Source: a virus. Taken from it: a stretch of 62,898 bases of DNA. Below the pieces are notes generated by a model. The model saw nothing but the letters and a program-made list of their open reading frames with translations. It searched no databases and was not told where the DNA came from. The position numbers and the translations under genes were made by a program. This document shows, piece after piece, positions 1 through 62,898 of the stretch. Position 1 is the first letter of the stretch. Every line of letters begins with the position of its first letter. The stretch lies in the IMG/VR virus record IMGVR_UViG_3300005098_000046, positions 1 to 62,898 of that record; one strand, given 5' to 3'.

Positions 1-40
1 CGTCACAGTCGCAGCTTTAATTGCAGCAAGTGGCGCCCCG
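1..40. repeat. Terminal direct repeat, left copy
   Basis: Bases 1-40 are identical to bases 62859-62898. This is what a circular or terminally redundant genome gives when written as a linear contig, so the two ends should be joined. A 40-base identity could be an assembly overlap or a real short terminal repeat; the sequence alone cannot say. When closed, the repeat lies between the major capsid gene and the first connector gene. Confidence 0.95.
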
Positions 41-62
41 CCACATTATCGAGGTTCGCGCG

Positions 63-662
63 ATGGCTGTATGCACACCGGCGGATGTCCGCGAAGTTGT
101 TGAAAACGGCGTCAGCGCTCGGCTGGATTTAGACGACAATAGCGCTGCGTTGCTGGCGCATATTGAAGCGGCCGAAGAAGAAGCGAAGCTCTACCTGGGC
201 GGGCAAGAGCTTGAAACCACACGCGAGACCATCTACGTTGACGGCAGCGGCACGCATGTGCTCGTTATCCCCCCGAAGTACTTGCCGATTGTAGAGATAC
301 ACTCCATCAAGTACTCCGACGACAGCAGCAGCACCGTTTCTGACTGGATTGTCGAAGAGGATGCCGGGTTCGTTATATTCCGAGGTGCTGATGCGAGCAA
401 GGCCTCTAAATGGCCGCGCGGTAAGCGCAACATCATCATCGACCTGACGCATGGGCACAACAGTTCCGCGCGGATAGTGCGTGCCGTGACTCTGTTGGCG
501 GCTGTGCGCGTGCTGCTTGACGATGCGCTGATGCGAGATCACGGTATTCAGACCCGGCGGTTCGGCGATAGAAGCGAAGCGCTTGGCGCGCATCGTCACG
601 CTGCGTTAATCGAGCGTTGGCGCCATGAAGCGTACTCATTGCTGCCCCGTGTGGGTGTTTGA
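63..662 (+). CDS. Probable head-tail connector (adaptor) protein
   Basis: This 199-residue protein is the first gene after the major capsid protein once the circle is closed, the usual place of the gp6/gp15-type connector that binds under the portal. The N-terminal third is a helical, Glu/Ala-rich segment and the C-terminal third is Arg-rich and helical, as in that family. ATG at 63 is preferred because GAGG lies 8 bases upstream; an in-frame TTG at 21 would start inside the terminal repeat. Its stop overlaps the next start as TGATG, which suggests translational coupling. The call rests on gene order plus general sequence character, not on a diagnostic motif. Confidence 0.6.
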   Translation: MAVCTPADVREVVENGVSARLDLDDNSAALLAHIEAAEEEAKLYLGGQELETTRETIYVDGSGTHVLVIPPKYLPIVEIHSIKYSDDSSSTVSDWIVEEDAGFVIFRGADASKASKWPRGKRNIIIDLTHGHNSSARIVRAVTLLAAVRVLLDDALMRDHGIQTRRFGDRSEALGAHRHAALIERWRHEAYSLLPRVGV

Positions 663-1036
663 TGATGGCGCTCAACCTACTTGGCTACAACGGTGACTGG
701 AGCTTCATCGAGTGGGAAGAGCGTGTTGATGTCAAGCGGCCGCAATCCGACGGCACGTTCGAGACGATAATTACGAATTGCCCGTGCGTTATCGGCAACC
801 AGCGCCTGGGAATGCAGACGACCAGCCTTGGCATGGAACCGGCCGAGGTGCGGAAGTTTCATTTCCCGCAGAGGATTGTTGTGGCGCGCGAAGTGCAAGA
901 GCTAAGCACCATGCTACAGGCGAATGATGTAATTGTGGCCCCGGATGATAGCGAGTGGACAGTGCGCCAAGTGGATATGCCGCGTGGACAAGAGGAGCAT
1001 TTCACCTGTGTTTGCGTGCGCGGTGTTACAGAATGA
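662..1036 (+). CDS. Probable head closure (stopper) protein
   Basis: The protein has 124 residues, is mostly beta-rich, and contains a W-T-V-R segment near the C terminus as seen in small head-tail stopper proteins of SPP1 gp16 or HK97 gp7 type. It sits second after the connector, where such proteins normally lie. The ATG at 662 overlaps the previous stop (TGATG), with a second ATG at 665. Its own stop overlaps the next start as ATGA. Function is inferred from position and size; no catalytic motif is expected in this family. Confidence 0.45.
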   Translation: MMALNLLGYNGDWSFIEWEERVDVKRPQSDGTFETIITNCPCVIGNQRLGMQTTSLGMEPAEVRKFHFPQRIVVAREVQELSTMLQANDVIVAPDDSEWTVRQVDMPRGQEEHFTCVCVRGVTE

Positions 1037-1509
1037 GAGTGCGAGTTCGCCACAATTCGCGCGAAGTAGAAGCGCGCATCGCGCGCGCAAGAGATGAAGC
1101 GCGCCATTTCCCCAGCGAAGCGGCTGCGCGACTTGGCAATTACATGTATCGACTGGCGTATCGCTATAGCAGTGGGACCCGCGATGTGTATGGATACCGC
1201 CCTGGTTTTTACTCGCGTGCGCGGCCGGCTATGCCAGACGATTACATTATTAACGTCCGCAACGGCTTACTGCGTGCGAGCTGGCGGCTAATTTTTGCGC
1301 GCACGCAGCGCGGCGCACGCGCGATACTTCGCAACGTTGCGCGAACGGTGACTGGCGCGCCGTATCCGATGTTTCTATTCGCTGGTACTCGGCGGATGCG
1401 CCGGCGGCCGTTGCCGAAGAAGGTGGCTGAGCAAACGGCGCGTGATGCAGACCGTGTGCTTGGCGATATTGCGCGTGTGATAGCCCGCCGATGGAGCGGT
1501 GGTGCGTAG
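1033..1509 (+). CDS. Putative neck / tail-completion protein (HK97 gp10-like position)
   Basis: A strongly basic protein of 158 residues with many Arg residues at both ends and a helical N-terminal region. It occupies the slot of HK97 gp10-like or tail-completion proteins, between the head stopper and the tail terminator candidate. ATG at 1033 overlaps the previous stop (ATGA), so the longer in-frame extension upstream is not used. Identity is inferred only from gene order; the sequence itself shows no recognisable motif. Confidence 0.4.
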   Translation: MRVRVRHNSREVEARIARARDEARHFPSEAAARLGNYMYRLAYRYSSGTRDVYGYRPGFYSRARPAMPDDYIINVRNGLLRASWRLIFARTQRGARAILRNVARTVTGAPYPMFLFAGTRRMRRRPLPKKVAEQTARDADRVLGDIARVIARRWSGGA

Positions 1510-1510
1510 C

Positions 1511-1966
1511 ATGGCTGAGCTTGATGTGGCAAGCGTTTTAGAGCATGTGAGTGACCTGCTGGAAGATAACATCAACGACCGGTTGTCTGCGGCCGGTTTG
1601 CCGGAGATTAACACGTTCGTTGTTGGAGATGTGGCGTGGGTGCCGGAGACAGGCTTCCCGGCATTGGGCGTGGTAGGCCATTTAGATGTGCGAAGCGTCG
1701 GCCGGCAGCTTGAACCGTGGATACAGACGACGATAACGGTGGGGCTTAAGTGGACCGGGCAGGGGGCCACCACACTGAATGCATTGCGCATCATTCAGAA
1801 CGTCGAAGAATACATGCGCACCAGCGGCGTCATTGTGGCGTCTGGCAAGTGGGCTAGCCAGTTTGCGCGGGGCCGGCAGATACGACCCGTTTGGGAAGAG
1901 GGCCGTTGGCAAGGGGCGCAAGTAACGTTCATACTGGTCGGGGAAGTAGTTGCGTGGTATGCTTAA
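1511..1966 (+). CDS. Putative tail terminator protein
   Basis: The protein has 151 residues. It begins with an amphipathic helix followed by alternating beta strands, and ends with a beta-rich segment (V-T-F-I-L-V-G-E). This arrangement and length fit tail terminator proteins, which cap the tail tube and join it to the head. It lies just upstream of the tail tube gene with one small gene between. ATG at 1511 is chosen over an in-frame GTG at 1499, which would overlap the preceding gene more. The call is contextual. Confidence 0.45.
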   Translation: MAELDVASVLEHVSDLLEDNINDRLSAAGLPEINTFVVGDVAWVPETGFPALGVVGHLDVRSVGRQLEPWIQTTITVGLKWTGQGATTLNALRIIQNVEEYMRTSGVIVASGKWASQFARGRQIRPVWEEGRWQGAQVTFILVGEVVAWYA

Positions 1967-1980
1967 TGAGGTGACCAGCA

Positions 1981-2250
1981 ATGGCGAGCACGAACATCAA
2001 CCGCATTGAAGACATCATCCCAGAAGGCGTGTTCGCTTGCACGGAGTGTGGCGCGCAGTTTCCGAGCAAGAAAGCGGTAGATGAGCATGAGTGCGACCCG
2101 CGACTGGTGGAGGAGCGCAAGCTACTTGCACGGCATATCGTCACCGCGCCGCCTTTGCATCTTCAGGCAGACACACCAGCAGAAGCGCGCGAGCTGATTT
2201 CCAGAATGCCAGCAGAACAGCCTCCAACCGATGAGGGCGAGGGGGCCTAA
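1981..2250 (+). CDS. Small C2HC zinc-finger-like protein
   Basis: This 89-residue protein has one clear CxxC...HxC cluster: Cys20, Cys23, His36 and Cys38, spaced like a classical zinc finger with the last ligand changed from His to Cys. The rest is acidic and helical. It sits between the tail terminator candidate and the tail tube gene, an unusual place for a nucleic-acid-type finger, so it may instead be a structural or regulatory partner in tail assembly. I do not recognise a family. It lies on the plus strand in the same tight operon. Confidence 0.7.
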   Translation: MASTNINRIEDIIPEGVFACTECGAQFPSKKAVDEHECDPRLVEERKLLARHIVTAPPLHLQADTPAEARELISRMPAEQPPTDEGEGA

Positions 2251-2253
2251 GCA

Positions 2254-3111
2254 ATGTCGATACGTCAAGGTTGGAAAGGTGTACTTCTATATGCGACGCA
2301 AGCCTCGCAAGGCACACCGAGCACGCCGAATCTGCCGGTGGGATGGTGGAGTAATCTGGCGTTCAACAAGCGCGGCGCCATTGAAGGTATTCGCAGTGCC
2401 GGCTCGCGGTCTGTCGTCGAGTTTGAGGGCCGCACGCTATCCACCGAACTGCGGTTCACTATTGACAAGGTTCAGCTTGTCGGCGGCAAGACGCTTCTGC
2501 AGAAAGCGATTGACGCCAGCGGGGATTTGCCGTGGCTGACTTTTGGCGTCAGCGACGGCGACTCCAGCAATGACCAGCAAGTACAAGACTGCCGCATTGA
2601 CCGACTGGAAGTGAACGTGGAGCCGGACAACTGGGTGCAGGCGACGCTCAATCTCATCGGCGGCAAGACCACGAGCGCCGGTCCGTATACACAGACGTTC
2701 TTGGACACGCCGGGCGTGTCGGCCAAGGAAGCTACATGGTCGCTGTTCGAGATTGTCGGCTGGCGTTTGTCGTACAGCAACAATCTGAAGGTGCAAGCTG
2801 TTATTGCTGGTCCCAGCACGTCGCGTGACCCCGACCGGATTTGGGATTATCTGGAAGTCGGCCAAGAGAACATCGAGCTTGCGCTGCGCATTGCGAACCC
2901 CAGTGGCATTGATGTCTACGCCAACGTCATCTCGTCGTGGGCAAGCCCGACGCTGACGCTTGAGAGTTTCGACACGAGCTACAGCAGCGACACGATAGTC
3001 TTCACATTCACAGACCTCACGCCGACGGATGAAAATCTGACTATCCCCGGCAGTGATGGCGACATCATCTACGAAGTGCCTTGCTCTGCGAAAGGGTTGA
3101 CCATTACATAG
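2254..3111 (+). CDS. Major tail tube protein (probable)
   Basis: The protein has 285 residues and is almost entirely beta-rich, with many Thr, Ser, Val and Ile residues. It lies directly before the frameshifted chaperone genes and the tape measure gene, which is where the major tail (tube) protein lies in long-tailed phages. It forms the hollow tail by stacking rings around the tape measure. ATG at 2254 follows the previous stop by three bases. The length is above that of minimal tube proteins, which may reflect an added surface domain at the C terminus. Identity is from order and fold character. Confidence 0.65.
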   Translation: MSIRQGWKGVLLYATQASQGTPSTPNLPVGWWSNLAFNKRGAIEGIRSAGSRSVVEFEGRTLSTELRFTIDKVQLVGGKTLLQKAIDASGDLPWLTFGVSDGDSSNDQQVQDCRIDRLEVNVEPDNWVQATLNLIGGKTTSAGPYTQTFLDTPGVSAKEATWSLFEIVGWRLSYSNNLKVQAVIAGPSTSRDPDRIWDYLEVGQENIELALRIANPSGIDVYANVISSWASPTLTLESFDTSYSSDTIVFTFTDLTPTDENLTIPGSDGDIIYEVPCSAKGLTIT

Positions 3112-3122
3112 GGGGCATCAGC

Positions 3123-3389
3123 GTGTCTGATGGAGATGTTACAGTTGGCTTGGTCGCGATAACCGACCTTGGGTTGGTGGCTTACTTGCAGCTAAAAGGC
3201 CGCCTGCTGCTGGATGTGCAATACAACGAAGGCGAGCGGCGGACGGAGTTTTTGTTCGAGGATGTGCCTGCGCTTCATGAAGCACGGCGCAAGTGGCTGT
3301 CGTCTGAGGAGCGCAGATATTTTATGCATTTGAAGGCAGTGCAAGACGAAAGGCATACAGCAGAAAGGCTGGCACGAGAGGGGAAATGA
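3123..3389 (+). CDS. Small tail-module protein, unknown
   Basis: An 88-residue protein between tail tube and tail chaperone. It starts with a short beta-rich part and ends in a charged helical region rich in Arg, Glu and Lys. GTG at 3123 is chosen because a G-rich stretch lies about 8 bases before it and the alternative upstream start would lie inside the tail tube gene. It could be a small accessory of tail assembly. I do not recognise it. Confidence 0.5.
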   Translation: MSDGDVTVGLVAITDLGLVAYLQLKGRLLLDVQYNEGERRTEFLFEDVPALHEARRKWLSSEERRYFMHLKAVQDERHTAERLAREGK

Positions 3390-3392
3390 CAA

Positions 3393-3917
3393 ATGACAGC
3401 AGAAGGACTTGACAAACTGGCGGCAGAAGCAGCGGCGGCGCCGTTATTGGCGGCAGACCGCGAGTTGCCGGAGAAAGTAGAGTTCCCTGGCGCGAATGGC
3501 GCATGGTTCAAGCCGCGCGCAATCGGGGCAGAAGGCATCATGCGCTATCGTGAAGTGCGTGTGCGGCCGCGCTGGCGCGGCAACGTGGAAGATGTGCGCA
3601 ATACAGACGAGCAAGTTGTCGAGACGCAATTGAGCGAACTGGAGCCGTATCTGGTGCTGTGCGAAGAAGGCATTGAAGAGATTTTCATCCCGGCCACGGA
3701 GACGCGGCCGAAGGTCCATGCGCGACGGCGCGGTGCCGGCAAAGCGGCGATACGTGAAGTCGTGCAGAAGCTGGATATTCGCCATGCCCGATGGTTGCGG
3801 GCATGGCTGTTGATACATAACGGTCTGGAAAACGAAGCGGAGCGGGTTCTGGGAAAATCGAGCGAGCTTGTTATCGAGTCGGATACAATCCCCACGCCAA
3901 AACAGACCGACGGGTAG
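3393..3917 (+). CDS. Tail assembly chaperone, zero-frame product (gpG-like)
   Basis: The protein has 174 residues, helical with an Ala-rich start, and lies between the tail tube and the tape measure genes. That is the position of lambda G and its many analogues, which coat the tape measure protein before the tail tube polymerises. Near its 3' end is a G-GGA-AAA slippery heptamer in the correct reading register (3851-3857). A ribosome that slips there continues into the next frame to 4135. The upstream CDS alone is the abundant product; the fused form is given separately. Confidence 0.75.
   Translation: MTAEGLDKLAAEAAAAPLLAADRELPEKVEFPGANGAWFKPRAIGAEGIMRYREVRVRPRWRGNVEDVRNTDEQVVETQLSELEPYLVLCEEGIEEIFIPATETRPKVHARRRGAGKAAIREVVQKLDIRHARWLRAWLLIHNGLENEAERVLGKSSELVIESDTIPTPKQTDG
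3851..3857 (+). promoter_or_regulatory. Programmed -1 frameshift slippery site
   Basis: The heptamer GGGAAAA reads G GGA AAA in the zero frame of the chaperone gene. This is the X_XXY_YYZ pattern, one base different from the lambda G-T site. After a one-base slip, the -1 frame is open from here to the stop at 4133-4135, which overlaps the tape measure ATG. I did not find a clear stimulatory stem-loop or pseudoknot directly downstream. Confidence 0.8.
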
Positions 3918-4135
3918 AACGCGCTGTTGATGTTGTAGTCTGGTATGCGTTCTGGCTTGAGCGCGGCTTTTTGCCGAGCGAAGTTAGCAAAGAGAATCCA
4001 CATCTGATGCGGATGATAGCTGCCCTTCTGCGTGGCCGCGATGAATACGAACGCGAAGAGCTTAAGAAGGCTGAAACAGAAGGCGAGGCACCACATGGGC
4101 GCGCAGCTAAAGTTTGGGGACGCCGCTCGAAATGA
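3857..4135 (+). CDS. Tail assembly chaperone, -1 frame extension (gpT-like part of gpGT)
   Basis: This open frame has no start codon of its own near its beginning. Read from the slippery site it adds 92 residues to the first 155 residues of the preceding chaperone, giving a fusion of about 247 residues. The extension is helical, with a Trp/Phe-containing segment followed by a charged Glu/Lys-rich tail. Its stop overlaps the ATG of the tape measure gene as ATGA. This is the gpGT arrangement known from lambda and conserved in many long-tailed phages, where the T part binds the tail tube protein. Confidence 0.75.
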   Translation: MERACYRVGYNPHAKTDRRVERAVDVVVWYAFWLERGFLPSEVSKENPHLMRMIAALLRGRDEYEREELKKAETEGEAPHGRAAKVWGRRSK

Positions 4136-7100
4136 ATACGCAAGACCTGATTCTCATACTCGAAGCGGTTGACGAAGCCAGCGGCGCACTTGACGAAGTT
4201 CGACACCGCGTGCGGCAGCTTGATGTTTCCCTCAACGATTTAAACGCAGCCCAAGCCGGCACTCAGCAAGCAGCAGAAGCCGTGTCGATGCAGTTTATGT
4301 CGGTGAACGCCGAGGCGGCTGCGCTCATCGGCTTGATAGCCTACGTTACTCGCGGGTTCATGCAGCTTGGCGGCGCTATCATCTCCGGCACGGTATTCGG
4401 CTTTCGCGTATTGTTTGGCATCATCGGCCTTGTCAGCAGCGCTATTGCTGGCTTGATAAGCATCGTTGGCGGCCTAATACGCTCGCTTCTATCGCTCGGC
4501 CGCACGCTCTTTACTGTCATTCGACGCTTCAGAACGTGGCTAATGTTGATACCGGCCGCGCTGATAGGCGGCTTAACAGCCAGTGTGTGGGCCGCTGCCA
4601 GATTCGAAGCCTCACTGCGCCGCGTATGGGGCGTCACGGGTTCATCCCGTCAAGAGATAGAAGCGCTCGGTAAGTCGCTGCGCGAAGTAGCAAAGACATC
4701 AATCTTCACCGCCGGGCAAATCGCCGAAGCCGCTTTCTATCTGGCGAGCGCCGGCTGGTCGCGCGAGAAGATTGAAGCTGGCATTCGCGGTGTCACGAAG
4801 CTGGCTGAGACGTTTGGCGTTGACCTGGCGCAGGCGGCGGAGCTTGTCGTGGCGCTGCTTGCTGGCTTCGGTATGCAAGCCAGCGACACCATCCGCGTGG
4901 CGAACGCGCTCGCGGCCGCGAACGCGCGTTCGCTGGCGACGTTCGAGAAGCTGCAATATGCGCTGCTGTACGTTGTGCCGGCGGCGAAGACAGCCAAGAT
5001 GTCGCTGGAAGAGATGCTGGCCGCATTGATGGCGCTTTTCAACGTCGGCATGAGGGGCGAGATGGCCGGCGCCGGCTTGCGCATGTTCATTTTGCGCTTG
5101 ATGCGCGTACCGCGTGCTCTGAAGGAAGCGCTGGCCGAAGCGTTTGGAGTCGCGCCAGACCAAGTACAGAGGCTTATTAGCCCAGCGGTTGTCGGCTTGA
5201 TGACCAGCCTGGACCGCTTGCATCAAGCCTTTCGCGCTGGTGCGCTGGATATGAACTTGCTGGCAAAGGCGTTCCCGGCGCGGACATTCAACGTTGCTGT
5301 TACGCTCATCACGCAAGGTGCTGACAGTCTGCGGCGGATGGCAGCAGAGATAACCGGGACGAACCAGGCATTCAGCCAGGCTGAAATGCAGATGTCGTCC
5401 TTCTCTGGCACCATCAAGTATCTGCTGTCGTCGCTTGAAGAGTTGGCGCTCGTCATCGGCTATCCGCTGCTGGACCCGCTGCGGTGGGTTGTGAAGCAAT
5501 TCGCCGAACTTATTAATGTGATGAGCGGCAGCGAAGGCTGGGCGCGGCTGAGCAGGTTCCTGGTCAATGTGGCGTGGATAATCGGCCGTGGCTTGGTGCG
5601 TCAGATACATTATCTTGCTCAGCATTGGGAAGAAGTCTTCGGGCGCATCATGGACTATATCCGTATTTGGGGGCACCGTGTCGCCGGCGCGCTGGGCTGG
5701 GTTGCCGGCATTATCATTGGGCTGTACAGAACCCTCCACGTATGGGGACCGGCGGTTGAAAGGATATTCCAGTACGTCGCGCATATCTTTCTTGTGGCAG
5801 CGGAAATCATCATACGCGGCCTGGCTGGACTGGGCGCCGCGCTAAAGTATCTATCCGAGAACGCGCTGCCGTTCTTCCAGCAGTCGTGGGAAGTTGTGAT
5901 GGAGGCAATCTTCATAGCGACCCGCGACGTGGTGGCGAACATACTGACCTTGCTCGGCCGCTTGATGATGGCGCTGTCGGTGCAATTGGCGAACAAGTTT
6001 CAGAATTGGCTTATAGTGCTCGGTGCATTGGCGCCGTTCAGCGGTATAGCCCGCGACTTGCTGGGGAAACTGCTGGGCATCAACAACGCGCTTATTATCG
6101 GTGGCTATGTGCTGGCTAAGCTGGGCGAAGGCATACGAAGCATAGAATGGTCCGATGTGACACGCGGTGTCGAAAACGCCACAGCGAAGCTGCGCGAACT
6201 ATGGCAGCAAGCCCCGCCGATAATTCGCGGCACCGCACGTGCGTTTACCGAAGCGTGGGCTGGCGTGCGTTTGCCGCCGCAGTTGCAGTCGTTGCAGAAC
6301 CTGTTCGGCGCTGCGCCAGGCGCGGTGCCGATGTTAGCCACCACACTCTTGCAGAGTGCCGAACAGACCGCGCGTCGCTGGAGCCGCGCATTTGACGCCG
6401 CATTCTTGCGCGCTGCGGCCCCGGTAGCACATGCCGCGACAGAAGCCGCGCAGAGCGCGCAAGCGGCGATGCGCGTGATGCGCGAGGTGCGTTCCGACCG
6501 TCAAGCGCAAGTACATGCGCAGCGAACGTTGGCAGAAGCATTGAATGAATTGACATTCGTGCAACGCGAAGCGAAGGCCGAGCTTGCTGATGCGCGCGCC
6601 ACATTGAAAGACTTCAACGACTGGGCGCGGCAAGAGCGGCAAGCCCGTGAAGAGGAGATGCGCGCGCAATTCGGCGGCTTCTCAATCGCGGGGCTGATGC
6701 GGTTGGCGTTCCCGGCTGTTGTGCGGCGAATGATAGAAGGTATGCCACTGATGCGTGCGCTGGCGATGGCCGGCCCGAACGCACTGGGGATGACTGCCGA
6801 AGGTTTGACCGGCGCCGTGGGTGGACTGGAGGCCGTGCAATTGCGTGCGATGGCGCAGCTGCGCCGTATGTCTGTCGGCGAGCTTGTGCGTCATGCTCAG
6901 ACAACGTGGCGAAACTATACCGAATACCGGATGCAGCTATTTGATGCCTGGGTGGACGCAGTGCGCAGCAAGCTGAATAGCGCCGTGTCGTATTGGACCG
7001 AAGTGTTAAACTTCACCACGCAGTCGCTGAAAATGTTCAACTCGGCGCTGTCTGAGTTCAAGCAAGGCTTGCGCGAACGCGGCGTTGGCGAGAAGAAAGA

Positions 7101-7338
7101 GGCCCAGATACGCGGTTTCCGACAAATGCTGGCCCCGCAAGCGTATGCGGCTGCTGGATACGCACGCGGCATGTTGGCAGCCGGCACTGGGCGCTATGTT
7201 TCCATCCCGGTCACGGGGGCCGGGGGCGGGTACCGTGCGGAAGGCGAGGTCAGGGTCTATCTCCCGGATGACGTGGAAGCACTCGCCGAAGAGTACGGTC
7301 TGGAAGAAGAACTGTACGAAGTGCCAGAAGCGTTCTGA
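4132..7338 (+). CDS. Tape measure protein
   Basis: At 1068 residues this is one of the two longest proteins of the tail module, right after the chaperones. Residues about 60-140 carry a series of hydrophobic segments; a conserved-type core follows at about 170-320 (A-S-A-G-W-S near 203, then G-M-x-A-S-D-T and later M-R-G-E-M-A-G-A-G-L-R), typical of TIGR01760-like tape measure domains. More hydrophobic helices and an Arg/Glu coiled-coil region follow. It sets tail length; at the usual 0.15 nm per residue this predicts a tail near 160 nm. ATG 4132 overlaps the gpT stop. Confidence 0.9.
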   Translation: MNTQDLILILEAVDEASGALDEVRHRVRQLDVSLNDLNAAQAGTQQAAEAVSMQFMSVNAEAAALIGLIAYVTRGFMQLGGAIISGTVFGFRVLFGIIGLVSSAIAGLISIVGGLIRSLLSLGRTLFTVIRRFRTWLMLIPAALIGGLTASVWAAARFEASLRRVWGVTGSSRQEIEALGKSLREVAKTSIFTAGQIAEAAFYLASAGWSREKIEAGIRGVTKLAETFGVDLAQAAELVVALLAGFGMQASDTIRVANALAAANARSLATFEKLQYALLYVVPAAKTAKMSLEEMLAALMALFNVGMRGEMAGAGLRMFILRLMRVPRALKEALAEAFGVAPDQVQRLISPAVVGLMTSLDRLHQAFRAGALDMNLLAKAFPARTFNVAVTLITQGADSLRRMAAEITGTNQAFSQAEMQMSSFSGTIKYLLSSLEELALVIGYPLLDPLRWVVKQFAELINVMSGSEGWARLSRFLVNVAWIIGRGLVRQIHYLAQHWEEVFGRIMDYIRIWGHRVAGALGWVAGIIIGLYRTLHVWGPAVERIFQYVAHIFLVAAEIIIRGLAGLGAALKYLSENALPFFQQSWEVVMEAIFIATRDVVANILTLLGRLMMALSVQLANKFQNWLIVLGALAPFSGIARDLLGKLLGINNALIIGGYVLAKLGEGIRSIEWSDVTRGVENATAKLRELWQQAPPIIRGTARAFTEAWAGVRLPPQLQSLQNLFGAAPGAVPMLATTLLQSAEQTARRWSRAFDAAFLRAAAPVAHAATEAAQSAQAAMRVMREVRSDRQAQVHAQRTLAEALNELTFVQREAKAELADARATLKDFNDWARQERQAREEEMRAQFGGFSIAGLMRLAFPAVVRRMIEGMPLMRALAMAGPNALGMTAEGLTGAVGGLEAVQLRAMAQLRRMSVGELVRHAQTTWRNYTEYRMQLFDAWVDAVRSKLNSAVSYWTEVLNFTTQSLKMFNSALSEFKQGLRERGVGEKKEAQIRGFRQMLAPQAYAAAGYARGMLAAGTGRYVSIPVTGAGGGYRAEGEVRVYLPDDVEALAEEYGLEEELYEVPEAF

Positions 7339-7476
7339 AGTACGCTTCGGGAATGGCCGCCGCTGGGCCGCTGTGGGACGCTGTGCGATTTTCTGGGGCT
7401 GGATGGCCCAGAGGGGCGGCCCGGACAAAACGGCGCGTTATACGGCTTCTAGGCGCGATTTTTGGGGTGCGACACC

Positions 7477-10400
7477 GTGGCGACAGCCTATGGCCCGTGG
7501 ATAAAGGGCGGCAGCACCATTCATCCCAAGTTAACTGGCCGCGCTGGTATTGACGTGGGCGTCAATACCGTCAACTATCAGAACGCCGTGCCAGGTGCCT
7601 ACATCGGCGCGGCCGGTTTCAAGTGCGGCATAAGGCTGGTGCAGCGCTTTCTGAGCTACTCTGACTTGTTTGACGGCAGCGGCAATCCGTACGGCCCCAT
7701 CCTGCGCGCTGCTTCCCCTTCGGTGCCTGACGCCAACTACACAGCGTGGGCGATTTATATCGCTGTCACACAGCACCCAGAGGACATTGAGATTGATACG
7801 ACACCGGCGGCCGACCCGCAGCCGGACTGGGATGCGGAACCGCGCGATGAATCGTGGCTATACTTCTTCATCGGCGAAGGATATTCGTTCCAGAATCTGT
7901 GGGTGGAGGCCGACATCACTATCATCGCCGGCGGTCTGCGTTTCTGGACGCGCTGGGGCTACGACGTTCCGGCCGGCGAGCAGCTTAAATACTGGTGGCA
8001 GACGGTGCTCGAAGATGGGTGGAAGCCCGAGGTCGGCGAGTGGTATACGGCCACCATCACGGCCAGCAACATCGGCACAACGCAAGCTCGGTGGCGGTAT
8101 ACGGCGGACCCTGGCGGAGACCCCACGCCATACGTCGGATACGACTGCGGCTTTGAGTGGCGCCGATACGATGGTTCTGGCATTCATGACACAATCATTT
8201 ACCTGCCCGGCCGACGTGCGCTGGTGGAGACGAAGCCGGCCGGTGTAGCCGTAGACGATGAAGATTATGTTGACGACATTGATGCTTTGATAGCGACTCA
8301 AAGCAGCGCGACTGGAACATCCGAGTTTCGCGTACAAGGCACGATGCCCGGCACGCTGGAAGCAAACGCCATCGGCCAAGACGGCATCTATACCGTTACT
8401 GGCGGCTGGGGCCGCGGCCGCAATCTGCCGGCGGTGCTCGATTGCAAGAACTTGAAAGCGTATGAATTGCCGGCGCTTGAAGGCGACCTGACCGAACGCG
8501 ATGATGTGCTGGTAAGCATCCCGCGCGCGGTTGATTTGCCGATTGTTAAAGCCGCGCTCGACTCGTTGCACGAGACTGAATACGTGCTGGCGAAAGCTGG
8601 ATATAGTGTAAGCGTGACTACCGATGAGGATTGGGCGAAGGAGAATGATGAATATGCCTCGACGACGCGGACGGACGCTATCTCCGGCGCGGAACGGAGC
8701 TATAACAATCTACTATGGAAACTGGACTGCCAACCGCCAGGCATCAGCGTGGAGGAAAGCCCGTACTGGCAAGGGCCTGCGCTGCTGCGCAAATGGTCAT
8801 GGGGCGGATTGCGGCGCGCCGACCGGTTGCTGGCGGCGGCCGGTATGTTTCCGCCAGATGCGGCGATAGTACAGCAGACAGATGTAGACTCGACGTTGGC
8901 GCGCAAATGGGCGCGCACGCGCTGGGAGAGCAACGCCACGATTGACTGGAGACAACCGCCGGAGCTGGGGAACCTGGTCTGGTTCAGAGGCCAAGGCCAG
9001 CTATATGCCACGCGCACGATATTCACATACTACTTCGAGCGCCAGGCGGCTGTGGGGCAAACTGGCGCTATCCCGCCCCCGGAATGCTACCGTATAACGA
9101 AAGCCAACCACTACTGGCCGCAAGAACCCAGATACTTAGAGAACGATGGGCGAGACCCAGAAGCTATACCGGCAGATATGACCCGGCCGGAGGACATCTA
9201 CTGGCTAGAGCCCTTTCGATACTTGGTGATGCGGCTGGCGGCTACCGAAGATACCACAGTCACTGTGACGTTGCGCTATCGCACTGTCACGCCGAACGAT
9301 AATCATCTGAGCGGCCAGACACGCATTGATGGGTATTCATGCGCCGTATCTGGGATAACCTCTGTGACCCGCAGTATCTCGGTTGTCGGCGACGAAAAGG
9401 CACGAACGTATATCGTTGACTTTCGCGGGTTGCCCGATAATGCGATAGCGGTGGACATAAAACTTTCATGGGCACTGGCTGCCGACGGCTGGTTGCAGCT
9501 CGGGTACATGGGCTGGACACAGGATTGCCCGGCGGAGAATACCAAGGACGATGACTTGCGGCCAGCGACACCGCACGGCTGGCTTAAATGGATGTGCCGC
9601 TATGACGGCACCGAAATGATGGTGAGCGGTCGCGCCGATGACAAGCCGTGCATCACCGTGCCGGACCAGTATAGAACGCATCTGGAGGACCAGGAAGTTC
9701 CGTACATAGACTGGCTTTACGGCGCCACGAGCGGCGTTGATATGTCGCGCGCGCTCACGCTGGCCGAGTTTCTAACGCTAATCAACAACAGCGAAGGCTT
9801 CTATGCTGAGCATGATGAAGACGCCTGGAAAGAAAAGACGGCGTACACCGACGATAGCGGCGTCGAACATGTTTTGGAAGATGGATACCCGTGGGATATT
9901 CAGTTCGGCCGGCTGGCCACTGACGTAGATAGCGACACGTATGTGCAACCGTTCTGTTGCATTGGCGTGCTCAAGCGCGCGGTAGCCGGCGGTGTGAAAT
10001 ATGCCCTGTACGGGCGCTGGTGGCTGCGTGGCCGGCTCGACGGCATTGCAACAAGCGGCGATGACGCCGCTCGCGAGCAATGTTGCGTGGCTTACGCGCG
10101 GCGCTTGCTTGGGGCCGACACGTGGGAAAGCCTTGCTTCAACATCTACCGACGCGCACGGCTCGTGGTGGTCTCCAGCAGTCCGCGAAGCGCACTGGGAC
10201 GCCGACGCCGAAGTGCTTACGCCGTGGGAATACGGCATCTGGCCGTTGCAAGTCTCCGGGTCGCCGCGCTTCACATCCGGCGCCGGCATATCCGAATGGG
10301 TCTGGCTCGGCGCGCTGGGGCTGGTTCTATCAAGAGCGGGCGACGTAAGCGCTTTTCGCGGCATAGATGGCCGGCTGTATGTCTACTACGTCTTGACCAG

Positions 10401-10884
10401 CGGCGAATTGCACCAGCGCATCTATGAGCAAGGTGAGCAGTCCTATACCGACACGCTGCTAAAGACTGGCGCGCTGCGCGTGGTGGCATGGCAGAGGCCG
10501 GATGGGACGATAGAGGTCTTCTACGGCACGGCTGACGGCGTCAGCGTTCTTACGTCGCGTGATGATGGCCGCACGTGGGCCGAAGCCGACTGCTACTCTA
10601 ACGTCCAGCTGCGTGGCGGGTGCTTCATGGCACACAGAACCCAAGCGGTTTTGCTGCTGGAGAGCGCCGCGCATCTGTACATTGGCGTAGGCACATGGAC
10701 GCCTGATGGATATGAATGGCATACGCCGGTGGAAGCAATAACGAACGCAAGCGAAGCAACCGCACTGACGCGGCACCCGGACTGGGCGTTGCTGGCGGCT
10801 GTTGCCGACGGCGATGAGTCGATGGTGGTTTACTGGTGTCAAGTTTTGGCGCCGACGGGGGTGGGCACGTGGCAGACCGGTTGA
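7477..10884 (+). CDS. Large tail-tip / distal tail protein
   Basis: An 1135-residue, beta-rich, Trp- and Tyr-rich, acidic protein directly after the tape measure gene, where distal tail and tail-tip proteins lie. The end of the protein (about residues 930-1135) has repeated short strands such as G-T-I-E-V-F-Y-G that look like propeller blades, suggesting a receptor or sialidase-like beta-propeller. GTG at 7477 is preferred because a GGGG stretch lies about 9 bases upstream; TTG at 7462 is the alternative. The 138 bases before it hold no gene. I cannot assign an exact family. Confidence 0.55.
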   Translation: MATAYGPWIKGGSTIHPKLTGRAGIDVGVNTVNYQNAVPGAYIGAAGFKCGIRLVQRFLSYSDLFDGSGNPYGPILRAASPSVPDANYTAWAIYIAVTQHPEDIEIDTTPAADPQPDWDAEPRDESWLYFFIGEGYSFQNLWVEADITIIAGGLRFWTRWGYDVPAGEQLKYWWQTVLEDGWKPEVGEWYTATITASNIGTTQARWRYTADPGGDPTPYVGYDCGFEWRRYDGSGIHDTIIYLPGRRALVETKPAGVAVDDEDYVDDIDALIATQSSATGTSEFRVQGTMPGTLEANAIGQDGIYTVTGGWGRGRNLPAVLDCKNLKAYELPALEGDLTERDDVLVSIPRAVDLPIVKAALDSLHETEYVLAKAGYSVSVTTDEDWAKENDEYASTTRTDAISGAERSYNNLLWKLDCQPPGISVEESPYWQGPALLRKWSWGGLRRADRLLAAAGMFPPDAAIVQQTDVDSTLARKWARTRWESNATIDWRQPPELGNLVWFRGQGQLYATRTIFTYYFERQAAVGQTGAIPPPECYRITKANHYWPQEPRYLENDGRDPEAIPADMTRPEDIYWLEPFRYLVMRLAATEDTTVTVTLRYRTVTPNDNHLSGQTRIDGYSCAVSGITSVTRSISVVGDEKARTYIVDFRGLPDNAIAVDIKLSWALAADGWLQLGYMGWTQDCPAENTKDDDLRPATPHGWLKWMCRYDGTEMMVSGRADDKPCITVPDQYRTHLEDQEVPYIDWLYGATSGVDMSRALTLAEFLTLINNSEGFYAEHDEDAWKEKTAYTDDSGVEHVLEDGYPWDIQFGRLATDVDSDTYVQPFCCIGVLKRAVAGGVKYALYGRWWLRGRLDGIATSGDDAAREQCCVAYARRLLGADTWESLASTSTDAHGSWWSPAVREAHWDADAEVLTPWEYGIWPLQVSGSPRFTSGAGISEWVWLGALGLVLSRAGDVSAFRGIDGRLYVYYVLTSGELHQRIYEQGEQSYTDTLLKTGALRVVAWQRPDGTIEVFYGTADGVSVLTSRDDGRTWAEADCYSNVQLRGGCFMAHRTQAVLLLESAAHLYIGVGTWTPDGYEWHTPVEAITNASEATALTRHPDWALLAAVADGDESMVVYWCQVLAPTGVGTWQTG

Positions 10885-11153
10885 GTGCGATTTTTCAAGC
10901 GCACCGCAGCCAAGTGCTGGCCGGCGTGGTCAGCACGAACAAAATTGCGTTCTGCCGCGCGAACTTCACGCGGATAGCCCCGTACAGCGATGTGGCGAGC
11001 GCGGGGCAGTTGGCCACGTCAGCGTCGGCTGTCGCGCTGGTAGAAGAACCCGATAAGAGCGTGACGCTTGTAATCCTGACGGATGATGATATTCTTCTCA
11101 AGCGCAGTCGCGTCTTGCCGCTGGAAGGCGCAATCGACTGGGAGGACGTATAA
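10869..11153 (+). CDS. Small tail-module protein, unknown
   Basis: The protein has about 94 residues and beta-rich character, ending in an acidic segment. It overlaps the end of the preceding large tail gene and its stop overlaps the ATG of the next gene. Start is uncertain: GTG 10869 has a G-rich stretch upstream, while GTG 10836 and TTG 10881 are also in frame. It is likely a small tail-tip component. No family is recognised. Confidence 0.5.
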   Translation: MADRLSAIFQAHRSQVLAGVVSTNKIAFCRANFTRIAPYSDVASAGQLATSASAVALVEEPDKSVTLVILTDDDILLKRSRVLPLEGAIDWEDV

Positions 11154-13282
11154 TGCAACGCGCGTCTGTCCAGCTTTACGACTATGGCGCCGAAGGCTAC
11201 GTGGCCCGTCAGGGCGGCGCCGTCTACGACATTCTGGCCAAGACGTGGCATAAAGCTCTGGTGCCGACACATTCTATCGGCAATGGCTTGACGATACCGC
11301 AGTGCACGTTGCTGCCGGAGCCGCTGAATGCAGTGATTTGCACGCCCCAGCTAATCCGCTGCAGCAACACGCTCGAATACTGGACGGTCGGAGATTACTG
11401 GACGGAAAACACCATCTGGGATGACGTGCCGTTCAAAGGCTTGTACTACTACGGCGTCGGCGAGCTTACGTATGTGACGAGCAATTTTGACCTGCCGGAA
11501 GACCCGATGTTCTGGGTCGAGTTTGTGTTGTATCCGCAAGACAAATGGCTTGATGAAGAGCCATACTTGGCGCTCATCTGGGGCGGAGGGACCTGGGCGA
11601 TTGCGCGGTACGGTTCTAATCGGCCACGGCTGTACTACAATTCTGGCAGCGAGTGGCGTGCAGTCGCGGAGTTTCGCTTTGAGGATTACCCGCTCGATGA
11701 TGGTTGGGGCAACTACGGCAACGGCCGGTTGTATTCCGTGCTGGTGCTTCATCTACGCGGCATGGTTGCCATCAGCACAGACAACGGCGAAAGCTGGACC
11801 GCCGTGGAAGCGCCCACTACGCCGGCTTGCCCGCAGGGTGGCTTGACCTTTTACATACGCCAAGGCGAATGCCATTTTGCGCTGCACGAAGTCGCCTTTG
11901 ACACTGGTGTGGCATATAGCGCCATGCATACGCTCTTCGACCGCCAGGAAACCGCCGGCGGCATACCGCTGCCGCCTTCGGCGCATCACGTTGAAGGCAT
12001 TCATTACGGCACCCCAGGCGGGACAAGTGTTGAGTTCATCGCTTCGCCGCAGGCCGACCCAGATGGCTTCGTAGAATGCAGCCATCAGTTTCGTTACAAA
12101 ATGACGCTTACGCCGGCGCGGGTAGATATGCCTGGTGCGCCGGTGGCCTTCTACCGAACGCCGTGGGTGGTAGCTACGGATTGGCGTTGGGCAACAACAA
12201 TTGCAACGTCCGGGGGCGTGACCGAGCTTGCGGACCTGGGAACCATAACAAGCATTTCTACTTCGCAAGACCAAGACATGTCGGCGAACCGCGCGACGGT
12301 GCAATTGAAGCTGGACCCGAACACGCCGCTCAGCGGCGAATATCGGTGGCGATACATGCGTATCTCCGTCGGCGATGACGCTGTGCTGGTGCCGAAGCTG
12401 GCCGGCTATATCACGCGCGTATCGGCAGCAGCACAACCCCAGTGGGAAAGCGGCTATCGGCTGACGTTTGACGTAGTGGATGAAAGCATCATCGCCAAGC
12501 GCGTTCAATTTGATGAGAGCTTCCCGGCGCTGGATGGAGCGACGGTGAATGATGCGCTTGACTACTTGGCGATGCGGCTTGGCGTGCCGACAACGCGACG
12601 CGCTTGGCATAGCGCTGGCGATGATGTGGTGCTGGACTATGGCCCGCCAGAGGAGCCGTTCTGGTGGGTGACCGGTGAGCTACGCGCCGGCATGAGTTTG
12701 TGGGATTGTATGCAGCGCATCGCTTCCATTGCCGGCATGGAGCTATTCGTTGATGCCGAAGGCGTCTGGAGAACGATGTCGATTGGGGCAGAACTGGGAG
12801 ACCTGTTCGTGCTTGACGCAACTGGCGCGCTGGGGATTGCTTTCGCAATTGAAAGCGCCGAGTACGAACTGGCCAACGTTGAATTGGTCACAGCGACCGG
12901 GGCTTTCGGCGAGGACCGCAACGGCAACAAAACTGGCGCATGGGCGATTGACTATGAGCGCGAAAGCGAGCCGGGGACGGCGACGCCCTTCGCTGGCCGG
13001 CGCTTCTGGAAACGGCGCGAAGGTCGCGAGTTTACATCGCAAGCGATGGCGGTCGCGCAAGCGCTATCTGATTGGGACAACCGCGACTTAGGCCAGCGGA
13101 TTTTGAAGGTGACAATTCCCGGCGGCAATCCGCAGATACCCCGGCGAAGCAGGATTAAGGTTTACAATGCCGAAGCAATTGGTGTGTCCAGCGGCCAAGA
13201 GTTTATGGTCGTAAGCGTGCGCGACAAATGGGCGCCGCAGCGCGCCGACTGCGAGACGACGGTGGAGGCTGTCGCCGTATGA
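11153..13282 (+). CDS. Tail / baseplate hub-like protein with lectin-like N-terminal part
   Basis: The protein has 709 residues. The first 300 or so are rich in aromatic residues and strands, similar to a concanavalin-like carbohydrate-binding fold. From about residue 330 onward the pattern (an S-T-S-Q-D-Q segment, then Y-I-T-R-V, then V-N-D-A-L-D-Y-L-A, and M-F-V-D-type strands) resembles the hub domain of gp27/gpD-type baseplate proteins. It probably forms the tip ring through which DNA leaves. ATG 11153 overlaps the previous stop. Domain assignment is by character and position; a structural search would settle it. Confidence 0.55.
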   Translation: MQRASVQLYDYGAEGYVARQGGAVYDILAKTWHKALVPTHSIGNGLTIPQCTLLPEPLNAVICTPQLIRCSNTLEYWTVGDYWTENTIWDDVPFKGLYYYGVGELTYVTSNFDLPEDPMFWVEFVLYPQDKWLDEEPYLALIWGGGTWAIARYGSNRPRLYYNSGSEWRAVAEFRFEDYPLDDGWGNYGNGRLYSVLVLHLRGMVAISTDNGESWTAVEAPTTPACPQGGLTFYIRQGECHFALHEVAFDTGVAYSAMHTLFDRQETAGGIPLPPSAHHVEGIHYGTPGGTSVEFIASPQADPDGFVECSHQFRYKMTLTPARVDMPGAPVAFYRTPWVVATDWRWATTIATSGGVTELADLGTITSISTSQDQDMSANRATVQLKLDPNTPLSGEYRWRYMRISVGDDAVLVPKLAGYITRVSAAAQPQWESGYRLTFDVVDESIIAKRVQFDESFPALDGATVNDALDYLAMRLGVPTTRRAWHSAGDDVVLDYGPPEEPFWWVTGELRAGMSLWDCMQRIASIAGMELFVDAEGVWRTMSIGAELGDLFVLDATGALGIAFAIESAEYELANVELVTATGAFGEDRNGNKTGAWAIDYERESEPGTATPFAGRRFWKRREGREFTSQAMAVAQALSDWDNRDLGQRILKVTIPGGNPQIPRRSRIKVYNAEAIGVSSGQEFMVVSVRDKWAPQRADCETTVEAVAV

Positions 13283-13482
13283 AGCTATCAAACCGCAGAA
13301 CCCGGCGCTCGCTGGCATTGCGTGCAATCGCCGCAGCGCGACGCGATATGCGCATACAGATAAGCCAAATCGACCGGCTGGCCAACATCGGTAGCCAGAT
13401 GACATGGCTGACCGACCGCGGGAGCACCGTAGAACTTGGCGTCTTTGACAAGACGCCGTCTGGCTCCTTCAGGCTCAGGTGA
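13279..13482 (+). CDS. Small basic tail-module protein
   Basis: A 67-residue protein that is strongly basic in its first 30 residues and then mixed. Its ATG overlaps the stop of the preceding hub-like gene (ATGA). The pattern of a helical basic N terminus followed by a short strand region suggests a coiled-coil linker. I do not recognise it. Confidence 0.5.
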   Translation: MKLSNRRTRRSLALRAIAAARRDMRIQISQIDRLANIGSQMTWLTDRGSTVELGVFDKTPSGSFRLR

Positions 13483-13487
13483 TACCG

Positions 13488-14276
13488 ATGCCAAACTATA
13501 CGCCACGTGCGAAGCTGCAGACAGACTTCGGCGCGTATGCAACGCTGCCGCATAAGAACTGGAACCGGCTGGTGGACGGCGTGGACCTGCAGACGTGGGG
13601 CCTCGGCAGCGCTATCGGCAACGGCGTCATTGCTGGTGGCCAGATACTTAGCAGCAAGCAAGTCGGCCCGACAATCGCCATCATCGGCGGCATGTATGGC
13701 GCCAGCACCAGCAACCAGAGCATTGAGGACCTGGTGAGTGGGGCGACCAACAAGGTGTGGCTTTGCCGAGTGGACCCGCCATCGAGCGGCGGAGAGTTTG
13801 ACCTGTCTCACGAAAGCACGTTCAACGTCGGCACGCTGCGCTTCGTGGCCAGCGACGTACAGCCGAGCAATTCGCTACTGCTGGGGACTATCACGCTTGC
13901 TGCGGATGGGAGCGTCACTGCCATTGACCAGTCATCGTCTGGTAACTGGCCAATACACATTGTTGGCGCTTGCGTGGCGCGGATTGTGCGTAACGTGACG
14001 GTAGAGGACTTGCCGTACAACGAGGCGTATGTGGTCACGGTAGACCACAGCTCGGAGGCATTGTTCCTGGTGCCGGGCGCGCTGGTCATCGATACGAATG
14101 ATGATGTGCAAGTAAGCGATGTCGAGAACCATGAACCGGGGCGCTGTCGCTTCACCGTGTTGGCGAGCAGCAGCGTATACGCTTACGGCTACGGCTATAC
14201 GACAACGGCGCGCTTCACAGTGGTGCGGTATGGGATTGTGCGCCCGTCACCGTGGATTTGGGACTATGGCAGCTAA
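13488..14276 (+). CDS. Tail tip / fibre-associated protein, unknown
   Basis: A 262-residue beta-rich protein with many Gly, Ser, Thr and Val residues, lying at the end of the baseplate genes. Its composition fits a tail-tip or fibre-base protein. ATG 13488 is used; a GTG at 13479 is in frame but overlaps the upstream stop. The first glycosyltransferase gene starts inside its last codons (14266), so the sugar cassette is transcribed in the same operon and translationally linked. No specific family is recognised. Confidence 0.5.
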   Translation: MPNYTPRAKLQTDFGAYATLPHKNWNRLVDGVDLQTWGLGSAIGNGVIAGGQILSSKQVGPTIAIIGGMYGASTSNQSIEDLVSGATNKVWLCRVDPPSSGGEFDLSHESTFNVGTLRFVASDVQPSNSLLLGTITLAADGSVTAIDQSSSGNWPIHIVGACVARIVRNVTVEDLPYNEAYVVTVDHSSEALFLVPGALVIDTNDDVQVSDVENHEPGRCRFTVLASSSVYAYGYGYTTTARFTVVRYGIVRPSPWIWDYGS

Positions 14277-15858
14277 AATACGAATAACTGGCGGCCCAGA
14301 AGGGCCACAAGTCATCGAGGGAGAACCCGTCATGCCCAAAGGAACTGGCATTGTCGGCGAACGGCGCATGGTACAGCGACGGCGCGATATAGTGCCGCCG
14401 CACAGACCGATAGCAATCCCGCCGCGCCGCGCTGCGAAGCCGACAACGGCTGCAATCTTTCCGTCGGCGTCGGCGGAGATGGCGGTGCGCTGTGCGAAAG
14501 CATTGCCGAGTGATGTGCTGAAGGTTGTTATCATGACGAGGAGTTTCGCAGCCGACCAGTTGAGCGCTATCCCGAACGTGAAAATTGTCGGCATGACCAG
14601 CGAGCCTTTCGTCTACAGCCGCGCGTTAAATGCCGGTGCGCGGATTGCCGCTGCCTTCGCCAATACATTTGTCTTTATGAACGACGATGTGTTTTTCAGA
14701 AGCGCCGAAGACTTTCACACACTGGCTGAAGCTGCCTGGCAACACCCTGGCGCCGGCATCGTCGCGCCGCTTGCCACGTATTCTGGCTTCAGCGCGCAGC
14801 GCGCCAACAAACCGCGCGGAGAAGGCTTGCGCGAAGTATCCTTCGTGCCGGGCTTCGCAATGGCCATGCGCAAGGAAGTGTATCTGGAGATTGGCGGCTG
14901 GGATGAGCGCTATCGCGGCTACGGCGTAGATGATGACGATATTTGTTACGCTGTGCGGAAGAAGCGCTACAAGGTTTTCCTGCTGGAGAGCGTTGTCGTA
15001 GACCATATTGGCCACGCCACGTTCCCACGCGACAGGAGCTTTGTGCAACGCGAGCTGGCGAAGTGGTCAACGGTCTTTGAAGAGAAGTGGGGCATTGACC
15101 GGCTGGCGGCGCGCGAAGCGAAGCTGCGCGCAGACGTATCTGTGCTGATGCCGTGCTACAACGCAGAGCAATATGTCGGGCTTGCCCTCGGCAGCATTGC
15201 ACAAGCAGAGTACGACGGCGACTTGGAGATTGTCTGCGTGGACGACGGCAGCACCGACAAGACGTGGCACTTGCTGGAGATAGCGAAGCAGGGCTTCGGC
15301 GACCAGATGCTAACAGTCGGCAAGTGGCACACTGGCGTCTCACAGACGCGCAACTGGTGTGTTATGCGGTCTACCGGTGACATTCTTATCTGGCTGGACG
15401 CCGACGACATCATGCCGCCGAAGCGCATAGTAGAAAGCATTGAAGCGTTGCAAGACGCCGATATGGTCTACGGACAGCTTGAAAACTTCACCGACGACGT
15501 TCGCAAGCGCACGCCGGTAAAGGTGGAGCCGCCTTCGACGAAGCGACTGGGCGACGGCAACGATTTCCGCATCGGCACCGCTGCAGCGCGCCGCGATGTG
15601 TTTGAAGAGCACGGCTGCTGGTTCGATGAGGACCTGCCGGCGCTGGAGGATTGGGACTGGATGTTGACGTGCATCGAGAAAGGCTTGCGCGTCAAGGCGT
15701 CGGACAAATGCTGGCTGTACCGGCGGGTTGTGCCTGGCTCGTTGTACAAGCGGTCGCCGGTCAGCGAGCTTCGCAAGCGCATCCATCAAAAGCACCAAGC
15801 GCTGTTTGCCTATATTGTAGGCTTTCAGCGCTTGCCGGAGCGTGACATAACGCAATGA
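14266..15858 (+). CDS. Glycosyltransferase with two GT2 (GT-A) domains
   Basis: The protein has 530 residues with three parts. Residues about 1-40 form a short tag with G-T-G-I-V-G-E-R-R that recurs in the protein at 18598. Residues about 85-280 form a GT2-like domain: the F-M-N-D-D-V segment is the metal-binding DxD region. Residues about 285-500 form a second GT2 domain with V-L-M-P-C-Y-N, V-D-D-G-S-T-D and W-L-D-A-D-D, the standard donor- and metal-binding motifs. Such enzymes move a sugar from a nucleotide sugar to an acceptor. ATG 14266 overlaps the previous gene by 11 bases. Acceptor is unknown. Confidence 0.85.
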   Translation: MAAKIRITGGPEGPQVIEGEPVMPKGTGIVGERRMVQRRRDIVPPHRPIAIPPRRAAKPTTAAIFPSASAEMAVRCAKALPSDVLKVVIMTRSFAADQLSAIPNVKIVGMTSEPFVYSRALNAGARIAAAFANTFVFMNDDVFFRSAEDFHTLAEAAWQHPGAGIVAPLATYSGFSAQRANKPRGEGLREVSFVPGFAMAMRKEVYLEIGGWDERYRGYGVDDDDICYAVRKKRYKVFLLESVVVDHIGHATFPRDRSFVQRELAKWSTVFEEKWGIDRLAAREAKLRADVSVLMPCYNAEQYVGLALGSIAQAEYDGDLEIVCVDDGSTDKTWHLLEIAKQGFGDQMLTVGKWHTGVSQTRNWCVMRSTGDILIWLDADDIMPPKRIVESIEALQDADMVYGQLENFTDDVRKRTPVKVEPPSTKRLGDGNDFRIGTAAARRDVFEEHGCWFDEDLPALEDWDWMLTCIEKGLRVKASDKCWLYRRVVPGSLYKRSPVSELRKRIHQKHQALFAYIVGFQRLPERDITQ

Positions 15859-16736
15859 CGGCGCGCCTGGGCTTAATGGCACGGTTCTGGAACTGCGCTG
15901 ACCTGGCAGCAGAATGGGTTAAGGCGCACGTCTGGAACGTAGACGTGGCGATTTTGATGGATTGCGGCTCGTCGGATGGGACCCCGGCGGTGGTGGAGAA
16001 AGCGTTGGCAGATGTGCCGCCGAACGTGACTGTAGAGTTTTATCATCTACCACCGACTGCTCCCATGCGGAGCGGGCTATGGTGCAACATGCTGCTACAA
16101 CGGCTGAAGCACCACAATGTCCACGTCGTGCTGGCGCTTGACCACGATGAGTTTGTAGAGCCGGAGTTTTGGTTTCTGCTGCCGCTGCTGTTGGGGCAAC
16201 CGAAGGTCACGTACTGGGAGTTTCCGCGTGCAAACTTTCAATTCAGTCGGATGGTGTATTCGCTGGCGCCTGGAGACCGGCGCTTCCGCGAGCGCATCTT
16301 GTTCAGGCTGGACCGGCGCCATTTCTACGTGGATGACCCGAACGAACCGCATCATCTTGAGCGCGTGCCGCTGGGCGGACCGGAGCGACCGAGTGGCGGA
16401 GCGCGGCTCCCGGCGCCGATACGCGAACGCTGTGGCCGCAGCCTGGGGCTAGTGCTGAAGCACTTCAATCAACGCAATCTTGACCGCTCGCGGCTGTGGC
16501 GTGAGCGATTAAAAGTAGAAGCCGGTGAAGACCGGCCGAACTTGACGCGCTCCCCGGACAAGCTACTGGCAGAACTGGCCGAGCGCAACGAATTAGGCAC
16601 GTGGATAGACTACACCGCGTGGCTGGACGAAAATCTTGACCGTGGATGGGGCAAGCCGCTGGATATTCTTACGCCGATTGAGCGCGAGAGCATCGTGGCG
16701 GCGCTGGCGGAGCACTTTACAGCCGGCAGGAGATGA
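15855..16736 (+). CDS. Glycosyltransferase, GT-A fold (GT2/GT92-like)
   Basis: A 293-residue protein whose opening (L-M-A-R-F-W-N followed by D-C-G-S-S-D-G-T) matches glycosyltransferases of the DUF23/GT92-like and GT2 type. The L-A-L-D-H-D-E-F segment near residue 95 would be its metal-binding motif. It lacks membrane helices. The start overlaps the stop of the two-domain transferase by four bases and its stop lies four bases before the epimerase ATG, so the cassette is one operon. Sugar and acceptor cannot be told from sequence. Confidence 0.75.
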   Translation: MTARLGLMARFWNCADLAAEWVKAHVWNVDVAILMDCGSSDGTPAVVEKALADVPPNVTVEFYHLPPTAPMRSGLWCNMLLQRLKHHNVHVVLALDHDEFVEPEFWFLLPLLLGQPKVTYWEFPRANFQFSRMVYSLAPGDRRFRERILFRLDRRHFYVDDPNEPHHLERVPLGGPERPSGGARLPAPIRERCGRSLGLVLKHFNQRNLDRSRLWRERLKVEAGEDRPNLTRSPDKLLAELAERNELGTWIDYTAWLDENLDRGWGKPLDILTPIERESIVAALAEHFTAGRR

Positions 16737-16740
16737 TGAT

Positions 16741-17763
16741 ATGCGAATAGCGGTTACCGGCGTGGCAGGTTTCATGGGTAGTCATCTGGCCGACTGGCTG
16801 ATAGGGCTTGGCCACGAGATATACGGCTGCGATGACTTTTCCGGTGGGTTTCAGCACAATGTGCCGGCGAAGTGCAAGTTTCACTATCTCGACTTGCGGC
16901 GCATTGAAGACGTATGCACGTGGATGAAGGTCGTGCGGCCGCAGATAGTGTACCATCTGGCGGCCGATGCCACTGAAGGGCGCAGTCAATTCACGCCCAT
17001 ATCAGCCACGCATCGCAACTACGTGGCCTATCTGAACGTGTTGGTGACAGCCATCCGCCACGGGGTCAAGCGCATCGTCTTCACCTCCAGCATGAGCGTC
17101 TACGGCAAGCAGAAACCGCCGTTCACTGAGTCGATGCCGCGAAGCCCGGTAGACATTTACGGTATTGCCAAGGCGTCATGCGAAGCGGCTACCGAAGTCA
17201 TGGCCGACGTGCATGGCATCGAATACACCATCATCCGGCCGCACAACGTGTACGGACCGCGCCAGCGGCTCGACGACCCATACCGCAATGTGGTAGGCAT
17301 TTTCATACGCCGCGCGTTGTCCGGGCAGCCGCTGTACATCTACGGCGACGGCGAGCAGCGGCGAGCGTTCAGCTTCATTGATGATGTAACGCCGCTCATC
17401 GGCATGGCTGGGTTCCTGCCGCAGGCAAAGAACCGCATCATCAACGTCGGCAACGACACGCACTATTCCATCAATGAATTGGCCGACACAATCCAGCGAG
17501 TGCTCGGCCGCGAAGTCAAGCGCGAATATGTACCGGACAGACCGCGTGAAGTAAAACGTGCATGGTGTGACCACACGGTTGGCAAGCGTATCTTCGGCAA
17601 GCTCTGGCACAACACACCGCTCGAAGAAGGCATTGCTCATACTATCGTTTGGGCGGAGCGGGTGATGGCCGAGGATAGCTTTGCAAGCACGCCGCGTTAT
17701 TTACCGGCGCTGGAGGTGGGCCAGGACAAGGCACCTGTGACGTGGCGCAAGCAATTGCTGTAG
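16741..17763 (+). CDS. NAD-dependent nucleotide-sugar epimerase/dehydratase (extended SDR)
   Basis: The protein has 340 residues. Its N terminus has the Rossmann motif V-T-G-V-A-G-F-M-G-S (GxxGxxG), then D-D-F-S at the end of the second strand for NAD binding. The active site is T-S-S-M-S-V-Y-G with the Y-G-I-A-K motif (Tyr and Lys). Later R-P-H-N-V-Y-G-P and G-D-G-E-Q-R-R-A-F are standard for UDP-glucose 4-epimerase-like enzymes. It probably supplies an activated sugar for the flanking transferases. ATG 16741 follows a GGAGATG stretch. Substrate is not fixed by these motifs. Confidence 0.9.
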   Translation: MRIAVTGVAGFMGSHLADWLIGLGHEIYGCDDFSGGFQHNVPAKCKFHYLDLRRIEDVCTWMKVVRPQIVYHLAADATEGRSQFTPISATHRNYVAYLNVLVTAIRHGVKRIVFTSSMSVYGKQKPPFTESMPRSPVDIYGIAKASCEAATEVMADVHGIEYTIIRPHNVYGPRQRLDDPYRNVVGIFIRRALSGQPLYIYGDGEQRRAFSFIDDVTPLIGMAGFLPQAKNRIINVGNDTHYSINELADTIQRVLGREVKREYVPDRPREVKRAWCDHTVGKRIFGKLWHNTPLEEGIAHTIVWAERVMAEDSFASTPRYLPALEVGQDKAPVTWRKQLL

Positions 17764-17783
17764 GCGAGACCGCTGGGGTATCT

Positions 17784-18593
17784 ATGAGAGTCCATGCATG
17801 GCTGCGGGTCAAAAACGAAGTGGGAATTATCGCCGATGTTGTGACGCATCTGCTGGAGATTGGCTGCGCGAAGGTATGTGTTCTGGATACCGGCAGCGAA
17901 GACGGCACTGTTGAAGTGGCGAGGCAAGCTGGCGCTGAAGTCGTCCGGTCGCGGCTGCCGTTCTACCACGAAGCTGCCGAGCGTTATGCGGCGATTGTGT
18001 TGGCGAAGGCGGGCGACCCGGACTGGATTGTGCAGCTGGACGCCGACGAATATATTGACGGCTCCTTCATGGAAGAGCTTGAGTGGGTATCGCGCAAGCA
18101 GCCTTGCTTGGCCGGCTTGCGCTTGCGTCTGTACGACTTCCGCTTTTGCGATGCAGCACCGGAGGAGATGACCATCGCGGCGCCGCTGCCGCCCAACCGC
18201 CGCTGGGTAGAACCGTTTTATCGCAGACTGTTGCGTGTGTACCGGCCGCTTGATGAGCTTTGCATTATCCCCTTCGTTGAACACCACACGGCGCTGGTGG
18301 CTATAGAGCCTGATTTGGTGGGGGATATGCGCGGATGTACGCTGCGGCATTATGGCCTGTGCCGAAGCGCTGAAGACTTCGAGCGCAAGCGACACCGATA
18401 CACTACACAGCATCGTGGCCGCGCGTATGATATGGAATGGCGCCATGCCCATGCGATAATCCCGCGCGAGTACTTGCGTGAATGGCCGCTGGGCGAGCCG
18501 CCGCCAGCCGACGCAATTGAAGTACACGTCGGCAGCAATATCGCCAAACGCGATGTTAACAATAGAAACCGTATAGTCAGCGTAGTCTGGTAG
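17784..18593 (+). CDS. Glycosyltransferase family 2
   Basis: A 269-residue GT-A enzyme. The opening W-L-R-V-K-N-E is the typical start of this group, V-L-D-T-G-S-E-D-G-T is the nucleotide-binding segment and V-Q-L-D-A-D-E-Y is the DxD metal site. These match the WaaE/KdtX-like branch of GT2, which often acts on cell-surface glycans. ATG 17784 is taken because an upstream in-frame start would lie inside the epimerase gene. It follows the epimerase and precedes the GT-B enzyme in one operon. Confidence 0.85.
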   Translation: MRVHAWLRVKNEVGIIADVVTHLLEIGCAKVCVLDTGSEDGTVEVARQAGAEVVRSRLPFYHEAAERYAAIVLAKAGDPDWIVQLDADEYIDGSFMEELEWVSRKQPCLAGLRLRLYDFRFCDAAPEEMTIAAPLPPNRRWVEPFYRRLLRVYRPLDELCIIPFVEHHTALVAIEPDLVGDMRGCTLRHYGLCRSAEDFERKRHRYTTQHRGRAYDMEWRHAHAIIPREYLREWPLGEPPPADAIEVHVGSNIAKRDVNNRNRIVSVVW

Positions 18594-18597
18594 CAAC

Positions 18598-20241
18598 ATG
18601 GTTCGCGTCACGATTGAAGGCCCGGCAGAAACGAAGGTCGTGGAAGCGATGCCGAAGCAAACCGGCATAGTTGGCGAGCGGCGCGTAGTACATAAGCGCA
18701 GCCGGTACCACGTGATAAATGTCGGCGATGATAGTCCGCTATGCAAGCCCCGTATTGGATACGAGGATTGGCGCGGGTCATGGGATGAGCCGGCGCTTAC
18801 GTGGGGGCCGCTGCTGTCATACGTATGGCCGACGGCACGAAAGAACTTCTCGCTTGATACGTTGGATATGCTGGCGGCGATGCAGTACCCGCTGCTGTGC
18901 ACTACCAGCCGGCGAGAGGCAGAAGCCGGCTTCGATAGAGTGCTGCGGCGCTATGCGGAAGAAGTCGGGGCTATCGTGGGGCTTACCGAAGGCGAAACGC
19001 CGGCCGCTTGCTGGAATGCTGGTCTGTGGCTGGCCAGCAGCGACTATGTGGCGCTTGTAGACGATGCTTCGCGGCTTGACCCGGCTGCTATTAAAGAATG
19101 GGCTTCCAGCTACAGTGAACTGGTGCGCCGCTTTGACGGCGCGGTGATTGTCCATGCTGCCATAGCTGCGCTGGTGAACGGCTTCCGCGCCGGCGAAACA
19201 GCAGACGAGTTTTCGGCGCGTGTGCGGGCTTTAGCGTCAAGTGGCGCCGCGCGGCGCGTGGTGCATATTTTGCCGCATCTGAATGCGCGAGGCGCGCAGG
19301 TTGTAGCCCTGCGGCTTATGCGCGCCATAGACGCAGACCATACAGTGCTCGCGGAGCGGCCAAGCGGCGAGCTTGCCGCTGAGTTTTTGCGCGTGGCGAA
19401 GGTGCGCGCTTGGTCAGAAGGCCAGCAGGCTCTCGCCGAAGCAGACGTGGTGCATTTCCACTGGGCTGGCTGGCGGCCGGCGGAAGGCTTGCCAGACGAA
19501 GCGCTGCTTGTCACCGAACATCTGCTGAACCGCCGATACGCGGCCTACATGAGCGGCGGGCGCTGCATTGTACCGTGGCGCTGCCGAAGGCCACGCAACA
19601 TCGGCGTCTTGCCGGAGGAGTTTCGGCCACCGCGCGTGGAGATAGCAAACCCGGTGGTGGAGGAGCTGCCGCGCGACGGCATGGAAAGACAGCTGCCAGA
19701 CAGCTTCGTGCTCGGCGTGACATCCGCCGAGGAATACAAAGGCATACGCGAGTGGCTTGCCGTTGCTGAAAAAGCCGGCCGCAAGTATGGCATGTCGTTT
19801 GTGCTATGCGGTCCGCGCCGGGGCGAGTCTTGCTGGACGCTGGTCGAGAACCGCATGGCTGAACTGCGCAAGGCTGGCATTGACGCGCAGTGCCTAGGGT
19901 ATGTCCCGCACGATGAACTTGCAGGTTTATACCACAAGGCGTTTGCGCTGTTGCACATGTCGCGCACCGAGAGCGCCGGGCTCGTCTTGATTGAAGCCCA
20001 GCAGCACGGCGTGCCGGTGGTGGCAACAGCGGTTGGCGGTGCGACCCAGCACGTGTATAACGGGGCCGTGGTTACCGTTGGCGATGTAAACGGCGCAGTG
20101 AAGGCACTGCGTGAAATGATGCCTATGGACTATAATGGTTCCTGTGGTGCTGTATTGCAGAAGGCAATGAAAAAGCACCAGCATTCAGCAGAGCTATATG
20201 CGGCGGCCTACAACATCACTGCGGGAGGCGCTCATCAATGA
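18598..20241 (+). CDS. GT-B glycosyltransferase (GT4-like) with shared N-terminal tag
   Basis: The protein has 547 residues. Residues about 1-35 repeat the tag seen in the two-domain transferase (T-G-I-V-G-E-R-R-V-V). Residues about 40-200 look like a degenerate GT-A domain (L-V-D-D-A-S-R). From residue 215 to the end it is a GT-B enzyme: H-I-L-P-H-L-N-A-R-G-A, then Y-K-G-I-R-E-W, and the donor-site segment E-S-A-G-L-V-L-I-E-A-Q-Q-H-G-V-P with V-A-T-A-V-G-G. That last block is typical of GT4. It has no membrane span. Its stop overlaps the next gene by four bases. Confidence 0.85.
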   Translation: MVRVTIEGPAETKVVEAMPKQTGIVGERRVVHKRSRYHVINVGDDSPLCKPRIGYEDWRGSWDEPALTWGPLLSYVWPTARKNFSLDTLDMLAAMQYPLLCTTSRREAEAGFDRVLRRYAEEVGAIVGLTEGETPAACWNAGLWLASSDYVALVDDASRLDPAAIKEWASSYSELVRRFDGAVIVHAAIAALVNGFRAGETADEFSARVRALASSGAARRVVHILPHLNARGAQVVALRLMRAIDADHTVLAERPSGELAAEFLRVAKVRAWSEGQQALAEADVVHFHWAGWRPAEGLPDEALLVTEHLLNRRYAAYMSGGRCIVPWRCRRPRNIGVLPEEFRPPRVEIANPVVEELPRDGMERQLPDSFVLGVTSAEEYKGIREWLAVAEKAGRKYGMSFVLCGPRRGESCWTLVENRMAELRKAGIDAQCLGYVPHDELAGLYHKAFALLHMSRTESAGLVLIEAQQHGVPVVATAVGGATQHVYNGAVVTVGDVNGAVKALREMMPMDYNGSCGAVLQKAMKKHQHSAELYAAAYNITAGGAHQ

Positions 20242-20468
20242 ATCTCGAAGCAGAAGCGAAGCGACTTGATATTGTCGAGCGATTTCGGCAATTAGAGCGA
20301 CGTCGCCAGGCGTTGACGGACCAGATGGCCACGCTTCTCGGCGAATACCTAGCGTTCAAGCAGCAGCTTGACAGCGATGACGATGTTTCAGTTGTCGAAG
20401 ACAAAATCAAGCGCATCAAAGCTGACCTGCAGCGTGGTATCATAGCGGCAGACGTGCAGAAGTCATGA
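20238..20468 (+). CDS. Small coiled-coil protein
   Basis: A 76-residue protein made almost wholly of heptad-like repeats of Leu, Glu, Arg and Gln, so a coiled coil is very likely. It overlaps the GT-B gene before and the LamG-type gene after (ATGA type). It may be a trimerising stalk or a chaperone for the fibre proteins that follow. No known family is recognised. Confidence 0.6.
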   Translation: MNLEAEAKRLDIVERFRQLERRRQALTDQMATLLGEYLAFKQQLDSDDDVSVVEDKIKRIKADLQRGIIAADVQKS

Positions 20469-21628
20469 CAACAATCAAGTGGGGTTCATCAACCGGCACT
20501 GGCATTCTGTTGCCGTTCACCGGCAACAGCGCTCTCGACGGCACGCGCATCGTAAATGCGGGCGCGGCGGATGATGATATTGCGCTTGCCTTCAACGAGT
20601 TTGTGCCGGATGCCAACACGCTCGTGGCTTGGCGCATGAATGAAGCCTCGTGGTCGGGGGAGCTCGACGAAGTAGTTGATGCAAGCTCGAACAGTCTGCA
20701 TGGGACCGCCTATAACGGTGCAACGACCGCAACAGGCTGGTTGAACCGGTGTGGGGCTTTCTTGGATGCCGATGGCTTGCAGCATGTTCGTAGCGATGCA
20801 AGCAACCTGCTCAATGGCTTGAACTCATGGTGGATGAGCGCGTGGGCCAAGCCGGTTCAGCGTGCATCGGCCTACGGGCGGTTCGGCGCCATTTTAGCCG
20901 TCAGCCCGCCGGGATCGACGTACCGACTCGCCTTGGCTGTGTGCTGGGATACGACGCCACCGACTGCCGCTGTGGCGACCGAGAGTCCGACGTTCACAAC
21001 GTCAACATCAGTGCCGACGGACCAGTGGACCCACATCGGATTCGAATGGACGGCGGCGGGCACTCTGCGCATATACGTCAATGGCACCGTTGCTGGCGAG
21101 TGGACATCTGCGGTTTGGCAACCGACGCAGGACTTGCACGTGGTCTCAGGCGTCAGCACTCCTGATGCATCCACTATCTATAACCGCTACGTGGGCTATG
21201 CCGATGACGCTGTGCTTGCCACACAAAACCCTTGGGGCGGCGAGTTCTCGCCACATCGATACGAATCCGGCACGGTAACAGCGCAATACGCTTTGGGGAC
21301 ATCTTACCGTCTGACCAATGTGGATTGGTCGGCAACAACTGGCGTGGATTATGGCCAGATAACCAAGGTGGAGGTCTACAGTGGCGGTGCGTGGCTGACG
21401 GTAGCCGAAAATGCCAATGGCCTGACACCGCCGCTGACGGGGCTGGACTATACCGTCACCGGCCCAGACATCGTGCGGCTGACGCTGGTGCCCAAAGCGG
21501 ATACGTTGCAGTCTGAAACTCCTCTTCTTGACTGGGTTGCTGTGGCTACAGAGTCAGCAGGTGGGCACCGCCGGAAGCCACTATTGCTTGGGCGGCATCG
21601 GGGGCCAGGTGCTTGGCAATACACATAG
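20465..21628 (+). CDS. Tail fibre protein with LamG / concanavalin-like domain
   Basis: The protein has 387 residues. Residues about 55-270 show the LamG-type jelly-roll pattern: W-R-M-N-E-A at its start, then W-W-M-S-A-W-A-K, D-Q-W-T-H-I-G-F-E-W and L-R-I-Y-V-N-G, which is the classical strand set of Laminin_G_3 domains. Such domains bind glycans. The rest is a beta sandwich of Ig type. A short basic C-terminal end follows. It lies in the fibre block after the sugar cassette and is a likely receptor-binding or decoration protein. Confidence 0.75.
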   Translation: MTTIKWGSSTGTGILLPFTGNSALDGTRIVNAGAADDDIALAFNEFVPDANTLVAWRMNEASWSGELDEVVDASSNSLHGTAYNGATTATGWLNRCGAFLDADGLQHVRSDASNLLNGLNSWWMSAWAKPVQRASAYGRFGAILAVSPPGSTYRLALAVCWDTTPPTAAVATESPTFTTSTSVPTDQWTHIGFEWTAAGTLRIYVNGTVAGEWTSAVWQPTQDLHVVSGVSTPDASTIYNRYVGYADDAVLATQNPWGGEFSPHRYESGTVTAQYALGTSYRLTNVDWSATTGVDYGQITKVEVYSGGAWLTVAENANGLTPPLTGLDYTVTGPDIVRLTLVPKADTLQSETPLLDWVAVATESAGGHRRKPLLLGRHRGPGAWQYT

Positions 21629-21640
21629 GGGCGTTGCGAT

Positions 21641-22591
21641 ATGCCGTTCCAAAAAGGAGTCGCACAACGAATAGGTTTCACGCTAGTTGACAGTGGCGAC
21701 CATTCAACGCCGACTGTGCCGACGAATGCAGCAGCACAAATTAGCAAAGACGGCGCAGCATTCACAGCCACGACCAACTCTGTTGTCTCCGTCGGCAACG
21801 GCTATTGCTATGTTGACCTGACAGCCACAGAAATGGATGCAGACGTAATCTGCCTGCGTGTGACCAGCGACAATTGCGATGAGTATCAAGTAACCATCTA
21901 CCCTGATGCCGACTGGACGGCTGAGCGCGCAAGCTATCTTGACAATATTGCCTTCGGCACTGGTGTGCACAGCGTTGAGCTTGGCGTGAAAGACGATTCG
22001 GGCGACCCGGTGCCGAATGCGCGCGTGACGATAAAGAACATCGGCACGCAGACGACTGGCGCGGATGGGAAATGCCCGGTCGCGTGGGGTCTGGACGCTG
22101 GCACTTACACCGTGACTCTCCAGGCCGGTACGGGTTTCGAGGAAAGCAATCCGTACACGCTGGTTGTTGACAGCAACGGCAACGTTACAACGCCAAGCAA
22201 TGGCTTCTTTGAAGTTACTGCATTGGCGCTGCCGACGCCGAGCAGCCCAGACGGGATAGTATTGTGGAATACAGAAGTCAAGGCGGATGCTGGCGATGTG
22301 CCATTCGGCGACGGCGTCATGCAAGTTCGCGTCTTTGCGATAGACGACAGCGGCCGTGTCGGCTCGCAGCTTGAGCGGTACGTGATAGGCACGTCCACCA
22401 CCACAGATAGCAACGGCCAGTGGAGCATTGAGATAGCCCGCGCTCTTGCCACGGCCGAGTGTGTTATCGAAGTCGAAAAGCAATACACAGATGCTTCTGG
22501 TGTGACGCGAGTGATTCGCGAGCGAGCAACATTGCAAGAACCCACCGGCAGTCAGCTTTGTTGGGCAGACCTGGAGCCTGAACGTATATGA
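21641..22591 (+). CDS. Tail fibre / decoration protein with Ig-like repeats
   Basis: The protein has 316 residues of beta-sandwich type. Residues about 110-190 match a carboxypeptidase-regulatory or Big-like fold (V-P-N-A-R-V-T-I-K then D-A-G-T-Y-T-V-T-L). A second similar unit follows at about 215-300, with G-Q-W-S-I-E-I as one strand. The N-terminal 90 residues are a separate beta domain. It lies between the LamG-type gene and the lysis genes, so it is probably a virion surface or fibre protein. Confidence 0.6.
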   Translation: MPFQKGVAQRIGFTLVDSGDHSTPTVPTNAAAQISKDGAAFTATTNSVVSVGNGYCYVDLTATEMDADVICLRVTSDNCDEYQVTIYPDADWTAERASYLDNIAFGTGVHSVELGVKDDSGDPVPNARVTIKNIGTQTTGADGKCPVAWGLDAGTYTVTLQAGTGFEESNPYTLVVDSNGNVTTPSNGFFEVTALALPTPSSPDGIVLWNTEVKADAGDVPFGDGVMQVRVFAIDDSGRVGSQLERYVIGTSTTTDSNGQWSIEIARALATAECVIEVEKQYTDASGVTRVIRERATLQEPTGSQLCWADLEPERI

Positions 22592-22606
22592 ATGGGGGAA
22601 ATCACA

Positions 22607-22894
22607 TTGTCTGACAGCACACTCGCACAGCGCGTCGCCGCGCTCGAAGCGCGGCAGAATGGCAACCATGAAAAAATCCGCGACATAGGACAATGCGTTC
22701 AAGAATTGCAAGCAGAAGTCGCGCGTCTCACGGCGCAGATGTCTATTTTGTCGGATACGGTTGCCGAAGTCACAACGAAGGTCTCGTCGCTTGATAGTCG
22801 AGTGTCTGGCATGGCCGTGAAGCTCGGCTTGATAGTCATTATCGGCGGGAGTATTGTGAATGCAGCTATTCTGCATTTCCTGGGAGGCAATTAA
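22607..22894 (+). CDS. Coiled-coil protein with C-terminal membrane helix (XhlA-like holin accessory)
   Basis: The protein has about 95 residues: a long coiled coil (L-A-Q-R-V-A-A-L-E to about residue 70) and one C-terminal membrane span (L-G-L-I-V-I-I-G-G). This is the layout of haemolysin XhlA-type proteins that work with a holin. TTG at 22607 is preferred because a GGGGGA ribosome-binding stretch (22594-22599) lies 7 bases before it; the ATG at 22592 has no such site in front. It directly precedes the holin and endolysin genes. Confidence 0.65.
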   Translation: MSDSTLAQRVAALEARQNGNHEKIRDIGQCVQELQAEVARLTAQMSILSDTVAEVTTKVSSLDSRVSGMAVKLGLIVIIGGSIVNAAILHFLGGN

Positions 22895-22895
22895 T

Positions 22896-23234
22896 ATGCA
22901 ACCGGTCTGGGAAACTCTCTTGCGCGTCGTTGTGCAAGCAATAGCGCTGTTGGTCCTGGCGCTTATCGGCGTGCTCGCCAAGCGTTTGTCAGACAAAATC
23001 GGTCGAGAGAATGTCGAGCAGCTCATCGAGCTACTGGTGCTGGCTGCCGAACAGGTCATCGGGGCCGGTCGCGGCGAAGAAAAGAAGCAGTTCGTTCTGC
23101 AGCATCTCCGCGAGCGCCGCATACGCTGGAAGGAGAAGGCCATAGAAGCGGCAATCGAAGCTGCAGTGCGCAAGATGAAAGCAGAAGGGCTTGAAAGCGT
23201 CACCCATCGCGGCCCAGCCGAAGAAGCGGATTAG
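22896..23234 (+). CDS. Holin (LLH-type) candidate
   Basis: A 112-residue protein with an N-terminal membrane helix (residues about 8-27), then a helical region with I-E-L-L-V-L-A-A-E-Q and a basic, Glu/Lys/Arg-rich cytoplasmic tail. This is the layout of LLH-family phage holins. The tail V-E-Q-L-I-E-L-L is typical. GGGAGG lies 9 bases before ATG 22896. It sits between the XhlA-like gene and the endolysin, so a role in timing lysis by permeabilising the membrane is likely. Confidence 0.7.
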   Translation: MQPVWETLLRVVVQAIALLVLALIGVLAKRLSDKIGRENVEQLIELLVLAAEQVIGAGRGEEKKQFVLQHLRERRIRWKEKAIEAAIEAAVRKMKAEGLESVTHRGPAEEAD

Positions 23235-23236
23235 CT

Positions 23237-24025
23237 ATGCCGGTGTACACTTCTGGGGAACGGCGAGGGCTACCACGCCCATTATCGCGCAAGCGCGGCC
23301 ACGGTGTGTGGCGCATATTCGGCGAGCCGTGTGCGAAGGACTTCGTGCGCATCCGCGTGCCGGGCCTGCGTCGTTTGTATGTCTGTCACCGCAAGGCGGC
23401 GCCAGTGTTTGAAGCCGCTTTCGCCGAGCTTGAGCGCCAGGGGCTAGAGGACCTTATCGACCCCAAAGACTTCGACGGCTTCTATGCCTGTCGCCGGGTA
23501 AGAGGCGGTGCCAGCTACTCGCCTCACGCTTGGGCGATTGCCTTTGACTACAATGTTCACTGGCTGCACGTTGACGGCAAAGACCGCCGCACGAAGCGCT
23601 GGAATTATAGATGTACGCGCGAAGAGGTCCCGGAGCGCAACGTCTTGCTGGCGCACCGTGTCTTTCTGAAGTTCGGCATGTCGTGCGGCGTCTGGTGGAG
23701 CTTCATGGACCCGATGCATGTGGAGGTAACGGACATCAGCCTGCATATCGTCACCGGCGCGCCGATTGACGAGCGGACGTGGGCGCTGTTCCAGGAGCGC
23801 TTACGCCACGAGCAGCAAAGCAGCGGTCTGCACTGGCGTTACATAGACGGCAAGCCGCTCGTCACAACAACCGAGTCGCCGCCGAAAGTCGTGGTAGAAG
23901 GCCGCATCATTGACGGCCGTGTTTGGGTGCCGGTGCGCAAGCTAATGGAGCCGCTCGGCTATGACGTACTGGCGCACCGACTAAAGCAGGACGGCAAAGT
24001 CTATATCAGGAGGCGACCGCCATGA
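23237..24025 (+). CDS. Endolysin: M15-type peptidase with C-terminal stalk-like domain
   Basis: The protein has 262 residues. Zinc ligands of D-Ala-D-Ala carboxypeptidase/VanY-type M15 peptidases are visible: S-Y-S-P-H-A-W-A-I-A-F-D gives His97 and Asp104, and F-M-D-P-M-H-V-E gives Asp158, His161 and Glu163. Residues about 215-262 (R-V-W-V-P-V-R-K-L-M then V-Y-I-R-R-R) resemble the copper amine oxidase N-terminal-like stalk domain found in cell-wall proteins. It would cut peptide cross-links in peptidoglycan. It follows the holin directly. Confidence 0.85.
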   Translation: MPVYTSGERRGLPRPLSRKRGHGVWRIFGEPCAKDFVRIRVPGLRRLYVCHRKAAPVFEAAFAELERQGLEDLIDPKDFDGFYACRRVRGGASYSPHAWAIAFDYNVHWLHVDGKDRRTKRWNYRCTREEVPERNVLLAHRVFLKFGMSCGVWWSFMDPMHVEVTDISLHIVTGAPIDERTWALFQERLRHEQQSSGLHWRYIDGKPLVTTTESPPKVVVEGRIIDGRVWVPVRKLMEPLGYDVLAHRLKQDGKVYIRRRPP

Positions 24026-24231
24026 GTTGGTTCGTGAGGTGGTCGGTGAAGGGGATGTTGCGTGATTTGCTAGAAGACTACGCCGAGCACCAGGTCGATG
24101 AATTGCGCACATACTTGCTCAAGCGTGGCTGGGTAGGTGAAGATGGAGGCTTGCATATCCCAGAGGAAGATGTGGCGCGGTTCATCAAAGACTTCCTGCG
24201 CGGCATCATACACGTCCTACATCACGGATAG
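24022..24231 (+). CDS. Small hypothetical protein of the lysis block
   Basis: A 69-residue, charged and helical protein whose ATG overlaps the endolysin stop (ATGA). It has no clear membrane span. Its place between endolysin and methyltransferase suggests co-expression with lysis genes. I do not recognise it. Confidence 0.55.
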   Translation: MSWFVRWSVKGMLRDLLEDYAEHQVDELRTYLLKRGWVGEDGGLHIPEEDVARFIKDFLRGIIHVLHHG

Positions 24232-24236
24232 CGCGC

Positions 24237-25592
24237 ATGAAAGTTGGCAAACAGCATATCCTGCAAGGCGACAGCGCGAAGCTGCTGCGCAGCGTGCCCA
24301 AAGATTCGGTATCGGCAATTGTGACCGACCCGCCGTATGGCTGGTCGTTCATGGGCAAAAACTGGGATGCGACGCTCCCGCCGCGAGAGGTTTTCGAGCA
24401 ATGCCTGCGCGTACTGAAGCCAGGCGCGCGGGCATTTATCTTTTGCGGCAACAGAGGCGACACACACTGGCGTATGCTCCAAATGCTGGAAGAAGTCGGC
24501 TTTGACGTGGGGTATCAAGAACTTTGCTGGATATACGCAAGCGGCTTCCCAAAGGGCATCAATTTGAGCAAGCAGCTTGACGGGCTCGTCGGCGCCGAAA
24601 GAGAAGTCGTCGCAGTGCGCCGCAAGCTGTCGTCGTTTACCAGTGACGGCAAAAGTCACTACGGGGTCGGCTATCGCGATTACGACGAAGACATCATCGA
24701 AATATCAAAACCGGCGACAGCCGCTGCTAAGCAGTGGGATGGATGGTATACCGGCCGGCAAGCGCTGAAGCCGGCACACGAGTACATCATTCAAGCCGTG
24801 AAGCCGTTCCGCGGAACGGCGGCGGAAAATGTCTTGCGCCACGGCGCCGGTGCACTGAACATCGACGGCACGCGCTTGCCGACAGATAACCCTACGGGCT
24901 GGCAGGGCGAAACTGGCTTCCGCTACACACACAACTTCAGCAAATATGGCGGCATGAAGCGCAAGAAGAAAGCCCCGCCGCAGAAAAGGAAGTATCACAA
25001 GTTCCAACCGGGCAGCGGGGGCTGGATGGTATCAGCACGCAAGGATGTTGACAGCAGCCATACCGACGAGACATACGTGCCACACGAAAACGGCCGCTTC
25101 CCAGCTACTGTGCTGGCGCAAGGTTGCCCGGACTTCATGCACTTTTTCGACGTAGACGGTTGGGCGGAGCAGCAAAAGTTGCCAAAGGACTGGGCAGATT
25201 TAGCACAGATAGGGATGCTGTATTGCCCGAAGCCTGTGCGCGGCGAGAAGGACGCTGGCTGCGAAGACTTGCCGAAGAAACGCCCCATAACCGACTGGGG
25301 CAAAGACGGCTATGCGCGGCCGAAAAGCGAAGACGAGATGGTCGCGCCGTGTGGCAATTTCCACCCGACAGTGAAGCCGGTGCGGATATGCGCATTCTTG
25401 ATAAAGCTGGGGTGCCCGGAAGACGGCATAGTACTGGACCCGTTTGCAGGCAGCGGCACGACGGCCGTCGCTGCTGAATTACTGGGCATAGCTGGCGTCC
25501 ACATTGAACTGTCGCCCGAATACTATGCCATCATGAAAGCGCGCGTGCGCTGGGCAGAAAAACAACGCGGGGAAGGCCAGAGGAAAGAATAG
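24237..25592 (+). CDS. DNA methyltransferase, beta class (N6-adenine or N4-cytosine)
   Basis: The protein has 451 residues. The catalytic motif IV D-P-P-Y is at residues 31-34 and the S-adenosylmethionine-binding motif I D-P-F-A-G-S-G-T-T is near the C terminus, which is the beta-class order. DPPY favours adenine N6 methylation, though N4-cytosine cannot be excluded. The middle 250 residues include a Lys-rich part and would hold target recognition. No partner endonuclease is seen, so it is probably an orphan enzyme protecting phage DNA from host restriction. It is the last plus gene before the leftward array. Confidence 0.9.
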   Translation: MKVGKQHILQGDSAKLLRSVPKDSVSAIVTDPPYGWSFMGKNWDATLPPREVFEQCLRVLKPGARAFIFCGNRGDTHWRMLQMLEEVGFDVGYQELCWIYASGFPKGINLSKQLDGLVGAEREVVAVRRKLSSFTSDGKSHYGVGYRDYDEDIIEISKPATAAAKQWDGWYTGRQALKPAHEYIIQAVKPFRGTAAENVLRHGAGALNIDGTRLPTDNPTGWQGETGFRYTHNFSKYGGMKRKKKAPPQKRKYHKFQPGSGGWMVSARKDVDSSHTDETYVPHENGRFPATVLAQGCPDFMHFFDVDGWAEQQKLPKDWADLAQIGMLYCPKPVRGEKDAGCEDLPKKRPITDWGKDGYARPKSEDEMVAPCGNFHPTVKPVRICAFLIKLGCPEDGIVLDPFAGSGTTAVAAELLGIAGVHIELSPEYYAIMKARVRWAEKQRGEGQRKE

Positions 25593-25623
25593 GGCGCCCA
25601 GCGCTTAACAGCACCGGGCACCC
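25592..25623. terminator. Hairpin between convergent genes (candidate bidirectional terminator)
   Basis: Arms GGGCGCCCAGCGC (25592-25604) and GCACCGGGCACCC (25611-25623) can pair over 13 positions in minus-strand RNA using G-U pairs, with three mismatches in plus RNA. It lies just past the methyltransferase stop and about 30 bases past the last minus-array stop. The minus RNA continues as TATTCTTTCC, only moderately U-rich, so intrinsic termination is plausible but not certain. Confidence 0.5.
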
Positions 25624-25626
25624 TTT

Positions 25627-25647
25627 CCGATGAGGAGGGTCGGCATG
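25627..25647 (+). promoter_or_regulatory. Orphan copy of the array ribosome-binding motif, plus strand
   Basis: CCGATGAGGAGGGTC (25627-25641) is the leader motif of the minus array but reads on the plus strand and is followed by ATG at 25645. The reading frame behind it is antisense to the real minus gene and looks like a shadow. It may be a remnant of an inverted cassette or mark the end of the array. Confidence 0.6.
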
Positions 25648-25653
25648 AGAACC

Positions 25654-25884
25654 TTAGTCAGTATACCTCACAAGATGCTTGCCTGTCCACAACCACGACT
25701 TGCCAGTAATCTCCATATTGCCATCTCCGTTCTCTTTGCATTCGGCGACGACGTATTCATGCCGGGCTGCGCCGGTATCGCGCAGCCAGCGAACAGCGTC
25801 GCGCCGACTGCTTGCCACATACACTGGCTCGATGTCGTCTTCAAGCCATTTGTGGTGTGGGATGATAAACAGCAAGCGTTTCAC
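25654..25884 (-). CDS. Small hypothetical protein, last gene of the leftward array
   Basis: The protein has 76 residues starting K-R-L-L-F-I-I-P-H-H, with a mixed alpha/beta look. The start is GTG at 25884 because the array motif GAGGAGGG lies 6-7 bases upstream; a longer frame upstream would run through the hairpin leader. It ends about 60 bases from the converging methyltransferase gene. No family is recognised. Confidence 0.6.
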   Translation of the reverse strand: MKRLLFIIPHHKWLEDDIEPVYVASSRRDAVRWLRDTGAARHEYVVAECKENGDGNMEITGKSWLWTGKHLVRYTD

Positions 25885-25980
25885 AGGAACCCCTCCTCGA
25901 AAGATTTGTGGGGACAAAGCCCCCAAGAATGCATTATGCAAGGCAATGCACTCTTGGGGGCCTTGCGGCCCCCTTGCGGG
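25885..25980 (-). promoter_or_regulatory. Array leader L1 (hairpin stack plus ribosome-binding motif)
   Basis: In minus-strand RNA order: hairpin A (25956-25973, GGGGGCC stem with GCAA tetraloop), long hairpin B (25920-25960), short hairpin C (25910-25923), then the GAGGAGGG motif (25891-25898). B shares its outer stem bases with both A and C, so they cannot all form together. Confidence 0.75.
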
Positions 25981-26571
25981 CTACTCGCCGCCAGCGTCGG
26001 GCGCTTCGGCGACTTTCCTTTCGCTTTCGCTTTCGTCATCGGAAGATGCGTCGGCGGCTTCTTCGCTGCTTGCCATCGCGCGTAGCGCTGCAGCCATTGC
26101 ATCCAAGCGCTCGTCGTATTTCATGTCAGCATAGTCAAGCGGATTGGGCACGTCGTCAGGCCAGAGCGCATGAACGTCAACGCCAGCAGCAGCTATGGTT
26201 TGAAGTTGCGGGATGGCGTTGCTGATTTCATAAGAGAAGCCGCCCACGATGGCGCTCCGTATACTCTTTGCCTTCTGCGCAAGCACTTCACGTGCGCGGT
26301 CTGGCAAAAGGGCGAGCACTGCTGCTTGCAATGGTACGGGCGCAATGTCGAACGATGTTAGCGCATCGACGATTTGGGCTAGCGTTGCGCTCCCAAAGCG
26401 CTGTATCATGCTTTCGCGCTCTTGAATGGGGACATCGAACCCTTCTTCTTGCATTGCATCGAAGAATACTTGCATCCAGACACGTGTCAGCTCCTGCAGT
26501 GCTTCACCGGCGCGTACAGCAAGCTGCAACTGAGCACCTTCTCGCATCTTGTACGGCAACCCGAAAGCCAT
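25981..26571 (-). CDS. Hypothetical protein with acidic C-terminal tail
   Basis: A 196-residue helical protein. The last 35 residues are an acidic Ser/Glu/Asp-rich tail, the first 160 are helical with Ala, Leu and Gln. It follows leader L2 and lies downstream of the clamp gene, so it may belong to replication. I do not recognise it. Composition (long helices plus an acidic tail) could fit a protein-binding adaptor, but this is a guess. Confidence 0.65.
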   Translation of the reverse strand: MAFGLPYKMREGAQLQLAVRAGEALQELTRVWMQVFFDAMQEEGFDVPIQERESMIQRFGSATLAQIVDALTSFDIAPVPLQAAVLALLPDRAREVLAQKAKSIRSAIVGGFSYEISNAIPQLQTIAAAGVDVHALWPDDVPNPLDYADMKYDERLDAMAAALRAMASSEEAADASSDDESESERKVAEAPDAGGE

Positions 26572-26672
26572 TTGGCTCCCTCCTCATCAAAGGATTTTGT
26601 GGAGCACAAAGCTCCCGTGGAAGCACAGCGCAAGCCATGCTTCCACGGGGGCCTTGCGGCCCCCGCAGCAGA
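26572..26672 (-). promoter_or_regulatory. Array leader L2
   Basis: Hairpin A at 26647-26664 (GGGGGCC stem, GCAA loop), hairpin B with 15-base arms at 26611-26625 and 26638-26652 (one mismatch), hairpin C at 26601-26615, then the motif at 26578-26585. A and B share GGGGGC, B and C share GCTCC: three mutually exclusive stems. Confidence 0.8.
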
Positions 26673-27974
26673 CTACTCCTTTTCTTTCAAGACCGGCGCG
26701 CGTGGCATAACAACCGCACACGGCACACCATCGCCAGGTTCCATGCCGTATGGCGTGAACACGACCGCAGTCTTTGGCGTGACGACATGTATGGTGACTT
26801 CTTCAGTATCGAACGCAGCGAATAGCCGAAGCGCATCGCGGACAAAGTACGGGTTCAAGCCCACCTTCATATCGTCGCCTTCAACGATGGTGGCCGGCAA
26901 TACATGCACAGCCATGTCTTCTTGTGGCGTCATTGCTTCCATCCGCTGCGTGCGCAGCTGTAGTGTGCCGGCATTGGCTTCAAGCCACATGATGTCATCA
27001 AGAACATCATGTTTCTCGCCCCCGGGGCGCGCCTTCGCTTGCCATGCTGCATCTACTACATGTCGATGTTCCGCAAGCACATCAAGCGCTTGCTCTGTTG
27101 ATATCGTCCAGTGCGCGGTGTGCGTATCTGGCGAAGGCACAACGCGGGGCCACCAATCCGGCAGCTTGTAATCGCCGTGCCGCGCACGCACCCACCAATT
27201 GCCAGCGACGACATCAACGACGTTCTTGCCATGATATAACGTCGCTTCGCGAGCGCCTGTTTTGTATGCGGCTTCCAGCACGCCAAGCGCCTCGCCGACG
27301 ATAAGTATCGGGGCGTCGCCCTTCACTTCAGCAGGGATTGCGGCCAGCCGATACGTGTCGGTGGCAATCGCCGTGCCGTCTCTCATGATGTGCAAGTAGC
27401 GGTACTTCTCATATCCAGTAGCATCGCTTTCGCCGAGAAATGCGCGCAACGCGCCAGCAATCAACAGCAACGCCGAAGCGTCGCGCGGGCCGCCAGGCTT
27501 AGGCATAGCAAGCGGTTTTTCGTCGTTGTCTGTAAGCTCGACTTCGTTGTCGTTGACGGCCAGCACGTTCGCACTTGCGCGGATGATGAGCGATTCGTCC
27601 TTCACAGATGCGCCCTTCAGCAGCGCACGAAGGACTTTGGCAGGCACAGCTATCGTGCCAGTCTCGCATACATCCGCAGCGAATGCAACGCGCGCCTGGA
27701 CAGACTCGCGCGGGCTATCGGCGTGCACAATGAAGCGCGTGGCCGTTGCGGAGAGAAAAACAGTCTTGGGTCTGAGCACCGACAGCAGCTTGCGGATGTA
27801 GAGCAGCGCTCGGCTGCTCGTGGCAATTGATAGAGACTTGCCGCTTGGCAGCTTGTCGCGTGGCGGCCGCGCCACGGCGAGTGCTTGCGGCTTCGGCTTT
27901 GGCCTCGGCCTCAGCTTTTGTAGCGGGGTCGCCGGTTTCGCGCCGATGTTGACACGGAGTCTAAACGGCTTCAT
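26673..27974 (-). CDS. dnaN: DNA polymerase III beta sliding clamp homologue
   Basis: The protein has 433 residues. After a basic, Pro/Lys/Arg-rich N-terminal extension of about 50 residues, the clamp fold runs through three domains. Diagnostic segments are A-T-D-T-Y-R-L-A in domain 2 and V-G-L-N-P-Y-F-V-R-D-A-L-R-L-F in domain 3 with T-P-Y-G-M in the last strand, close to DnaN. The extension makes it longer than the usual 370. It would encircle phage DNA and hold a polymerase. No phage polymerase is seen, so host Pol III is the likely partner. Leader L3 supplies its ribosome site; ATG at 27974. Confidence 0.85.
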   Translation of the reverse strand: MKPFRLRVNIGAKPATPLQKLRPRPKPKPQALAVARPPRDKLPSGKSLSIATSSRALLYIRKLLSVLRPKTVFLSATATRFIVHADSPRESVQARVAFAADVCETGTIAVPAKVLRALLKGASVKDESLIIRASANVLAVNDNEVELTDNDEKPLAMPKPGGPRDASALLLIAGALRAFLGESDATGYEKYRYLHIMRDGTAIATDTYRLAAIPAEVKGDAPILIVGEALGVLEAAYKTGAREATLYHGKNVVDVVAGNWWVRARHGDYKLPDWWPRVVPSPDTHTAHWTISTEQALDVLAEHRHVVDAAWQAKARPGGEKHDVLDDIMWLEANAGTLQLRTQRMEAMTPQEDMAVHVLPATIVEGDDMKVGLNPYFVRDALRLFAAFDTEEVTIHVVTPKTAVVFTPYGMEPGDGVPCAVVMPRAPVLKEKE

Positions 27975-28081
27975 AGCGAAACCCTCCTCATCGTGATTTC
28001 TGGGGACTATGCCCCAGCCAGGATGTTAACGGCAGTGTTAACGCCCTGGCCGGGGCACCAGCCCCGGCGGCCCGTCGCTTA
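27975..28081 (-). promoter_or_regulatory. Array leader L3 (before the clamp gene)
   Basis: Hairpin A at 28049-28068 (8-base GCCGGGGC stem), hairpin B from 28012 to 28054 with arms that include GTTAAC on both sides, hairpin C at 28000-28017, then GATGAGGAGGGTT. The sequence of every stem differs from L1 and L2 but the layout is the same. Confidence 0.75.
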
Positions 28082-28282
28082 TCACTGCGCACGTGGAAAT
28101 GCATAGAAGTACACGGGCTTGACGCCATGTGGCGTCTGCAGTGCGCGCACTTCCAGCAGCACGCCACGTGCTTGTTCGCGTGGCGAAGCGACGACAATCC
28201 ATGCTGTATTCGGTTTTGCGCGGCGCACTTTGTCTTCCAGCTGGCGCCGTCGCGTATCCACATCGGTATCCAGCATATCCAT
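28082..28282 (-). CDS. Small hypothetical protein
   Basis: A 66-residue protein beginning M-D-M-L-D-T-D-V-D, with an Arg/Lys helical part and a beta-strand end. ATG 28282 is chosen because GAGGAG lies 9 bases before it, inside the stop region of the upstream gene. There is no hairpin leader here: it is coupled to the zinc-ribbon gene upstream. Function unknown. Confidence 0.6.
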   Translation of the reverse strand: MDMLDTDVDTRRRQLEDKVRRAKPNTAWIVVASPREQARGVLLEVRALQTPHGVKPVYFYAFPRAQ

Positions 28283-28289
28283 GCTCGGC

Positions 28290-28523
28290 TCACTCCTCTG
28301 CGGCCGGCACCGCAGCGTGCAGGTCACGCCAGTCACATGCGCCGCACTGCGGGCATGGCTCCGGCTTGCCGTCCGGCTGGGCACTCGGCGCATCTTCATA
28401 GCCGCACTGATTACACCGGCACCAGTAAATGCCTCCAAGCACACCGTTCTTCTTGAAGTGCCGCCAACCGCGCGAAAAGCTGATGGGGCGGCCGCACCAA
28501 ACACATGTTCTAATCGCTGGCAT
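28290..28523 (-). CDS. Zinc-ribbon protein
   Basis: A 77-residue protein with three CxxC pairs (C-V-W-C, C-N-Q-C, C-P-Q-C), plus C-R and C-D: enough for two zinc sites. Such rubredoxin-like ribbons bind nucleic acids or partner proteins. ATG 28523 has GAGGGG upstream and overlaps the end of the previous gene. It has no hairpin leader of its own. Specific role unknown. Confidence 0.65.
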   Translation of the reverse strand: MPAIRTCVWCGRPISFSRGWRHFKKNGVLGGIYWCRCNQCGYEDAPSAQPDGKPEPCPQCGACDWRDLHAAVPAAEE

Positions 28524-28782
28524 TCTGCTCACGCCCCTCAATGCGCGTCAGGCATTCTTGGCAGACAGTCCAGCCAGGCTGGGCGGGGTCGCCGGGGTCG
28601 TGCGGAACCCAGCGGCCACAGATGCCGCAATGACTGCCGTGATATTTAGTGGCATACACAGCAGCGGCGTTCCAGCCTGCATAATAACCGGAGCGCCAGA
28701 TGTGCTTGTGTGCCACAGCCACAGCGATAGCAGCGCCAACGAACCCGGAGAAGATACCACCAAGCCACGGAATCGTATCCAT
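28510..28782 (-). CDS. Membrane-anchored zinc-ribbon protein
   Basis: The protein has 90 residues: one N-terminal hydrophobic helix (about residues 5-25, I-F-S-G-F-V-G-A-A-I) followed by a CxxC...CxxC domain (C-G-I-C and C-Q-E-C). A membrane-tethered zinc ribbon is an unusual layout. Leader L4 supplies the ribosome site 6 bases before ATG 28782, and the next two genes are read from the same leader. Confidence 0.65.
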   Translation of the reverse strand: MDTIPWLGGIFSGFVGAAIAVAVAHKHIWRSGYYAGWNAAAVYATKYHGSHCGICGRWVPHDPGDPAQPGWTVCQECLTRIEGREQNASD

Positions 28783-28919
28783 GCTGAACCCTCCTCATCG
28801 TTTTGTCGCCGAGCGCATCGCTCGGCCAGAAGGTCGCTGTGCATTGACGGCCTTCTGGCCGAGCGGCCGCCCGAAGGCGGCCACTCGGTTGCAGCATAGG
28901 ACCAGGGAGGCAAGGCAAA
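28783..28919 (-). promoter_or_regulatory. Array leader L4
   Basis: Hairpin A at 28865-28882 (GGCCGCC stem; the RNA loop is UUCG, the classic stable tetraloop), hairpin B with perfect 14-base arms at 28820-28833 and 28851-28864, hairpin C at 28809-28825, then the ribosome motif. B and C share GCTCGG. Confidence 0.8.
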
Positions 28920-29342
28920 CTACTTGGCCTTCTTCTGCTTGGCCTTCTCCGCGCCGTCGCCGTCGGCCTTCTTCGACTTAGCCTTCTTCGATTCGGCCTT
29001 CTTCTGCTTGGCCTTCGGCTCAGCCTTCTTGCCGTCATCAGTCTTCTTGGGCTTGGCTTCGGCTTCGGCCTTGGACTCATCCGGCGTTGCGGCAGCTTCT
29101 GGCTCCACGCCGATAATGCGCATAGCCTCTTCGGCGACAGCCGCGACAGCCGCTTGCACGTTCTTCTTCGGCAACTTGGGCGCCTTCTTCTTGCCAGCGG
29201 CCGCAGCGTACAGAAACACCAACAGGTCGAGCGCGGCTTCCACCAAGCCGGCTGCTATCGCAGCTTGATGGTCGGCCATCCCTTGGGCGAGCGCTTCCAA
29301 GTCTGCCAAGCGTTTCTCTTGCTCTTTCTCGGAGGCCATCAT
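28920..29342 (-). CDS. Lys/Ala-rich, histone H1-like tailed protein
   Basis: The protein has 140 residues. The N-terminal 80 form a helical region with an A-A-A-A segment; the last 60 residues are Lys/Ala/Glu repeats such as K-K-A-E-S-K-K-A-K, as in histone H1-like and bacterial HU-tail proteins. It may bind DNA or RNA through this tail. ATG at 29342, with a second ATG at 29339; leader L5 lies before it. No catalytic motif is visible. Confidence 0.65.
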   Translation of the reverse strand: MMASEKEQEKRLADLEALAQGMADHQAAIAAGLVEAALDLLVFLYAAAAGKKKAPKLPKKNVQAAVAAVAEEAMRIIGVEPEAAATPDESKAEAEAKPKKTDDGKKAEPKAKQKKAESKKAKSKKADGDGAEKAKQKKAK

Positions 29343-29455
29343 GGACCCTCCTCATCTAAAGTAGTGACGCTATCGCGTCGGGACGTTGTAGCGTCCCCAG
29401 AAGGGCAACAGAGCGCAACCGCTGCCCTTCTGGGGGCGCACAGGCCCCCACGGTT
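29343..29455 (-). promoter_or_regulatory. Array leader L5
   Basis: Hairpin A at 29432-29449 (GGGGGC stem), hairpin B with perfect 13-base arms at 29395-29407 and 29423-29435, hairpin C at 29380-29395, then GATGAGGAGGGTCC. Confidence 0.8.
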
Positions 29456-29629
29456 TTACTCTTCGGCGCTGGCTTCGGCATCATCGTCGCCGATTTCTTC
29501 GCCAAGCGCTTCAGCCAGCTCTTCTGGCGTTTCAATATAGAAGAACGCCATGTCTTGCCAGTACTCGTCTGGGCACCGGTAATCCGGCGGGTCGGGCGGG
29601 ATAATCCATTCTTCGCCGACCATAGCCAT
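29456..29629 (-). CDS. Very small acidic protein
   Basis: A 57-residue protein read M-A-M-V-G-E-E-W from an ATG at 29629 that overlaps the stop of the upstream gene as TGATG. It is acidic, with a Pro/Tyr/Trp-rich first half and an E-E-L-A-E-A-L-G-E-E tail. It ends at a TAA at 29456-29458. Overlap and clean frame support a real gene; function is unknown. Confidence 0.55.
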   Translation of the reverse strand: MAMVGEEWIIPPDPPDYRCPDEYWQDMAFFYIETPEELAEALGEEIGDDDAEASAEE

Positions 29630-30027
29630 CACTTCTTCCGCAAGCCGACGGTTATCTGCTCGCCGGGGTCAAGCGCCGCCGGCAGCCGCTTGCCAGCTTC
29701 AACAAGCTCGCGCACAAACGTGCGCAAACGCTGCCAGCTTGGCTTCGTTTCGATAAGGTCCAGCCGGCCGCGCTTTCGCAGCCACTTGACCACTTCGTCG
29801 GTCGTGTGGCCCTCAGCCAAGCGCGGATAGTACACCCGACTGATGTACACCGTGCCGACGCTTGTCTTGGCGCTCGTCAGCCCCTGCGCTTCAAGCGCTT
29901 CGCGGATTGCGGCAGCGACTTGCTCTTCTTCGGCAGCGACTGCAGACATTTGCGCCTTCAATTCGGCGCGCTGCTGCCGAAGTTCGGCGAGACGCTGTGC
30001 CAGTTCGTCAATCGTGGCTTCTGCCAT
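29629..30027 (-). CDS. Coiled-coil protein (possible Gam/Gp157-like)
   Basis: A 132-residue protein: residues 1-45 form a coiled coil (L-A-Q-R-L-A-E-L-R-Q), followed by a beta hairpin (T-V-Y-I-S-R-V-Y-Y-P) and a helical basic end. This layout recalls Mu Gam-like or Gp157-like proteins, which bind DNA ends, but identity is not clear. Leader L6 precedes it; the next gene overlaps by one base. It is in the middle of the array near other unknowns. Confidence 0.6.
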   Translation of the reverse strand: MAEATIDELAQRLAELRQQRAELKAQMSAVAAEEEQVAAAIREALEAQGLTSAKTSVGTVYISRVYYPRLAEGHTTDEVVKWLRKRGRLDLIETKPSWQRLRTFVRELVEAGKRLPAALDPGEQITVGLRKK

Positions 30028-30145
30028 TGTCAGACCCTCCTCATCGTGATTTTAGAGCGCATCCGCGCTCCCCAGAAGGCATCAGCGGCAGAAGGCCAAT
30101 GCCCTCTGGGGAACGCGGCCAGGGCCGCATTCCCAGAAGCGCGTG
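30028..30145 (-). promoter_or_regulatory. Array leader L6
   Basis: Hairpin A at 30115-30128 (GCGGCC/GGCCGC type), hairpin B 30068-30111 (stem CCCCAGA..TCTGGGG with bulge), hairpin C 30055-30070 (GAGCGC/GCGCTC), then GATGAGGAGGGTC. Confidence 0.75.
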
Positions 30146-30442
30146 CTACTGTTCTTGCTCTTCGCATTCAGCAACGCCGGTGGCGTACCCGTAGACGAAC
30201 GACAGAGCTTCTTCGACGCTGCCCCACACGCGGTGAAACGGCTTGCCGTCTTTGACCAACCAGACGCGCTTGATGCCGACTTCGCGGTAATCCCAATTTA
30301 CCCAAAACTCCAAGCCCAGCCGCGCAGCATAGAACGCTTCGTCGGCGGTCACAAGCAGAAACGCCTTGCCACTATCGGGCAACCGCCGTTCAAACACGAA
30401 GGGTACAAACTGCGCATCGAGCACATCCTTGTCGGTAATCAT
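30146..30442 (-). CDS. Hypothetical small protein
   Basis: A 98-residue protein with mixed alpha/beta character and several aromatic residues (E-F-W-V-N-W-D-Y), ending E-E-Q-E-Q. ATG 30442 follows the leader L7 motif. There is no recognisable domain. Confidence 0.6.
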   Translation of the reverse strand: MITDKDVLDAQFVPFVFERRLPDSGKAFLLVTADEAFYAARLGLEFWVNWDYREVGIKRVWLVKDGKPFHRVWGSVEEALSFVYGYATGVAECEEQEQ

Positions 30443-30579
30443 GCCGAACCCTCCTCATCGTTAGGCTCGGAGCGCATCCGCGCTCCCCAGAAGGCACTCG
30501 TGGATGAATGCCCTCTGGGGAGCACGGCGGAGTCGGGGCCAGCTCCGCCGCGCTCCTTTGAGCCGGGTGACACAGGCTG
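30443..30579 (-). promoter_or_regulatory. Array leader L7
   Basis: Hairpin A at 30526-30549 (GGCGGAG stem), hairpin B 30482-30523 (GCTCCCCAGA/TCTGGGGAGC outer arms), hairpin C 30469-30486 (7-base GGAGCGC stem), then the ribosome motif. B and C share GCTCC. Confidence 0.8.
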
Positions 30580-30810
30580 CTACCACTCTTTGCTGCCGAT
30601 TACGGTAGCTATCACGTTGATGATAACACGCTCGCCGTTCGGCAACTCAGCGCGCGTTTGCGCTTGCCAACCGACGCTACCGGTCTTGAACTCGCGCGCC
30701 TTGCCAAGCGGCACGGTGACGCGCGTCTCGCCGATGCTTACGTCAGCGTGGCCGATAGCATCAAGCTCGGCAATTCGCTCTTCGCGTGTCTTTTCCTTCT
30801 TGCCAGCCAT
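30580..30810 (-). CDS. Hypothetical small protein
   Basis: A 76-residue protein with a Lys/Glu-rich N-terminal helix and beta-strand C terminus (V-I-I-N-V-I-A-T-V-I). ATG 30810 follows leader L8. Unknown function. Confidence 0.6.
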   Translation of the reverse strand: MAGKKEKTREERIAELDAIGHADVSIGETRVTVPLGKAREFKTGSVGWQAQTRAELPNGERVIINVIATVIGSKEW

Positions 30811-30895
30811 TTCGGACCCTCCTCTACGGAGATTTGCGAGTCATAGCGACCCCCACTGGGTACCCGGCCTTTCGCCAGATACCCAGGTGGGGTAG
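30811..30895 (-). promoter_or_regulatory. Array leader L8 (short form)
   Basis: Only the long hairpin B is present: CCCCACTGGGTA (30851-30862) pairs with TACCCAGGTGGGG (30880-30892), and outer CATAGC/GCTATG (30842-30847/30895-30900) extends it into the stop codon of the upstream gene. There is no separate hairpin A. L15 has the same layout. Confidence 0.7.
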
Positions 30896-31207
30896 CTATG
30901 CAATCGCCGCCTTCGCGGCTTGCTCGGCACGCTTCTTCTCCAAGCATTCCTTGCAAATCTGCCCGACGCGCGGCCAGTCGCGCACTGCAGGATTGTTGCA
31001 GTGCTTGTAGCCGCAAATGCGGCGATGCTCGCCACGGTAATATCCAGCCAGCCAACCGCCGCACGCTCTGCAGCGCCCGGACATGTTGGCGCACTGCTCA
31101 AGCCCACAGTCCAGGCACCGCGCGCGTTCGTGGCACCGTTCTCCAGTGCCGTTGACGCGGCCGCACTCAGGGCAACAATTCTTGCGATACCACTCTTCGC
31201 GTGTCAT
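30896..31207 (-). CDS. Cysteine-rich zinc-binding protein
   Basis: The protein has 103 residues with C-P-E-C, C-L-D-C, C-R-A-C, C-G-Y-K-H-C and C-K-E-C elements: at least four possible zinc sites. This is far denser than a single zinc ribbon and may make an RNA- or protein-binding scaffold. Leader L9 precedes ATG 31207. No family recognised. Confidence 0.65.
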   Translation of the reverse strand: MTREEWYRKNCCPECGRVNGTGERCHERARCLDCGLEQCANMSGRCRACGGWLAGYYRGEHRRICGYKHCNNPAVRDWPRVGQICKECLEKKRAEQAAKAAIA

Positions 31208-31342
31208 CGTGGACCCTCCTCATCGTGATTTCTGGGGCACAGCCCCAGCCAGAACCTTGCAACGGTGCAGGGTTCTGGCCGGGGCGCCGGCGGCGGGGGG
31301 GCAACCGCCGACACCCCAGCTGGGAGGAGGGTAGGCAGTAAG
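31208..31342 (-). promoter_or_regulatory. Array leader L9
   Basis: Hairpin A is longer (31291-31310, CGGCGG/CCGCCG), hairpin B has perfect 9-base arms 31248-31256 and 31271-31279 (GCCAGAACC), hairpin C 31232-31248 (CTGGGG/CCCCAG). On the plus strand near 31323-31331 there is an extra GGAGGAGGGT in reverse orientation. Confidence 0.75.
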
Positions 31343-31663
31343 CTACTTCAGCGCTTCGCGGAAGGCACTCGGCCCACGCGCAAGCGTGCCGTCCGGCTCG
31401 ATGCGGAACGTCGCCACGCGGCGGCACGCGCCGCCCATCTTATCTGGCGTGCGCTCAACAAAGACGAAAACGCTGCCGGTCACGGCGCCATCGGGCTGCT
31501 GATGACCAATCTCGGCGAAGTAAGCCTCGCCGTCTGGCGCTATCCAGCTATCAGCAACCGGCTTGCCGTCAAGCAAGTCTGGCTGATAGCCAGGCAGCTT
31601 GGGGATGCGCGCCATGATTTTAGTGAACGTGTCAAGCGCCGCCTTCGTTGCGGAGTATCCCAT
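31343..31663 (-). CDS. Hypothetical protein
   Basis: A 106-residue protein, mixed alpha/beta, with a Lys/Ala-rich start and strand-rich middle (S-V-F-V-F-V-E-R-T). ATG 31663 lies 8 bases after GAGGAGGG of leader L10. The longer upstream frame is not used. Unknown. Confidence 0.6.
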   Translation of the reverse strand: MGYSATKAALDTFTKIMARIPKLPGYQPDLLDGKPVADSWIAPDGEAYFAEIGHQQPDGAVTGSVFVFVERTPDKMGGACRRVATFRIEPDGTLARGPSAFREALK

Positions 31664-31781
31664 TTGTTTCGCCCTCCTCATCGGTGAATGCCAAGGCACA
31701 AGCCTTGGCCGGAGCCTCGCCGCTTGACGAAGCTCCGGCCAGGGCGCCGGCTGTGCGCCAGCACCTTGGCGTTCGCGTGGC
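31664..31781 (-). promoter_or_regulatory. Array leader L10
   Basis: Hairpin C is a perfect 8-base GCCAAGGC stem (31690-31709), hairpin B has perfect 9-base arms 31707-31715 and 31732-31740 (GGCCGGAGC), hairpin A is near 31743-31759 (GGCGC/GCGCC). C and B share GGC. Confidence 0.75.
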
Positions 31782-32225
31782 TTACATACCGAGATGCTTG
31801 CGATAGATAGCCACCAGGTCCACTTCGGACCATTCGTATTCTTCGGCAGCATCGCGCAATTCCTTCAGCGCTTCTTCTTTGCTGTCGTAGATGGCCTCTT
31901 CGTCCATGATTTTCGGGTCAAAACGCAGCAAGCTGCCAGGCCACTCCACGATGGACCATACGCCGCCGCCCATGTCGTACAAGAAAGCATAGCCATAGTG
32001 CGAATAGAACACGGGGCCAGCGGCCGCGCATTCCACCAGCATCGTCCAGTCGAAAAGCTCATAGTCTTCGACCAGCTCTGCGGGCAGCGGCGCACTGGCC
32101 TTCAGCACGTTGCCACGCATCCGCTCTGAGTCGGCGACTTCAGCATCAATGCCGTGCTTGCGGCACGCATGAAGCAAGCCGCTAGGAATCGGCCGTGCTG
32201 CACTTACGTAAATGCGCTTCTCCAT
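31782..32225 (-). CDS. Hypothetical protein
   Basis: A 147-residue protein with M-E-K-R-I-Y-V-S start and acidic, Glu/Asp-rich C-terminal helix (E-E-A-L-K-E-L-R-D). The middle holds hydrophobic aromatic segments (Y-S-H-Y-G-Y-A-F-L-Y). ATG 32225 follows GAGGAGGG of leader L11. No known family. Confidence 0.6.
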   Translation of the reverse strand: MEKRIYVSAARPIPSGLLHACRKHGIDAEVADSERMRGNVLKASAPLPAELVEDYELFDWTMLVECAAAGPVFYSHYGYAFLYDMGGGVWSIVEWPGSLLRFDPKIMDEEAIYDSKEEALKELRDAAEEYEWSEVDLVAIYRKHLGM

Positions 32226-32330
32226 CTTGGGACCCTCCTCGCTTCGGTTTGGAGCGTATTGCACGCCCAGCTTGCCTGCCGCACATCACGACAAGCAAGC
32301 TGGGGGCGCAAGCGCCCCCAGGGGCCTCTG
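32226..32330 (-). promoter_or_regulatory. Array leader L11
   Basis: Hairpin A at 32302-32319 (GGGGGCG/CGCCCCC with CUUG loop in RNA), hairpin B with perfect 10-base arms 32266-32275 and 32295-32304 (CCCAGCTTGC), hairpin C weak (GCG stem). Ribosome motif GAGGAGGGTCC follows. Confidence 0.75.
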
Positions 32331-32573
32331 CTACATCCGGCGAAGATAGAACATCAGCAGCTGGCTTGCGGCCGCCTTGGCGACTTGCTCGCTCTTATCG
32401 CCGGGCCGCCCGCGCACAACGATGCGATACGTGGGGAAGAACCAGCCCAAGTCCAGCTTCTGCACCCAGATGCCGCCAAAGAAAAGCTCATCGCCGGTGT
32501 GCATGGCCCGCAGGCACTTGGCCAACGCATCCACGTCCACAAAGTCTTTGACCTTCGGCTTGAATGTCTGCAT
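32331..32573 (-). CDS. Hypothetical small protein
   Basis: An 80-residue protein: M-Q-T-F-K-P-K-V start, central Asp/Leu helix and a hydrophobic strand run (G-W-F-F-P-T-Y-R-I-V-V). ATG 32573 is chosen by the leader L12 motif 7 bases upstream. Unknown function. Confidence 0.6.
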   Translation of the reverse strand: MQTFKPKVKDFVDVDALAKCLRAMHTGDELFFGGIWVQKLDLGWFFPTYRIVVRGRPGDKSEQVAKAAASQLLMFYLRRM

Positions 32574-32673
32574 CGCTTGACCCTCCTCACCGGTTTTGGG
32601 GTTCATAAGAACCCCACCAAGCCACAGGTATCCGCCCATGCCTTGGTGGGGGCCTTATGGCCCCCTCGCTTCA
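32574..32673 (-). promoter_or_regulatory. Array leader L12
   Basis: Hairpin C 32598-32615 (perfect GGGGTTC/GAACCCC), hairpin B arms 32612-32621 and 32642-32651 (CCCCACCAAG), hairpin A 32648-32665 (GGGGGCC/GGCCCCC). B shares CCCC with C and GGGG with A, the clearest case of overlapping stems. Confidence 0.8.
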
Positions 32674-33219
32674 CTACGTGCGGTCTGCCAGGCCGAACGC
32701 AGCCTTGACAAAGCCTTCGTAGTCGCCGCGCTTCAACGCTTCGCGCGCACGTGCGCGCTCTTGCTCAATCTCGCGGCGCGCTTGCTCGTGTTCTTCCAGC
32801 GCTTCCTTGCACATCGCCAGAAAGCGCTCTGTGGCCGCCTTGCGCGAAGCATACAGCCGAACCCACATCTTGCTGCGGCCGCGCACGTGAAACACGCGGC
32901 CAGGCTTGGCATTCTTCGCTGTGGGTGTAGGTTCATACTCCAGCGCATACGGGTCACGCTCGCGCTCACCAAACTCCATCACAGCAAGCTGGTGGCCGAC
33001 CAGATACAGCACGCGGCCAGCGACTCTCATGCAGAGAATCGCCGGCGCATGGCCGGTATTGACACAGCCGGGCGCAGGCTCCGGCCCAGCCAGGCCGGTG
33101 CCAGGCTCAAGGCTGGCCGCTTCTACTTGCTGCCGGTACTTGGCAAGCTGCTCTTCCACGCTGAGCGGCACACGCGCGCGATATTCGCGGCGGCGCTTGC
33201 GGCGCTTTTGCCGTTTCAT
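32674..33219 (-). CDS. Basic helical protein, unknown
   Basis: A 181-residue protein with an extremely basic start (Lys/Arg in 10 of the first 16 residues), a Pro/Gly-rich linker, a strand-rich middle (R-V-L-Y-L-V-G-H-Q-L-A) and a long Glu/Arg/Ala helix near the end. The basic N terminus suggests nucleic acid binding. Leader L13 precedes ATG 33219. Not recognised. Confidence 0.6.
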   Translation of the reverse strand: MKRQKRRKRRREYRARVPLSVEEQLAKYRQQVEAASLEPGTGLAGPEPAPGCVNTGHAPAILCMRVAGRVLYLVGHQLAVMEFGERERDPYALEYEPTPTAKNAKPGRVFHVRGRSKMWVRLYASRKAATERFLAMCKEALEEHEQARREIEQERARAREALKRGDYEGFVKAAFGLADRT

Positions 33220-33324
33220 CGCTTGACCCTCCTCATCGTTTTTGGCGCACCAAGTGCGCCCAGTCTACGCAGACACAGAACGCATCTGCGTAGACTGGGA
33301 GCACACAGCGCTCCCAGAACGCGC
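33220..33324 (-). promoter_or_regulatory. Array leader L13
   Basis: Hairpin B is perfect over 15 bases: 33259-33273 pairs with 33285-33299 (CCCAGTCTACGCAGA). Hairpin C is 33244-33260 (GGCGCA/TGCGCC), A is 33297-33315 (GGGAGC). It is the strongest stem in the array. Confidence 0.8.
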
Positions 33325-33756
33325 CTAATCACGGGGCCACGGCTCATCCATCCACGCAAGCTCCACAGCCTTGACCAGCTTGCGCCGGCACACCCACTTC
33401 TTGTAGTCGGCAGGTCTGCGCATCACAGTCAGCAAGTACTTCAAGCGCGAGTCACGCGAGCGGCGCGGCGGCTTGACCACAAACAGCACCAACATACCGC
33501 GCAACGGCGCCAGGTAGTAGCCTTCGGTGGTGCCAGTGTGCCAATTGAACAATTCGGCAGCCGCATCAGCAATCGTGTGATGCAATTGCATGGGGCCTTT
33601 GCTGTACCCACATTTGGCACAAGCGCCAGCGCCTTCTTCATCAGCCAAGTACTGCGCGCCGGTATCCGGCTCGCATACCCAGTGCGTGGACCATGTATGG
33701 CCACACCGTGGGCATAGGAACTCAACCTTCTCGCCTTGGACATGCCAAGATAGCAT
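33325..33756 (-). CDS. Zinc-ribbon protein
   Basis: A 143-residue protein with one zinc ribbon built from C-P-R-C-G-H and, 30 residues later, C-A-K-C-G-Y. The second half is basic and helical with hydrophobic strands (G-M-L-V-L-F-V-V-K). ATG 33756 follows leader L14. A nucleic-acid or host-protein binder is plausible. Confidence 0.65.
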   Translation of the reverse strand: MLSWHVQGEKVEFLCPRCGHTWSTHWVCEPDTGAQYLADEEGAGACAKCGYSKGPMQLHHTIADAAAELFNWHTGTTEGYYLAPLRGMLVLFVVKPPRRSRDSRLKYLLTVMRRPADYKKWVCRRKLVKAVELAWMDEPWPRD

Positions 33757-33857
33757 TGTTGGACCCTCCTCACCGGACATTTGGGCTCCCAAGAACCCCA
33801 TCAGCCTGCCAGTGAAAACCGACAAGCTGATGGGGGCCTTGCGGCCCCTTCCGCCAG
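33757..33857 (-). promoter_or_regulatory. Array leader L14
   Basis: Hairpin B arms 33796-33805 and 33826-33835 (CCCCATCAGC), hairpin A 33832-33848 (GGGGGCC/GGCCCC, GCAA loop), hairpin C reduced to three pairs. Motif GGTGAGGAGGGTCC follows. Confidence 0.75.
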
Positions 33858-34268
33858 CTACACAATCGCATTCGGCAATATCTCGCGCTTCAGCGCTTCA
33901 ATCGCCATCTCCTTGTTGGTGTAACCGCCCCATTCAATGCCACGGCCAGCGACGCTGGCGAAGCGCTCAATCTCTTCCTTGTCCATCACGTAGAACGTCC
34001 ACAGCCACGTGCCATCGACATGCACGTTCACAATCACATAGAACGAGCTGCGGGGACGCACCGCACGCTGTACTTCGCGCATCACTTCGCCGCGCGTCGT
34101 CAGCACTGGTGGCGCGTCGTGCATGTGGAGACAGCATGGGCATCGCAAAACATCGTCGGGGCTATTATCGCCGACTTCGAGAATGTACTTGTCATCCTCG
34201 AAGTACAGCCCCACCGACCAAGGGCGCCCACACGCCTTGCATAAAAATACAATCCGTGCAACCTTCAT
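33858..34268 (-). CDS. Zinc-ribbon protein with basic segment
   Basis: A 136-residue protein with C-K-A-C and C-P-C-C pairs about 30 residues apart, giving one zinc ribbon, followed by a beta-rich domain (F-Y-V-I-V-N-V-H-V-D-G-T-W). It ends with a helix. ATG 34268 follows leader L15. Function unknown. Confidence 0.65.
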   Translation of the reverse strand: MKVARIVFLCKACGRPWSVGLYFEDDKYILEVGDNSPDDVLRCPCCLHMHDAPPVLTTRGEVMREVQRAVRPRSSFYVIVNVHVDGTWLWTFYVMDKEEIERFASVAGRGIEWGGYTNKEMAIEALKREILPNAIV

Positions 34269-34354
34269 GTCAGACCCTCCTCACCGGATATTTGGGCCAT
34301 AGCGGCCCCCGCTGGGCGCTCAGGGCATCAGCCCCAAACGCCCAGATGGGGCGG
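34269..34354 (-). promoter_or_regulatory. Array leader L15 (short form)
   Basis: Hairpin C 34294-34308 (GGGCC/GGCCC), hairpin B built on CTGGGCG/CGCCCAG with flanking CCCC/GGGG. Hairpin A is missing, as in L8, and the outer stem reaches the upstream stop codon. Confidence 0.7.
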
Positions 34355-34669
34355 CTATACCACCATGTCGCTCAGCAACGCACGAGCGATGATAACAGCA
34401 GCCTTCAGCGACGCCTCGGCGCGCTTGCGCGGGTCATCACCCTTGCGGATGATGAAGCGCTCCGTAGTGTTGCAACCGCTCTCGCACTCCACCACATAGC
34501 AGTCGGGCTGCTGCTCGACAACGATGTCGCTGCTTCGCGTGCGCGCGAAGCAGCGCTCGCCGTCAATCGTGGTAACCAACGCCGCCAGCCGGCCGATAGC
34601 TTTCTCCAGCTCGCGGGTCGCCGCTTCAAAAAGCTCGTCGTGCTCGCCATCTTTCCACACGGCACTCAT
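34355..34669 (-). CDS. Hypothetical protein
   Basis: A 104-residue protein with an N-terminal helix, a Cys pair (E-C-E-S-G-C) and a C-terminal helix (A-A-V-I-I-A-R-A-L-L). The array motif in L16 lies 7-8 bases before ATG 34669, which decides the start. Unknown. Confidence 0.6.
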   Translation of the reverse strand: MSAVWKDGEHDELFEAATRELEKAIGRLAALVTTIDGERCFARTRSSDIVVEQQPDCYVVECESGCNTTERFIIRKGDDPRKRAEASLKAAVIIARALLSDMVV

Positions 34670-34772
34670 TTTGTTGACCCTCCTCACCGGATGTTTGAGT
34701 TCACAAGAACCCCACCAAGGCGCATCGCTCGTCTACGCCTTGGTGGGGGCCTTGCGGCCCCCCATTAAGAAC
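34670..34772 (-). promoter_or_regulatory. Array leader L16
   Basis: Hairpin B is perfect over 13 bases (34710-34722 with 34736-34748, CCCCACCAAGGCG), hairpin A 34745-34762 (GGGGGCC stem, GCAA loop) shares its G run, hairpin C is GTTC/GAAC. Confidence 0.8.
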
Positions 34773-35165
34773 CTACAGGAGAGCGGCGTGCGCCATAGCT
34801 TCGCGCACTATGTTCTCGACCTTGCTGCGCAGCACGATGCGGCGCTTCCGCTCGCCGGGCGTCACGGTGCTCGGCGCCGGCCGGCCGCCGACGCCGCCGC
34901 GGTCAACGCGCAGGTCTGCGCACTGCTTGACCAGCAACACCGCCGCTTGCCATGCAGCCCACATCGCATCGCCATCGCCATTGAAGCGCGTCAATTCATC
35001 GGCATCTTCAACCACGAAAATGCTTTCATCTTCGCGCTTCACAATGAACGGGCCGACCTTGGCATACGTGCCAACCGGCATGGCAAGCAACCGTTGCTCC
35101 GTGCAAGCAATCGCAGCATCGATGACCGCCCACAGGTTCTCGATGCCAACAGCAGCATACTTCAT
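34773..35165 (-). CDS. Hypothetical protein
   Basis: A 130-residue protein with an N-terminal Ala-rich helical part, a strand-rich middle (P-F-I-V-K-R-E-D-E-S-I-F-V-V), and a Pro/Gly/Arg-rich linker before a final helix. ATG 35165 follows the leader L17 motif. Unknown function. Confidence 0.6.
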   Translation of the reverse strand: MKYAAVGIENLWAVIDAAIACTEQRLLAMPVGTYAKVGPFIVKREDESIFVVEDADELTRFNGDGDAMWAAWQAAVLLVKQCADLRVDRGGVGGRPAPSTVTPGERKRRIVLRSKVENIVREAMAHAALL

Positions 35166-35275
35166 CGTGGACCCTCCTCGCAGGAATTAGGCAGGTTATC
35201 CTGCCCCACCATGCAACCCGTCACAGGCTGCATGGTGGGGCAGGGCAGCATTCGCTGCCCTTGCCCATCGCCGCA
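35166..35275 (-). promoter_or_regulatory. Array leader L17
   Basis: Hairpin B is perfect over 12 bases (35204-35215 with 35229-35240, CCCCACCATGCA), hairpin A 35243-35260 (GGGCAGC/GCTGCCC), hairpin C 35190-35205 (GGCAGG/CCTGCC). Motif GAGGAGGGTCC follows. Confidence 0.8.
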
Positions 35276-35584
35276 CTACGACGCACGCTCGAACCATTCA
35301 ATGCGCATCTTGCCAGGCAAGCTATCCACTTCGCCGGCCAAGAACGCGCAGCCATAAGCGCCAGCCGCCTTCACCGCAGCGTCAAGCGCGGCCAATTCTT
35401 CGCCGCTGGGCTTGACAGCCGCAATGTAATCGTGAATGGCCTCGTCATAGGGGCGCTGGTCTGGCTCAATCACAAAGTCGAATCCCCCGCTGATGGGATT
35501 CCATTCCCACCAGCCTTCCAGCACAGCAGCCTTCAGGACGAAACCCTTCGGCGGCCGCTTGCTATGCTTAAGCAATGTAGTCAT
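35276..35584 (-). CDS. Hypothetical protein, first gene of the leftward array
   Basis: A 102-residue protein with M-T-T-L-L-K-H start and hydrophobic Trp-rich part (G-W-W-E-W-N). ATG 35584 is preferred over GTG 35593 because GAGGAG overlaps the latter. Closest to the leftward promoter near 36160-36188, so it may be the most strongly or earliest expressed gene of the array. Unknown function. Confidence 0.6.
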   Translation of the reverse strand: MTTLLKHSKRPPKGFVLKAAVLEGWWEWNPISGGFDFVIEPDQRPYDEAIHDYIAAVKPSGEELAALDAAVKAAGAYGCAFLAGEVDSLPGKMRIEWFERAS

Positions 35585-35687
35585 GGCGCTCACTCCTCAT
35601 CGGTATTGGGAAGCCTTGTGGCCTCCCTTGACGGTCATGGCATTCAGCCAGGGCCGTCAAGGGAGACCACCTTGCGGTGGCCTTCCC
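35585..35687 (-). promoter_or_regulatory. Array leader L18
   Basis: Hairpin B is perfect over 11 bases (TCCCTTGACGG, ending at 35634, with 35654-35664), hairpin A 35667-35680 (CCACC/GGTGG, GCAA loop), hairpin C near 35608-35627. Ribosome motif is GATGAGGAGTGA, the most diverged. Confidence 0.75.
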
Positions 35688-35706
35688 CCGATGAGGAGGA
35701 GGGTCC
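35688..35706 (+). promoter_or_regulatory. Orphan copy of the array motif, plus strand (right border)
   Basis: CCGATGAGGAGGAGGGTCC reads on the plus strand just outside the first array gene, facing away from the array. A TTG at 35708 opens a frame of 56 codons with no recognisable content, so I do not call it a gene. Together with the copy at 25627 it brackets the array with outward or inverted copies. Confidence 0.55.
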
Positions 35707-35850
35707 TTTGCGGAGATTCGGATTATCAGCAGCCGCCAGAAGAGCGTCGTCTATCTGGCGACCTTGCGCGCGCACTCCGCTAGGCTTTACCGTCACGCGC
35801 GTTGCCAGCCAGAGCTACTGGCTATGTCAAGGTGCGCACCAGCCCCACTC

Positions 35851-35859
35851 TGTGGATAA
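35851..35859 (-). promoter_or_regulatory. DnaA box
   Basis: TGTGGATAA on plus is the reverse complement of TTATCCACA, the exact consensus DnaA box. A weaker site, CTATCCACC, lies at 35951-35959. Only one exact box is seen, so it supports but does not prove an origin. Confidence 0.5.
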
Positions 35860-36159
35860 CCATCTACGACTCTGGTGAGTCGCGGCGCGATGATTATCGG
35901 CAATTCGCCTTGGCCACAGAGTCTCGGCATCGCTGCGATATGCCACCACGCTATCCACCAGCCTTTCGTGCCAACGCACTCAGAACGCAAGCACGCCACG
36001 CTTGCAGAACCTTGTGCGACTCCGACTATGATTGTTGCCGCTCTGCCGCGCGTCAATCGACGCGCGTCCAGCACCGTTCGGTGACCGAGTCGCGCCAGTT
36101 CGCGCTCTGTGTGAAGGTTCGCCGTCGCTGGCGCGCTTGCGCGCGCCATTGACATGATA

Positions 36160-36188
36160 ATGCTAATCGACGCGCGCGAATATGTCAA
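36160..36188 (-). promoter_or_regulatory. Leftward sigma70-like promoter for the array
   Basis: On the minus strand TTGACA (36183-36188) and TAGCAT (36160-36165) are 17 bases apart: a perfect -35 and a 4 of 6 -10. It points toward the array, whose first gene begins about 575 bases away. Confidence 0.5.
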
Positions 36189-36301
36189 TAATCTATGTGT
36201 CTGGAATGTGTCAAATGCAGAATCAAATCCGTGTCGGCTCTGTGGAGTCTATGTTGCCAATGGTCACAGCGCTGTCACAAAAGACGGCGCCAGAGACGGC
36301 C

Positions 36302-36441
36302 GTAGACGCCGTAGACGGCGCTTAGGCGCCGCTCTGTGGCCACGTAGACGCCGTAGACGGCATAGACCCAGAGACCCAGACACGCACAGACGCAGAGACG
36401 GCGCGCTGGCGCTCTGTGGCCACGTGGACGCCGTAGACGGC
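36302..36441 (+). repeat. Iteron-like direct repeats
   Basis: GTAGACGCCGTAGACGGC occurs at 36302-36319 and 36344-36361 and with one change at 36424-36441. Each copy is itself two 9-base halves. The last two copies belong to a longer 32-base repeat (36331-36362 and 36411-36442), identical but for one base. Such repeats next to replication genes are typical binding sites for an initiator protein. Confidence 0.65.
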
Positions 36442-36493
36442 AGCCCCGGCGCCCCCCCCCGGCGCCCGGGCCGAAGCAAAATCTGCTTGCCGC

Positions 36494-36523
36494 TTGACAA
36501 GCGATTGCTAATCTGCTACTAAT
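36494..36523 (+). promoter_or_regulatory. Rightward sigma70-like promoter for replication genes
   Basis: TTGACA (36494-36499), an 18-base spacer and ACTAAT (36518-36523, 4 of 6). It lies about 37 bases before the first gene of the replication operon. Confidence 0.5.
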
Positions 36524-36560
36524 ACAGCACCAAAACCGCAGTCAACAGGAGGCAAATGCT

Positions 36561-36815
36561 ATGCGTATCGTGCCGACAGAAACTATGAAACAAGCAATTG
36601 AGGCCATCGCCCGGAAAGAAGCCAAGCGCCCCGAACAGATTGACTTCCGTAAATGGCTCGTCGATAGGTTCAATGAACACGGAAGCGTCTACGCCGTGTG
36701 GCGTATCCTCGATACCGATTACGGCATACACTTCAGCTATAACACCGTCCGGGTATGGTACATGCAGCTGCGCATCAATATCGAGCGCCCGAAGGCTGTC
36801 GTGGTGGAGGAGTAA
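36561..36815 (+). CDS. Small putative DNA-binding protein
   Basis: An 84-residue helical protein with a central segment (S-V-Y-A-V-W-R-I-L-D then S-Y-N-T-V-R-V-W-Y) that looks like a helix-turn-helix, common in small phage regulators. AGGAGG lies 8 bases before ATG 36561. First gene of the replication operon and nearest to the iterons, so it may bind them. No family is certain. Confidence 0.55.
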   Translation: MRIVPTETMKQAIEAIARKEAKRPEQIDFRKWLVDRFNEHGSVYAVWRILDTDYGIHFSYNTVRVWYMQLRINIERPKAVVVEE

Positions 36816-36817
36816 CC

Positions 36818-38569
36818 ATGCGCCGCGCGGTGTATGGCACTCAGGCATCGCCCGATGGCCTGAGTACAATCGTATGGCTCCGCGTGCCTTACAGCAAAGC
36901 CAACCTTGAAGCCGTCAAGTCCATCCGGCTGAATGGCGTCAAGCCACGGTGGAGCAAGTTCGCACGCGCGTGGTGGTGGCAAGTGTCGCCGTCAGACGCC
37001 GGTGACATCATCGATGCCATCCGCGCAACCTGGCCGGCAGAGTATAGCTCGGAGCAACTGGAGATTGAGCCGCCGCCGACCGCCGAACCGTTGCGGGTCC
37101 AACCAGCGACGTATAGCTGGCGGCGCAAACCGTATGAGCACCAGCGCATCGCCGTGGCCGCTATCCTGCAGCGCCCGGATTTCCTGCTGCTGGACGAGAT
37201 GGGCCTCGGCAAAACACAAACCGCCATCGACGCCGCGTGCGTGCTGTTGGAGGAAGAGAGAATTGAGCGGGTCGTCATCCTGACACCGCTCTCCGCAGCG
37301 CCGGTCTGGGCACGCGAGATACGCACAGTTGCATGGGTAAACCCCACAGACATCGCTCTGGTACGCAATAACCCGCCAGCCAAACACCCAGACCACATCC
37401 GCGGACTGAGCAACCGCGAATACAGAAGCCTTCAACTTCGCAAGCGCGCCACATGGACGATATGCCATTACGACGTTGTGCCCCGGCACCGTGGAGAGCT
37501 TGGTGCGCTCTGCAACGGCGCGCTGCTTATCTGCGATGAAGCCCACAAACTGCGGAACCCACGCGGTGTTATCAGCAAAATTGTGCTGCGCGAGTTCAAG
37601 CCGAGCCGCTTGTTGCTTATGACCGGGACACCTATCGCCGACAAGCCCGACGACATCTGGGCGCTGGCTTCGCGCGTGGCGCCGTCGGAGTTCGGCAACT
37701 GGTATACGTTCATGCAGAGATACGTAGTTTTTGCCAAGACGCGCGATGGTCGGAAGTTCCCGGTCGGGTATCGCAATCTCGACGACTTGCATCGTCGGCT
37801 TCAAACGATTAGCCTTCGGCGAAGGAAAGCGGAGTGCCTCGACCTGCCGCCGAAGATTTACGAAGTGCAATACGCCGAGTGGGGCAAGCAACAACAGCAA
37901 GCCTATACGCGCGTGCAAGAAGGCTTGCGCGTGCTGATGCAAGACGGCAGCAAAGTCGTGTCGGTGCAAGCCCCGGAGGTGCGCGCGCAACTCTTGCGCT
38001 TGCAGCAGATTGCTGACGGCTATCTGAGCGATGCCCCCGGCCGGGAAGTCTGGTTCGAGGACGTCCCGAAGTGGTCACTATGCATGGAGTTAGTGCGCGA
38101 GATAGCGCAAGGCGAAAAGGTTGTACTATGGTCGCGCTTCCGCCCGCCGGTGATTAGGGCAGCCGAAGAACTTGCGGACCTTGGCGCCGAAGCCATCTAC
38201 GGCGATGTGAAGCGCGACAAGCGCGACGAGATAGTCGCCGCATTCAATGCCGATGATGATAGGCGCGTGCTTGTCTGCCAGGTACACACCGCGTCCTTGG
38301 GGATGAACCTCCAAGTGGCCAGCACAGCTATTTTCTATGACCTGTGGTGGGCGCCTGGCCAAGTGGCGCAAGCCGAGGACCGCATTCACCGCATCGGCAG
38401 CAACAAAGTCGTTATTTTGCGTCTGGCATTGCGTAATAGCATAGACGAGCATGTACAGCAAATGCTTCAGCGAAAGGGGGAATGGGCAGACGCCGTGCTT
38501 GGTGAACAGCAGTGGACGCGTGCATTCGCGCGCGACTTCTTGCAGCGGCTGTTAGAGCCGCCAACATAA
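36818..38569 (+). CDS. SNF2/SWI2-type DNA helicase/translocase
   Basis: The protein has 583 residues. Superfamily 2 motifs appear in order: D-E-M-G-L-G-K-T-Q (Walker A, residues about 126-134), C-D-E-A-H-K (motif II), L-M-T-G-T-P-I (motif III), and in the second lobe H-T-A-S-L-G-M-N-L-Q and Q-A-E-D-R-I-H-R-I-G (motifs V and VI with the arginine finger). The N-terminal 100 residues resemble a HARP-like or substrate-binding extension. It uses ATP to move on DNA and is probably a replication or recombination remodeller. ATG 36818 follows GGAG. Confidence 0.9.
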   Translation: MRRAVYGTQASPDGLSTIVWLRVPYSKANLEAVKSIRLNGVKPRWSKFARAWWWQVSPSDAGDIIDAIRATWPAEYSSEQLEIEPPPTAEPLRVQPATYSWRRKPYEHQRIAVAAILQRPDFLLLDEMGLGKTQTAIDAACVLLEEERIERVVILTPLSAAPVWAREIRTVAWVNPTDIALVRNNPPAKHPDHIRGLSNREYRSLQLRKRATWTICHYDVVPRHRGELGALCNGALLICDEAHKLRNPRGVISKIVLREFKPSRLLLMTGTPIADKPDDIWALASRVAPSEFGNWYTFMQRYVVFAKTRDGRKFPVGYRNLDDLHRRLQTISLRRRKAECLDLPPKIYEVQYAEWGKQQQQAYTRVQEGLRVLMQDGSKVVSVQAPEVRAQLLRLQQIADGYLSDAPGREVWFEDVPKWSLCMELVREIAQGEKVVLWSRFRPPVIRAAEELADLGAEAIYGDVKRDKRDEIVAAFNADDDRRVLVCQVHTASLGMNLQVASTAIFYDLWWAPGQVAQAEDRIHRIGSNKVVILRLALRNSIDEHVQQMLQRKGEWADAVLGEQQWTRAFARDFLQRLLEPPT

Positions 38570-38592
38570 TCTCTCCTCAGGAGGCATCGACG

Positions 38593-39531
38593 ATGGGCCG
38601 AAAGAACGGAAATGGAAACGGCAAGAAGAAAGGCACCAAACTTGCGCCGGTGCAGCCGGCAGGCGGTATCCCTGCACATATTCTCGCCGCCGCCCAGCAA
38701 GCGCCGCAAGAAGTGCTGCCGGAAGCGGACCCGGAATTGCGTACCATCCCGCGCGCGCGGCTTCTGCAGAGAATGAGCCGCGACTTGGGCGCGTTCGAGC
38801 CGGGCAATATCGTCAATTCGTTGACCGGCGAGCTCATCTGGCCGCGCGCTGTGCATCTCGAACCGCCGGATTGGGTGCCGGAAGATTTCATCATCGACCC
38901 CGGCAAAGACGACCGCGCTGCTTGGGTCGTAGTGCCGCTGGACGCCTATACTGAGCGCATCTACTTCGAGGGCCTGGAGCTTGTGTGCCGCAGCGACCGC
39001 ATGGGGCGCCAGCCGCTCCCCGGCATGGCGCAGAGCGCTGCTGTCACAAGCTGCGCGGAATGCCCGCTCAAAGAATGGGGCACTACCGGCGAAGGCAAGC
39101 GCGTGCCGCCGAAGTGCAACAAGGTCGTTACGCTTGTTGTGCTTGACTACTTCAACCTGCGTGACTTGCTGGCCGGCAGCTACAGCGCCGATTTGCTCAG
39201 CGCCGCGCCAGTGGCGGTGAGCTTTGTGCGCACGAGCTTCAAGGCCGGCGCGTTTCTGTACCGGATGCTCACGCTGTCGCGGCCACCGACACCGCCGTAT
39301 CTGCGCCGCTTCGTTGTCTGGCCAGAGCTGGTCAAGGGCGACCTTGGCGAATATTACGTCTTCCGCACCGGGCTTGCCGGCTGGGTAGAGGCCGACGAGA
39401 TTGAGCCGCTTGAGCGGCTTGCTGAGATGCTTCACGAAACCCAGCCCCAAGTTTCGGAAGCCTTGCCCAGCGAGTTTAGCGACGACACCGGCGACGCACT
39501 GGACGATGAAGACGTGTTCGCCGATATGTAG
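38593..39531 (+). CDS. Putative single-stranded DNA-binding protein
   Basis: A 312-residue protein with a Lys/Asn/Gly-rich N terminus, a middle domain with a C-x-x-C-P-L...C zinc-like cluster (C-A-E-C-P-L-K-E-W-G then P-K-C-N-K), and an acidic C terminus (D-D-E-D-V-F-A-D-M). The acidic tip is typical of SSB proteins, which use it to bind partners. Similar Cys-bearing proteins are encoded next to phage primases. It lies between helicase and primase, fitting a role in protecting single strands. Family identity is inferred. Confidence 0.55.
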   Translation: MGRKNGNGNGKKKGTKLAPVQPAGGIPAHILAAAQQAPQEVLPEADPELRTIPRARLLQRMSRDLGAFEPGNIVNSLTGELIWPRAVHLEPPDWVPEDFIIDPGKDDRAAWVVVPLDAYTERIYFEGLELVCRSDRMGRQPLPGMAQSAAVTSCAECPLKEWGTTGEGKRVPPKCNKVVTLVVLDYFNLRDLLAGSYSADLLSAAPVAVSFVRTSFKAGAFLYRMLTLSRPPTPPYLRRFVVWPELVKGDLGEYYVFRTGLAGWVEADEIEPLERLAEMLHETQPQVSEALPSEFSDDTGDALDDEDVFADM

Positions 39532-39545
39532 GCCCGCAGCGGAGA

Positions 39546-39583
39546 AAGGGGCTGGCGTATAACACGCACCGCGCCGGCCCCTT
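39546..39583 (+). terminator. Hairpin between SSB-like and primase genes (partial terminator)
   Basis: AAGGGGCTGGCG (39546-39557) pairs with CGCCGGCCCCTT (39572-39583), giving a 12-base stem with one G-U pair. It is followed by CGCATTCTTCTTC, only weakly U-rich. It may reduce, not stop, reading into the primase gene. Confidence 0.5.
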
Positions 39584-39612
39584 CGCATTCTTCTTCGCCG
39601 GGAGGGTCGCCA

Positions 39613-42294
39613 GTGTCTCTTGATAGAATACGCGAAGCCGCTGCACGCCAGATAGACAAAATCATCGGCGAGTATGTACAGCTTTCACGAGCAGGCAGTG
39701 AGTGGCGGGGGATATGCCCGTTTCATACCGAGCAACGCCCCAGCCTATACGTTGGCGACGGCGTGTGGTATTGCCACGGTTGCGGTGCCGGCGGTGATGC
39801 CTTCACCTTCGTGCAGAAGATTGAGCATTGCTCCTTCGCCGAAGCCGTAGAGATTATCGCGCGGCGGGTCGGCATACCTCTCGACCGCGCACAACAGGCC
39901 GAGCGCGTCAAAGCCGAAGGACTGGAGCGCGCCGTCTCTCTTCTCTACCAGGAGCTTCTTCAGCACATCCGCACAATCTCTGCTGAAAGAGGCTATAGCG
40001 GCCAAGTGCAAGCATACCTCTGCGAACGCCGGGGCATTCTGCCTAACGTTGTTGAGCAGTCACTGGCCGTATTCAGTGCGCCAGAGACGCTGCGCGTGCT
40101 TGAAGAATTGAAAAGCAAGACACCCGAAGGCGTTTGGGCGCGAAGCGGACTCGGCGCCACGCCGCCAGACTTCTGGCGCAGCCGCGTCATCATTCCTATC
40201 GTCATACGTGGGCGCATCGTCAACATGTACGCGCGCGCCGTCGGCGAAAGCCAAAAGCCACATCTGTACCTTGCATCGCGCGCGCGGTTCCCGTGGGGGC
40301 TTGACCAAGCACGCAAGCGCCGCACCGTAGTGCTTACAGAAGCTATCATCGATGCGATGAGCGTGCTTTCAGCGCTTAGCCCGGACGATAATCTGGGCGT
40401 CGCAGCGCTTCTCGGCACCAACGCCAACGAAGCGCTTGTGCGCCGTCTGCGTGCGTTCGACAAAGCTATCATTTGCTTCGATTGCGATAAAGACTCGCTG
40501 GCCGGGCAGAAAGCCGCACTGAAGCTGGCCGGTATGCTTTCGCAAAACGGCATCACTGTAGAGATTGCCGACCTTGCCAGTAGCGGAACCCCACCGCCAG
40601 TAGACCCCAACGAATTGCTAATCAAAGCCGGCCCGGAAGTCTTGCATGAATGTGTGCTCCACCCAGTCTCGCCGCTTGAGTTCCGCCAGAAATGGCAAGT
40701 TGACCCCGGCAAGTCGCTGCTGGTGCGCGAAGGTAGTATCTGGCGGCTGACGTGCGGCGGCGGCGTAGTCTTTGAAGTGCAGCACATAGACACCTCTGAC
40801 CCGCGCGGGCTTCGCGCTGTCGTTATCGCGCGCGACGGCAAGCGCATTCTCAACAAGTCGGCGGTGCCGCTTTGGAGTGATGTCGCCCGGTCACGTTTCG
40901 CTAGCAAATGCGCCCAGAACGGCATCCAGCGCGGCGACGTTGAAGGCTGGTTACTTACGCTTGACGAAGAGCTTCAACGGCTCGTGGCCGATACGGAAGT
41001 CGTACCCAGCGAAGAGGAACACGCAGCAACAGAAGTGGAGATTGACCCAGAGGATAAAGAGAAAGCGCTTGAGTGGCTGACCAGCCCGCACTTGTTGCAA
41101 TCGCTATACGGTCACCTGGACCTGATGGGCATAGTCGGCGAGCAGACGTGCGCGCTGGTGACGTATCTGGTGATGGCCAGTCGCAGGATGTTCAAGCCGC
41201 TGTATCTCATCATCAAAGGCGAATCGTCCACCGGCAAAAGCCACATACTGACCACCATCGCCAAGCTGTGCCCACCAGACGAATGCAGAGAATTATCGCG
41301 TATGACAGCGCAAGCGCTTTTCCGCGTCCCACCGGATTGGGCCAAGCACCGCTTCTTGATACTTCAAGAGCGCGTCGGCGGCGAAGACGCCGACTATTCG
41401 CTGCGCACGATGATGAGCGAAGAGGGGCTTGTGCTGCTGGAAACAGCGAAAGACGAAACCGGCAACCTTGTCACGCAAGAGCGCGTGGTGGAAGGCCCGA
41501 TGGCGTATGCTGAAACCACTACCGCCATGCAGATAAACTTCGAGAACGAGACGCGCTTGATAGAGCTTTCGCCGGACGACTCCCCAGAGCAAACGGAGCG
41601 CATTCACGAATACCAGCGCTTTCTTGCAACCGAGGCCGGGTTAGAGGCCGAAGTCTTCCGCGAAGAAGTTATGCGGCTTCACCACGCCGCGCAGCGCTTG
41701 CTTCAGCCGATTGCGGTTGTTATACCGTTCGCAGAATTGCTGTCGTTCCCTACCGATAAGGCGCGCTTTCGGCGTGACCACGACAAGCTACTGCGGCTGG
41801 TGCGCGTCGTGGCGTTTCTCCATCAGCACCAGCGCGAAGTACAACGGCTTGAAACCCCCGCCGGGACGAAGGAGTACATCGAGGCCACGCCAGAAGATTA
41901 TGAGATTGTCTATGACATAGCCGACAGCTTGTTCGCATCAGCGCTTCAAGACTTGGACGAACGGACCGCGCGCGTCTTTGCGGCCATGACGGAGCTTGCG
42001 CGCAAGCGTTACATAGCGGCCCATCCATCGTTGATGGAAGAACCAACACCTGACCAGATAGCGGCCGTCGGTTTGTCGCTGGCGGATATTCGGCCATACG
42101 CGCGCTTGCGCGATAGCACGCTGCGGAGAGTACTGCAGTACCTGGTGGATATTGACTACGTCAATGCCGAGAAGCGCGGCCGTTCGCTGGTGTATAACGT
42201 AACATACATTGACGATGGCAGAGGCATTACGGACTATCTGATTTCCCCGGTTGAGTTGCGGCGTCAATTACAGGCTGAAGCGCTTCGCGAGTGA
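39613..42294 (+). CDS. Primase with CHC2 zinc finger, TOPRIM domain and C-terminal ATPase
   Basis: The protein has 893 residues. Residues 35-57 form the CHC2 zinc finger (Cys35, His38, Cys54, Cys57; I-C-P-F-H-T then Y-C-H-G-C-G). Residues about 235-330 form the TOPRIM fold (L-T-E-A-I-I-D-A and F-D-C-D-K-D, the metal-binding acidic triad). Around residue 540 lies G-E-S-S-T-G-K-S-H, a P-loop of a helicase/ATPase. A primase joined to an ATPase resembles the bifunctional primase-helicases of T7 and P4 type, but the ATPase is not clearly DnaB-like. GTG 39613 has GGGAGGG before it. Confidence 0.9.
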   Translation: MSLDRIREAAARQIDKIIGEYVQLSRAGSEWRGICPFHTEQRPSLYVGDGVWYCHGCGAGGDAFTFVQKIEHCSFAEAVEIIARRVGIPLDRAQQAERVKAEGLERAVSLLYQELLQHIRTISAERGYSGQVQAYLCERRGILPNVVEQSLAVFSAPETLRVLEELKSKTPEGVWARSGLGATPPDFWRSRVIIPIVIRGRIVNMYARAVGESQKPHLYLASRARFPWGLDQARKRRTVVLTEAIIDAMSVLSALSPDDNLGVAALLGTNANEALVRRLRAFDKAIICFDCDKDSLAGQKAALKLAGMLSQNGITVEIADLASSGTPPPVDPNELLIKAGPEVLHECVLHPVSPLEFRQKWQVDPGKSLLVREGSIWRLTCGGGVVFEVQHIDTSDPRGLRAVVIARDGKRILNKSAVPLWSDVARSRFASKCAQNGIQRGDVEGWLLTLDEELQRLVADTEVVPSEEEHAATEVEIDPEDKEKALEWLTSPHLLQSLYGHLDLMGIVGEQTCALVTYLVMASRRMFKPLYLIIKGESSTGKSHILTTIAKLCPPDECRELSRMTAQALFRVPPDWAKHRFLILQERVGGEDADYSLRTMMSEEGLVLLETAKDETGNLVTQERVVEGPMAYAETTTAMQINFENETRLIELSPDDSPEQTERIHEYQRFLATEAGLEAEVFREEVMRLHHAAQRLLQPIAVVIPFAELLSFPTDKARFRRDHDKLLRLVRVVAFLHQHQREVQRLETPAGTKEYIEATPEDYEIVYDIADSLFASALQDLDERTARVFAAMTELARKRYIAAHPSLMEEPTPDQIAAVGLSLADIRPYARLRDSTLRRVLQYLVDIDYVNAEKRGRSLVYNVTYIDDGRGITDYLISPVELRRQLQAEALRE

Positions 42295-43366
42295 TGCGAT
42301 AAGCGGTGCGGCCATTGTAGTGAGCGGTATAGGCATGGAGCCTTCCCTTGTGAATAAGCTGGCGGACGTAGTAGGCGCTTACGCCCAGCAATTCGGCGGC
42401 TTCTGATACCGACAACGCGCGCTCCAGCTGCGCTGCTTCTTGGGCGACCGCACGCTTGACCACGATGCTTTTCTTGCGCCCAGGCAACCGCCGGCCGGGA
42501 AGCTGGCCGCTGTTGAATCTCTGCTTCGCGGCCGCATAAGAGATGCCGATAATCTCTGCGGCTTCGCGTAGCGTCACTTCGTCCGGTTGCTGGCGCTCTT
42601 CAATCATCCGCCGCTTGAGCCGCATAACACTGGCCTTGCTAAGCCAGATACCGCCGCCCTTGCGCGGGAGCGGGCAATTCTCCAGTTCTTCGAGTTCGCC
42701 GTCGCGCAGTAGCCGGCGCACGGTCTGCTCGGAGAGGCCGAGCACTTCCGCTGCGCGCTGTACAGTCATGGCTTCATCAAGCATACGCTCGAACTCTGCG
42801 ATGCTTTCCGGGGTGATGAAAATCATCCCGGCAGCGCTTTGATAGCCGCGCAACGCACCACTCTTGTATAGCCGGCGAACGGTGTTGGGGTGTATGCCGA
42901 AGCGCTGGGCAACTTCGGTGGCCAGCAGCGCCTTCGTGACCGGGTCCTCCATGTAGTCAGGCACACTCGGCTCCACCGGCTTGACTTTTATCTTCCGGCG
43001 CGGCCGAACGACTTCTTCCTTCTGCCGCTCAAATACTTCCTTGTGGCGCACGACGGCGTCGCGCTCAAGCACAATCTTGCCATTGTGCGGCAGCCGCCGG
43101 CCGGGGATACGGCCGGTTGCATAGCATTTCCAGATATAGTAGCGCGAGCAGCCGATGATGTCGGCCGCTTCCGTCAACGTCACTTCGTCTGGGCGCTTGC
43201 AGGCTTCCAGGAACTCATCAATGCTGTCCTCATCGACCAGCAACCGGCCAGATTCAGTCTTGCGGCCACGAAGGACGCCGAGATGAAAGTACCGCACCGC
43301 CGTGGGATACGATATGCTGAGCTGCTTCGCCGCTTCGGCAAGGGGCATGAGATTATCTTCGGGCAC
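42227..43366 (-). CDS. Protein of six tandem helix-turn-helix (HTH_17/excisionase-like) modules
   Basis: The protein has 379 residues. Six similar units are seen near residues 6-53, 62-108, 147-193, 199-252, 263-308 and 317-367; each contains E-A-A followed by an L/I-G hinge and a basic recognition helix (for example T-V-R-R-L-L and Y-V-R-Q-L-I). Such modules normally occur singly in excisionases. Six in one chain could bind repeated DNA sites or several operators. GTG 43366 has AGGAGG 8 bases before it. The gene overlaps the 3' end of the primase gene by 68 bases, tail to tail. Confidence 0.85.
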   Translation of the reverse strand: MPEDNLMPLAEAAKQLSISYPTAVRYFHLGVLRGRKTESGRLLVDEDSIDEFLEACKRPDEVTLTEAADIIGCSRYYIWKCYATGRIPGRRLPHNGKIVLERDAVVRHKEVFERQKEEVVRPRRKIKVKPVEPSVPDYMEDPVTKALLATEVAQRFGIHPNTVRRLYKSGALRGYQSAAGMIFITPESIAEFERMLDEAMTVQRAAEVLGLSEQTVRRLLRDGELEELENCPLPRKGGGIWLSKASVMRLKRRMIEERQQPDEVTLREAAEIIGISYAAAKQRFNSGQLPGRRLPGRKKSIVVKRAVAQEAAQLERALSVSEAAELLGVSAYYVRQLIHKGRLHAYTAHYNGRTAYRITREALQPVIDAATQPGKSDSP

Positions 43367-43402
43367 CGCGTGTTCCTCCTGGATGGTAGATTGTCACGAC
43401 AT

Positions 43403-43431
43403 AACATATCACAAACATACTTTGCTGTCAA
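43403..43431 (-). promoter_or_regulatory. Leftward promoter for the six-HTH gene
   Basis: On the minus strand TTGACA (43426-43431) and TATGTT (43403-43408, 4 of 6) are 17 bases apart, about 40 bases before the GTG start. A protein binding here could control its own gene. Confidence 0.5.
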
Positions 43432-43536
43432 TCGCGCCGCCACAATTTGGCCATAATGGGCTGCTCATAGGCGCCCGGACGCCGCGCAAACAGCTGTTTT
43501 CAGAGGCCATTTGTGACGGCGAGTTCTAAAAGTCTC

Positions 43537-43602
43537 TCATGTTGTAGTTAGGTGCGATTGCGATGTACGCGTTTGGAACGGTTGCACTTTACTACAACAT
43601 GA
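43537..43602. repeat. Inverted repeat, 12-base arms, operator candidate
   Basis: TCATGTTGTAGT (43537-43548) and ACTACAACATGA (43591-43602) are perfect reverse complements with 42 bases between. Two half-sites spaced four helical turns apart fit a looped or dimeric repressor. Confidence 0.65.
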
Positions 43603-43684
43603 TAGATTTGTTCGACGAACGCTTCGCGGCAGGAAAGTGTATAATCGTGGCCGCTTTGCAAACCGACGAACGATACGAGCTTTT

Positions 43685-43700
43685 TGGCGTGACTGTGTTA
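43685..43700 (+). repeat. 16-base repeat copy 1
   Basis: TGGCGTGACTGTGTTA at 43685-43700 recurs exactly at 44131-44146, inside the rightward promoter spacer and -10. A shared operator is plausible. Confidence 0.6.
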
Positions 43701-43900
43701 CCAACATGCCAAAATTAATTTTCAATTGCAGCCAGCCGCGCCCGAAAATGATATGTAAGAAATCACTGTTTGGCACGGGGTCTGTATGCAGTCTGTCGCC
43801 GAGTCTACGTTGCGGCAATGACAGTCACAGAAAAAACACGCAGCTAATTATCGAAACTCACGACTCTTTTGATGATACAAACGATGTGGTGCGGTTAAGA

Positions 43901-43997
43901 AACCGTTGCAACATTTCCAGAGAGAGAGTCTTACAAACTCAACACGGCTTTTTGGTGTTGTGTATATCTCTGTTCTCGGTGAAAAGTTGCAACGGTT
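43901..43997. repeat. Inverted repeat AACCGTTGCAAC / GTTGCAACGGTT
   Basis: Perfect 12-base arms at 43901-43912 and 43986-43997. Each arm holds the palindrome GTTGCAAC, and partial matches (AACGGTTGCA near 43577, CTGTTGCAG near 44093) lie on both sides, as expected for a set of operator sites. Confidence 0.6.
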
Positions 43998-44121
43998 GAT
44001 TAAGTGTTATTCGCAAATGATATGAAAGAAACTATCGCTAAGCCCTATCAATAAGCGCTTGAAATGTGGGAGCGGTGTGTCTCTGTGGCGAAACTGTTGC
44101 AGAAGAAAATTACGCAAGCAC

Positions 44122-44150
44122 TTGACAAGCTGGCGTGACTGTGTTAGACT
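44122..44150 (+). promoter_or_regulatory. Rightward sigma70-like promoter
   Basis: TTGACA (44122-44127), 17-base spacer, TAGACT (44145-44150, 4 of 6). It lies 25 bases before the GTG of the next gene and overlaps the repeated 16-mer, so it is likely repressed by a protein binding there. Confidence 0.6.
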
Positions 44151-44175
44151 ACTGGCAAAGCTGGAGGTGATGCCC

Positions 44176-44448
44176 GTGTCTACGGAGAGGGAAAACTATA
44201 TAATCATCGGCGCCTACAAGCAAGGTCTGCTCGTCTCGCGCTGCGACCGCAACGGCAAAGAACTTGACCCCAACAACCGCTTCCTGGCTTGCCCAGTCTG
44301 CTTCTCTACCGTGCGCGGCGGCGGAGTCCTCGCCGCCGGCTCCTGCTCTAATTGCGGTTGGGCGCCGCCACGCCCCGAACCCGAATCTACTGTTCCACTG
44401 CTCGACCCCACTATCCTCGCCGGCATCCAGCGCGCCCTGAGTAGGTGA
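44176..44448 (+). CDS. Zinc-ribbon protein, first gene of the right operon
   Basis: A 90-residue protein with C-P-V-C and C-S-N-C pairs about 20 residues apart, one zinc ribbon, and a Pro-rich linker after it. GTG 44176 is preferred over ATG 44170 because GGAGG (44163-44167) is 8 bases from GTG but only 2 from ATG. It is immediately downstream of the operator-overlapped promoter, so it may be a regulated early gene. Its coding strand is C-rich. Confidence 0.6.
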   Translation: MSTERENYIIIGAYKQGLLVSRCDRNGKELDPNNRFLACPVCFSTVRGGGVLAAGSCSNCGWAPPRPEPESTVPLLDPTILAGIQRALSR

Positions 44449-44454
44449 GGCCCA

Positions 44455-45069
44455 GTGCTTACTACCATCGCTCTCCTTTCCACTACTACTACTACTATTA
44501 CTATCTTTATGCCTACTACTATAGTGTGTAGTAAAATATATTACTACAGAAAGGTGTATACTCTACATGACCACCCGGTGCTTACTCCCCAGTCGCTCAC
44601 CAGCCGCTGGCAACCGTCTATGCCCGCCGAACGCTTCATCGCCGAACTCCGTATCATCAATCCATTACCGCCGTGGCAACCACACCAGCCAGTACACGTG
44701 CCTATGTACTTCCCTACACGGCTGCTCCCAGGCGCCACTCTCCACCGCTGGCTCACCGCCGTCAAAGTCGGCCAGCACTACAATATCGACCCAGCGCTCA
44801 TCATCGCTATCGCTTCACACGAAAACCCCTACCGCGATGACTATGCCTGCGGCGTCAAGGTCGCCAAAGGCACCAACCTTCATATCCAGATGGACTGGTG
44901 TGCGCGTATCATCATCCGTGTCTGCCGCCGGCGCCACGTATCACCACGCCCACCCACGCGCCGTATGCTACAAGCTATAGGTCCTATATACTGTCCCACT
45001 GACCCAGCCTGGGCATCCCAAGTGTGGACACTGTACAAACGTGCAATAGGAGGTCGTCACCATGACTGA
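44455..45069 (+). CDS. Lytic enzyme with SLT-like domain and N-terminal hydrophobic anchor
   Basis: The protein has 204 residues. The first 30 are hydrophobic and Thr-rich (encoded by a CTA/ACT tract), like a signal or membrane anchor. Residues about 100-200 resemble lytic transglycosylase/goose-lysozyme-like domains: I-A-I-A-S-H-E-N-P gives the catalytic-type Glu, and C-P-T-D-P-A-W-A follows. GTG 44455 has AGGTGAGG 4 bases upstream. It would cut glycan strands. It is far from the M15 endolysin, so it may act in DNA entry or a second lysis step. Start is not fully certain. Confidence 0.6.
   Translation: MLTTIALLSTTTTTITIFMPTTIVCSKIYYYRKVYTLHDHPVLTPQSLTSRWQPSMPAERFIAELRIINPLPPWQPHQPVHVPMYFPTRLLPGATLHRWLTAVKVGQHYNIDPALIIAIASHENPYRDDYACGVKVAKGTNLHIQMDWCARIIIRVCRRRHVSPRPPTRRMLQAIGPIYCPTDPAWASQVWTLYKRAIGGRHHD
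44483..44547 (+). repeat. CTA trinucleotide tract and AT-rich hairpin
   Basis: A run of CTA triplets (44483-44504) is followed by GTAGTAA (44528-44534) and its reverse complement TTACTAC (44541-44547) around AATATA. It lies in the first part of the SLT-like gene. Such tracts may slip in replication, changing the frame of the signal region. Confidence 0.5.
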
Positions 45070-45346
45070 TGGTCTTCTGCCAGCCGTCTTTATTCTGCTG
45101 GCGCTTATCGGCTTTGGCTTCCTTATCGCTACCGGTATCTGCGAAGGCGCCTTCTGGCATACCATCCCACACGCTACCGTCGTCGTCGCTACTCCCGACG
45201 GGCATACCCCATTCATCCTTCATACCGGCGAAGTCCGCTTCCACGGATCTAAGCTAATCCTCCTCCCCAGCCGTGCGCAATTCCCGGTCTCCGCTATAAC
45301 AAGTGTCCGTATCACAATTGACCCTTCTGTCGCACCACTGGAGTGA
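45062..45346 (+). CDS. Small membrane protein
   Basis: A 94-residue protein with one N-terminal membrane helix (residues about 5-25, L-L-P-A-V-F-I-L-L-A) and a beta-rich soluble part. AGGAGG lies 9 bases before ATG 45062. It could be a spanin-like or exclusion protein but no motif supports this. It overlaps the previous stop by eight bases. Confidence 0.6.
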   Translation: MTDGLLPAVFILLALIGFGFLIATGICEGAFWHTIPHATVVVATPDGHTPFILHTGEVRFHGSKLILLPSRAQFPVSAITSVRITIDPSVAPLE

Positions 45347-45352
45347 AATCCT

Positions 45353-45520
45353 ATGCGTCTTTTTTCACTGCGTAAAATACGCCGCTCTTGCTATCGCCTT
45401 GGCTCACTGCTCGGCTGGATTAATGCCACTGCTTCCGGCCCCGCAGCGCTGTTGCGCAGAACCGTCAACGTCTTCATCGGCCGCAATATCGTCCGCCGTA
45501 TCTGGTGGCGCAGGAGGTGA
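45353..45520 (+). CDS. Small Arg-rich protein
   Basis: A 55-residue protein (M-R-L-F-S-L-R-K-I-R start, W-W-R-R-R end) with 13 Arg, too short for common gene finders. GGAG lies 9-10 bases before ATG 45353 and the frame ends at TGA 45518-45520, where AGGAGG serves the next gene. A membrane-active or nucleic-acid-binding peptide is possible. Not recognised. Confidence 0.5.
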   Translation: MRLFSLRKIRRSCYRLGSLLGWINATASGPAALLRRTVNVFIGRNIVRRIWWRRR

Positions 45521-45525
45521 ATAGC

Positions 45526-45915
45526 ATGGACCCGCTTATTAAAATGCCTACACTCCATCTCATGTTCGCCGACACGCAATTCGCTGATATACTCGCCGGC
45601 CGTAAAACTGCCACCATCCGGCCGGGCTTCCTCCCAGCCGCCCCTAATCAGCTACTACAATGCCACTCGGTCTCTGGCGCCGCTACCAACCAAATGCGCA
45701 TCGTCGAAGTCTACCACGGCCCCGTATCCCATCTCTCCTTCCAGCAGCTTCGCCGCGCCGCTCCAAACGTAGTCAGCCCCTATACGCCTACGCCAACCGC
45801 ACGCGAAAAAGTCCGCGCTCTTCTCAAAGAACTCTCCGGCCAACCAGTCTCCTTCGCGGATAGCGTGACGTATATCTATTGGACACCGCCAAGGGGGTTC
45901 TCAGATGAAGAATGA
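45526..45915 (+). CDS. ASCH-domain protein
   Basis: A 129-residue protein with the ASCH (PUA-like) signature: F-A-D-I-L-A-G-R-K-T-A-T-I-R-P-G. This fold binds RNA or modified nucleotides and occurs in phage proteins and ribosome-linked regulators. Start is ATG 45526 with AGGAGG 9 bases upstream. It lies among small early-type genes, so an RNA-binding regulator is plausible. Confidence 0.7.
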   Translation: MDPLIKMPTLHLMFADTQFADILAGRKTATIRPGFLPAAPNQLLQCHSVSGAATNQMRIVEVYHGPVSHLSFQQLRRAAPNVVSPYTPTPTAREKVRALLKELSGQPVSFADSVTYIYWTPPRGFSDEE

Positions 45916-46483
45916 TATTCCATTCCCGCCTGCTTGGCCTGCGTGGGTCGTGATTGATAAGTGCGACTATGAACCATTTTGGGTGGCGGCCCCTACGCCG
46001 CAACATGCCCGCGAATGGGTCGCCCACGAGTGTGTCGGCCACCCATCTCTGTATCCAGCTAAACCGCTTAGCGTGCTCCGCCGACGCCTGTGGGCAACCC
46101 CCACGCCGCTCATCTGGTTCGCGCGCGGCTGGATGGACTATGCGGCCGTCTGTATCCGCGGCAATGACTACGATGAATGGCTCGGATGGTCACTCGTCCT
46201 AACATGCGAGCTCGGCCCACAGTGCGACACTGCGATGATAGATGAAGTGCTTACCGCGCTCGTCGCAAACGCTCTTGATGACCAAGACCCAGCATGGGGC
46301 ACTGTTTATTGCCCCGCTATGGCTCACGCATTCCTCTTCGTGCCCAGCCGCTCCGTCGTGCGCCAAATGAAACAAGCACTTGCAGACGGCTCTATGGTTC
46401 CACCAGGCGATGTCGTCGATGCTCGATGTGTCGCATTCTTGCATGATACTGCTTCATTGCCAGGTTGGACCGTCAAGAGGTGA
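45905..46483 (+). CDS. Hypothetical protein, aromatic-rich
   Basis: A 192-residue protein with many Trp and Pro residues (P-A-W-P-A-W-V-V-I). It has a mixed alpha/beta look and ends with W-T-V-K-R. The ATG overlaps the ASCH gene stop by 11 bases. I do not recognise a family. Confidence 0.6.
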   Translation: MKNDIPFPPAWPAWVVIDKCDYEPFWVAAPTPQHAREWVAHECVGHPSLYPAKPLSVLRRRLWATPTPLIWFARGWMDYAAVCIRGNDYDEWLGWSLVLTCELGPQCDTAMIDEVLTALVANALDDQDPAWGTVYCPAMAHAFLFVPSRSVVRQMKQALADGSMVPPGDVVDARCVAFLHDTASLPGWTVKR

Positions 46484-46489
46484 TGTATC

Positions 46490-46948
46490 GTGATTAAGCC
46501 AGCTATTACACTGAAGGTTATCCGCGTGGAATGGCCAACCGCTTGCCCGGAAATCCGCGCCGCTGACTTGGCCAACTTTTCCTGCCGCCCCGATGCCGAA
46601 GCCCTAGCCTTCGAGGAACGCCAGGGGCGCGCCATCGCCGCCCTCTTCCTCGACTCATCCCCCTCAATCGTTGAAGTCCAGGCCCTCCCCGGCAGCGGCT
46701 CAGTCTTCGTCTTCTGGCTCGCTTACGTCTACGACGCACGCGAAGAACTGCCAGCACGCTTGCTCGTCGCTGAACCCGGCTTGCACGCCTCTATGGTCCT
46801 TTCCGTCCAGCCCGGTATGATTCTTCACTGGTCCTATCTCTATGAGAAAATGCCGGCTCTCGGCAAACACTACGAAATCGTTCGCATCGCCGGCTTGCTC
46901 GGTGCTATCCGTGACGCTCTCGCCCGCTCACACGCGGGCGCGGATTGA
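46490..46948 (+). CDS. Hypothetical protein
   Basis: A 152-residue alpha/beta protein starting M-I-K-P-A-I-T-L-K from GTG 46490 (AGAGGTGAT lies 8 bases before). Contains hydrophobic segments (V-F-V-F-W-L-A-Y-V-Y). Unknown function; member of the C-rich block. Confidence 0.6.
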   Translation: MIKPAITLKVIRVEWPTACPEIRAADLANFSCRPDAEALAFEERQGRAIAALFLDSSPSIVEVQALPGSGSVFVFWLAYVYDAREELPARLLVAEPGLHASMVLSVQPGMILHWSYLYEKMPALGKHYEIVRIAGLLGAIRDALARSHAGAD

Positions 46949-46976
46949 AACATTATGGTCCCAAAGGAGGATGACT

Positions 46977-47315
46977 ATGCAGCCCACATGGAGATGGTAC
47001 TGGGAAGGCATCCTTGTTCGCATACTGCGTGTGCTTGACTTTATTCTGCCGCCGCAAGGCGCGCAAGTTATACTGGACCCCGACGACCATATCATCATTC
47101 ATCGCCGCTCGCGCTTCGGCCTCTTCTGCGAACGCAAGCGTCTCCGTATCGCTATCTGGGTCGGCGACCATGCAAATATCTGCCGACTCTGGCTCGCGTG
47201 CTGGCAGCTCGGCGGCCACCACAACACTGTCACGGCCCCTAACCAGCCTGCCTGCATTAACTGGCATATCGCCGAAGAATGCCGCGTCTGCAAAGGAGAA
47301 ACCCAACATGGCTAA
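46977..47315 (+). CDS. Hypothetical protein with possible membrane segment
   Basis: A 112-residue protein. It starts M-Q-P-T-W-R-W-Y-W and has a hydrophobic stretch at about 12-28; the last part has Cys and His residues (H-I-A-E-E-C-R-V-C). ATG 46977 is chosen because AAAGGAGG lies 7 bases upstream; ATG 46971 is too close. Unknown. Confidence 0.55.
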   Translation: MQPTWRWYWEGILVRILRVLDFILPPQGAQVILDPDDHIIIHRRSRFGLFCERKRLRIAIWVGDHANICRLWLACWQLGGHHNTVTAPNQPACINWHIAEECRVCKGETQHG

Positions 47316-47514
47316 GCGCAAGAAACGCAAATCTGAAGAACCGGACATGTATGTCCAGAACCTGCCGGATGACCCCGGCGTGCTGAAGGCACTGCTTCTG
47401 CTTGTGCTTAACATTGCTGGTCATGGAGACCTGTATACGATGGGTGCCATCCTGCGCGGTTGCTGGGATGAATTGTGTAACCTCAGGCCAGATTTACGGG
47501 AGAATGCATCATGA
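47308..47514 (+). CDS. Small basic-start protein
   Basis: A 68-residue protein beginning M-A-K-R-K-K-R-K, followed by a hydrophobic helix (A-L-L-L-L-V-L-N-I-A). It overlaps the previous gene by eight bases and the next by four. It could bind nucleic acid or membrane. Not recognised. Confidence 0.55.
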   Translation: MAKRKKRKSEEPDMYVQNLPDDPGVLKALLLLVLNIAGHGDLYTMGAILRGCWDELCNLRPDLRENAS

Positions 47515-47876
47515 AACTACGCGACTTCATCTGTCTGCCAGGCGACGGTTGGGAACCCTACGACGGTGCCTACTTCTTGCCAAAAGATACCACCAACGTT
47601 GGCATCGAACTGGTGTTCTATAAAAACGGCAAACGCTGGAGCGCCCCAGGCAGGAAAGTCTTCCTGCGCCTCTATGACCATCGCCGCTTCTGGTTGCGCG
47701 ATTACGAACTTTATGTCAGCGACGACGGCACGGCTATCTGGCGCCCAGGCTCGCTGGCCTCAGGCGTCTATTATATTCGGTGCCGTACAACGAATGATGA
47801 AGTGAGTAATTTCATCCGTTGGCGCACCGCGCTTAATGAAACGACAGAACGGCTTGTAGGCCCGATTTGCTGTTGA
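47511..47876 (+). CDS. Hypothetical protein
   Basis: A 121-residue beta-rich protein (M-K-L-R-D-F-I-C-L-P-G-D start, Y-Y-I-R-C-R end). ATG 47511 overlaps the previous stop. It is the last gene of the C-rich block before the change in base skew at about 47.9 kb. Unknown function. Confidence 0.55.
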   Translation: MKLRDFICLPGDGWEPYDGAYFLPKDTTNVGIELVFYKNGKRWSAPGRKVFLRLYDHRRFWLRDYELYVSDDGTAIWRPGSLASGVYYIRCRTTNDEVSNFIRWRTALNETTERLVGPICC

Positions 47877-47920
47877 AAATACGTCGAATCTCGCACGTAT
47901 GTTTCATGGAGGGCTTGCTT

Positions 47921-48397
47921 GTGCGATACAAGATACCCAAGCAATTCTTCATCTGGCCGATGTGGAATGCGGCAGTAGTGGGGCATGAGCGGTGGTACAT
48001 CCCGGCGCGGAATCGCCGTGAAGTATCGAACTATTTAGCGGCGCAAGGTGTAGCGCGTTCAGAAGTGTTACGTGTGGAAGGCTTGACGATGCGTTGGCGG
48101 CGTGTTTGGGCGACGACGGCCCCGGCTGCTGTGTTGCGGCTTGGCATGGCAGAGTATGTATTCGTGCAGATTATGTTCCCGGAGCCGATGTTGTTGCCGG
48201 TGTATGTAGAGTCGGAGGTTACCGATGCTGTGGATGTGCTGGAGATGACGGCGGCGTTGGATGATGGCGGCCCGGTGTACTGGGCGAGTGCAGAGGCCGA
48301 CAATAAGGTGTGGTACTATTTTCTGCCGCACAAGACGTATGCTGGTGTATGCAATGCGCGGCTGAAGGAGAGTGGGGGCCTGTGGAAACTCGATTGA
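47921..48397 (+). CDS. Hypothetical protein
   Basis: A 158-residue protein rich in Val, Met and Trp with alternating strands. GTG 47921 is taken because GGAGGG (47909-47914) lies 6 bases upstream. From here on the plus strand becomes G-rich. Not recognised. Confidence 0.55.
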   Translation: MRYKIPKQFFIWPMWNAAVVGHERWYIPARNRREVSNYLAAQGVARSEVLRVEGLTMRWRRVWATTAPAAVLRLGMAEYVFVQIMFPEPMLLPVYVESEVTDAVDVLEMTAALDDGGPVYWASAEADNKVWYYFLPHKTYAGVCNARLKESGGLWKLD

Positions 48398-48451
48398 CGC
48401 GGGTGCTGTGCGGTGCTACAATTAGGCCCCCGAAAGGGGCGTCACCTCCTG

Positions 48452-48495
48452 GCCTCGCCTGCCTTGGCCGCGTGGCGGGCGAGGCTATTTTATTT
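48452..48495 (+). terminator. Intrinsic terminator
   Basis: GCCTCGCC (48452-48459) pairs with GGCGAGGC (48478-48485), followed by TATTTTATTT (48486-48495). A smaller GCCCC/GGGGC hairpin lies just before (48426-48440). This is the best rho-independent terminator in the window. Confidence 0.75.
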
Positions 48496-48533
48496 GGCGA
48501 CATGCTTCCCTGCTGCCGAGGAGAGACGCTGCT

Positions 48534-48611
48534 ATGTTCGCCGTGAACATTGATGACCTGGAGATGTATGTGAAGGAGAGCGGCTTGGCGATGCAACAAG
48601 AGGGAGAGTGA
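48534..48611 (+). CDS. Possible micro-ORF (25 residues)
   Basis: ATG 48534 with GAGGAGAG about 8-10 bases upstream opens a 25-codon frame, M-F-A-V-N-I-D-D-L-E-M-Y, ending in TGA at 48609-48611 just before the next gene. It is an acidic peptide. The strong ribosome site supports translation, perhaps as a leader peptide for the gene at 48618; but proof is lacking. Confidence 0.35.
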   Translation: MFAVNIDDLEMYVKESGLAMQQEGE

Positions 48612-48617
48612 TGCTCT

Positions 48618-49190
48618 ATGTGGCGCAAACACTACTACTGGCCGTGGCTGGAGATTGGCCCGCTCCGGTTGTATGGCGTTGACAAGCGGCGCGGCCGCGA
48701 AGCGTGGTGGCGTGTAGAATGCTGTACTGGGACCGGTCCCCGGAGACGGCTGCCGCTTGAGAATTGGCATCACAGCGAATGGCGTAAGCGGCGGTTCCCG
48801 CTTGCCAATCTTGATGAAGTCATAGCGGCGGTGCGGCATGTTGTCGGCGAATGGCTTGACGAGCATGGCGTGTACATTGTGGATACTGACCCGGCTGCAT
48901 ATCGGCGCGGCTTGCAATACGCTTCGGCGATTGCGCTGGTGAACCCGCAGGTGCCGTGGCGCAGCGAGAAGATATTCGGCGCGCGGCACTTCGACTATCT
49001 GTGCAGCGAAGCGGCGGTTGACCTGATGCGGACGGCTAGTACTGGTGAATATGTAGATGGTGTCAAGTACAGCACGGACCTGGCCTTGCTGATTGACATT
49101 GCGGTTGCCGAAGCTGCGGTGCTGCATGGCTTGCTGGCGTGGGCGCAGAACGCCTGGAACTATGGAGGTGTGCAACGCAATGAGGATTAA
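48618..49190 (+). CDS. Hypothetical protein
   Basis: A 190-residue protein, Trp/Arg-rich at the start (W-R-K-H-Y-Y-W-P-W), with a helical C-terminal half. It starts seven bases after the micro-ORF, so it may be translationally coupled to it. No recognisable domain. Confidence 0.6.
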   Translation: MWRKHYYWPWLEIGPLRLYGVDKRRGREAWWRVECCTGTGPRRRLPLENWHHSEWRKRRFPLANLDEVIAAVRHVVGEWLDEHGVYIVDTDPAAYRRGLQYASAIALVNPQVPWRSEKIFGARHFDYLCSEAAVDLMRTASTGEYVDGVKYSTDLALLIDIAVAEAAVLHGLLAWAQNAWNYGGVQRNED

Positions 49191-49380
49191 AGCTACTCGT
49201 GTACGCGCAGAGGAACTGAAGCCTGGCGACTTGTTCTCCATAGCCGGCCCAGAATGGTGGGACCATCATGATGAGCTGGCGCCCGGTGCGATAGGGCAGA
49301 AGGTCTACATCCGCACGGAAGCGCCGTGCCCGTTAGACCAAAAGGACGACGAGGTGTATCGCATCACCATCGAGAGGTGA
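49180..49380 (+). CDS. Small beta-rich protein
   Basis: A 66-residue protein (M-R-I-K-A-T-R-V-R start) with an L-K-P-G-D-L-F segment of the kind seen in small beta-barrel regulators. ATG 49180 overlaps the previous gene's end. Not assigned. Confidence 0.55.
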   Translation: MRIKATRVRAEELKPGDLFSIAGPEWWDHHDELAPGAIGQKVYIRTEAPCPLDQKDDEVYRITIER

Positions 49381-49385
49381 CCGCC

Positions 49386-49682
49386 ATGCTAACGGTGCTG
49401 CTTTGCTTTCTATGCGCAGCCGCCGGGTTCGGCCTCGCTTGTCTTGTGGCCGCTGCGAAACTTGCCGACCAGCAGTCCCAGTCCTTCGCCAGCCAACTCC
49501 GCGCCACACGCGAAGTGCTTGATTTCTTAGACGAGCTTATCGACCGCCGCGCGGAATCCGACATGAGCATTGCGCACGATGCCGGCCGCCGTGCCGCCGT
49601 TGAGCATTTGAAGCACCACCGCCACAGCGCCGTTGCTGGTGTGCGCCGATTGATGGACGACTTCTTTCGGGGGATAGATTGA
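49386..49682 (+). CDS. Small membrane-anchored protein
   Basis: A 98-residue protein with one N-terminal membrane helix (L-T-V-L-L-C-F-L-C-A-A-A-G-F-G-L) and a helical, charged soluble part (D-F-L-D-E-L-I-D-R-R). GAGAGGTGA lies before ATG 49386. The layout resembles i-spanin-type proteins, but it is remote from the lysis genes. Confidence 0.55.
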   Translation: MLTVLLCFLCAAAGFGLACLVAAAKLADQQSQSFASQLRATREVLDFLDELIDRRAESDMSIAHDAGRRAAVEHLKHHRHSAVAGVRRLMDDFFRGID

Positions 49683-49683
49683 C

Positions 49684-49929
49684 ATGGGCTACAAACCACG
49701 TGACTGGTTGCTGGCACTCGCGCGTCTTGACTTGATTGGGCGCTTCTCGCAACGCGACCGCGAAGCGGTTGCTGATATTCTGGTATGGGAACTGGAGCAG
49801 ACCCCGGACCGGCCGTTCACCATTCAACAAGCACGTGATATGATGGCGCTCGGCACCATCACGCCAGCCATGCTGCGCGTATTTGAAGCCGTGCACAATC
49901 TCTTGCGCCAAGAGGACGCCGATGACTGA
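49684..49929 (+). CDS. Hypothetical protein
   Basis: An 81-residue helical protein with an Asp/Arg-rich centre. ATG 49684 follows the previous stop by one base; the next gene overlaps its end by eight bases. Unknown. Confidence 0.5.
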   Translation: MGYKPRDWLLALARLDLIGRFSQRDREAVADILVWELEQTPDRPFTIQQARDMMALGTITPAMLRVFEAVHNLLRQEDADD

Positions 49930-50650
49930 TATGCCTCTCCACGTAGAAGAAGCGTTCATGCATTTCAACATTGCACAGTGGCTGCGCTGGCAGCACTATG
50001 TGTCTGTGCGCGAAGCCCCGCTTCCGTGGGGGCTTGGCGGCCGCATCGACGTTGTCGGCTTTGACCCGAACACTGATATGCTTATCGGCGTTGAAGCCAA
50101 GCTCCAGCCGACAGATGAAGTGCTTGACCAAGCTGAGCGCGCGAAAGACTATTGTGAATACGTATACGTCGCGCTGCCCGGACATGCTGGTGCAGATTTC
50201 GTGCGGCGGGTTGCGGCTATCGGCGTGGGCTTGCTGAACGTAGATGCCCGCGAGCGGCGAACAAAACCGCCGTGGGGTGTCGATGAACAGCTTGCGCCGA
50301 AAGGTTGTAGCCCGCCGCACAAGCAAAAGCTACTGGAGATTGTCGAAGAAGTCGCGGAGTTTCTGCAAGGCAAGAATCCGCGCTGTATCTTCAAGCGGAT
50401 ATGTATCTTTCGAGCGCCGTCTGGCAAATGTTTGCTGCCGCAGCCGACGCTGGAATTGACATCGCAAGGTGGATGGACCTGTCGGTCGGCGCTGACGCTG
50501 GCGCAAGCGGTCAAGCAAGCGGAGATACCACGTGCGGTGCGTGACCCGGAAGTCAGCGCGGCGCTTCGCGTCGCAGCCGAACATTATCCGCGTGTGCGTA
50601 AGGTGCTGGACAACCCGTACCATGACAAGCTGACGAAAGGCTGGAGCTAA
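49922..50650 (+). CDS. Putative PD-(D/E)XK-like nuclease
   Basis: A 242-residue protein. The N-terminal half shows G-R-I-D-V-V-G-F-D and, after a strand, G-V-E-A-K-L, which is the D...ExK active-site pattern of PD-(D/E)XK nucleases (Asp, then Glu-x-Lys). The next segment, A-K-D-Y-C-E-Y-V-Y-V-A-L, is a typical following strand. The C-terminal half is basic. It lies before the RusA resolvase, so both may process branched or damaged phage DNA. ATG 49922. Confidence 0.6.
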   Translation: MTDMPLHVEEAFMHFNIAQWLRWQHYVSVREAPLPWGLGGRIDVVGFDPNTDMLIGVEAKLQPTDEVLDQAERAKDYCEYVYVALPGHAGADFVRRVAAIGVGLLNVDARERRTKPPWGVDEQLAPKGCSPPHKQKLLEIVEEVAEFLQGKNPRCIFKRICIFRAPSGKCLLPQPTLELTSQGGWTCRSALTLAQAVKQAEIPRAVRDPEVSAALRVAAEHYPRVRKVLDNPYHDKLTKGWS

Positions 50651-51193
50651 ATGGACACCGTGCGCCTTCAGATAGCTGGCCGGGCCAAAACCGAGCGCAA
50701 GCGGCTCGTCTTCGTCGGCGGCACGCCGCGCCGCGTAGACACGCCGGACCGCCAGAGCTGGAAAGCGCGCGTCGCTGAAGCAGCTTATGCAGCATACGAA
50801 GAAGCCGTCGCTGACGGTGCTGAACTCCCGTTCAGTGGCCCGGTGTTGCTTCATGTTATCTACGTGAAGCCGCTGCCGAAAAGCCGGCCGAGCAAGCCGA
50901 CAAAGAAGTGGCCGCTGCCGACAGCTTTCATCACCAAACCGGACATCGTGGACAATCTCACCAAGCCGCTCATCGATGCTTGTAGTGGCATTCTCTGGCA
51001 CGATGACCAGCAGATAGTCGCGGCTATCGTGGCGAAGGTTTATCAGCAACGCCCGGCTGCTGAACAAGTGTTCATCGCTGCGGCCGGCAACTTCGTCACA
51101 CCAGAAGAGCTTGAAGCCGATGGTATGCGTTTTCTTTTCCGGCAACTTCAAGAGACTCAGATGCTATTGACCGGCCGTAAGCGTTTGACATAA
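50651..51193 (+). CDS. rusA: Holliday junction resolvase, RusA family
   Basis: A 180-residue protein. Conserved RusA residues are visible: K-P-D-I-V-D-N-L (Asp98, Asp101), L-I-D-A (Asp109) and W-H-D-D-Q (Asp118, Asp119), matching the metal-binding Asp residues of E. coli RusA. The basic N-terminal part and short linkers fit. It is longer than the 120-residue E. coli protein. It would resolve replication or recombination junctions before packaging. ATG directly follows the nuclease stop. Confidence 0.9.
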   Translation: MDTVRLQIAGRAKTERKRLVFVGGTPRRVDTPDRQSWKARVAEAAYAAYEEAVADGAELPFSGPVLLHVIYVKPLPKSRPSKPTKKWPLPTAFITKPDIVDNLTKPLIDACSGILWHDDQQIVAAIVAKVYQQRPAAEQVFIAAAGNFVTPEELEADGMRFLFRQLQETQMLLTGRKRLT

Positions 51194-51205
51194 ACTATCC
51201 GCGCT

Positions 51206-52369
51206 ATGCGCATTCCACCGCCACAACGTCCGAAGCGCGACCAAGAACCGGTGCCGCCGTCGTCGTGCAACGATGGCTTGCCGTGCGCTGAATGTCCGTT
51301 CAGAAAGAATGGCTTTTGCCCCGGCTGCCGTGGCCATATCCGCTATTGCATTCAGTCTTCGTGTATTGGCACCAAGTGCGAGCGATGCGTTACCCACGCG
51401 CAGAAGCAGCGTTTTGTCCCCAGCGTTTGTGGTCGCTCGCCGCTGCTGCAACACTTCTATAATCATTTTGTTATCCTGCACAACCGCGTTGAGCAGATGC
51501 TGGAGACGATGCCGGCGCGCGGCCCGCTGCCCCCGTTGCCGAAGCATATCCCGTATGTGCAGTACATGGATGTCGGCCTAATCGGATTGTTCGGCTACAA
51601 AGCGGTGGCCATTCATATTGACCGCTATGACCCGCGCTGGCTGCCAGAAGTCGGCATGAAAACTATCCACGAATTGCTCGGGCTTGATGACGACTGCGTT
51701 GTCATCCAGATGCTCGAAACCGTTGACGACTATTTGGAGCAACGCTGGCCGAAGCGCTGGTGGGAAGGTCTCGCCGAGTCCGGCGTCACGCTATGGGAGC
51801 ACTTGGTCATCACTGGCTACTGGAACGTCTCGCGTGCTCATGCGCTGTACAATTGTATGCGTGCGATGTACGACTTCCTCGAAAGCGGTGCGCAGATTTA
51901 TATCCCCATCATGCTGGACACGCCGTTTCTCGTGGAGCTTGGCAAGCGTGTTGCGGCGAAGGCGGCGGCGGCTCGGCTTTCGTTTACGACGCTTCATTCA
52001 ACTGAGCGCAAAGAAGATTTGCGTATTAATCTGGCGGCGCTGAAGCTGTACAACGACGTGGTGCTGCCCGAAGGGCAGCCGGTGCTGGTCTACGGCAGCG
52101 TAGACGAGATGCATCCGCTGCGGCGGTACGTGGAAGATGTTATGGCGCAGAAGCACCCGATACATTGGATAGAGCACTTGACGCCGCGCGGCTGGAAGTC
52201 GCAGATGGATGTGGTGCGGCAATGGCGAAGGCGAGTGCTGATACCGGTTTGTAGGCGGCTGCGCGAAACGATGTACAACGGCAAGCCGCTGCACATTGAA
52301 CCTGATGACAAGCTGGTGGAGACGGCCCGGCGGATTGTTGACACGGCGTGGGACGTGCCGAAAGACTAA
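51206..52369 (+). CDS. Cysteine-cluster protein of unknown function
   Basis: A 387-residue protein. Residues about 20-63 hold about ten Cys (C-A-E-C-P-F-R-K, C-P-G-C, C-E-R-C), enough for two zinc or iron-sulfur sites. The remaining 320 residues look like an alpha/beta enzyme with L-L-G-L-D-D-D-C and G-Y-W-N-V-S-R. The layout recalls proteins of the DUF4417 type or a radical-SAM-like barrel with ferredoxin-type cluster but I cannot confirm either. ATG 51206 has no strong ribosome site. Confidence 0.5.
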   Translation: MRIPPPQRPKRDQEPVPPSSCNDGLPCAECPFRKNGFCPGCRGHIRYCIQSSCIGTKCERCVTHAQKQRFVPSVCGRSPLLQHFYNHFVILHNRVEQMLETMPARGPLPPLPKHIPYVQYMDVGLIGLFGYKAVAIHIDRYDPRWLPEVGMKTIHELLGLDDDCVVIQMLETVDDYLEQRWPKRWWEGLAESGVTLWEHLVITGYWNVSRAHALYNCMRAMYDFLESGAQIYIPIMLDTPFLVELGKRVAAKAAAARLSFTTLHSTERKEDLRINLAALKLYNDVVLPEGQPVLVYGSVDEMHPLRRYVEDVMAQKHPIHWIEHLTPRGWKSQMDVVRQWRRRVLIPVCRRLRETMYNGKPLHIEPDDKLVETARRIVDTAWDVPKD

Positions 52370-52383
52370 GTGGGTGAAAGCAA

Positions 52384-53361
52384 ATGACCGCAGATGAGCA
52401 TGTGGATGCAGCGGAAGTAACAGAAGGGGCAGCGGCCCCGGAGCCGGAGATGCCGTCTCATGTAATGTTGATGATGGTGCCGCTGAAGAAGCTGCATCCG
52501 AACGGCTGGAACCCGCACCGGCGCGACCCGTCCATTCAAGAGAAGCTGAAGCGCGGCATACAAGAAACGGTGGAGCGCGGCGATGACATGCCGCCGCTGA
52601 TTGTGCGGCCGCACCCGGAGATTGAAGGCGAGTATGAGATTATTGACGGCGAAGGCCGATACGACATCGCGAAGCGGTTGAAGCTGGAGGCGGTCCCGTG
52701 CCAGATATGGGATGTAGATACGCCGACGGCTATCCGCTTGACGATTGCGCTAAATGAGATACGCGGCCAGCGCGACGAAGACCGCTACTGGGCGGCCATC
52801 GCCGAGTTTGTGACGGCCGGTGGCACGCTGGACACGCTGGAATATTCGATACCTGAGGACCCGGACTTTGTTGTGGCGGGGCTTGACCTTGCGGGGATGG
52901 CGGAGGCGGCGCAATTCCTGGAGGAGATGCTGGACGAAGCGGCGGAGCAGAAAGCTACTGAAGCACAGATGGATGCGCAAGCAGAAACAGCGGCGCCTGT
53001 GGTTGGCGGAGAAGCTGGCGATGCTGAGCCGACAGAAGGTGGTGCCGCTGAAGTTTCAGATGTGCAAGCGGCTGGCGACGCTGGGGAGCAACCTGCGGAG
53101 GGTGAAGAAGGTGCCGAGGATGCGGCGGCGGAGATAGCGCAAGCCGTGCAGCAAGCACAGTCCCGGCAGCAGATGCGTATTTTGCTGCGGCTATACGTTG
53201 GCGAAGACACGCATAAAAAGCTGCTTGCATTGTGTACGGCTCTCGGGCATGATATGCTAACTGAAGAAGCGTTCGCCGACATCGTGGAGCTTGCGATGCG
53301 AAGCATGAATGAAAGCACAGCGGCAGACGAAACACCCGAAGATAATTCGGAGGTGGAGTAA
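52384..53361 (+). CDS. ParB-like nuclease-fold protein
   Basis: A 325-residue protein. The N-terminal domain has ParB/sulfiredoxin features: N-G-W-N-P-H (box with Pro), I-I-D-G-E-G-R (the nucleotide-binding G-E-x-R type motif) and A-L-N-E-I-R-G-Q. The C-terminal half is long, acidic and Ala/Glu-rich. In phages such proteins lie before the terminase genes and may bind CTP or guide packaging or recombination. Phage ParB-like proteins often act as nucleases. ATG 52384; TGAAAG lies upstream. Confidence 0.75.
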   Translation: MTADEHVDAAEVTEGAAAPEPEMPSHVMLMMVPLKKLHPNGWNPHRRDPSIQEKLKRGIQETVERGDDMPPLIVRPHPEIEGEYEIIDGEGRYDIAKRLKLEAVPCQIWDVDTPTAIRLTIALNEIRGQRDEDRYWAAIAEFVTAGGTLDTLEYSIPEDPDFVVAGLDLAGMAEAAQFLEEMLDEAAEQKATEAQMDAQAETAAPVVGGEAGDAEPTEGGAAEVSDVQAAGDAGEQPAEGEEGAEDAAAEIAQAVQQAQSRQQMRILLRLYVGEDTHKKLLALCTALGHDMLTEEAFADIVELAMRSMNESTAADETPEDNSEVE

Positions 53362-53655
53362 ATGGCCAAAGGCGGAGGAGCCGCTGGCGTTTCTGGTGGC
53401 GCTGCTGTTGAAAGAGCGACTGTGTTGCCGAACGTTATTACAGCTCGGCTGATAACAGGCGCTGCAGGGGAAGGCCGTGCGCTGCTGACAATCGAGCGTG
53501 CTACTGGCCGCGTCAGAATCGAGACTGGCAATCGCACCATACGCGCCGGCAATCTCGGCCGCACACCTAATCCTCGGACCGACCGTGGCGCTGAGCGCGT
53601 CGCGCGCGATGCGTTGCGCACTCTTGGCATTCGGGTCCTGCCGCGCCGACGGTGA
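53362..53655 (+). CDS. Gly-rich paralogue A, unknown
   Basis: A 97-residue protein beginning M-A-K-G-G-G-A-A-G-V-S-G-G, with a middle beta part (I-E-R-A-T-G-R-V-R-I) and a basic C-terminal helix. It is a tandem paralogue of the next gene. The shared N terminus and later R-I-x-x-G-N-R-x-I-R pattern suggest duplication. Near ParB and terminase genes; function unknown. Confidence 0.6.
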   Translation: MAKGGGAAGVSGGAAVERATVLPNVITARLITGAAGEGRALLTIERATGRVRIETGNRTIRAGNLGRTPNPRTDRGAERVARDALRTLGIRVLPRRR

Positions 53656-53692
53656 TAGTGTCAATGACGATAACACGATGGAGGCGATTACG

Positions 53693-53983
53693 ATGGCCAA
53701 AGGCGGAGGAGCCGCAGGTATTTCCGGTGGCGCTGCCGTTGTTTCCACTGCAGCGCGTGGGCAGACTATCGGCGCCACGTTGGCTACTGGTGAGGATATG
53801 CGCGGCACAGCCGTTGCGGAAATTGACCGTGCAACCGGCACGTTCCGCATACGTTCGGGCAATCGCGTAATCCGTCGCGGTTCGCTTGGGCGCTCGGTAC
53901 GTGCGACGACACAGCGCGGCATCACACGTGTCATAAATGATGCGTTGCGTGCTGCGGGTATCCCGGTGCTTAGGCTGCCATAA
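53693..53983 (+). CDS. Gly-rich paralogue B, unknown
   Basis: A 96-residue protein with the same layout as paralogue A (M-A-K-G-G-G-A-A-G-I-S-G-G; then D-R-A-T-G-T-F-R-I-R-S-G-N-R). ATG 53693 with GGAGG upstream. Two copies in tandem suggest a small structural or packaging role, or a dosage need. Not recognised. Confidence 0.6.
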   Translation: MAKGGGAAGISGGAAVVSTAARGQTIGATLATGEDMRGTAVAEIDRATGTFRIRSGNRVIRRGSLGRSVRATTQRGITRVINDALRAAGIPVLRLP

Positions 53984-53991
53984 AACCAACA

Positions 53992-54264
53992 ATGTCTGAC
54001 AATGGCGACGATGTTGATGTGCTGCTGGCATTAGCCGGCGAGCCGCGAAACGGCGTCCTGCCTGGTGGTGCGGGTGCAACAAGGATGGGAGACGAGCAAC
54101 GAATTGCTCGTCTCCTGTCTTTGACTCCAAGCAAGTGGGCGGTACTCCAGATGGCCGTTGACAAGGTTTGTGCTATCTGCAACGCTCCTATAGCTTTCGG
54201 CGATGCGCTCGTCTTGATTTGTGCTGATTTTCTTGCTGGAGCTGACCCGCGTTCTTATGAGTGA
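53992..54264 (+). CDS. Hypothetical protein with a Cys pair
   Basis: A 90-residue protein with one C-A-I-C pair and acidic N terminus. It lies directly upstream of the small terminase and overlaps its ATG. Not recognised; possibly a packaging accessory. Confidence 0.5.
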   Translation: MSDNGDDVDVLLALAGEPRNGVLPGGAGATRMGDEQRIARLLSLTPSKWAVLQMAVDKVCAICNAPIAFGDALVLICADFLAGADPRSYE

Positions 54265-54913
54265 CGAAGCTGATAAGCAGCAAGAGAAAGCCCCGGCGAA
54301 ACGGCGCAAAGGTGGCCAAAAAGGCTATCCGGATAGCTTCGTGCGTTACGTGCGCACGCTGTGGGCGTCCGGTAGTTTCGATACAGACATTGAACTCGGC
54401 GAGTTTTGCGGTGTGCCGGCGCCGACTATCCGACACTGGCGCGCGGAGAAGCGGCCGGATGGGATTGACTGGCACGAATTGCGCCGCGAATTGTCGCGAC
54501 AGCGCCAAGAATTGCTGACGAAAGAAGCCGCTGAAACGCAAGCCGGCTTGGTGCGCCGATACCGCGCTGTGGTGTCGGCGCTTATTCGTGCGGCGCTGGC
54601 GTTCGCACGCGGCGAGAAGGTATACGATGAGAAGGGGAACCCTATCCTGTTGCCAGAATTGGCTCCGCGCAGCTTCGGCGAAGCTGTGCAGATGGTTATC
54701 CGGCTGATTAACCTCGATATGATGCTCAGTGAAGTGGTGGACGATACATTTGACATTATGGACAAGGCTGCCATGCTGGTGCGGCAAGCGATGGAGCAGG
54801 CAGATATACCGGTAGAGATGCGCCAGAAGGTTGCCGACCAGCTCATGAGACTAATCAGCGGTGCGGAGCTGCAAGACAATGGTGGACCCGGTGTTGGCAC
54901 AAAAGATAGCTGA
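54257..54913 (+). CDS. Small terminase subunit (TerS)
   Basis: A 218-residue protein. Residues about 25-60 hold a helix-turn-helix (L-G-E-F-C-G-V-P-A-P-T-I-R-H-W-R), the DNA-binding part that recognises the packaging site. A long coiled-coil oligomerisation helix follows (R-Q-R-Q-E-L-L-T-K-E). The C terminus overlaps the large subunit gene by 35 bases. TerS forms the ring that loads TerL. Confidence 0.85.
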   Translation: MSDEADKQQEKAPAKRRKGGQKGYPDSFVRYVRTLWASGSFDTDIELGEFCGVPAPTIRHWRAEKRPDGIDWHELRRELSRQRQELLTKEAAETQAGLVRRYRAVVSALIRAALAFARGEKVYDEKGNPILLPELAPRSFGEAVQMVIRLINLDMMLSEVVDDTFDIMDKAAMLVRQAMEQADIPVEMRQKVADQLMRLISGAELQDNGGPGVGTKDS

Positions 54914-56606
54914 CATTTTGTACATTGAGGACATGCCGCGAGTGCCGCAGATGTACGTGCCGGAACTCCCGGCGCCGAGTGTCTTCGTGACGCACCCAGA
55001 GTACTTGGGGCTGGGCGATGAGCCGTTCCCACACGTGCTGGAAGTGCTCGACGAGATACTGCTGGGTGGCTACAGCGAAGCGTATCTCTGCTGGGGCATC
55101 GGGTCCGGGAAAAGCTACCTCTCGTCTCTTGCGCTTGCTTACATTGCCGCAGATGTGCTACGCCGCATGGCGCTCGGCGAGTTCTGGTCGGATTACAACT
55201 TGGCCGAAGGCACGCTGGTGCAGCTTGGCTGCTTTGCTGGCACGTATACGCTGGCGCGCGAAGTGGTTTTTGAAGAGCTACAATCGAAGCTGGCGCAGTC
55301 GCCGTGGTTTGAGAAGTACTTCCCGGTGGACCCGAAGGTGAAGCGTTATTTGCGCTTCTTGCTCGGCTCGACGCCGTATCAGATGCGCTTGCTGATAGCC
55401 CCGTATGGATGTAGCCGGCGGTCGGCGCTCGGCCGCAACATGTTTGCGGCTGTCATTGATGAAGCGTCTTGGTGGGAACAGCGCGGCGAGCAGACTCGTG
55501 CGCGCATCGTCGGCGAAGCCAACGACATCGCACAAGAGCTTTATGAACGCGTTGACCAGCGCATCCGCTCGCGCTTCGGCGAAGAGGGCCTGGTAATCAG
55601 CATCTCATCCGCGCGCTCGGTAGACGACTGGATACAACGCAAGCTGCGCGAAGCTGAAGATGACCCGCGCATATTTGCGGAGTGCTTGCCGACATGGAAG
55701 GTCAAGACACGCTGGCGGCGCAAGGAAACGTTTGAGCTTGATGGCGAGGAGATACCTATTGAGCTTAAGCCGGCGTTCGACCGCGACCCAGAACGCGCGT
55801 GGCGCGATTATGGTTCGCGGCCGTTCTATGCGCATCAGCCGTTCGACCCACACGCTGCGGACATTTTCAGCGAGCCGCCGCCGCCGTTCGGCCGTGGACC
55901 AGACCCGCAGTTTGCTAACCCGGTTGATAGCGACTGGAAGACGCTATGGAATGCCGAGCAGTTCGACAAGATTGTACCGAGCTTAAGCATCACGCCGGCG
56001 GTGCGGTACTACATGCATATCGACCTGGGGCTTACTGGTGATGCGATGGGCTTGGCCGTGGCGCACGCGGAGAAGATGGAGGAGTGGGAGGACCCGGTAC
56101 TGGTGGTGTTGGACTTTACGCTGCGCTTGCTGCCAGAAGAATGTGGCGGCGAGATACGCATAGCGAGCATTCGCGAGTTCATCTATGCATTCATCAAGCG
56201 CTATAAGCGTGATGGCCTGGCGGAGCTTTTCGTCAGCATGGACGGCTTCCAGTCGGCCGACTGCTTGCAGCTTCTGCGCGAGCGTGGTGTGCCGGCGTAT
56301 GTGATGAGCGTAGACAAATCTACGGCATACTATGACTTGAAGGAGCTACTACACAGCGGTCATTTGTTGTATGCTGATGATGATTTCTGGATGCGGCGCG
56401 AGTACATGCGGCTTGAGTACCAGCGCGGCCGGATTGACCATCCGCCTGAAGGCAGCAAAGACGTTGCTGATGCTGTAGCGGCTGCGTGTGCTCAAGCGGC
56501 GGCATGGGGGCGTTCGCAGTGGGGCAGTGCGCGCCCGCCGTCGTTGCGCGTGGAGCGCAACCGCCAGCATGTGGCCGACATCATGACCCGGAGGGGAGCG
56601 CTATGA
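54879..56606 (+). CDS. terL: Large terminase subunit (TerL)
   Basis: A 575-residue protein. Walker A is W-G-I-G-S-G-K-S (residues 72-79), Walker B is A-V-I-D-E-A-S (Asp194-Glu195). The nuclease half has Y-M-H-I-D-L-G-L-T-G (first Asp), V-S-M-D-G-F (second) and S-K-D-V-A-D-A (third), the RNaseH-like triad. It powers packaging and cuts DNA. ATG 54879 inside TerS is preferred over 54861. Family type (cos, pac, DTR) is not decided from sequence. Confidence 0.95.
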   Translation: MVDPVLAQKIADILYIEDMPRVPQMYVPELPAPSVFVTHPEYLGLGDEPFPHVLEVLDEILLGGYSEAYLCWGIGSGKSYLSSLALAYIAADVLRRMALGEFWSDYNLAEGTLVQLGCFAGTYTLAREVVFEELQSKLAQSPWFEKYFPVDPKVKRYLRFLLGSTPYQMRLLIAPYGCSRRSALGRNMFAAVIDEASWWEQRGEQTRARIVGEANDIAQELYERVDQRIRSRFGEEGLVISISSARSVDDWIQRKLREAEDDPRIFAECLPTWKVKTRWRRKETFELDGEEIPIELKPAFDRDPERAWRDYGSRPFYAHQPFDPHAADIFSEPPPPFGRGPDPQFANPVDSDWKTLWNAEQFDKIVPSLSITPAVRYYMHIDLGLTGDAMGLAVAHAEKMEEWEDPVLVVLDFTLRLLPEECGGEIRIASIREFIYAFIKRYKRDGLAELFVSMDGFQSADCLQLLRERGVPAYVMSVDKSTAYYDLKELLHSGHLLYADDDFWMRREYMRLEYQRGRIDHPPEGSKDVADAVAAACAQAAAWGRSQWGSARPPSLRVERNRQHVADIMTRRGAL

Positions 56607-56950
56607 TTTCATGGCTACGCAAACTGTTTCGTCGAGCGCCGCTAATACGAAGCCACGATGGTGCGTTCGTGGCGGAGTCTGGCCGGCGATACCGTATCGA
56701 AGTCGAGCACATCGGCGAGACGATGCGGCTAATTCTGTATGGCCCGGTTCCGGGGACGGACGTGGACCGGCTGGAGATGTTCGTGGCACCGACGCCGCGC
56801 GGTGTACGGCGTGGGATACGCACCTTGTTGGCGGCTGCAGATAGGATGGAAGAACAGACACTGCGTGTAACTAACGTCTTGGGCATAGGGGTTGTTACTA
56901 ATGCGCATCAATCCGCCGCCGCAGAGACTGGAAAAGACTCGACGCAGTAG
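56603..56950 (+). CDS. Hypothetical head-module protein
   Basis: A 115-residue protein, basic N terminus (W-L-R-K-L-F-R-R) and beta-rich middle. ATG overlaps the TerL stop (ATGA). It lies between TerL and portal and its end overlaps the portal start. It may be a head accessory; no family. Confidence 0.55.
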   Translation: MISWLRKLFRRAPLIRSHDGAFVAESGRRYRIEVEHIGETMRLILYGPVPGTDVDRLEMFVAPTPRGVRRGIRTLLAAADRMEEQTLRVTNVLGIGVVTNAHQSAAAETGKDSTQ

Positions 56951-58382
56951 CTCTGCTCGTGTAGCACACGACAATATTCGCCCGCGCAAGCGCAAAGGCA
57001 GTCGGAAAGGGTCTCTTTTGTTTTCGTCCAACAAAGACGCCAAACGTTGGCGCACGCTTCGCGGCGACATAGACATTGCGGCAATGTCTGCGAAAATCAT
57101 GCAGCTTGTCCCGCAGTGGGCGTTGCATGAACGCGAAGCCGGCAAGGGCGACAAGCAACACGAGATAGTGCTGCGGCAGTTCTTTCACCGCCCGGATGGT
57201 GAGAACCCGTGCCAGGCGATATTGCAAGCGACTGTGGCGCGCTTGCATCTTACCGGCACGGCGCATTGGCATTTGCTGCGCGCAGAGATGAATGAAGAAG
57301 AAACGCGCGAGACGTTGTATGACGTGCTGCTGCGCACCATACGGCCGGTGCTTGGCGCGGATAAACCGGTGGAGCTTCTTGCCAAGCAAGTTGAGCAAGC
57401 GCTGGAGACATTTGAGCAAGTCCCGCTTGTCGGATTTGAATTGCTGGCCGGCGATATTGAGCGCAAAGAAGTTGATGGCGAAGAGAAGTGGGTGCAGACG
57501 CTTGAAGTGAGTGCCGGGTCAAGCACATTGACAAGCAAGCAAAAAACCTATCCGCTGCAAGACGTTGTGCAATTCACGCGGATTGGGCCTGACGGGAAGC
57601 CGCTTGCGTTAATCGACATTGTGGAGCCGTGGAGCGATGCGAGCGGCTATCTGTTCGTGACCAATCGTTCAGCTGCGAAGCACGCCGGCATGGCAGATTT
57701 GATGCTTATCTTCTCCGGCATTTCCGAAGACGAGCGCCAGCGGCTGAAAGAGCAGCTGGAGATACGCGCGGACCCGAACAGCATTGAAGACATGTATTTG
57801 CCTATCATTGCGCGGATGTCTGCGCCGCCAGGCGAGAAAGTAGTGGCGCAACCTGTCAAGCTGGGCGACCGCATTCTGGATGCAGCATGGTCGCGCTTTG
57901 ACGAGATGCTTCTGCGCCGCAAGAGCGGGCTCATGGGTGTGCCGCTCGGCACCATCGGCGCCTACCGTGAAGTCAACCGCGCCAACATGGAAGCGCAAAG
58001 GCATATCCTGTACGAAGAGACGCTGCCGACGCTGCTGATGATAATTAGCGATACTGTCACCGAACGTATCATCGTCAACGAGTTCGGCTTCGAGGACTGG
58101 ATATTTGATTTTGAACCTGCGGATTTGCGCACTGAAGAAGTAAGGCATGTGCAGCGCATAGAGAGTTTGCGTGCTGGTTTGACGACTCCGTATCAAGCAT
58201 GGGTGCAATTGCATGGCAAGCATATTGCTGATGAGTTCGTGCGCACGCTGGAGAGCATGGGTGTCAACGGCGATGTTTTCAAGGTCCCGTGGATACAAAG
58301 CGGCGGCAATTGGATGCCGATAAGCGCGGCGGTGCAAGCGGTGATGGCGAGCGAGGAAGGGGAAAGCAAGCGGGGGCGCTGA
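56901..58382 (+). CDS. Portal protein
   Basis: A 493-residue protein. The order TerS-TerL-portal, the length, and segments such as M-I-I-S-D-T-V-T-E-R-I and S-A-A-K-H-A-G-M fit the DUF935/HK97-type portal that forms the 12-part ring for DNA entry. A basic N-terminal region (R-P-R-K-R-K-G-S-R-K-G) would face DNA or the scaffold. ATG 56901 overlaps the previous gene; TTG 56892 is possible. Confidence 0.85.
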   Translation: MRINPPPQRLEKTRRSSSARVAHDNIRPRKRKGSRKGSLLFSSNKDAKRWRTLRGDIDIAAMSAKIMQLVPQWALHEREAGKGDKQHEIVLRQFFHRPDGENPCQAILQATVARLHLTGTAHWHLLRAEMNEEETRETLYDVLLRTIRPVLGADKPVELLAKQVEQALETFEQVPLVGFELLAGDIERKEVDGEEKWVQTLEVSAGSSTLTSKQKTYPLQDVVQFTRIGPDGKPLALIDIVEPWSDASGYLFVTNRSAAKHAGMADLMLIFSGISEDERQRLKEQLEIRADPNSIEDMYLPIIARMSAPPGEKVVAQPVKLGDRILDAAWSRFDEMLLRRKSGLMGVPLGTIGAYREVNRANMEAQRHILYEETLPTLLMIISDTVTERIIVNEFGFEDWIFDFEPADLRTEEVRHVQRIESLRAGLTTPYQAWVQLHGKHIADEFVRTLESMGVNGDVFKVPWIQSGGNWMPISAAVQAVMASEEGESKRGR

Positions 58383-58924
58383 TGCAGTGCTGCGTGGATA
58401 GGATGGGACAGATGGCGGCCCCTGGCTGGTTGCGCAAGCGGCTATGGACAACGTTGTATGAGAGGCTGCTACCGGAGAAGGGGATTTGTGGCCCGGTTGC
58501 AATCTCTATAATTACTGGCGCTTCGGTAGCTGATGTGCTCAAAGCATGGCATGAAGTATTCGGATGCGCATACCGTGGTTATACAAACGTGCGCGAATTG
58601 CGTGCTATTTCGGCGCATTTTGGCAAGCCAGTGAAGCGCGTTAATGGCGCAAGCAGCGAGTATAGTTTCCCACAGCTTCGTGCCGGCCAAGAAGGATATG
58701 CGCGGATACAATGGCTGAACCGCGATGACCCCGCCGGGCGATGGGGGCATTTCACAATAGCGGCGCTGCATACGCACTGCGTGGCATTGCGTTGTCGCTT
58801 TGACGGGAAGACCGAAGTTTACGGCAACGACATCGGCGACTGGTGGCTTGCCGAAGAGCTTGTGGCGGCTGGTTATCTGAAGCACGGTCGCGTTACATCT
58901 GTTTACATCGTGGAGGGAGCTTGA
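58382..58924 (+). CDS. Papain-like (C39-type) fold protein in head operon
   Basis: A 180-residue protein. G-I-C-G-P-V-A-I-S-I near residue 35 matches the C-G-P-x-A active-site helix of C39 and related cysteine peptidases; G-H-F-T-I-A-A gives the His and Y-G-N-D-I-G-D-W-W the Asp. All three residues expected are present. Such a protein between portal and prohead protease is not standard. It may cut a host or capsid protein, or be a structural relic. Overlap TGATG with portal stop. Confidence 0.6.
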   Translation: MQCCVDRMGQMAAPGWLRKRLWTTLYERLLPEKGICGPVAISIITGASVADVLKAWHEVFGCAYRGYTNVRELRAISAHFGKPVKRVNGASSEYSFPQLRAGQEGYARIQWLNRDDPAGRWGHFTIAALHTHCVALRCRFDGKTEVYGNDIGDWWLAEELVAAGYLKHGRVTSVYIVEGA

Positions 58925-58926
58925 GC

Positions 58927-59235
58927 ATGGCAGCCCCGACGCCGCGCGAACGATTACTGCTTGATGTCGCGTGCGCCGGCACCAGCACGCACTGGGAACA
59001 CGTGACCGAGCGCGACGGCCGTGAGCTTCTGATGTTTTATCGTGACGACTGGAAGATTGGTTTCGACTGGTTTGAGCTACGTGCCGAGTTATACCGGCAA
59101 GGCATGGAAGCTGCATTGCCGGCGCTCATACGTTTGATTGATGACTGGTTTGCTTCTACGCAGAAGGCGTATGAGACCGGCCGCTTGCGGCGCACGCCGT
59201 TCTCGCCGTTTTCTGTAGTTATTGACAAGCGATGA
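58927..59235 (+). CDS. Hypothetical head-module protein
   Basis: A 102-residue protein starting M-A-A-P-T-P-R-E-R, with a helical middle (L-R-A-E-L-Y-R-Q-G-M-E-A) and a short basic end. It lies two bases after the papain-like gene, so it could be its partner. Not recognised. Confidence 0.5.
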   Translation: MAAPTPRERLLLDVACAGTSTHWEHVTERDGRELLMFYRDDWKIGFDWFELRAELYRQGMEAALPALIRLIDDWFASTQKAYETGRLRRTPFSPFSVVIDKR

Positions 59236-59299
59236 ATGTCGTGGCATACTGAGAGTGCATGGCGAGCCCCCTTTGGACTGAGCAGGTGATAGCGCAAGA

Positions 59300-59332
59300 G
59301 CCGAGCGCGCCGACAAAGGCTGCTCGGCTTTT
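59300..59332 (+). terminator. Terminator hairpin upstream of protease gene
   Basis: GCCGAGC (59300-59306) pairs with GCTCGGC (59322-59328), followed by TTTT. It ends the terminase-portal operon or reduces reading into the capsid operon. Confidence 0.6.
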
Positions 59333-59345
59333 GCCTTTATGGGAC

Positions 59346-59374
59346 TTGACATGTTTGCCGTTATGGTGTCTCAT
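59346..59374 (+). promoter_or_regulatory. Promoter for the capsid operon
   Basis: TTGACA (59346-59351), 17-base spacer, TCTCAT (59369-59374, 4 of 6). It lies right after the terminator. With this promoter the ATG at 59339 cannot be the protease start, which supports ATG 59453. Confidence 0.5.
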
Positions 59375-59452
59375 GTTTGTGTGTGGCCCGTTGTCGAGAG
59401 GAGACTCACCAGGGGCGGCGCCAGAGAAAAGGCGGCGCCCGGTGAAAACAAG

Positions 59453-61411
59453 ATGCCATACGGGTCGGTAGAAGAAGCTCTTGCGCGAGCGCCTGGATTG
59501 TTTAGCATAACACCGACTGGTCGCTCAAAACCGGTGAAGCTGACCCGTCTGGACTTGATAAATGAGCTTGCGCGACTATATGATGGTCTTGTACAGCAAG
59601 GATATAGCGCAGCAGAAGCAGCGCAGCGCGCGAAGGCGACATTCCGAAGACGCTACACTTATCGCAATGGCCGATGGTTGCGCAAGGGGACAACCGAGAT
59701 GGGCGATGTTAACTTCAGCGCCGGCGCGCGGCTTTTCAAAGCGTATGAAGAGCAAGGCGAGAAGTTCCTCGTGGTGGATGCCAGCGATAGTCTTCCTGAT
59801 AAGCAAGGTGGCTACGACCCCGTTACACGGCGTTTTTGGAAGGCCGATGTAATAGCGCCGAGTTTCCTGCAGAAGATGAAAGACTTGGCCGCTGCTGGGA
59901 AGGTCGAACTTGTGGAAGGCCACAGTGGTGCAATCCCGCTTGGGGTATCTGTAAGCGTGGACAAAAGCGTCAGCCACTTCCGACCGATTTTCAAGATTGA
60001 CCAAGAGAACCCGGTGGCGATGTATTTGTGGGAGAAGGTGCGGCGCGGCGAGCTTGACCGTCAAGTATCAATCGGCGGCAGGCTGGACCCGGCGGCGGTG
60101 CGGTTTCGATACGACCCCACAGTTGGCGGCTATGTGCGCGAAATCACCAACGGCGCGATAGACCACGTGGCAATTGTGCGGCCTGGGACGGCTGCGAATC
60201 CTCGGACTGGCTTCGTTGAAGCCATTGCAAAGGCACTTGACGAAAGCGCCGTTGACTACGAAGAAGCGCTGGAGAAGCTGGGCATGGATACCTATGATGA
60301 TGCCTCACCGTATTGGGATGCGTTGCGGCTGGAGAAGGCTGTCTGGACGCGCGCCTACATCAACGACTTGCCAGACGAATGCTTTGCTGTTATTCTGCCC
60401 GGCGGCGAGAAGGACGATGAAGGCAAGACGGTGCCGCGCACTTTGCGGAAGTTGCCGTATCGTGACCATACCGGGAAGATTGACATTGCGCATCTAAAGA
60501 ATGCACTATCACGATTGCCGCAGACAGACTTACCAGAAGACCTGCGCGAGAAGGCACGCCGAGTTTTAGAGCGGGCAGCGCGAGAGGCGAAGCTGCCCAC
60601 CTACGTGAAGAAGGAGGAGACAAATATGGGCGATGCTCAGACCCCGGAGGAAGGGCAGCAGCAAGCGCAACTGCCACTGTCCAGTAGTGGGCCGGCTGTA
60701 AGCGTTGAGCAATTCGCCAAGGCGCTGGAGGACACGCTCCGCGAAACGCTGATGCCTGAACTCAAGCAGGCTGTAGAGAGCAACGTAGAGAAACAGCTTA
60801 CGGCGCGTCTCCGCCAGGTCGAACGCGATTTGCAAGACCATCTCAAGACGCTCGTTGACCAGCGGCTCATGAAGAGCACCGAAGGCGAAGGGGCAGCCCC
60901 GGCTGATGGCAATAGCGAGCAGCCCGCTGGCGGCGATGATGGCGACGCGCTTGAGAAGCGCTTCGCTGCTATCGAAGAGAAGCTGGAGAAAGTAGCCACG
61001 CTGTTGGAGAAAGCGCAGTCGCCGGCGGAGGATAGCGGCGATACCGGCGATGAACAGCAGCAGCAGAACAAAGGTGCTGACAACGCCGGCGAAAACAGCA
61101 ACGACGACAGCAGCGGCGAAAACGCTTCGCCTGCCGAAGACAGCGGCACTGAAGTTAACAAGAGCACTGATGCTTCGGCGAAGGAAGCCGAAGAAATTGC
61201 CCGCCAAGTGGTTGAGGAATACTTCCGCAAGGCGCGCGAGCAAAAGCAGCAGCAATCGAGCGACGGCGACGACGGCGACTCCAACAAAGATGCGCCGCTC
61301 AGCAAGCAGCTTGAAGAGCGCATTCGGACTGCTCGGCCCGACGAGCAGCAGGATGTGCTGGCGACTGTATTCGCCGCGCACTTCAGCGGCGACGAACAGC
61401 CGCGACAATAG
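59453..61411 (+). CDS. Prohead protease with C-terminal scaffold domain
   Basis: A 652-residue protein. Residues about 90-230 form an HK97/S78-type prohead protease: V-E-G-H-S-G-A gives the catalytic His157, and D-R-Q-V-S-I-G-G gives Ser206, 49 residues later, the normal spacing. A middle part (N-D-L-P-D-E-C-F-A-V-I and L-P-Y-R-D-H-T-G-K) is common in such proteins. The last 260 residues are acidic and coiled-coil, a scaffold. A nested start at 60626 gives scaffold alone. ATG 59453 has GGTGAA upstream. It matures the capsid. Confidence 0.85.
   Translation: MPYGSVEEALARAPGLFSITPTGRSKPVKLTRLDLINELARLYDGLVQQGYSAAEAAQRAKATFRRRYTYRNGRWLRKGTTEMGDVNFSAGARLFKAYEEQGEKFLVVDASDSLPDKQGGYDPVTRRFWKADVIAPSFLQKMKDLAAAGKVELVEGHSGAIPLGVSVSVDKSVSHFRPIFKIDQENPVAMYLWEKVRRGELDRQVSIGGRLDPAAVRFRYDPTVGGYVREITNGAIDHVAIVRPGTAANPRTGFVEAIAKALDESAVDYEEALEKLGMDTYDDASPYWDALRLEKAVWTRAYINDLPDECFAVILPGGEKDDEGKTVPRTLRKLPYRDHTGKIDIAHLKNALSRLPQTDLPEDLREKARRVLERAAREAKLPTYVKKEETNMGDAQTPEEGQQQAQLPLSSSGPAVSVEQFAKALEDTLRETLMPELKQAVESNVEKQLTARLRQVERDLQDHLKTLVDQRLMKSTEGEGAAPADGNSEQPAGGDDGDALEKRFAAIEEKLEKVATLLEKAQSPAEDSGDTGDEQQQQNKGADNAGENSNDDSSGENASPAEDSGTEVNKSTDASAKEAEEIARQVVEEYFRKAREQKQQQSSDGDDGDSNKDAPLSKQLEERIRTARPDEQQDVLATVFAAHFSGDEQPRQ
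60626..61411 (+). CDS. Nested in-frame scaffold protein
   Basis: AAGGAGGAG (60611-60619) lies 6-8 bases before ATG 60626, in frame with the protease gene, starting M-G-D-A-Q-T-P-E-E-G. The product has 261 residues: a coiled coil (R-L-R-Q-V-E-R-D-L-Q-D-H-L) and acidic, Asn/Gln/Asp-rich parts. This copies the C/Nu3 nested arrangement of lambda, where the scaffold is made in excess over the protease. The strong internal ribosome site makes this very likely. Confidence 0.7.
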   Translation: MGDAQTPEEGQQQAQLPLSSSGPAVSVEQFAKALEDTLRETLMPELKQAVESNVEKQLTARLRQVERDLQDHLKTLVDQRLMKSTEGEGAAPADGNSEQPAGGDDGDALEKRFAAIEEKLEKVATLLEKAQSPAEDSGDTGDEQQQQNKGADNAGENSNDDSSGENASPAEDSGTEVNKSTDASAKEAEEIARQVVEEYFRKAREQKQQQSSDGDDGDSNKDAPLSKQLEERIRTARPDEQQDVLATVFAAHFSGDEQPRQ

Positions 61412-61443
61412 TGAGCGCGCAAGACAGGTAGGAGGCACCTGAT

Positions 61444-62814
61444 ATGGACGCGCAGCTTTTTAAGCAACTGACTGAAAGCGACCTGTCCAGTATTCGGACG
61501 GAAGAGCTGATACAGCGTGCGCTTACCGAGGCAGCACTGGCGCAGATGCCAATGCTGCAGCTTATCCCGATGCGCGCAGTGGCGGACAGCCCGTTCTTCT
61601 TCCGTCGCCGCACGGCGTTGCCGGTTGCGGTGCCGCAAGGCCCGTCCTCGGATACGGTGCGCACGAAGTCGTCGCTGGACAAAGTAAGCGTCGCTCTGAA
61701 AACCATCCGTGAAGCTGGTGGCGTCGATAACTTCTCGCGTCATACGATTAGCGATGTAGAACTGCTGACCGAAGAAGCGCTCGGCTGCGCCATCTCGGTT
61801 GTCTACCAGCTTGCTGGCATGATTTTGTGGGGCGATGCGACCGCCAATAGCTATACGTTCGACGGCTTCGATGCGGACCCGGAGATTGTGCGGCATGATG
61901 GCGGCAATGATGTGCTAACGAAGAGCGACATCGATTCGCTCATCGATGCCGTAAGCGTCTCCGTCGAGGGCGCTCAGAACCATGTGCTCGTGATGAGCAA
62001 GGAGATGCTGACACGGCTTACTGATGCTGTGGAGAGCAGCAACGCTATCCGCTACGACGTTGAGATTGAGCCTGGCGGGTTGCCTGGCGCACGCGCCGGC
62101 TTGCGGCTGCATCAGTATCGCGGCATCCCAATTTACCAGACGGAAGCGACCCGGCCGAAGAAGAAGGCCACCGGCATCACGGCGAGCGTTGCTGCTGGCC
62201 AAGGCTCTCTTGCGGCTGGCACGTACTATTACCGCTTGGCTCCGGTTACGCGCTTCGGCGAACAAGGTGCGTGCGATACTATCACCGTTAACGTATCGGG
62301 CGACAATAGCGCGGTTAACTTCTCGGTCCCGGCGTTCTTCATCGACAGCGACCTCGGCCAGTACACCGACGCATGGTACTGGAAGATTTACCGTGGGACA
62401 TCTTCCGGCGACGAAGTGCTTGTCAACGTTGCGAACGGCTTGACGTATGATGCGTCTGGCACACCAACTGCAGCGGCTACTACCGTTACTGATGATGGCG
62501 ACGACCTGTCTTCGTCCGACCGTGGCGGCGCGACAACCGACACTCCACTCACGTATTCGTCTTCGGCGCCGGATGAATGCATCTTCATCATCGACACCAA
62601 TCGTCTCAACGGCTGCGAACTCGGCTACAAGGACCAGCGCCAGACGGATGATGCCCGCGCGATGGGGCCGGACGGGTTGCTCGGCTGGCTGGAGCTTGCG
62701 CAGACGCGCGACCGGCTGGAGTTCATGGTACGCGCGTATGCGGCGCTTGGCATCAAGCAAGGCCGCGTACATGGCGTGCTTCGCGGCGTGCGCGCGAGTT
62801 CTGGCGGATACTGA
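61444..62814 (+). CDS. Major capsid protein with inserted Ig-like domain
   Basis: A 456-residue protein. Residues about 30-230 and 375-456 form the HK97-fold core (for example F-F-F-R-R-R-T-A-L-P early, and D-R-L-E-F-M-V-R-A-Y-A-A-L-G in the final spine). Residues about 235-350 are a beta sandwich (G-T-Y-Y-Y-R-L-A-P-V, then W-K-I-Y-R-G-T-S-S-G) of FN3/Ig type, likely displayed on the capsid surface. AGGAGG lies 8-9 bases before ATG 61444. Shell-forming protein. Its last codons lie just before the terminal repeat. Confidence 0.9.
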   Translation: MDAQLFKQLTESDLSSIRTEELIQRALTEAALAQMPMLQLIPMRAVADSPFFFRRRTALPVAVPQGPSSDTVRTKSSLDKVSVALKTIREAGGVDNFSRHTISDVELLTEEALGCAISVVYQLAGMILWGDATANSYTFDGFDADPEIVRHDGGNDVLTKSDIDSLIDAVSVSVEGAQNHVLVMSKEMLTRLTDAVESSNAIRYDVEIEPGGLPGARAGLRLHQYRGIPIYQTEATRPKKKATGITASVAAGQGSLAAGTYYYRLAPVTRFGEQGACDTITVNVSGDNSAVNFSVPAFFIDSDLGQYTDAWYWKIYRGTSSGDEVLVNVANGLTYDASGTPTAAATTVTDDGDDLSSSDRGGATTDTPLTYSSSAPDECIFIIDTNRLNGCELGYKDQRQTDDARAMGPDGLLGWLELAQTRDRLEFMVRAYAALGIKQGRVHGVLRGVRASSGGY

Positions 62815-62848
62815 TGTTGGCTGTCGCAAGAGGCACCCGAACAGTGCT

Positions 62849-62898
62849 AATGGCGGGGCGTCACAGTCGCAGCTTTAATTGCAGCAAGTGGCGCCCCG
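62849..62898. repeat. Terminal direct repeat, right copy, with hairpin
   Basis: 62859-62898 repeats 1-40. GGGGCGTCAC (62855-62864) can pair with GTGGCGCCCC (62888-62897) over 10 bases with one G-U pair, so a hairpin lies between the capsid and connector genes. No U run follows, so it is not a standard terminator; RNA processing or a small transcription brake is possible. Confidence 0.7.

Follow-up and report, generated by a model that had tools for sequence, protein, structure and literature searches.

The window analysed here is the whole 62,898-nt stretch of IMG/VR record IMGVR_UViG_3300005098_000046, from an uncultured phage. On its minus strand, between positions 25885 and 35689, lie 18 leaders, each preceding one gene. 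A sequence-only reading of this DNA had claimed at this place 18 intergenic stretches of 85-137 bases, each holding a hairpin set and a near-identical ribosome motif with variants. This description held, and more strongly than claimed: all 18 leaders were found there on the minus strand, stop-to-start distances are 85-137 nt, the hairpin set resolves into three hairpins (H1, H2 and H3) of fixed geometry, and a GAGGAG(GGTC) motif precedes the start codon in every leader. From 5' to 3', the order is stop codon, H1, the long hairpin H2, H3, 6-9 nt, a GATGAGGAGGGTC-like SD and the start codon. H1 begins 5-13 nt past the stop codon in most units, H1 and H3 lie 28-34 nt apart in each of the 16 leaders with an H1, and H3, 15-20 nt in length, ends directly upstream of the SD, separated from it by the 6-9 nt gap.

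The first leader, U1 (35585..35689; H1 35659-35689, H2 core 35628-35658, H3 35608-35627, SD 35589-35601), precedes g1 (35584-35276) and has no gene upstream on the minus strand; U2 (35166..35275; H1 35238-35266, H2 35206-35237, H3 35190-35205, SD 35170-35182) precedes g2 (35165-34773). The remaining leaders with H1, given in the same order of extent, H1, H2, H3 and SD, and each standing before the gene of the same number, are U3 (34670..34772; 34745-34762 with the GNRA loop GCAA, 34713-34744, 34697-34712, 34676-34688), U5 (33757..33857; 33833-33848, 33799-33832, 33783-33798, 33762-33774), U6 (33220..33324; 33295-33317, 33261-33294, 33244-33260, 33225-33237), U7 (32574..32673; 32648-32665, 32616-32647, 32598-32615, 32579-32591), U8 (32226..32330; 32300-32321, 32269-32299, 32251-32268, 32231-32243), U9 (31664..31781; 31739-31769, 31710-31738, 31690-31709, 31670-31682), U10 (31208..31342; 31279-31319, 31249-31278, 31232-31248, 31212-31224), U12 (30443..30579; 30519-30556, 30487-30518, 30469-30486, 30447-30459), U13 (30028..30145; 30105-30137, 30071-30104, 30055-30070, 30033-30045; g13 is DUF7307 / Mu Gam-like), U14 (29343..29455; 29431-29450, 29398-29430, 29380-29397, an additional downstream hairpin, 29344-29356), U15 (28783..28919; 28859-28888, 28826-28858, 28809-28825, 28787-28799), U16 (27975..28081; 28049-28068, 28018-28048, 28000-28017, 27980-27992; g16 is sliding-clamp-like), U17 (26572..26672; 26645-26666, 26617-26644, 26601-26616, 26576-26588) and U18 (25885..25980; 25956-25973, 25925-25955, 25910-25924, SD within 25889-25905; g18 has a GTG start). 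U4 (34269..34354; H2 34309-34354, H3 34294-34308, SD 34273-34285; before g4) and U11 (30811..30895; H2 30853-30895, H3 30838-30852, SD 30815-30827; before g11) form a subtype that lacks H1 and builds the stop codon TAG into the outer stem, where in U4 it pairs with GCTA. Nearly all neighbouring genes that do not directly abut have a structured element between them; three tightly packed junctions, at ORFs 29632-29456, 28528-28290 and ~28282-28082, have no leader.

All 18 leaders folded more stably than 200 of 200 dinucleotide shuffles (z -4.0 to -7.4, mean -6.0). The sequences of H1 and H3 vary from unit to unit, and in H2 all 11 modelled pairs were altered on both sides between leaders while 97.7% remained paired; as a control, sliding the alignment lowered pairing from 88% to 37-52%. 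The sequence-only reading had argued for selection on RNA shape and had proposed a covariance model built from the leaders. Such a model, made from 8 leaders, recovered the other 10 (E <= 8e-5), and these held-out leaders were 90.9% paired versus 40-51% when slid, in an alignment that was fitted to the model and is hence biased towards it. Moreover, the minus-strand RNA was more stable than its complement in 16 of the 18 leaders (p = 3.8e-5 after shuffle/composition correction). This folding advantage on the mRNA strand indicates that the selected object is the mRNA and not a DNA palindrome, and a DNA-level cruciform or protein site was set aside on that account. Covariation, held-out detection and strand asymmetry all bear out the earlier argument: as shown by sequence analysis, an RNA structure of fixed geometry has been selected on the mRNA strand and reused before unrelated genes.

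Rfam gave 0 matches at gathering score within the window. Scans of viral contigs with single proteins, SD patterns and an H1+SD pattern returned no relatives, only coding or chance matches; megablast and blastn against phages found nothing relevant, and a scan of genome contigs gave one distant primase match only. Three weak blast matches all fell inside a Lys-rich coding stretch of g14. R1 had matches at other loci (E ~0.002-1), of which the strongest were inspected and lacked the three-hairpin layout, and no match in phage Anaya at 30-60.8 kb. Since no other genome carried the element in the searches made, all of the covariation is among copies inside one genome.

The leaders are related to one another and fall into subfamilies, while the genes behind them are unrelated; a search for paralogy among these genes found none that was convincing. 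Related leaders before unrelated genes indirectly suggest cassette recombination. They would also fit palindromic REPIN-like DNA spread by transposition, or cassette boundaries spread by gene exchange, as would the inverted motif copies at both ends of the operon (see below). REPINs consist of two inverted palindromes around a palindromic spacer, adopt long-hairpin and clover folds, and show compensatory changes (PMC3116915), and in inverted arrangement, alternative folds and compensatory changes the leaders resemble them. Unlike REPINs, however, the leaders have no conserved end sequences (REP ends are highly conserved, and H1 and H3 differ between units), show RNA-strand-specific selection, and always stand before a start codon, in a single orientation and at a fixed distance from the SD. 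No Y1/RAYT transposase was found among the phage's own genes, although the host may carry one. We consider mobile or cassette-boundary DNA a very unlikely explanation.

The 3' arm of H1 is complementary not only to its own partner but also to the 5' arm of H3, and this mutual complementarity gives two folds. Fold A comprises three abutting hairpins; fold B is a single hairpin of ~27 bp (22-30 bp, mean 27, with small interruptions). The SD lies outside both. The complementarity is specific: when an unrelated H1 was swapped in, native fold B stability was matched about 1% of the time, and 8 of 1600 controls with permuted stems but both hairpins intact matched it. The mean energy difference between the folds was 0.0 kcal/mol (sd 7.2), with a per-unit gap ranging from -15 to +8 kcal/mol, so that the folds are balanced on average and may be far from balanced in individual units. 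This predicted second fold, nearly isoenergetic on average, is new in the current analysis. The sequence-only reading had missed the H1/H3 complementarity, as well as the U4/U11 subtype, the three leaderless junctions and the inverted SD motif copies that flank the operon.

That reading had also named ordinary terminators as an alternative. The strong GC hairpins that follow almost all of the genes might indeed act as transcription attenuators, or as U-less terminators read through by phage antitermination. However, the region holds 11 terminator-like sites versus 9.8 expected from shuffles, and U tails are absent from the leaders except for weak matches in U8 and U17, which argues that the leaders are not ordinary terminators; terminators in successive gaps would, moreover, silence the distal sliding clamp gene. 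An attenuator role is accordingly most improbable. The one clear U-tailed hairpin, an intrinsic terminator-like structure with a U-rich tail, lies at the operon end (25591..25624, minus strand). Promoter-like sites were not present at each leader and showed no excess, as judged by a sigma-70-like consensus from which the host's promoter type may differ. The best such match (TTGACA-17-TAGCAT; 36160..36188, minus strand), a consensus match only, lies upstream of the array and is a candidate for the site at which a polycistronic transcript begins.

The GAGGAG(GGTC) motif stands 4-6 nt before the start codon in nearly all leaders (1 nt in U14, 8 nt in U18), and its conservation reaches past the SD core. 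With <=3 mismatches it occurs 29 times versus 12.2 +/- 3.5 expected, a count reached in 0 of 100 shuffles, and all matches with 0-2 mismatches are located at 25.6-35.7 kb. Its exact reverse complement (GACCCTCCTCATC; 25629..25641, minus strand) lies in the 3' UTR after g18, directly before the operon-end terminator, and a second, near inverted copy (GACCCTCCTCCTCATC; 35690..35705, minus strand) lies at the 5' end of the array, where it is able to pair with the g1 SD. The plus-strand ORF 25645-26085 behind the inverted motif looks non-coding. A complementary RNA, such as a 3' UTR/terminator fragment from 25591-25641, might pair with all starts and shut the operon down, with the 13-nt motif kept for that purpose. 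Conservation outside the SD core would fit this antisense feedback, as would the predicted duplexes of the inverted-motif RNA, at -18 to -32 kcal/mol with the 18 starts versus a mean of -8.5 at other genes. A lone inverted SAS likewise occurs in several cluster K phage genomes. Yet strong SDs pair with any CCUCC-rich RNA, both inverted copies might be left over from leaders that were once inverted, and the hairpins are left unexplained; we judge antisense feedback improbable.

Taken together, these data suggest that the leaders probably form one family of structured mRNA elements lying between the cistrons of a single phage operon, which runs leftward and is probably polycistronic. Our leading interpretation, held at slightly less than even confidence, is an intercistronic insulator or processing site that a host enzyme of the RNase III type probably cleaves. 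The transcript would fold into A or B over nearly the whole stretch that separates the stop codon from the SD. The long hairpin of fold B, with 22-30 bp, has the about two helical turns of double-stranded RNA that characterise an RNase III site, and may be a substrate of a double-strand-specific nuclease of that kind; no RNase III gene was detectable in the phage, so the host would have to supply the enzyme. After cleavage, H1 would re-form to cap the 3' end of the upstream mRNA, and H3 to cap the 5' end of the downstream one next to its SD; the complementarity of their arms would be accounted for in this way. The long message would thereby be divided into cistrons handled independently. Cleavage, stabilisation and any effect on translation are all inferred, as was the coordinated translation or transcript processing put forward by the sequence-only reading. 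A self-capping processing site of this kind, if real, would be a naturally occurring modular insulator worth the attention of phage and synthetic biologists.

An uncleaved, passive insulator is possible but unlikely. Here the fully paired spacer would occupy the RNA between a ribosome that terminates and the next one that initiates, blocking read-through, reinitiation by scanning, Rho loading and the entry of nucleases. The close fit of H1 to the stop codon and of H3 to the SD agrees with this, as does the placement of leaders in non-coupled gaps and their absence from the packed junctions. However, it leaves the extra H1:H3 complementarity unexplained, predicted SD openness is no better with the leader (0.35 versus 0.42 without), a result that also weighs against the leading interpretation, and end-to-end packing of genes would be a cheaper way to avoid exposed gaps. 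A more ambitious version of the processing reading, which we regard as rather doubtful, posits a two-state element of four mutually complementary blocks, which would be a substrate for processing when folded one way and a pair of protective end-caps when folded the other, and whose shared SD motif could be silenced at once by the operon's own 3'-UTR-derived RNA; it would constitute a new RNA family and gene-expression design.

The RNase III sites of phage T7 are intercistronic hairpins between stop and start in a polycistronic early message, and the leaders share that placement. RNase III is known to cleave T7 and lambda messages; unlike the T7 sites, the leaders are present 18 times, join a double-fold design to a fixed SD, and are putatively cleaved. 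In the PeSL cassettes of T4-like phages, cited in PMC4503421, an early promoter is joined to a terminator-like stem-loop. They too are regulatory units that recur in intergenic regions ahead of small, shuffled genes, but the leaders showed neither a promoter excess nor a U tail, and the candidate was rejected for want of a recognisable early promoter per unit and with H3 only 6-9 nt from the SD.

Another close parallel is the SAS/ESAS of cluster K mycobacteriophages, in which a 13-nt SD-overlapping motif precedes many unrelated non-structural genes, with an additional element upstream (PMC3203893); similar start-associated motifs occur in Microbacterium cluster EF phages (PMC7302621). The sequence-only reading had proposed a likeness in position and not in sequence, and comparison of motif and ESAS agrees: the SAS consensus at cluster K start codons is GGGATAGGAGCCC versus GATGAGGAGGGTC here. 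ESAS are 17-bp inverted repeats that hold one shared sequence, with changes that lend no support to pairing at the RNA level (PMC3203893), and SigA-like promoters lie within them (PMC11373665); the ESAS of Anaya have GTTGACATGCATACAG in common and show no consistent strand bias. By contrast, the stems here differ and covary, keeping their pairing, the three hairpins overlap, and no promoter fits between hairpins and SD. Conserved repeats at gene starts have been on record from the early regions of phages since 2011, with no function assigned. Unlike in cluster K, the leaders show selection on RNA shape itself, copied before unrelated genes 18 times in one genome, and a single synthetic operon would suffice to address the question.

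The 62.9-kb record comes from an uncultured virus encoding a terminase, portal, major head protein, tape measure, SNF2-type helicase, primase and RusA; when GenBank phages and IMG/VR were scanned for its kin, no close relative was found. In the leftward, minus-strand gene block at 35.7-25.65 kb, 18 genes are each preceded by a leader (U1-U18, numbered along the operon), and 3 tightly packed ORFs have none. One gene of this operon encodes a sliding-clamp-like protein (26673-27974, minus strand; PHROG 947, E 3e-16). On the plus strand, a family 2 glycosyltransferase (14119-15858) lies amid tail-region genes, and an N6/N4 DNA methyltransferase (24237-25592) is immediately convergent with the leader operon. 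GATC is extremely avoided in the window (1-62898), with 6 sites (both strands counted) versus about 461 expected, and this sequence bias suggests that the host has a restriction system which cuts GATC; CCGCGG, GATATC, ACGCGT and CCCGGG are likewise depleted. The methyltransferase might be linked to GATC avoidance.

As the sequence-only reading had described, the 18 leaders, each a set of hairpins plus a ribosome motif, fill stop-to-start gaps of 85-137 nt. From 5' to 3', a leader comprises the stop codon, hairpin H1, the H2 core, hairpin H3, the shared GAGGAG-type ribosome motif (SD) GATGAGGAGGGTC and ATG. H1 follows the stop codon by 5-13 nt in most units and is 16-41 nt long, frequently with a GCAA loop; the H2 core, taken from H1 end to H3 start, is 28-34 nt (mean 31.7, sd 1.7); H3 is 15-20 nt, usually 6-9 nt from SD, which stands 4-6 nt before ATG in nearly all leaders. 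U4 and U11 lack H1, and their TAG stop codon pairs with GCTA downstream. In 16/16 units with H1, H2 pairing runs 2-14 pairs into the H1 3' arm and the H3 5' arm, so that four blocks are mutually complementary and two folds result: fold A, three abutting hairpins, and fold B, a single hairpin of 22-30 bp formed by H1:H3 pairing. The computed energy difference between them averaged 0.0 kcal/mol (spread -15 to +8); 13 leaders favour B and the other 5 favour A.

Each of the 18 leaders was more stable than 200/200 dinucleotide shuffles, and leaders supply most of the genome's most stable 90-nt windows; taken singly, H1 (mean z -4.7) and H3 (mean z -4.1) also surpass shuffled sequence in stability by a wide margin. 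Complementarity in fold B also exceeded that expected from the H1 and H3 hairpins alone. When H1 or H3 was swapped in from unrelated units, native B stability was reached in 1% or 7% of cases, respectively; permuted stems reached it in 8/1600, and a separate arm-swap permutation test of H1:H3 complementarity gave 0/20,000.

The proposal that RNA shape is selected held within this one genome, whose leaders were compared as copies, not orthologues. In an eight-leader alignment, both sides of H2 change at 11/11 pairs, with 97.7% of cells paired, and the whole structure was 88.1% paired versus 37-52% when slid 1-3 columns. A covariance model built from these eight recovered 10/10 other leaders at E <= 8e-5 and matched nothing in the window outside 25.6-35.7 kb at E <= 1; the held-out ten, in an alignment fitted to the model, were 90.9% paired versus 40-51% slid. 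Moreover, 16/18 leaders fold more stably as the mRNA strand than as the complementary one (composition-corrected excess -5.9 kcal/mol, p = 3.8e-5), with 67 G-U pairs on the mRNA strand versus 44 on the other. Because a DNA palindrome would not give this bias, the selected object is RNA, not DNA.

The leader is a selected, repeated, two-fold RNA element filling intercistronic spaces. That its stems might be ordinary terminators was rejected: the region holds 11 terminator-like sites versus 9.8 in shuffles, not above chance, and coding-strand matches inside leaders occur only in U8 and U17, both weak. The sole clear U-tailed hairpin of the region follows the last gene. SD lies outside both folds. 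We infer that fold B acts as substrate for a dsRNA nuclease, and that after the cut H1 and H3 re-form, capping the two new RNA ends; cut-then-cap is the simplest use found for the four complementary blocks. RNase III was not detectable in the window virus, so the enzyme would have to come from the host; T7 and lambda, whose messages are matured by RNase III, offer a precedent. A leader serving as insulator only is the weaker reading, since in the modelling the leader did not make SD any more open and H1:H3 complementarity would be needless.

No convincing paralogy was found among the 18 downstream proteins, and the leaders form DNA-similar groups (e.g. U3/U7, U12/U13, U10/U16, U4/U11 and U17/U18). 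Because the proteins are unrelated while the leaders group in this way, the leaders spread, or became homogenised, independently of the genes.

An exact SD-motif complement lies at 25629-25641 (minus-strand sense), 12 nt past the last stop codon and directly ahead of the terminator that ends the operon; at the 5' end of the array stands a near copy (35690-35705, minus-strand sense). The inverted motif is predicted to form duplexes of -18 to -32 kcal/mol with the 18 starts, exceeding in strength both 16S pairing (-11 to -14) and the duplexes at other genes (mean -8.5); the modelling suggests that one antisense RNA could control all starts. The flanking motifs are possibly its source, or relics of inverted leaders. 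Among cluster K mycobacteriophages, a lone inverted start-associated repeat (SAS) is reported in Anaya, Adephagia, Angelica and CrimD (PMC3203893). The Anaya copy, at about 59870, sits close to the end of the rightward operon in an intergenic gap of 385 nt, and a terminator-like hairpin region begins ~190 nt upstream of it. The antisense question may extend to this site.

The leader is a real RNA element that none of the sources searched had described, and its function is putative. Neither Rfam families nor tRNAs matched it. Its likeness to SAS and extended SAS (ESAS) had been noted together with a difference, and the difference was borne out: a covariance model of the leader (R1) found nothing at 30-60.8 kb of Anaya, whose own sites have no consistent strand bias. 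Identity with ESAS was rejected, as ESAS repeats keep a single sequence whose changes do not support RNA pairing (PMC3203893) and contain putative promoters (PMC11373665). The nearest structural analogues are REPINs, which likewise adopt hairpin and clover folds but differ in having conserved ends and a tie to the RAYT transposase (PMC3116915); RAYT was sought in the window virus and was absent. Repeated start-associated leaders and intercistronic processing sites are already known kinds; what is new is the two-fold structure with covarying stems.
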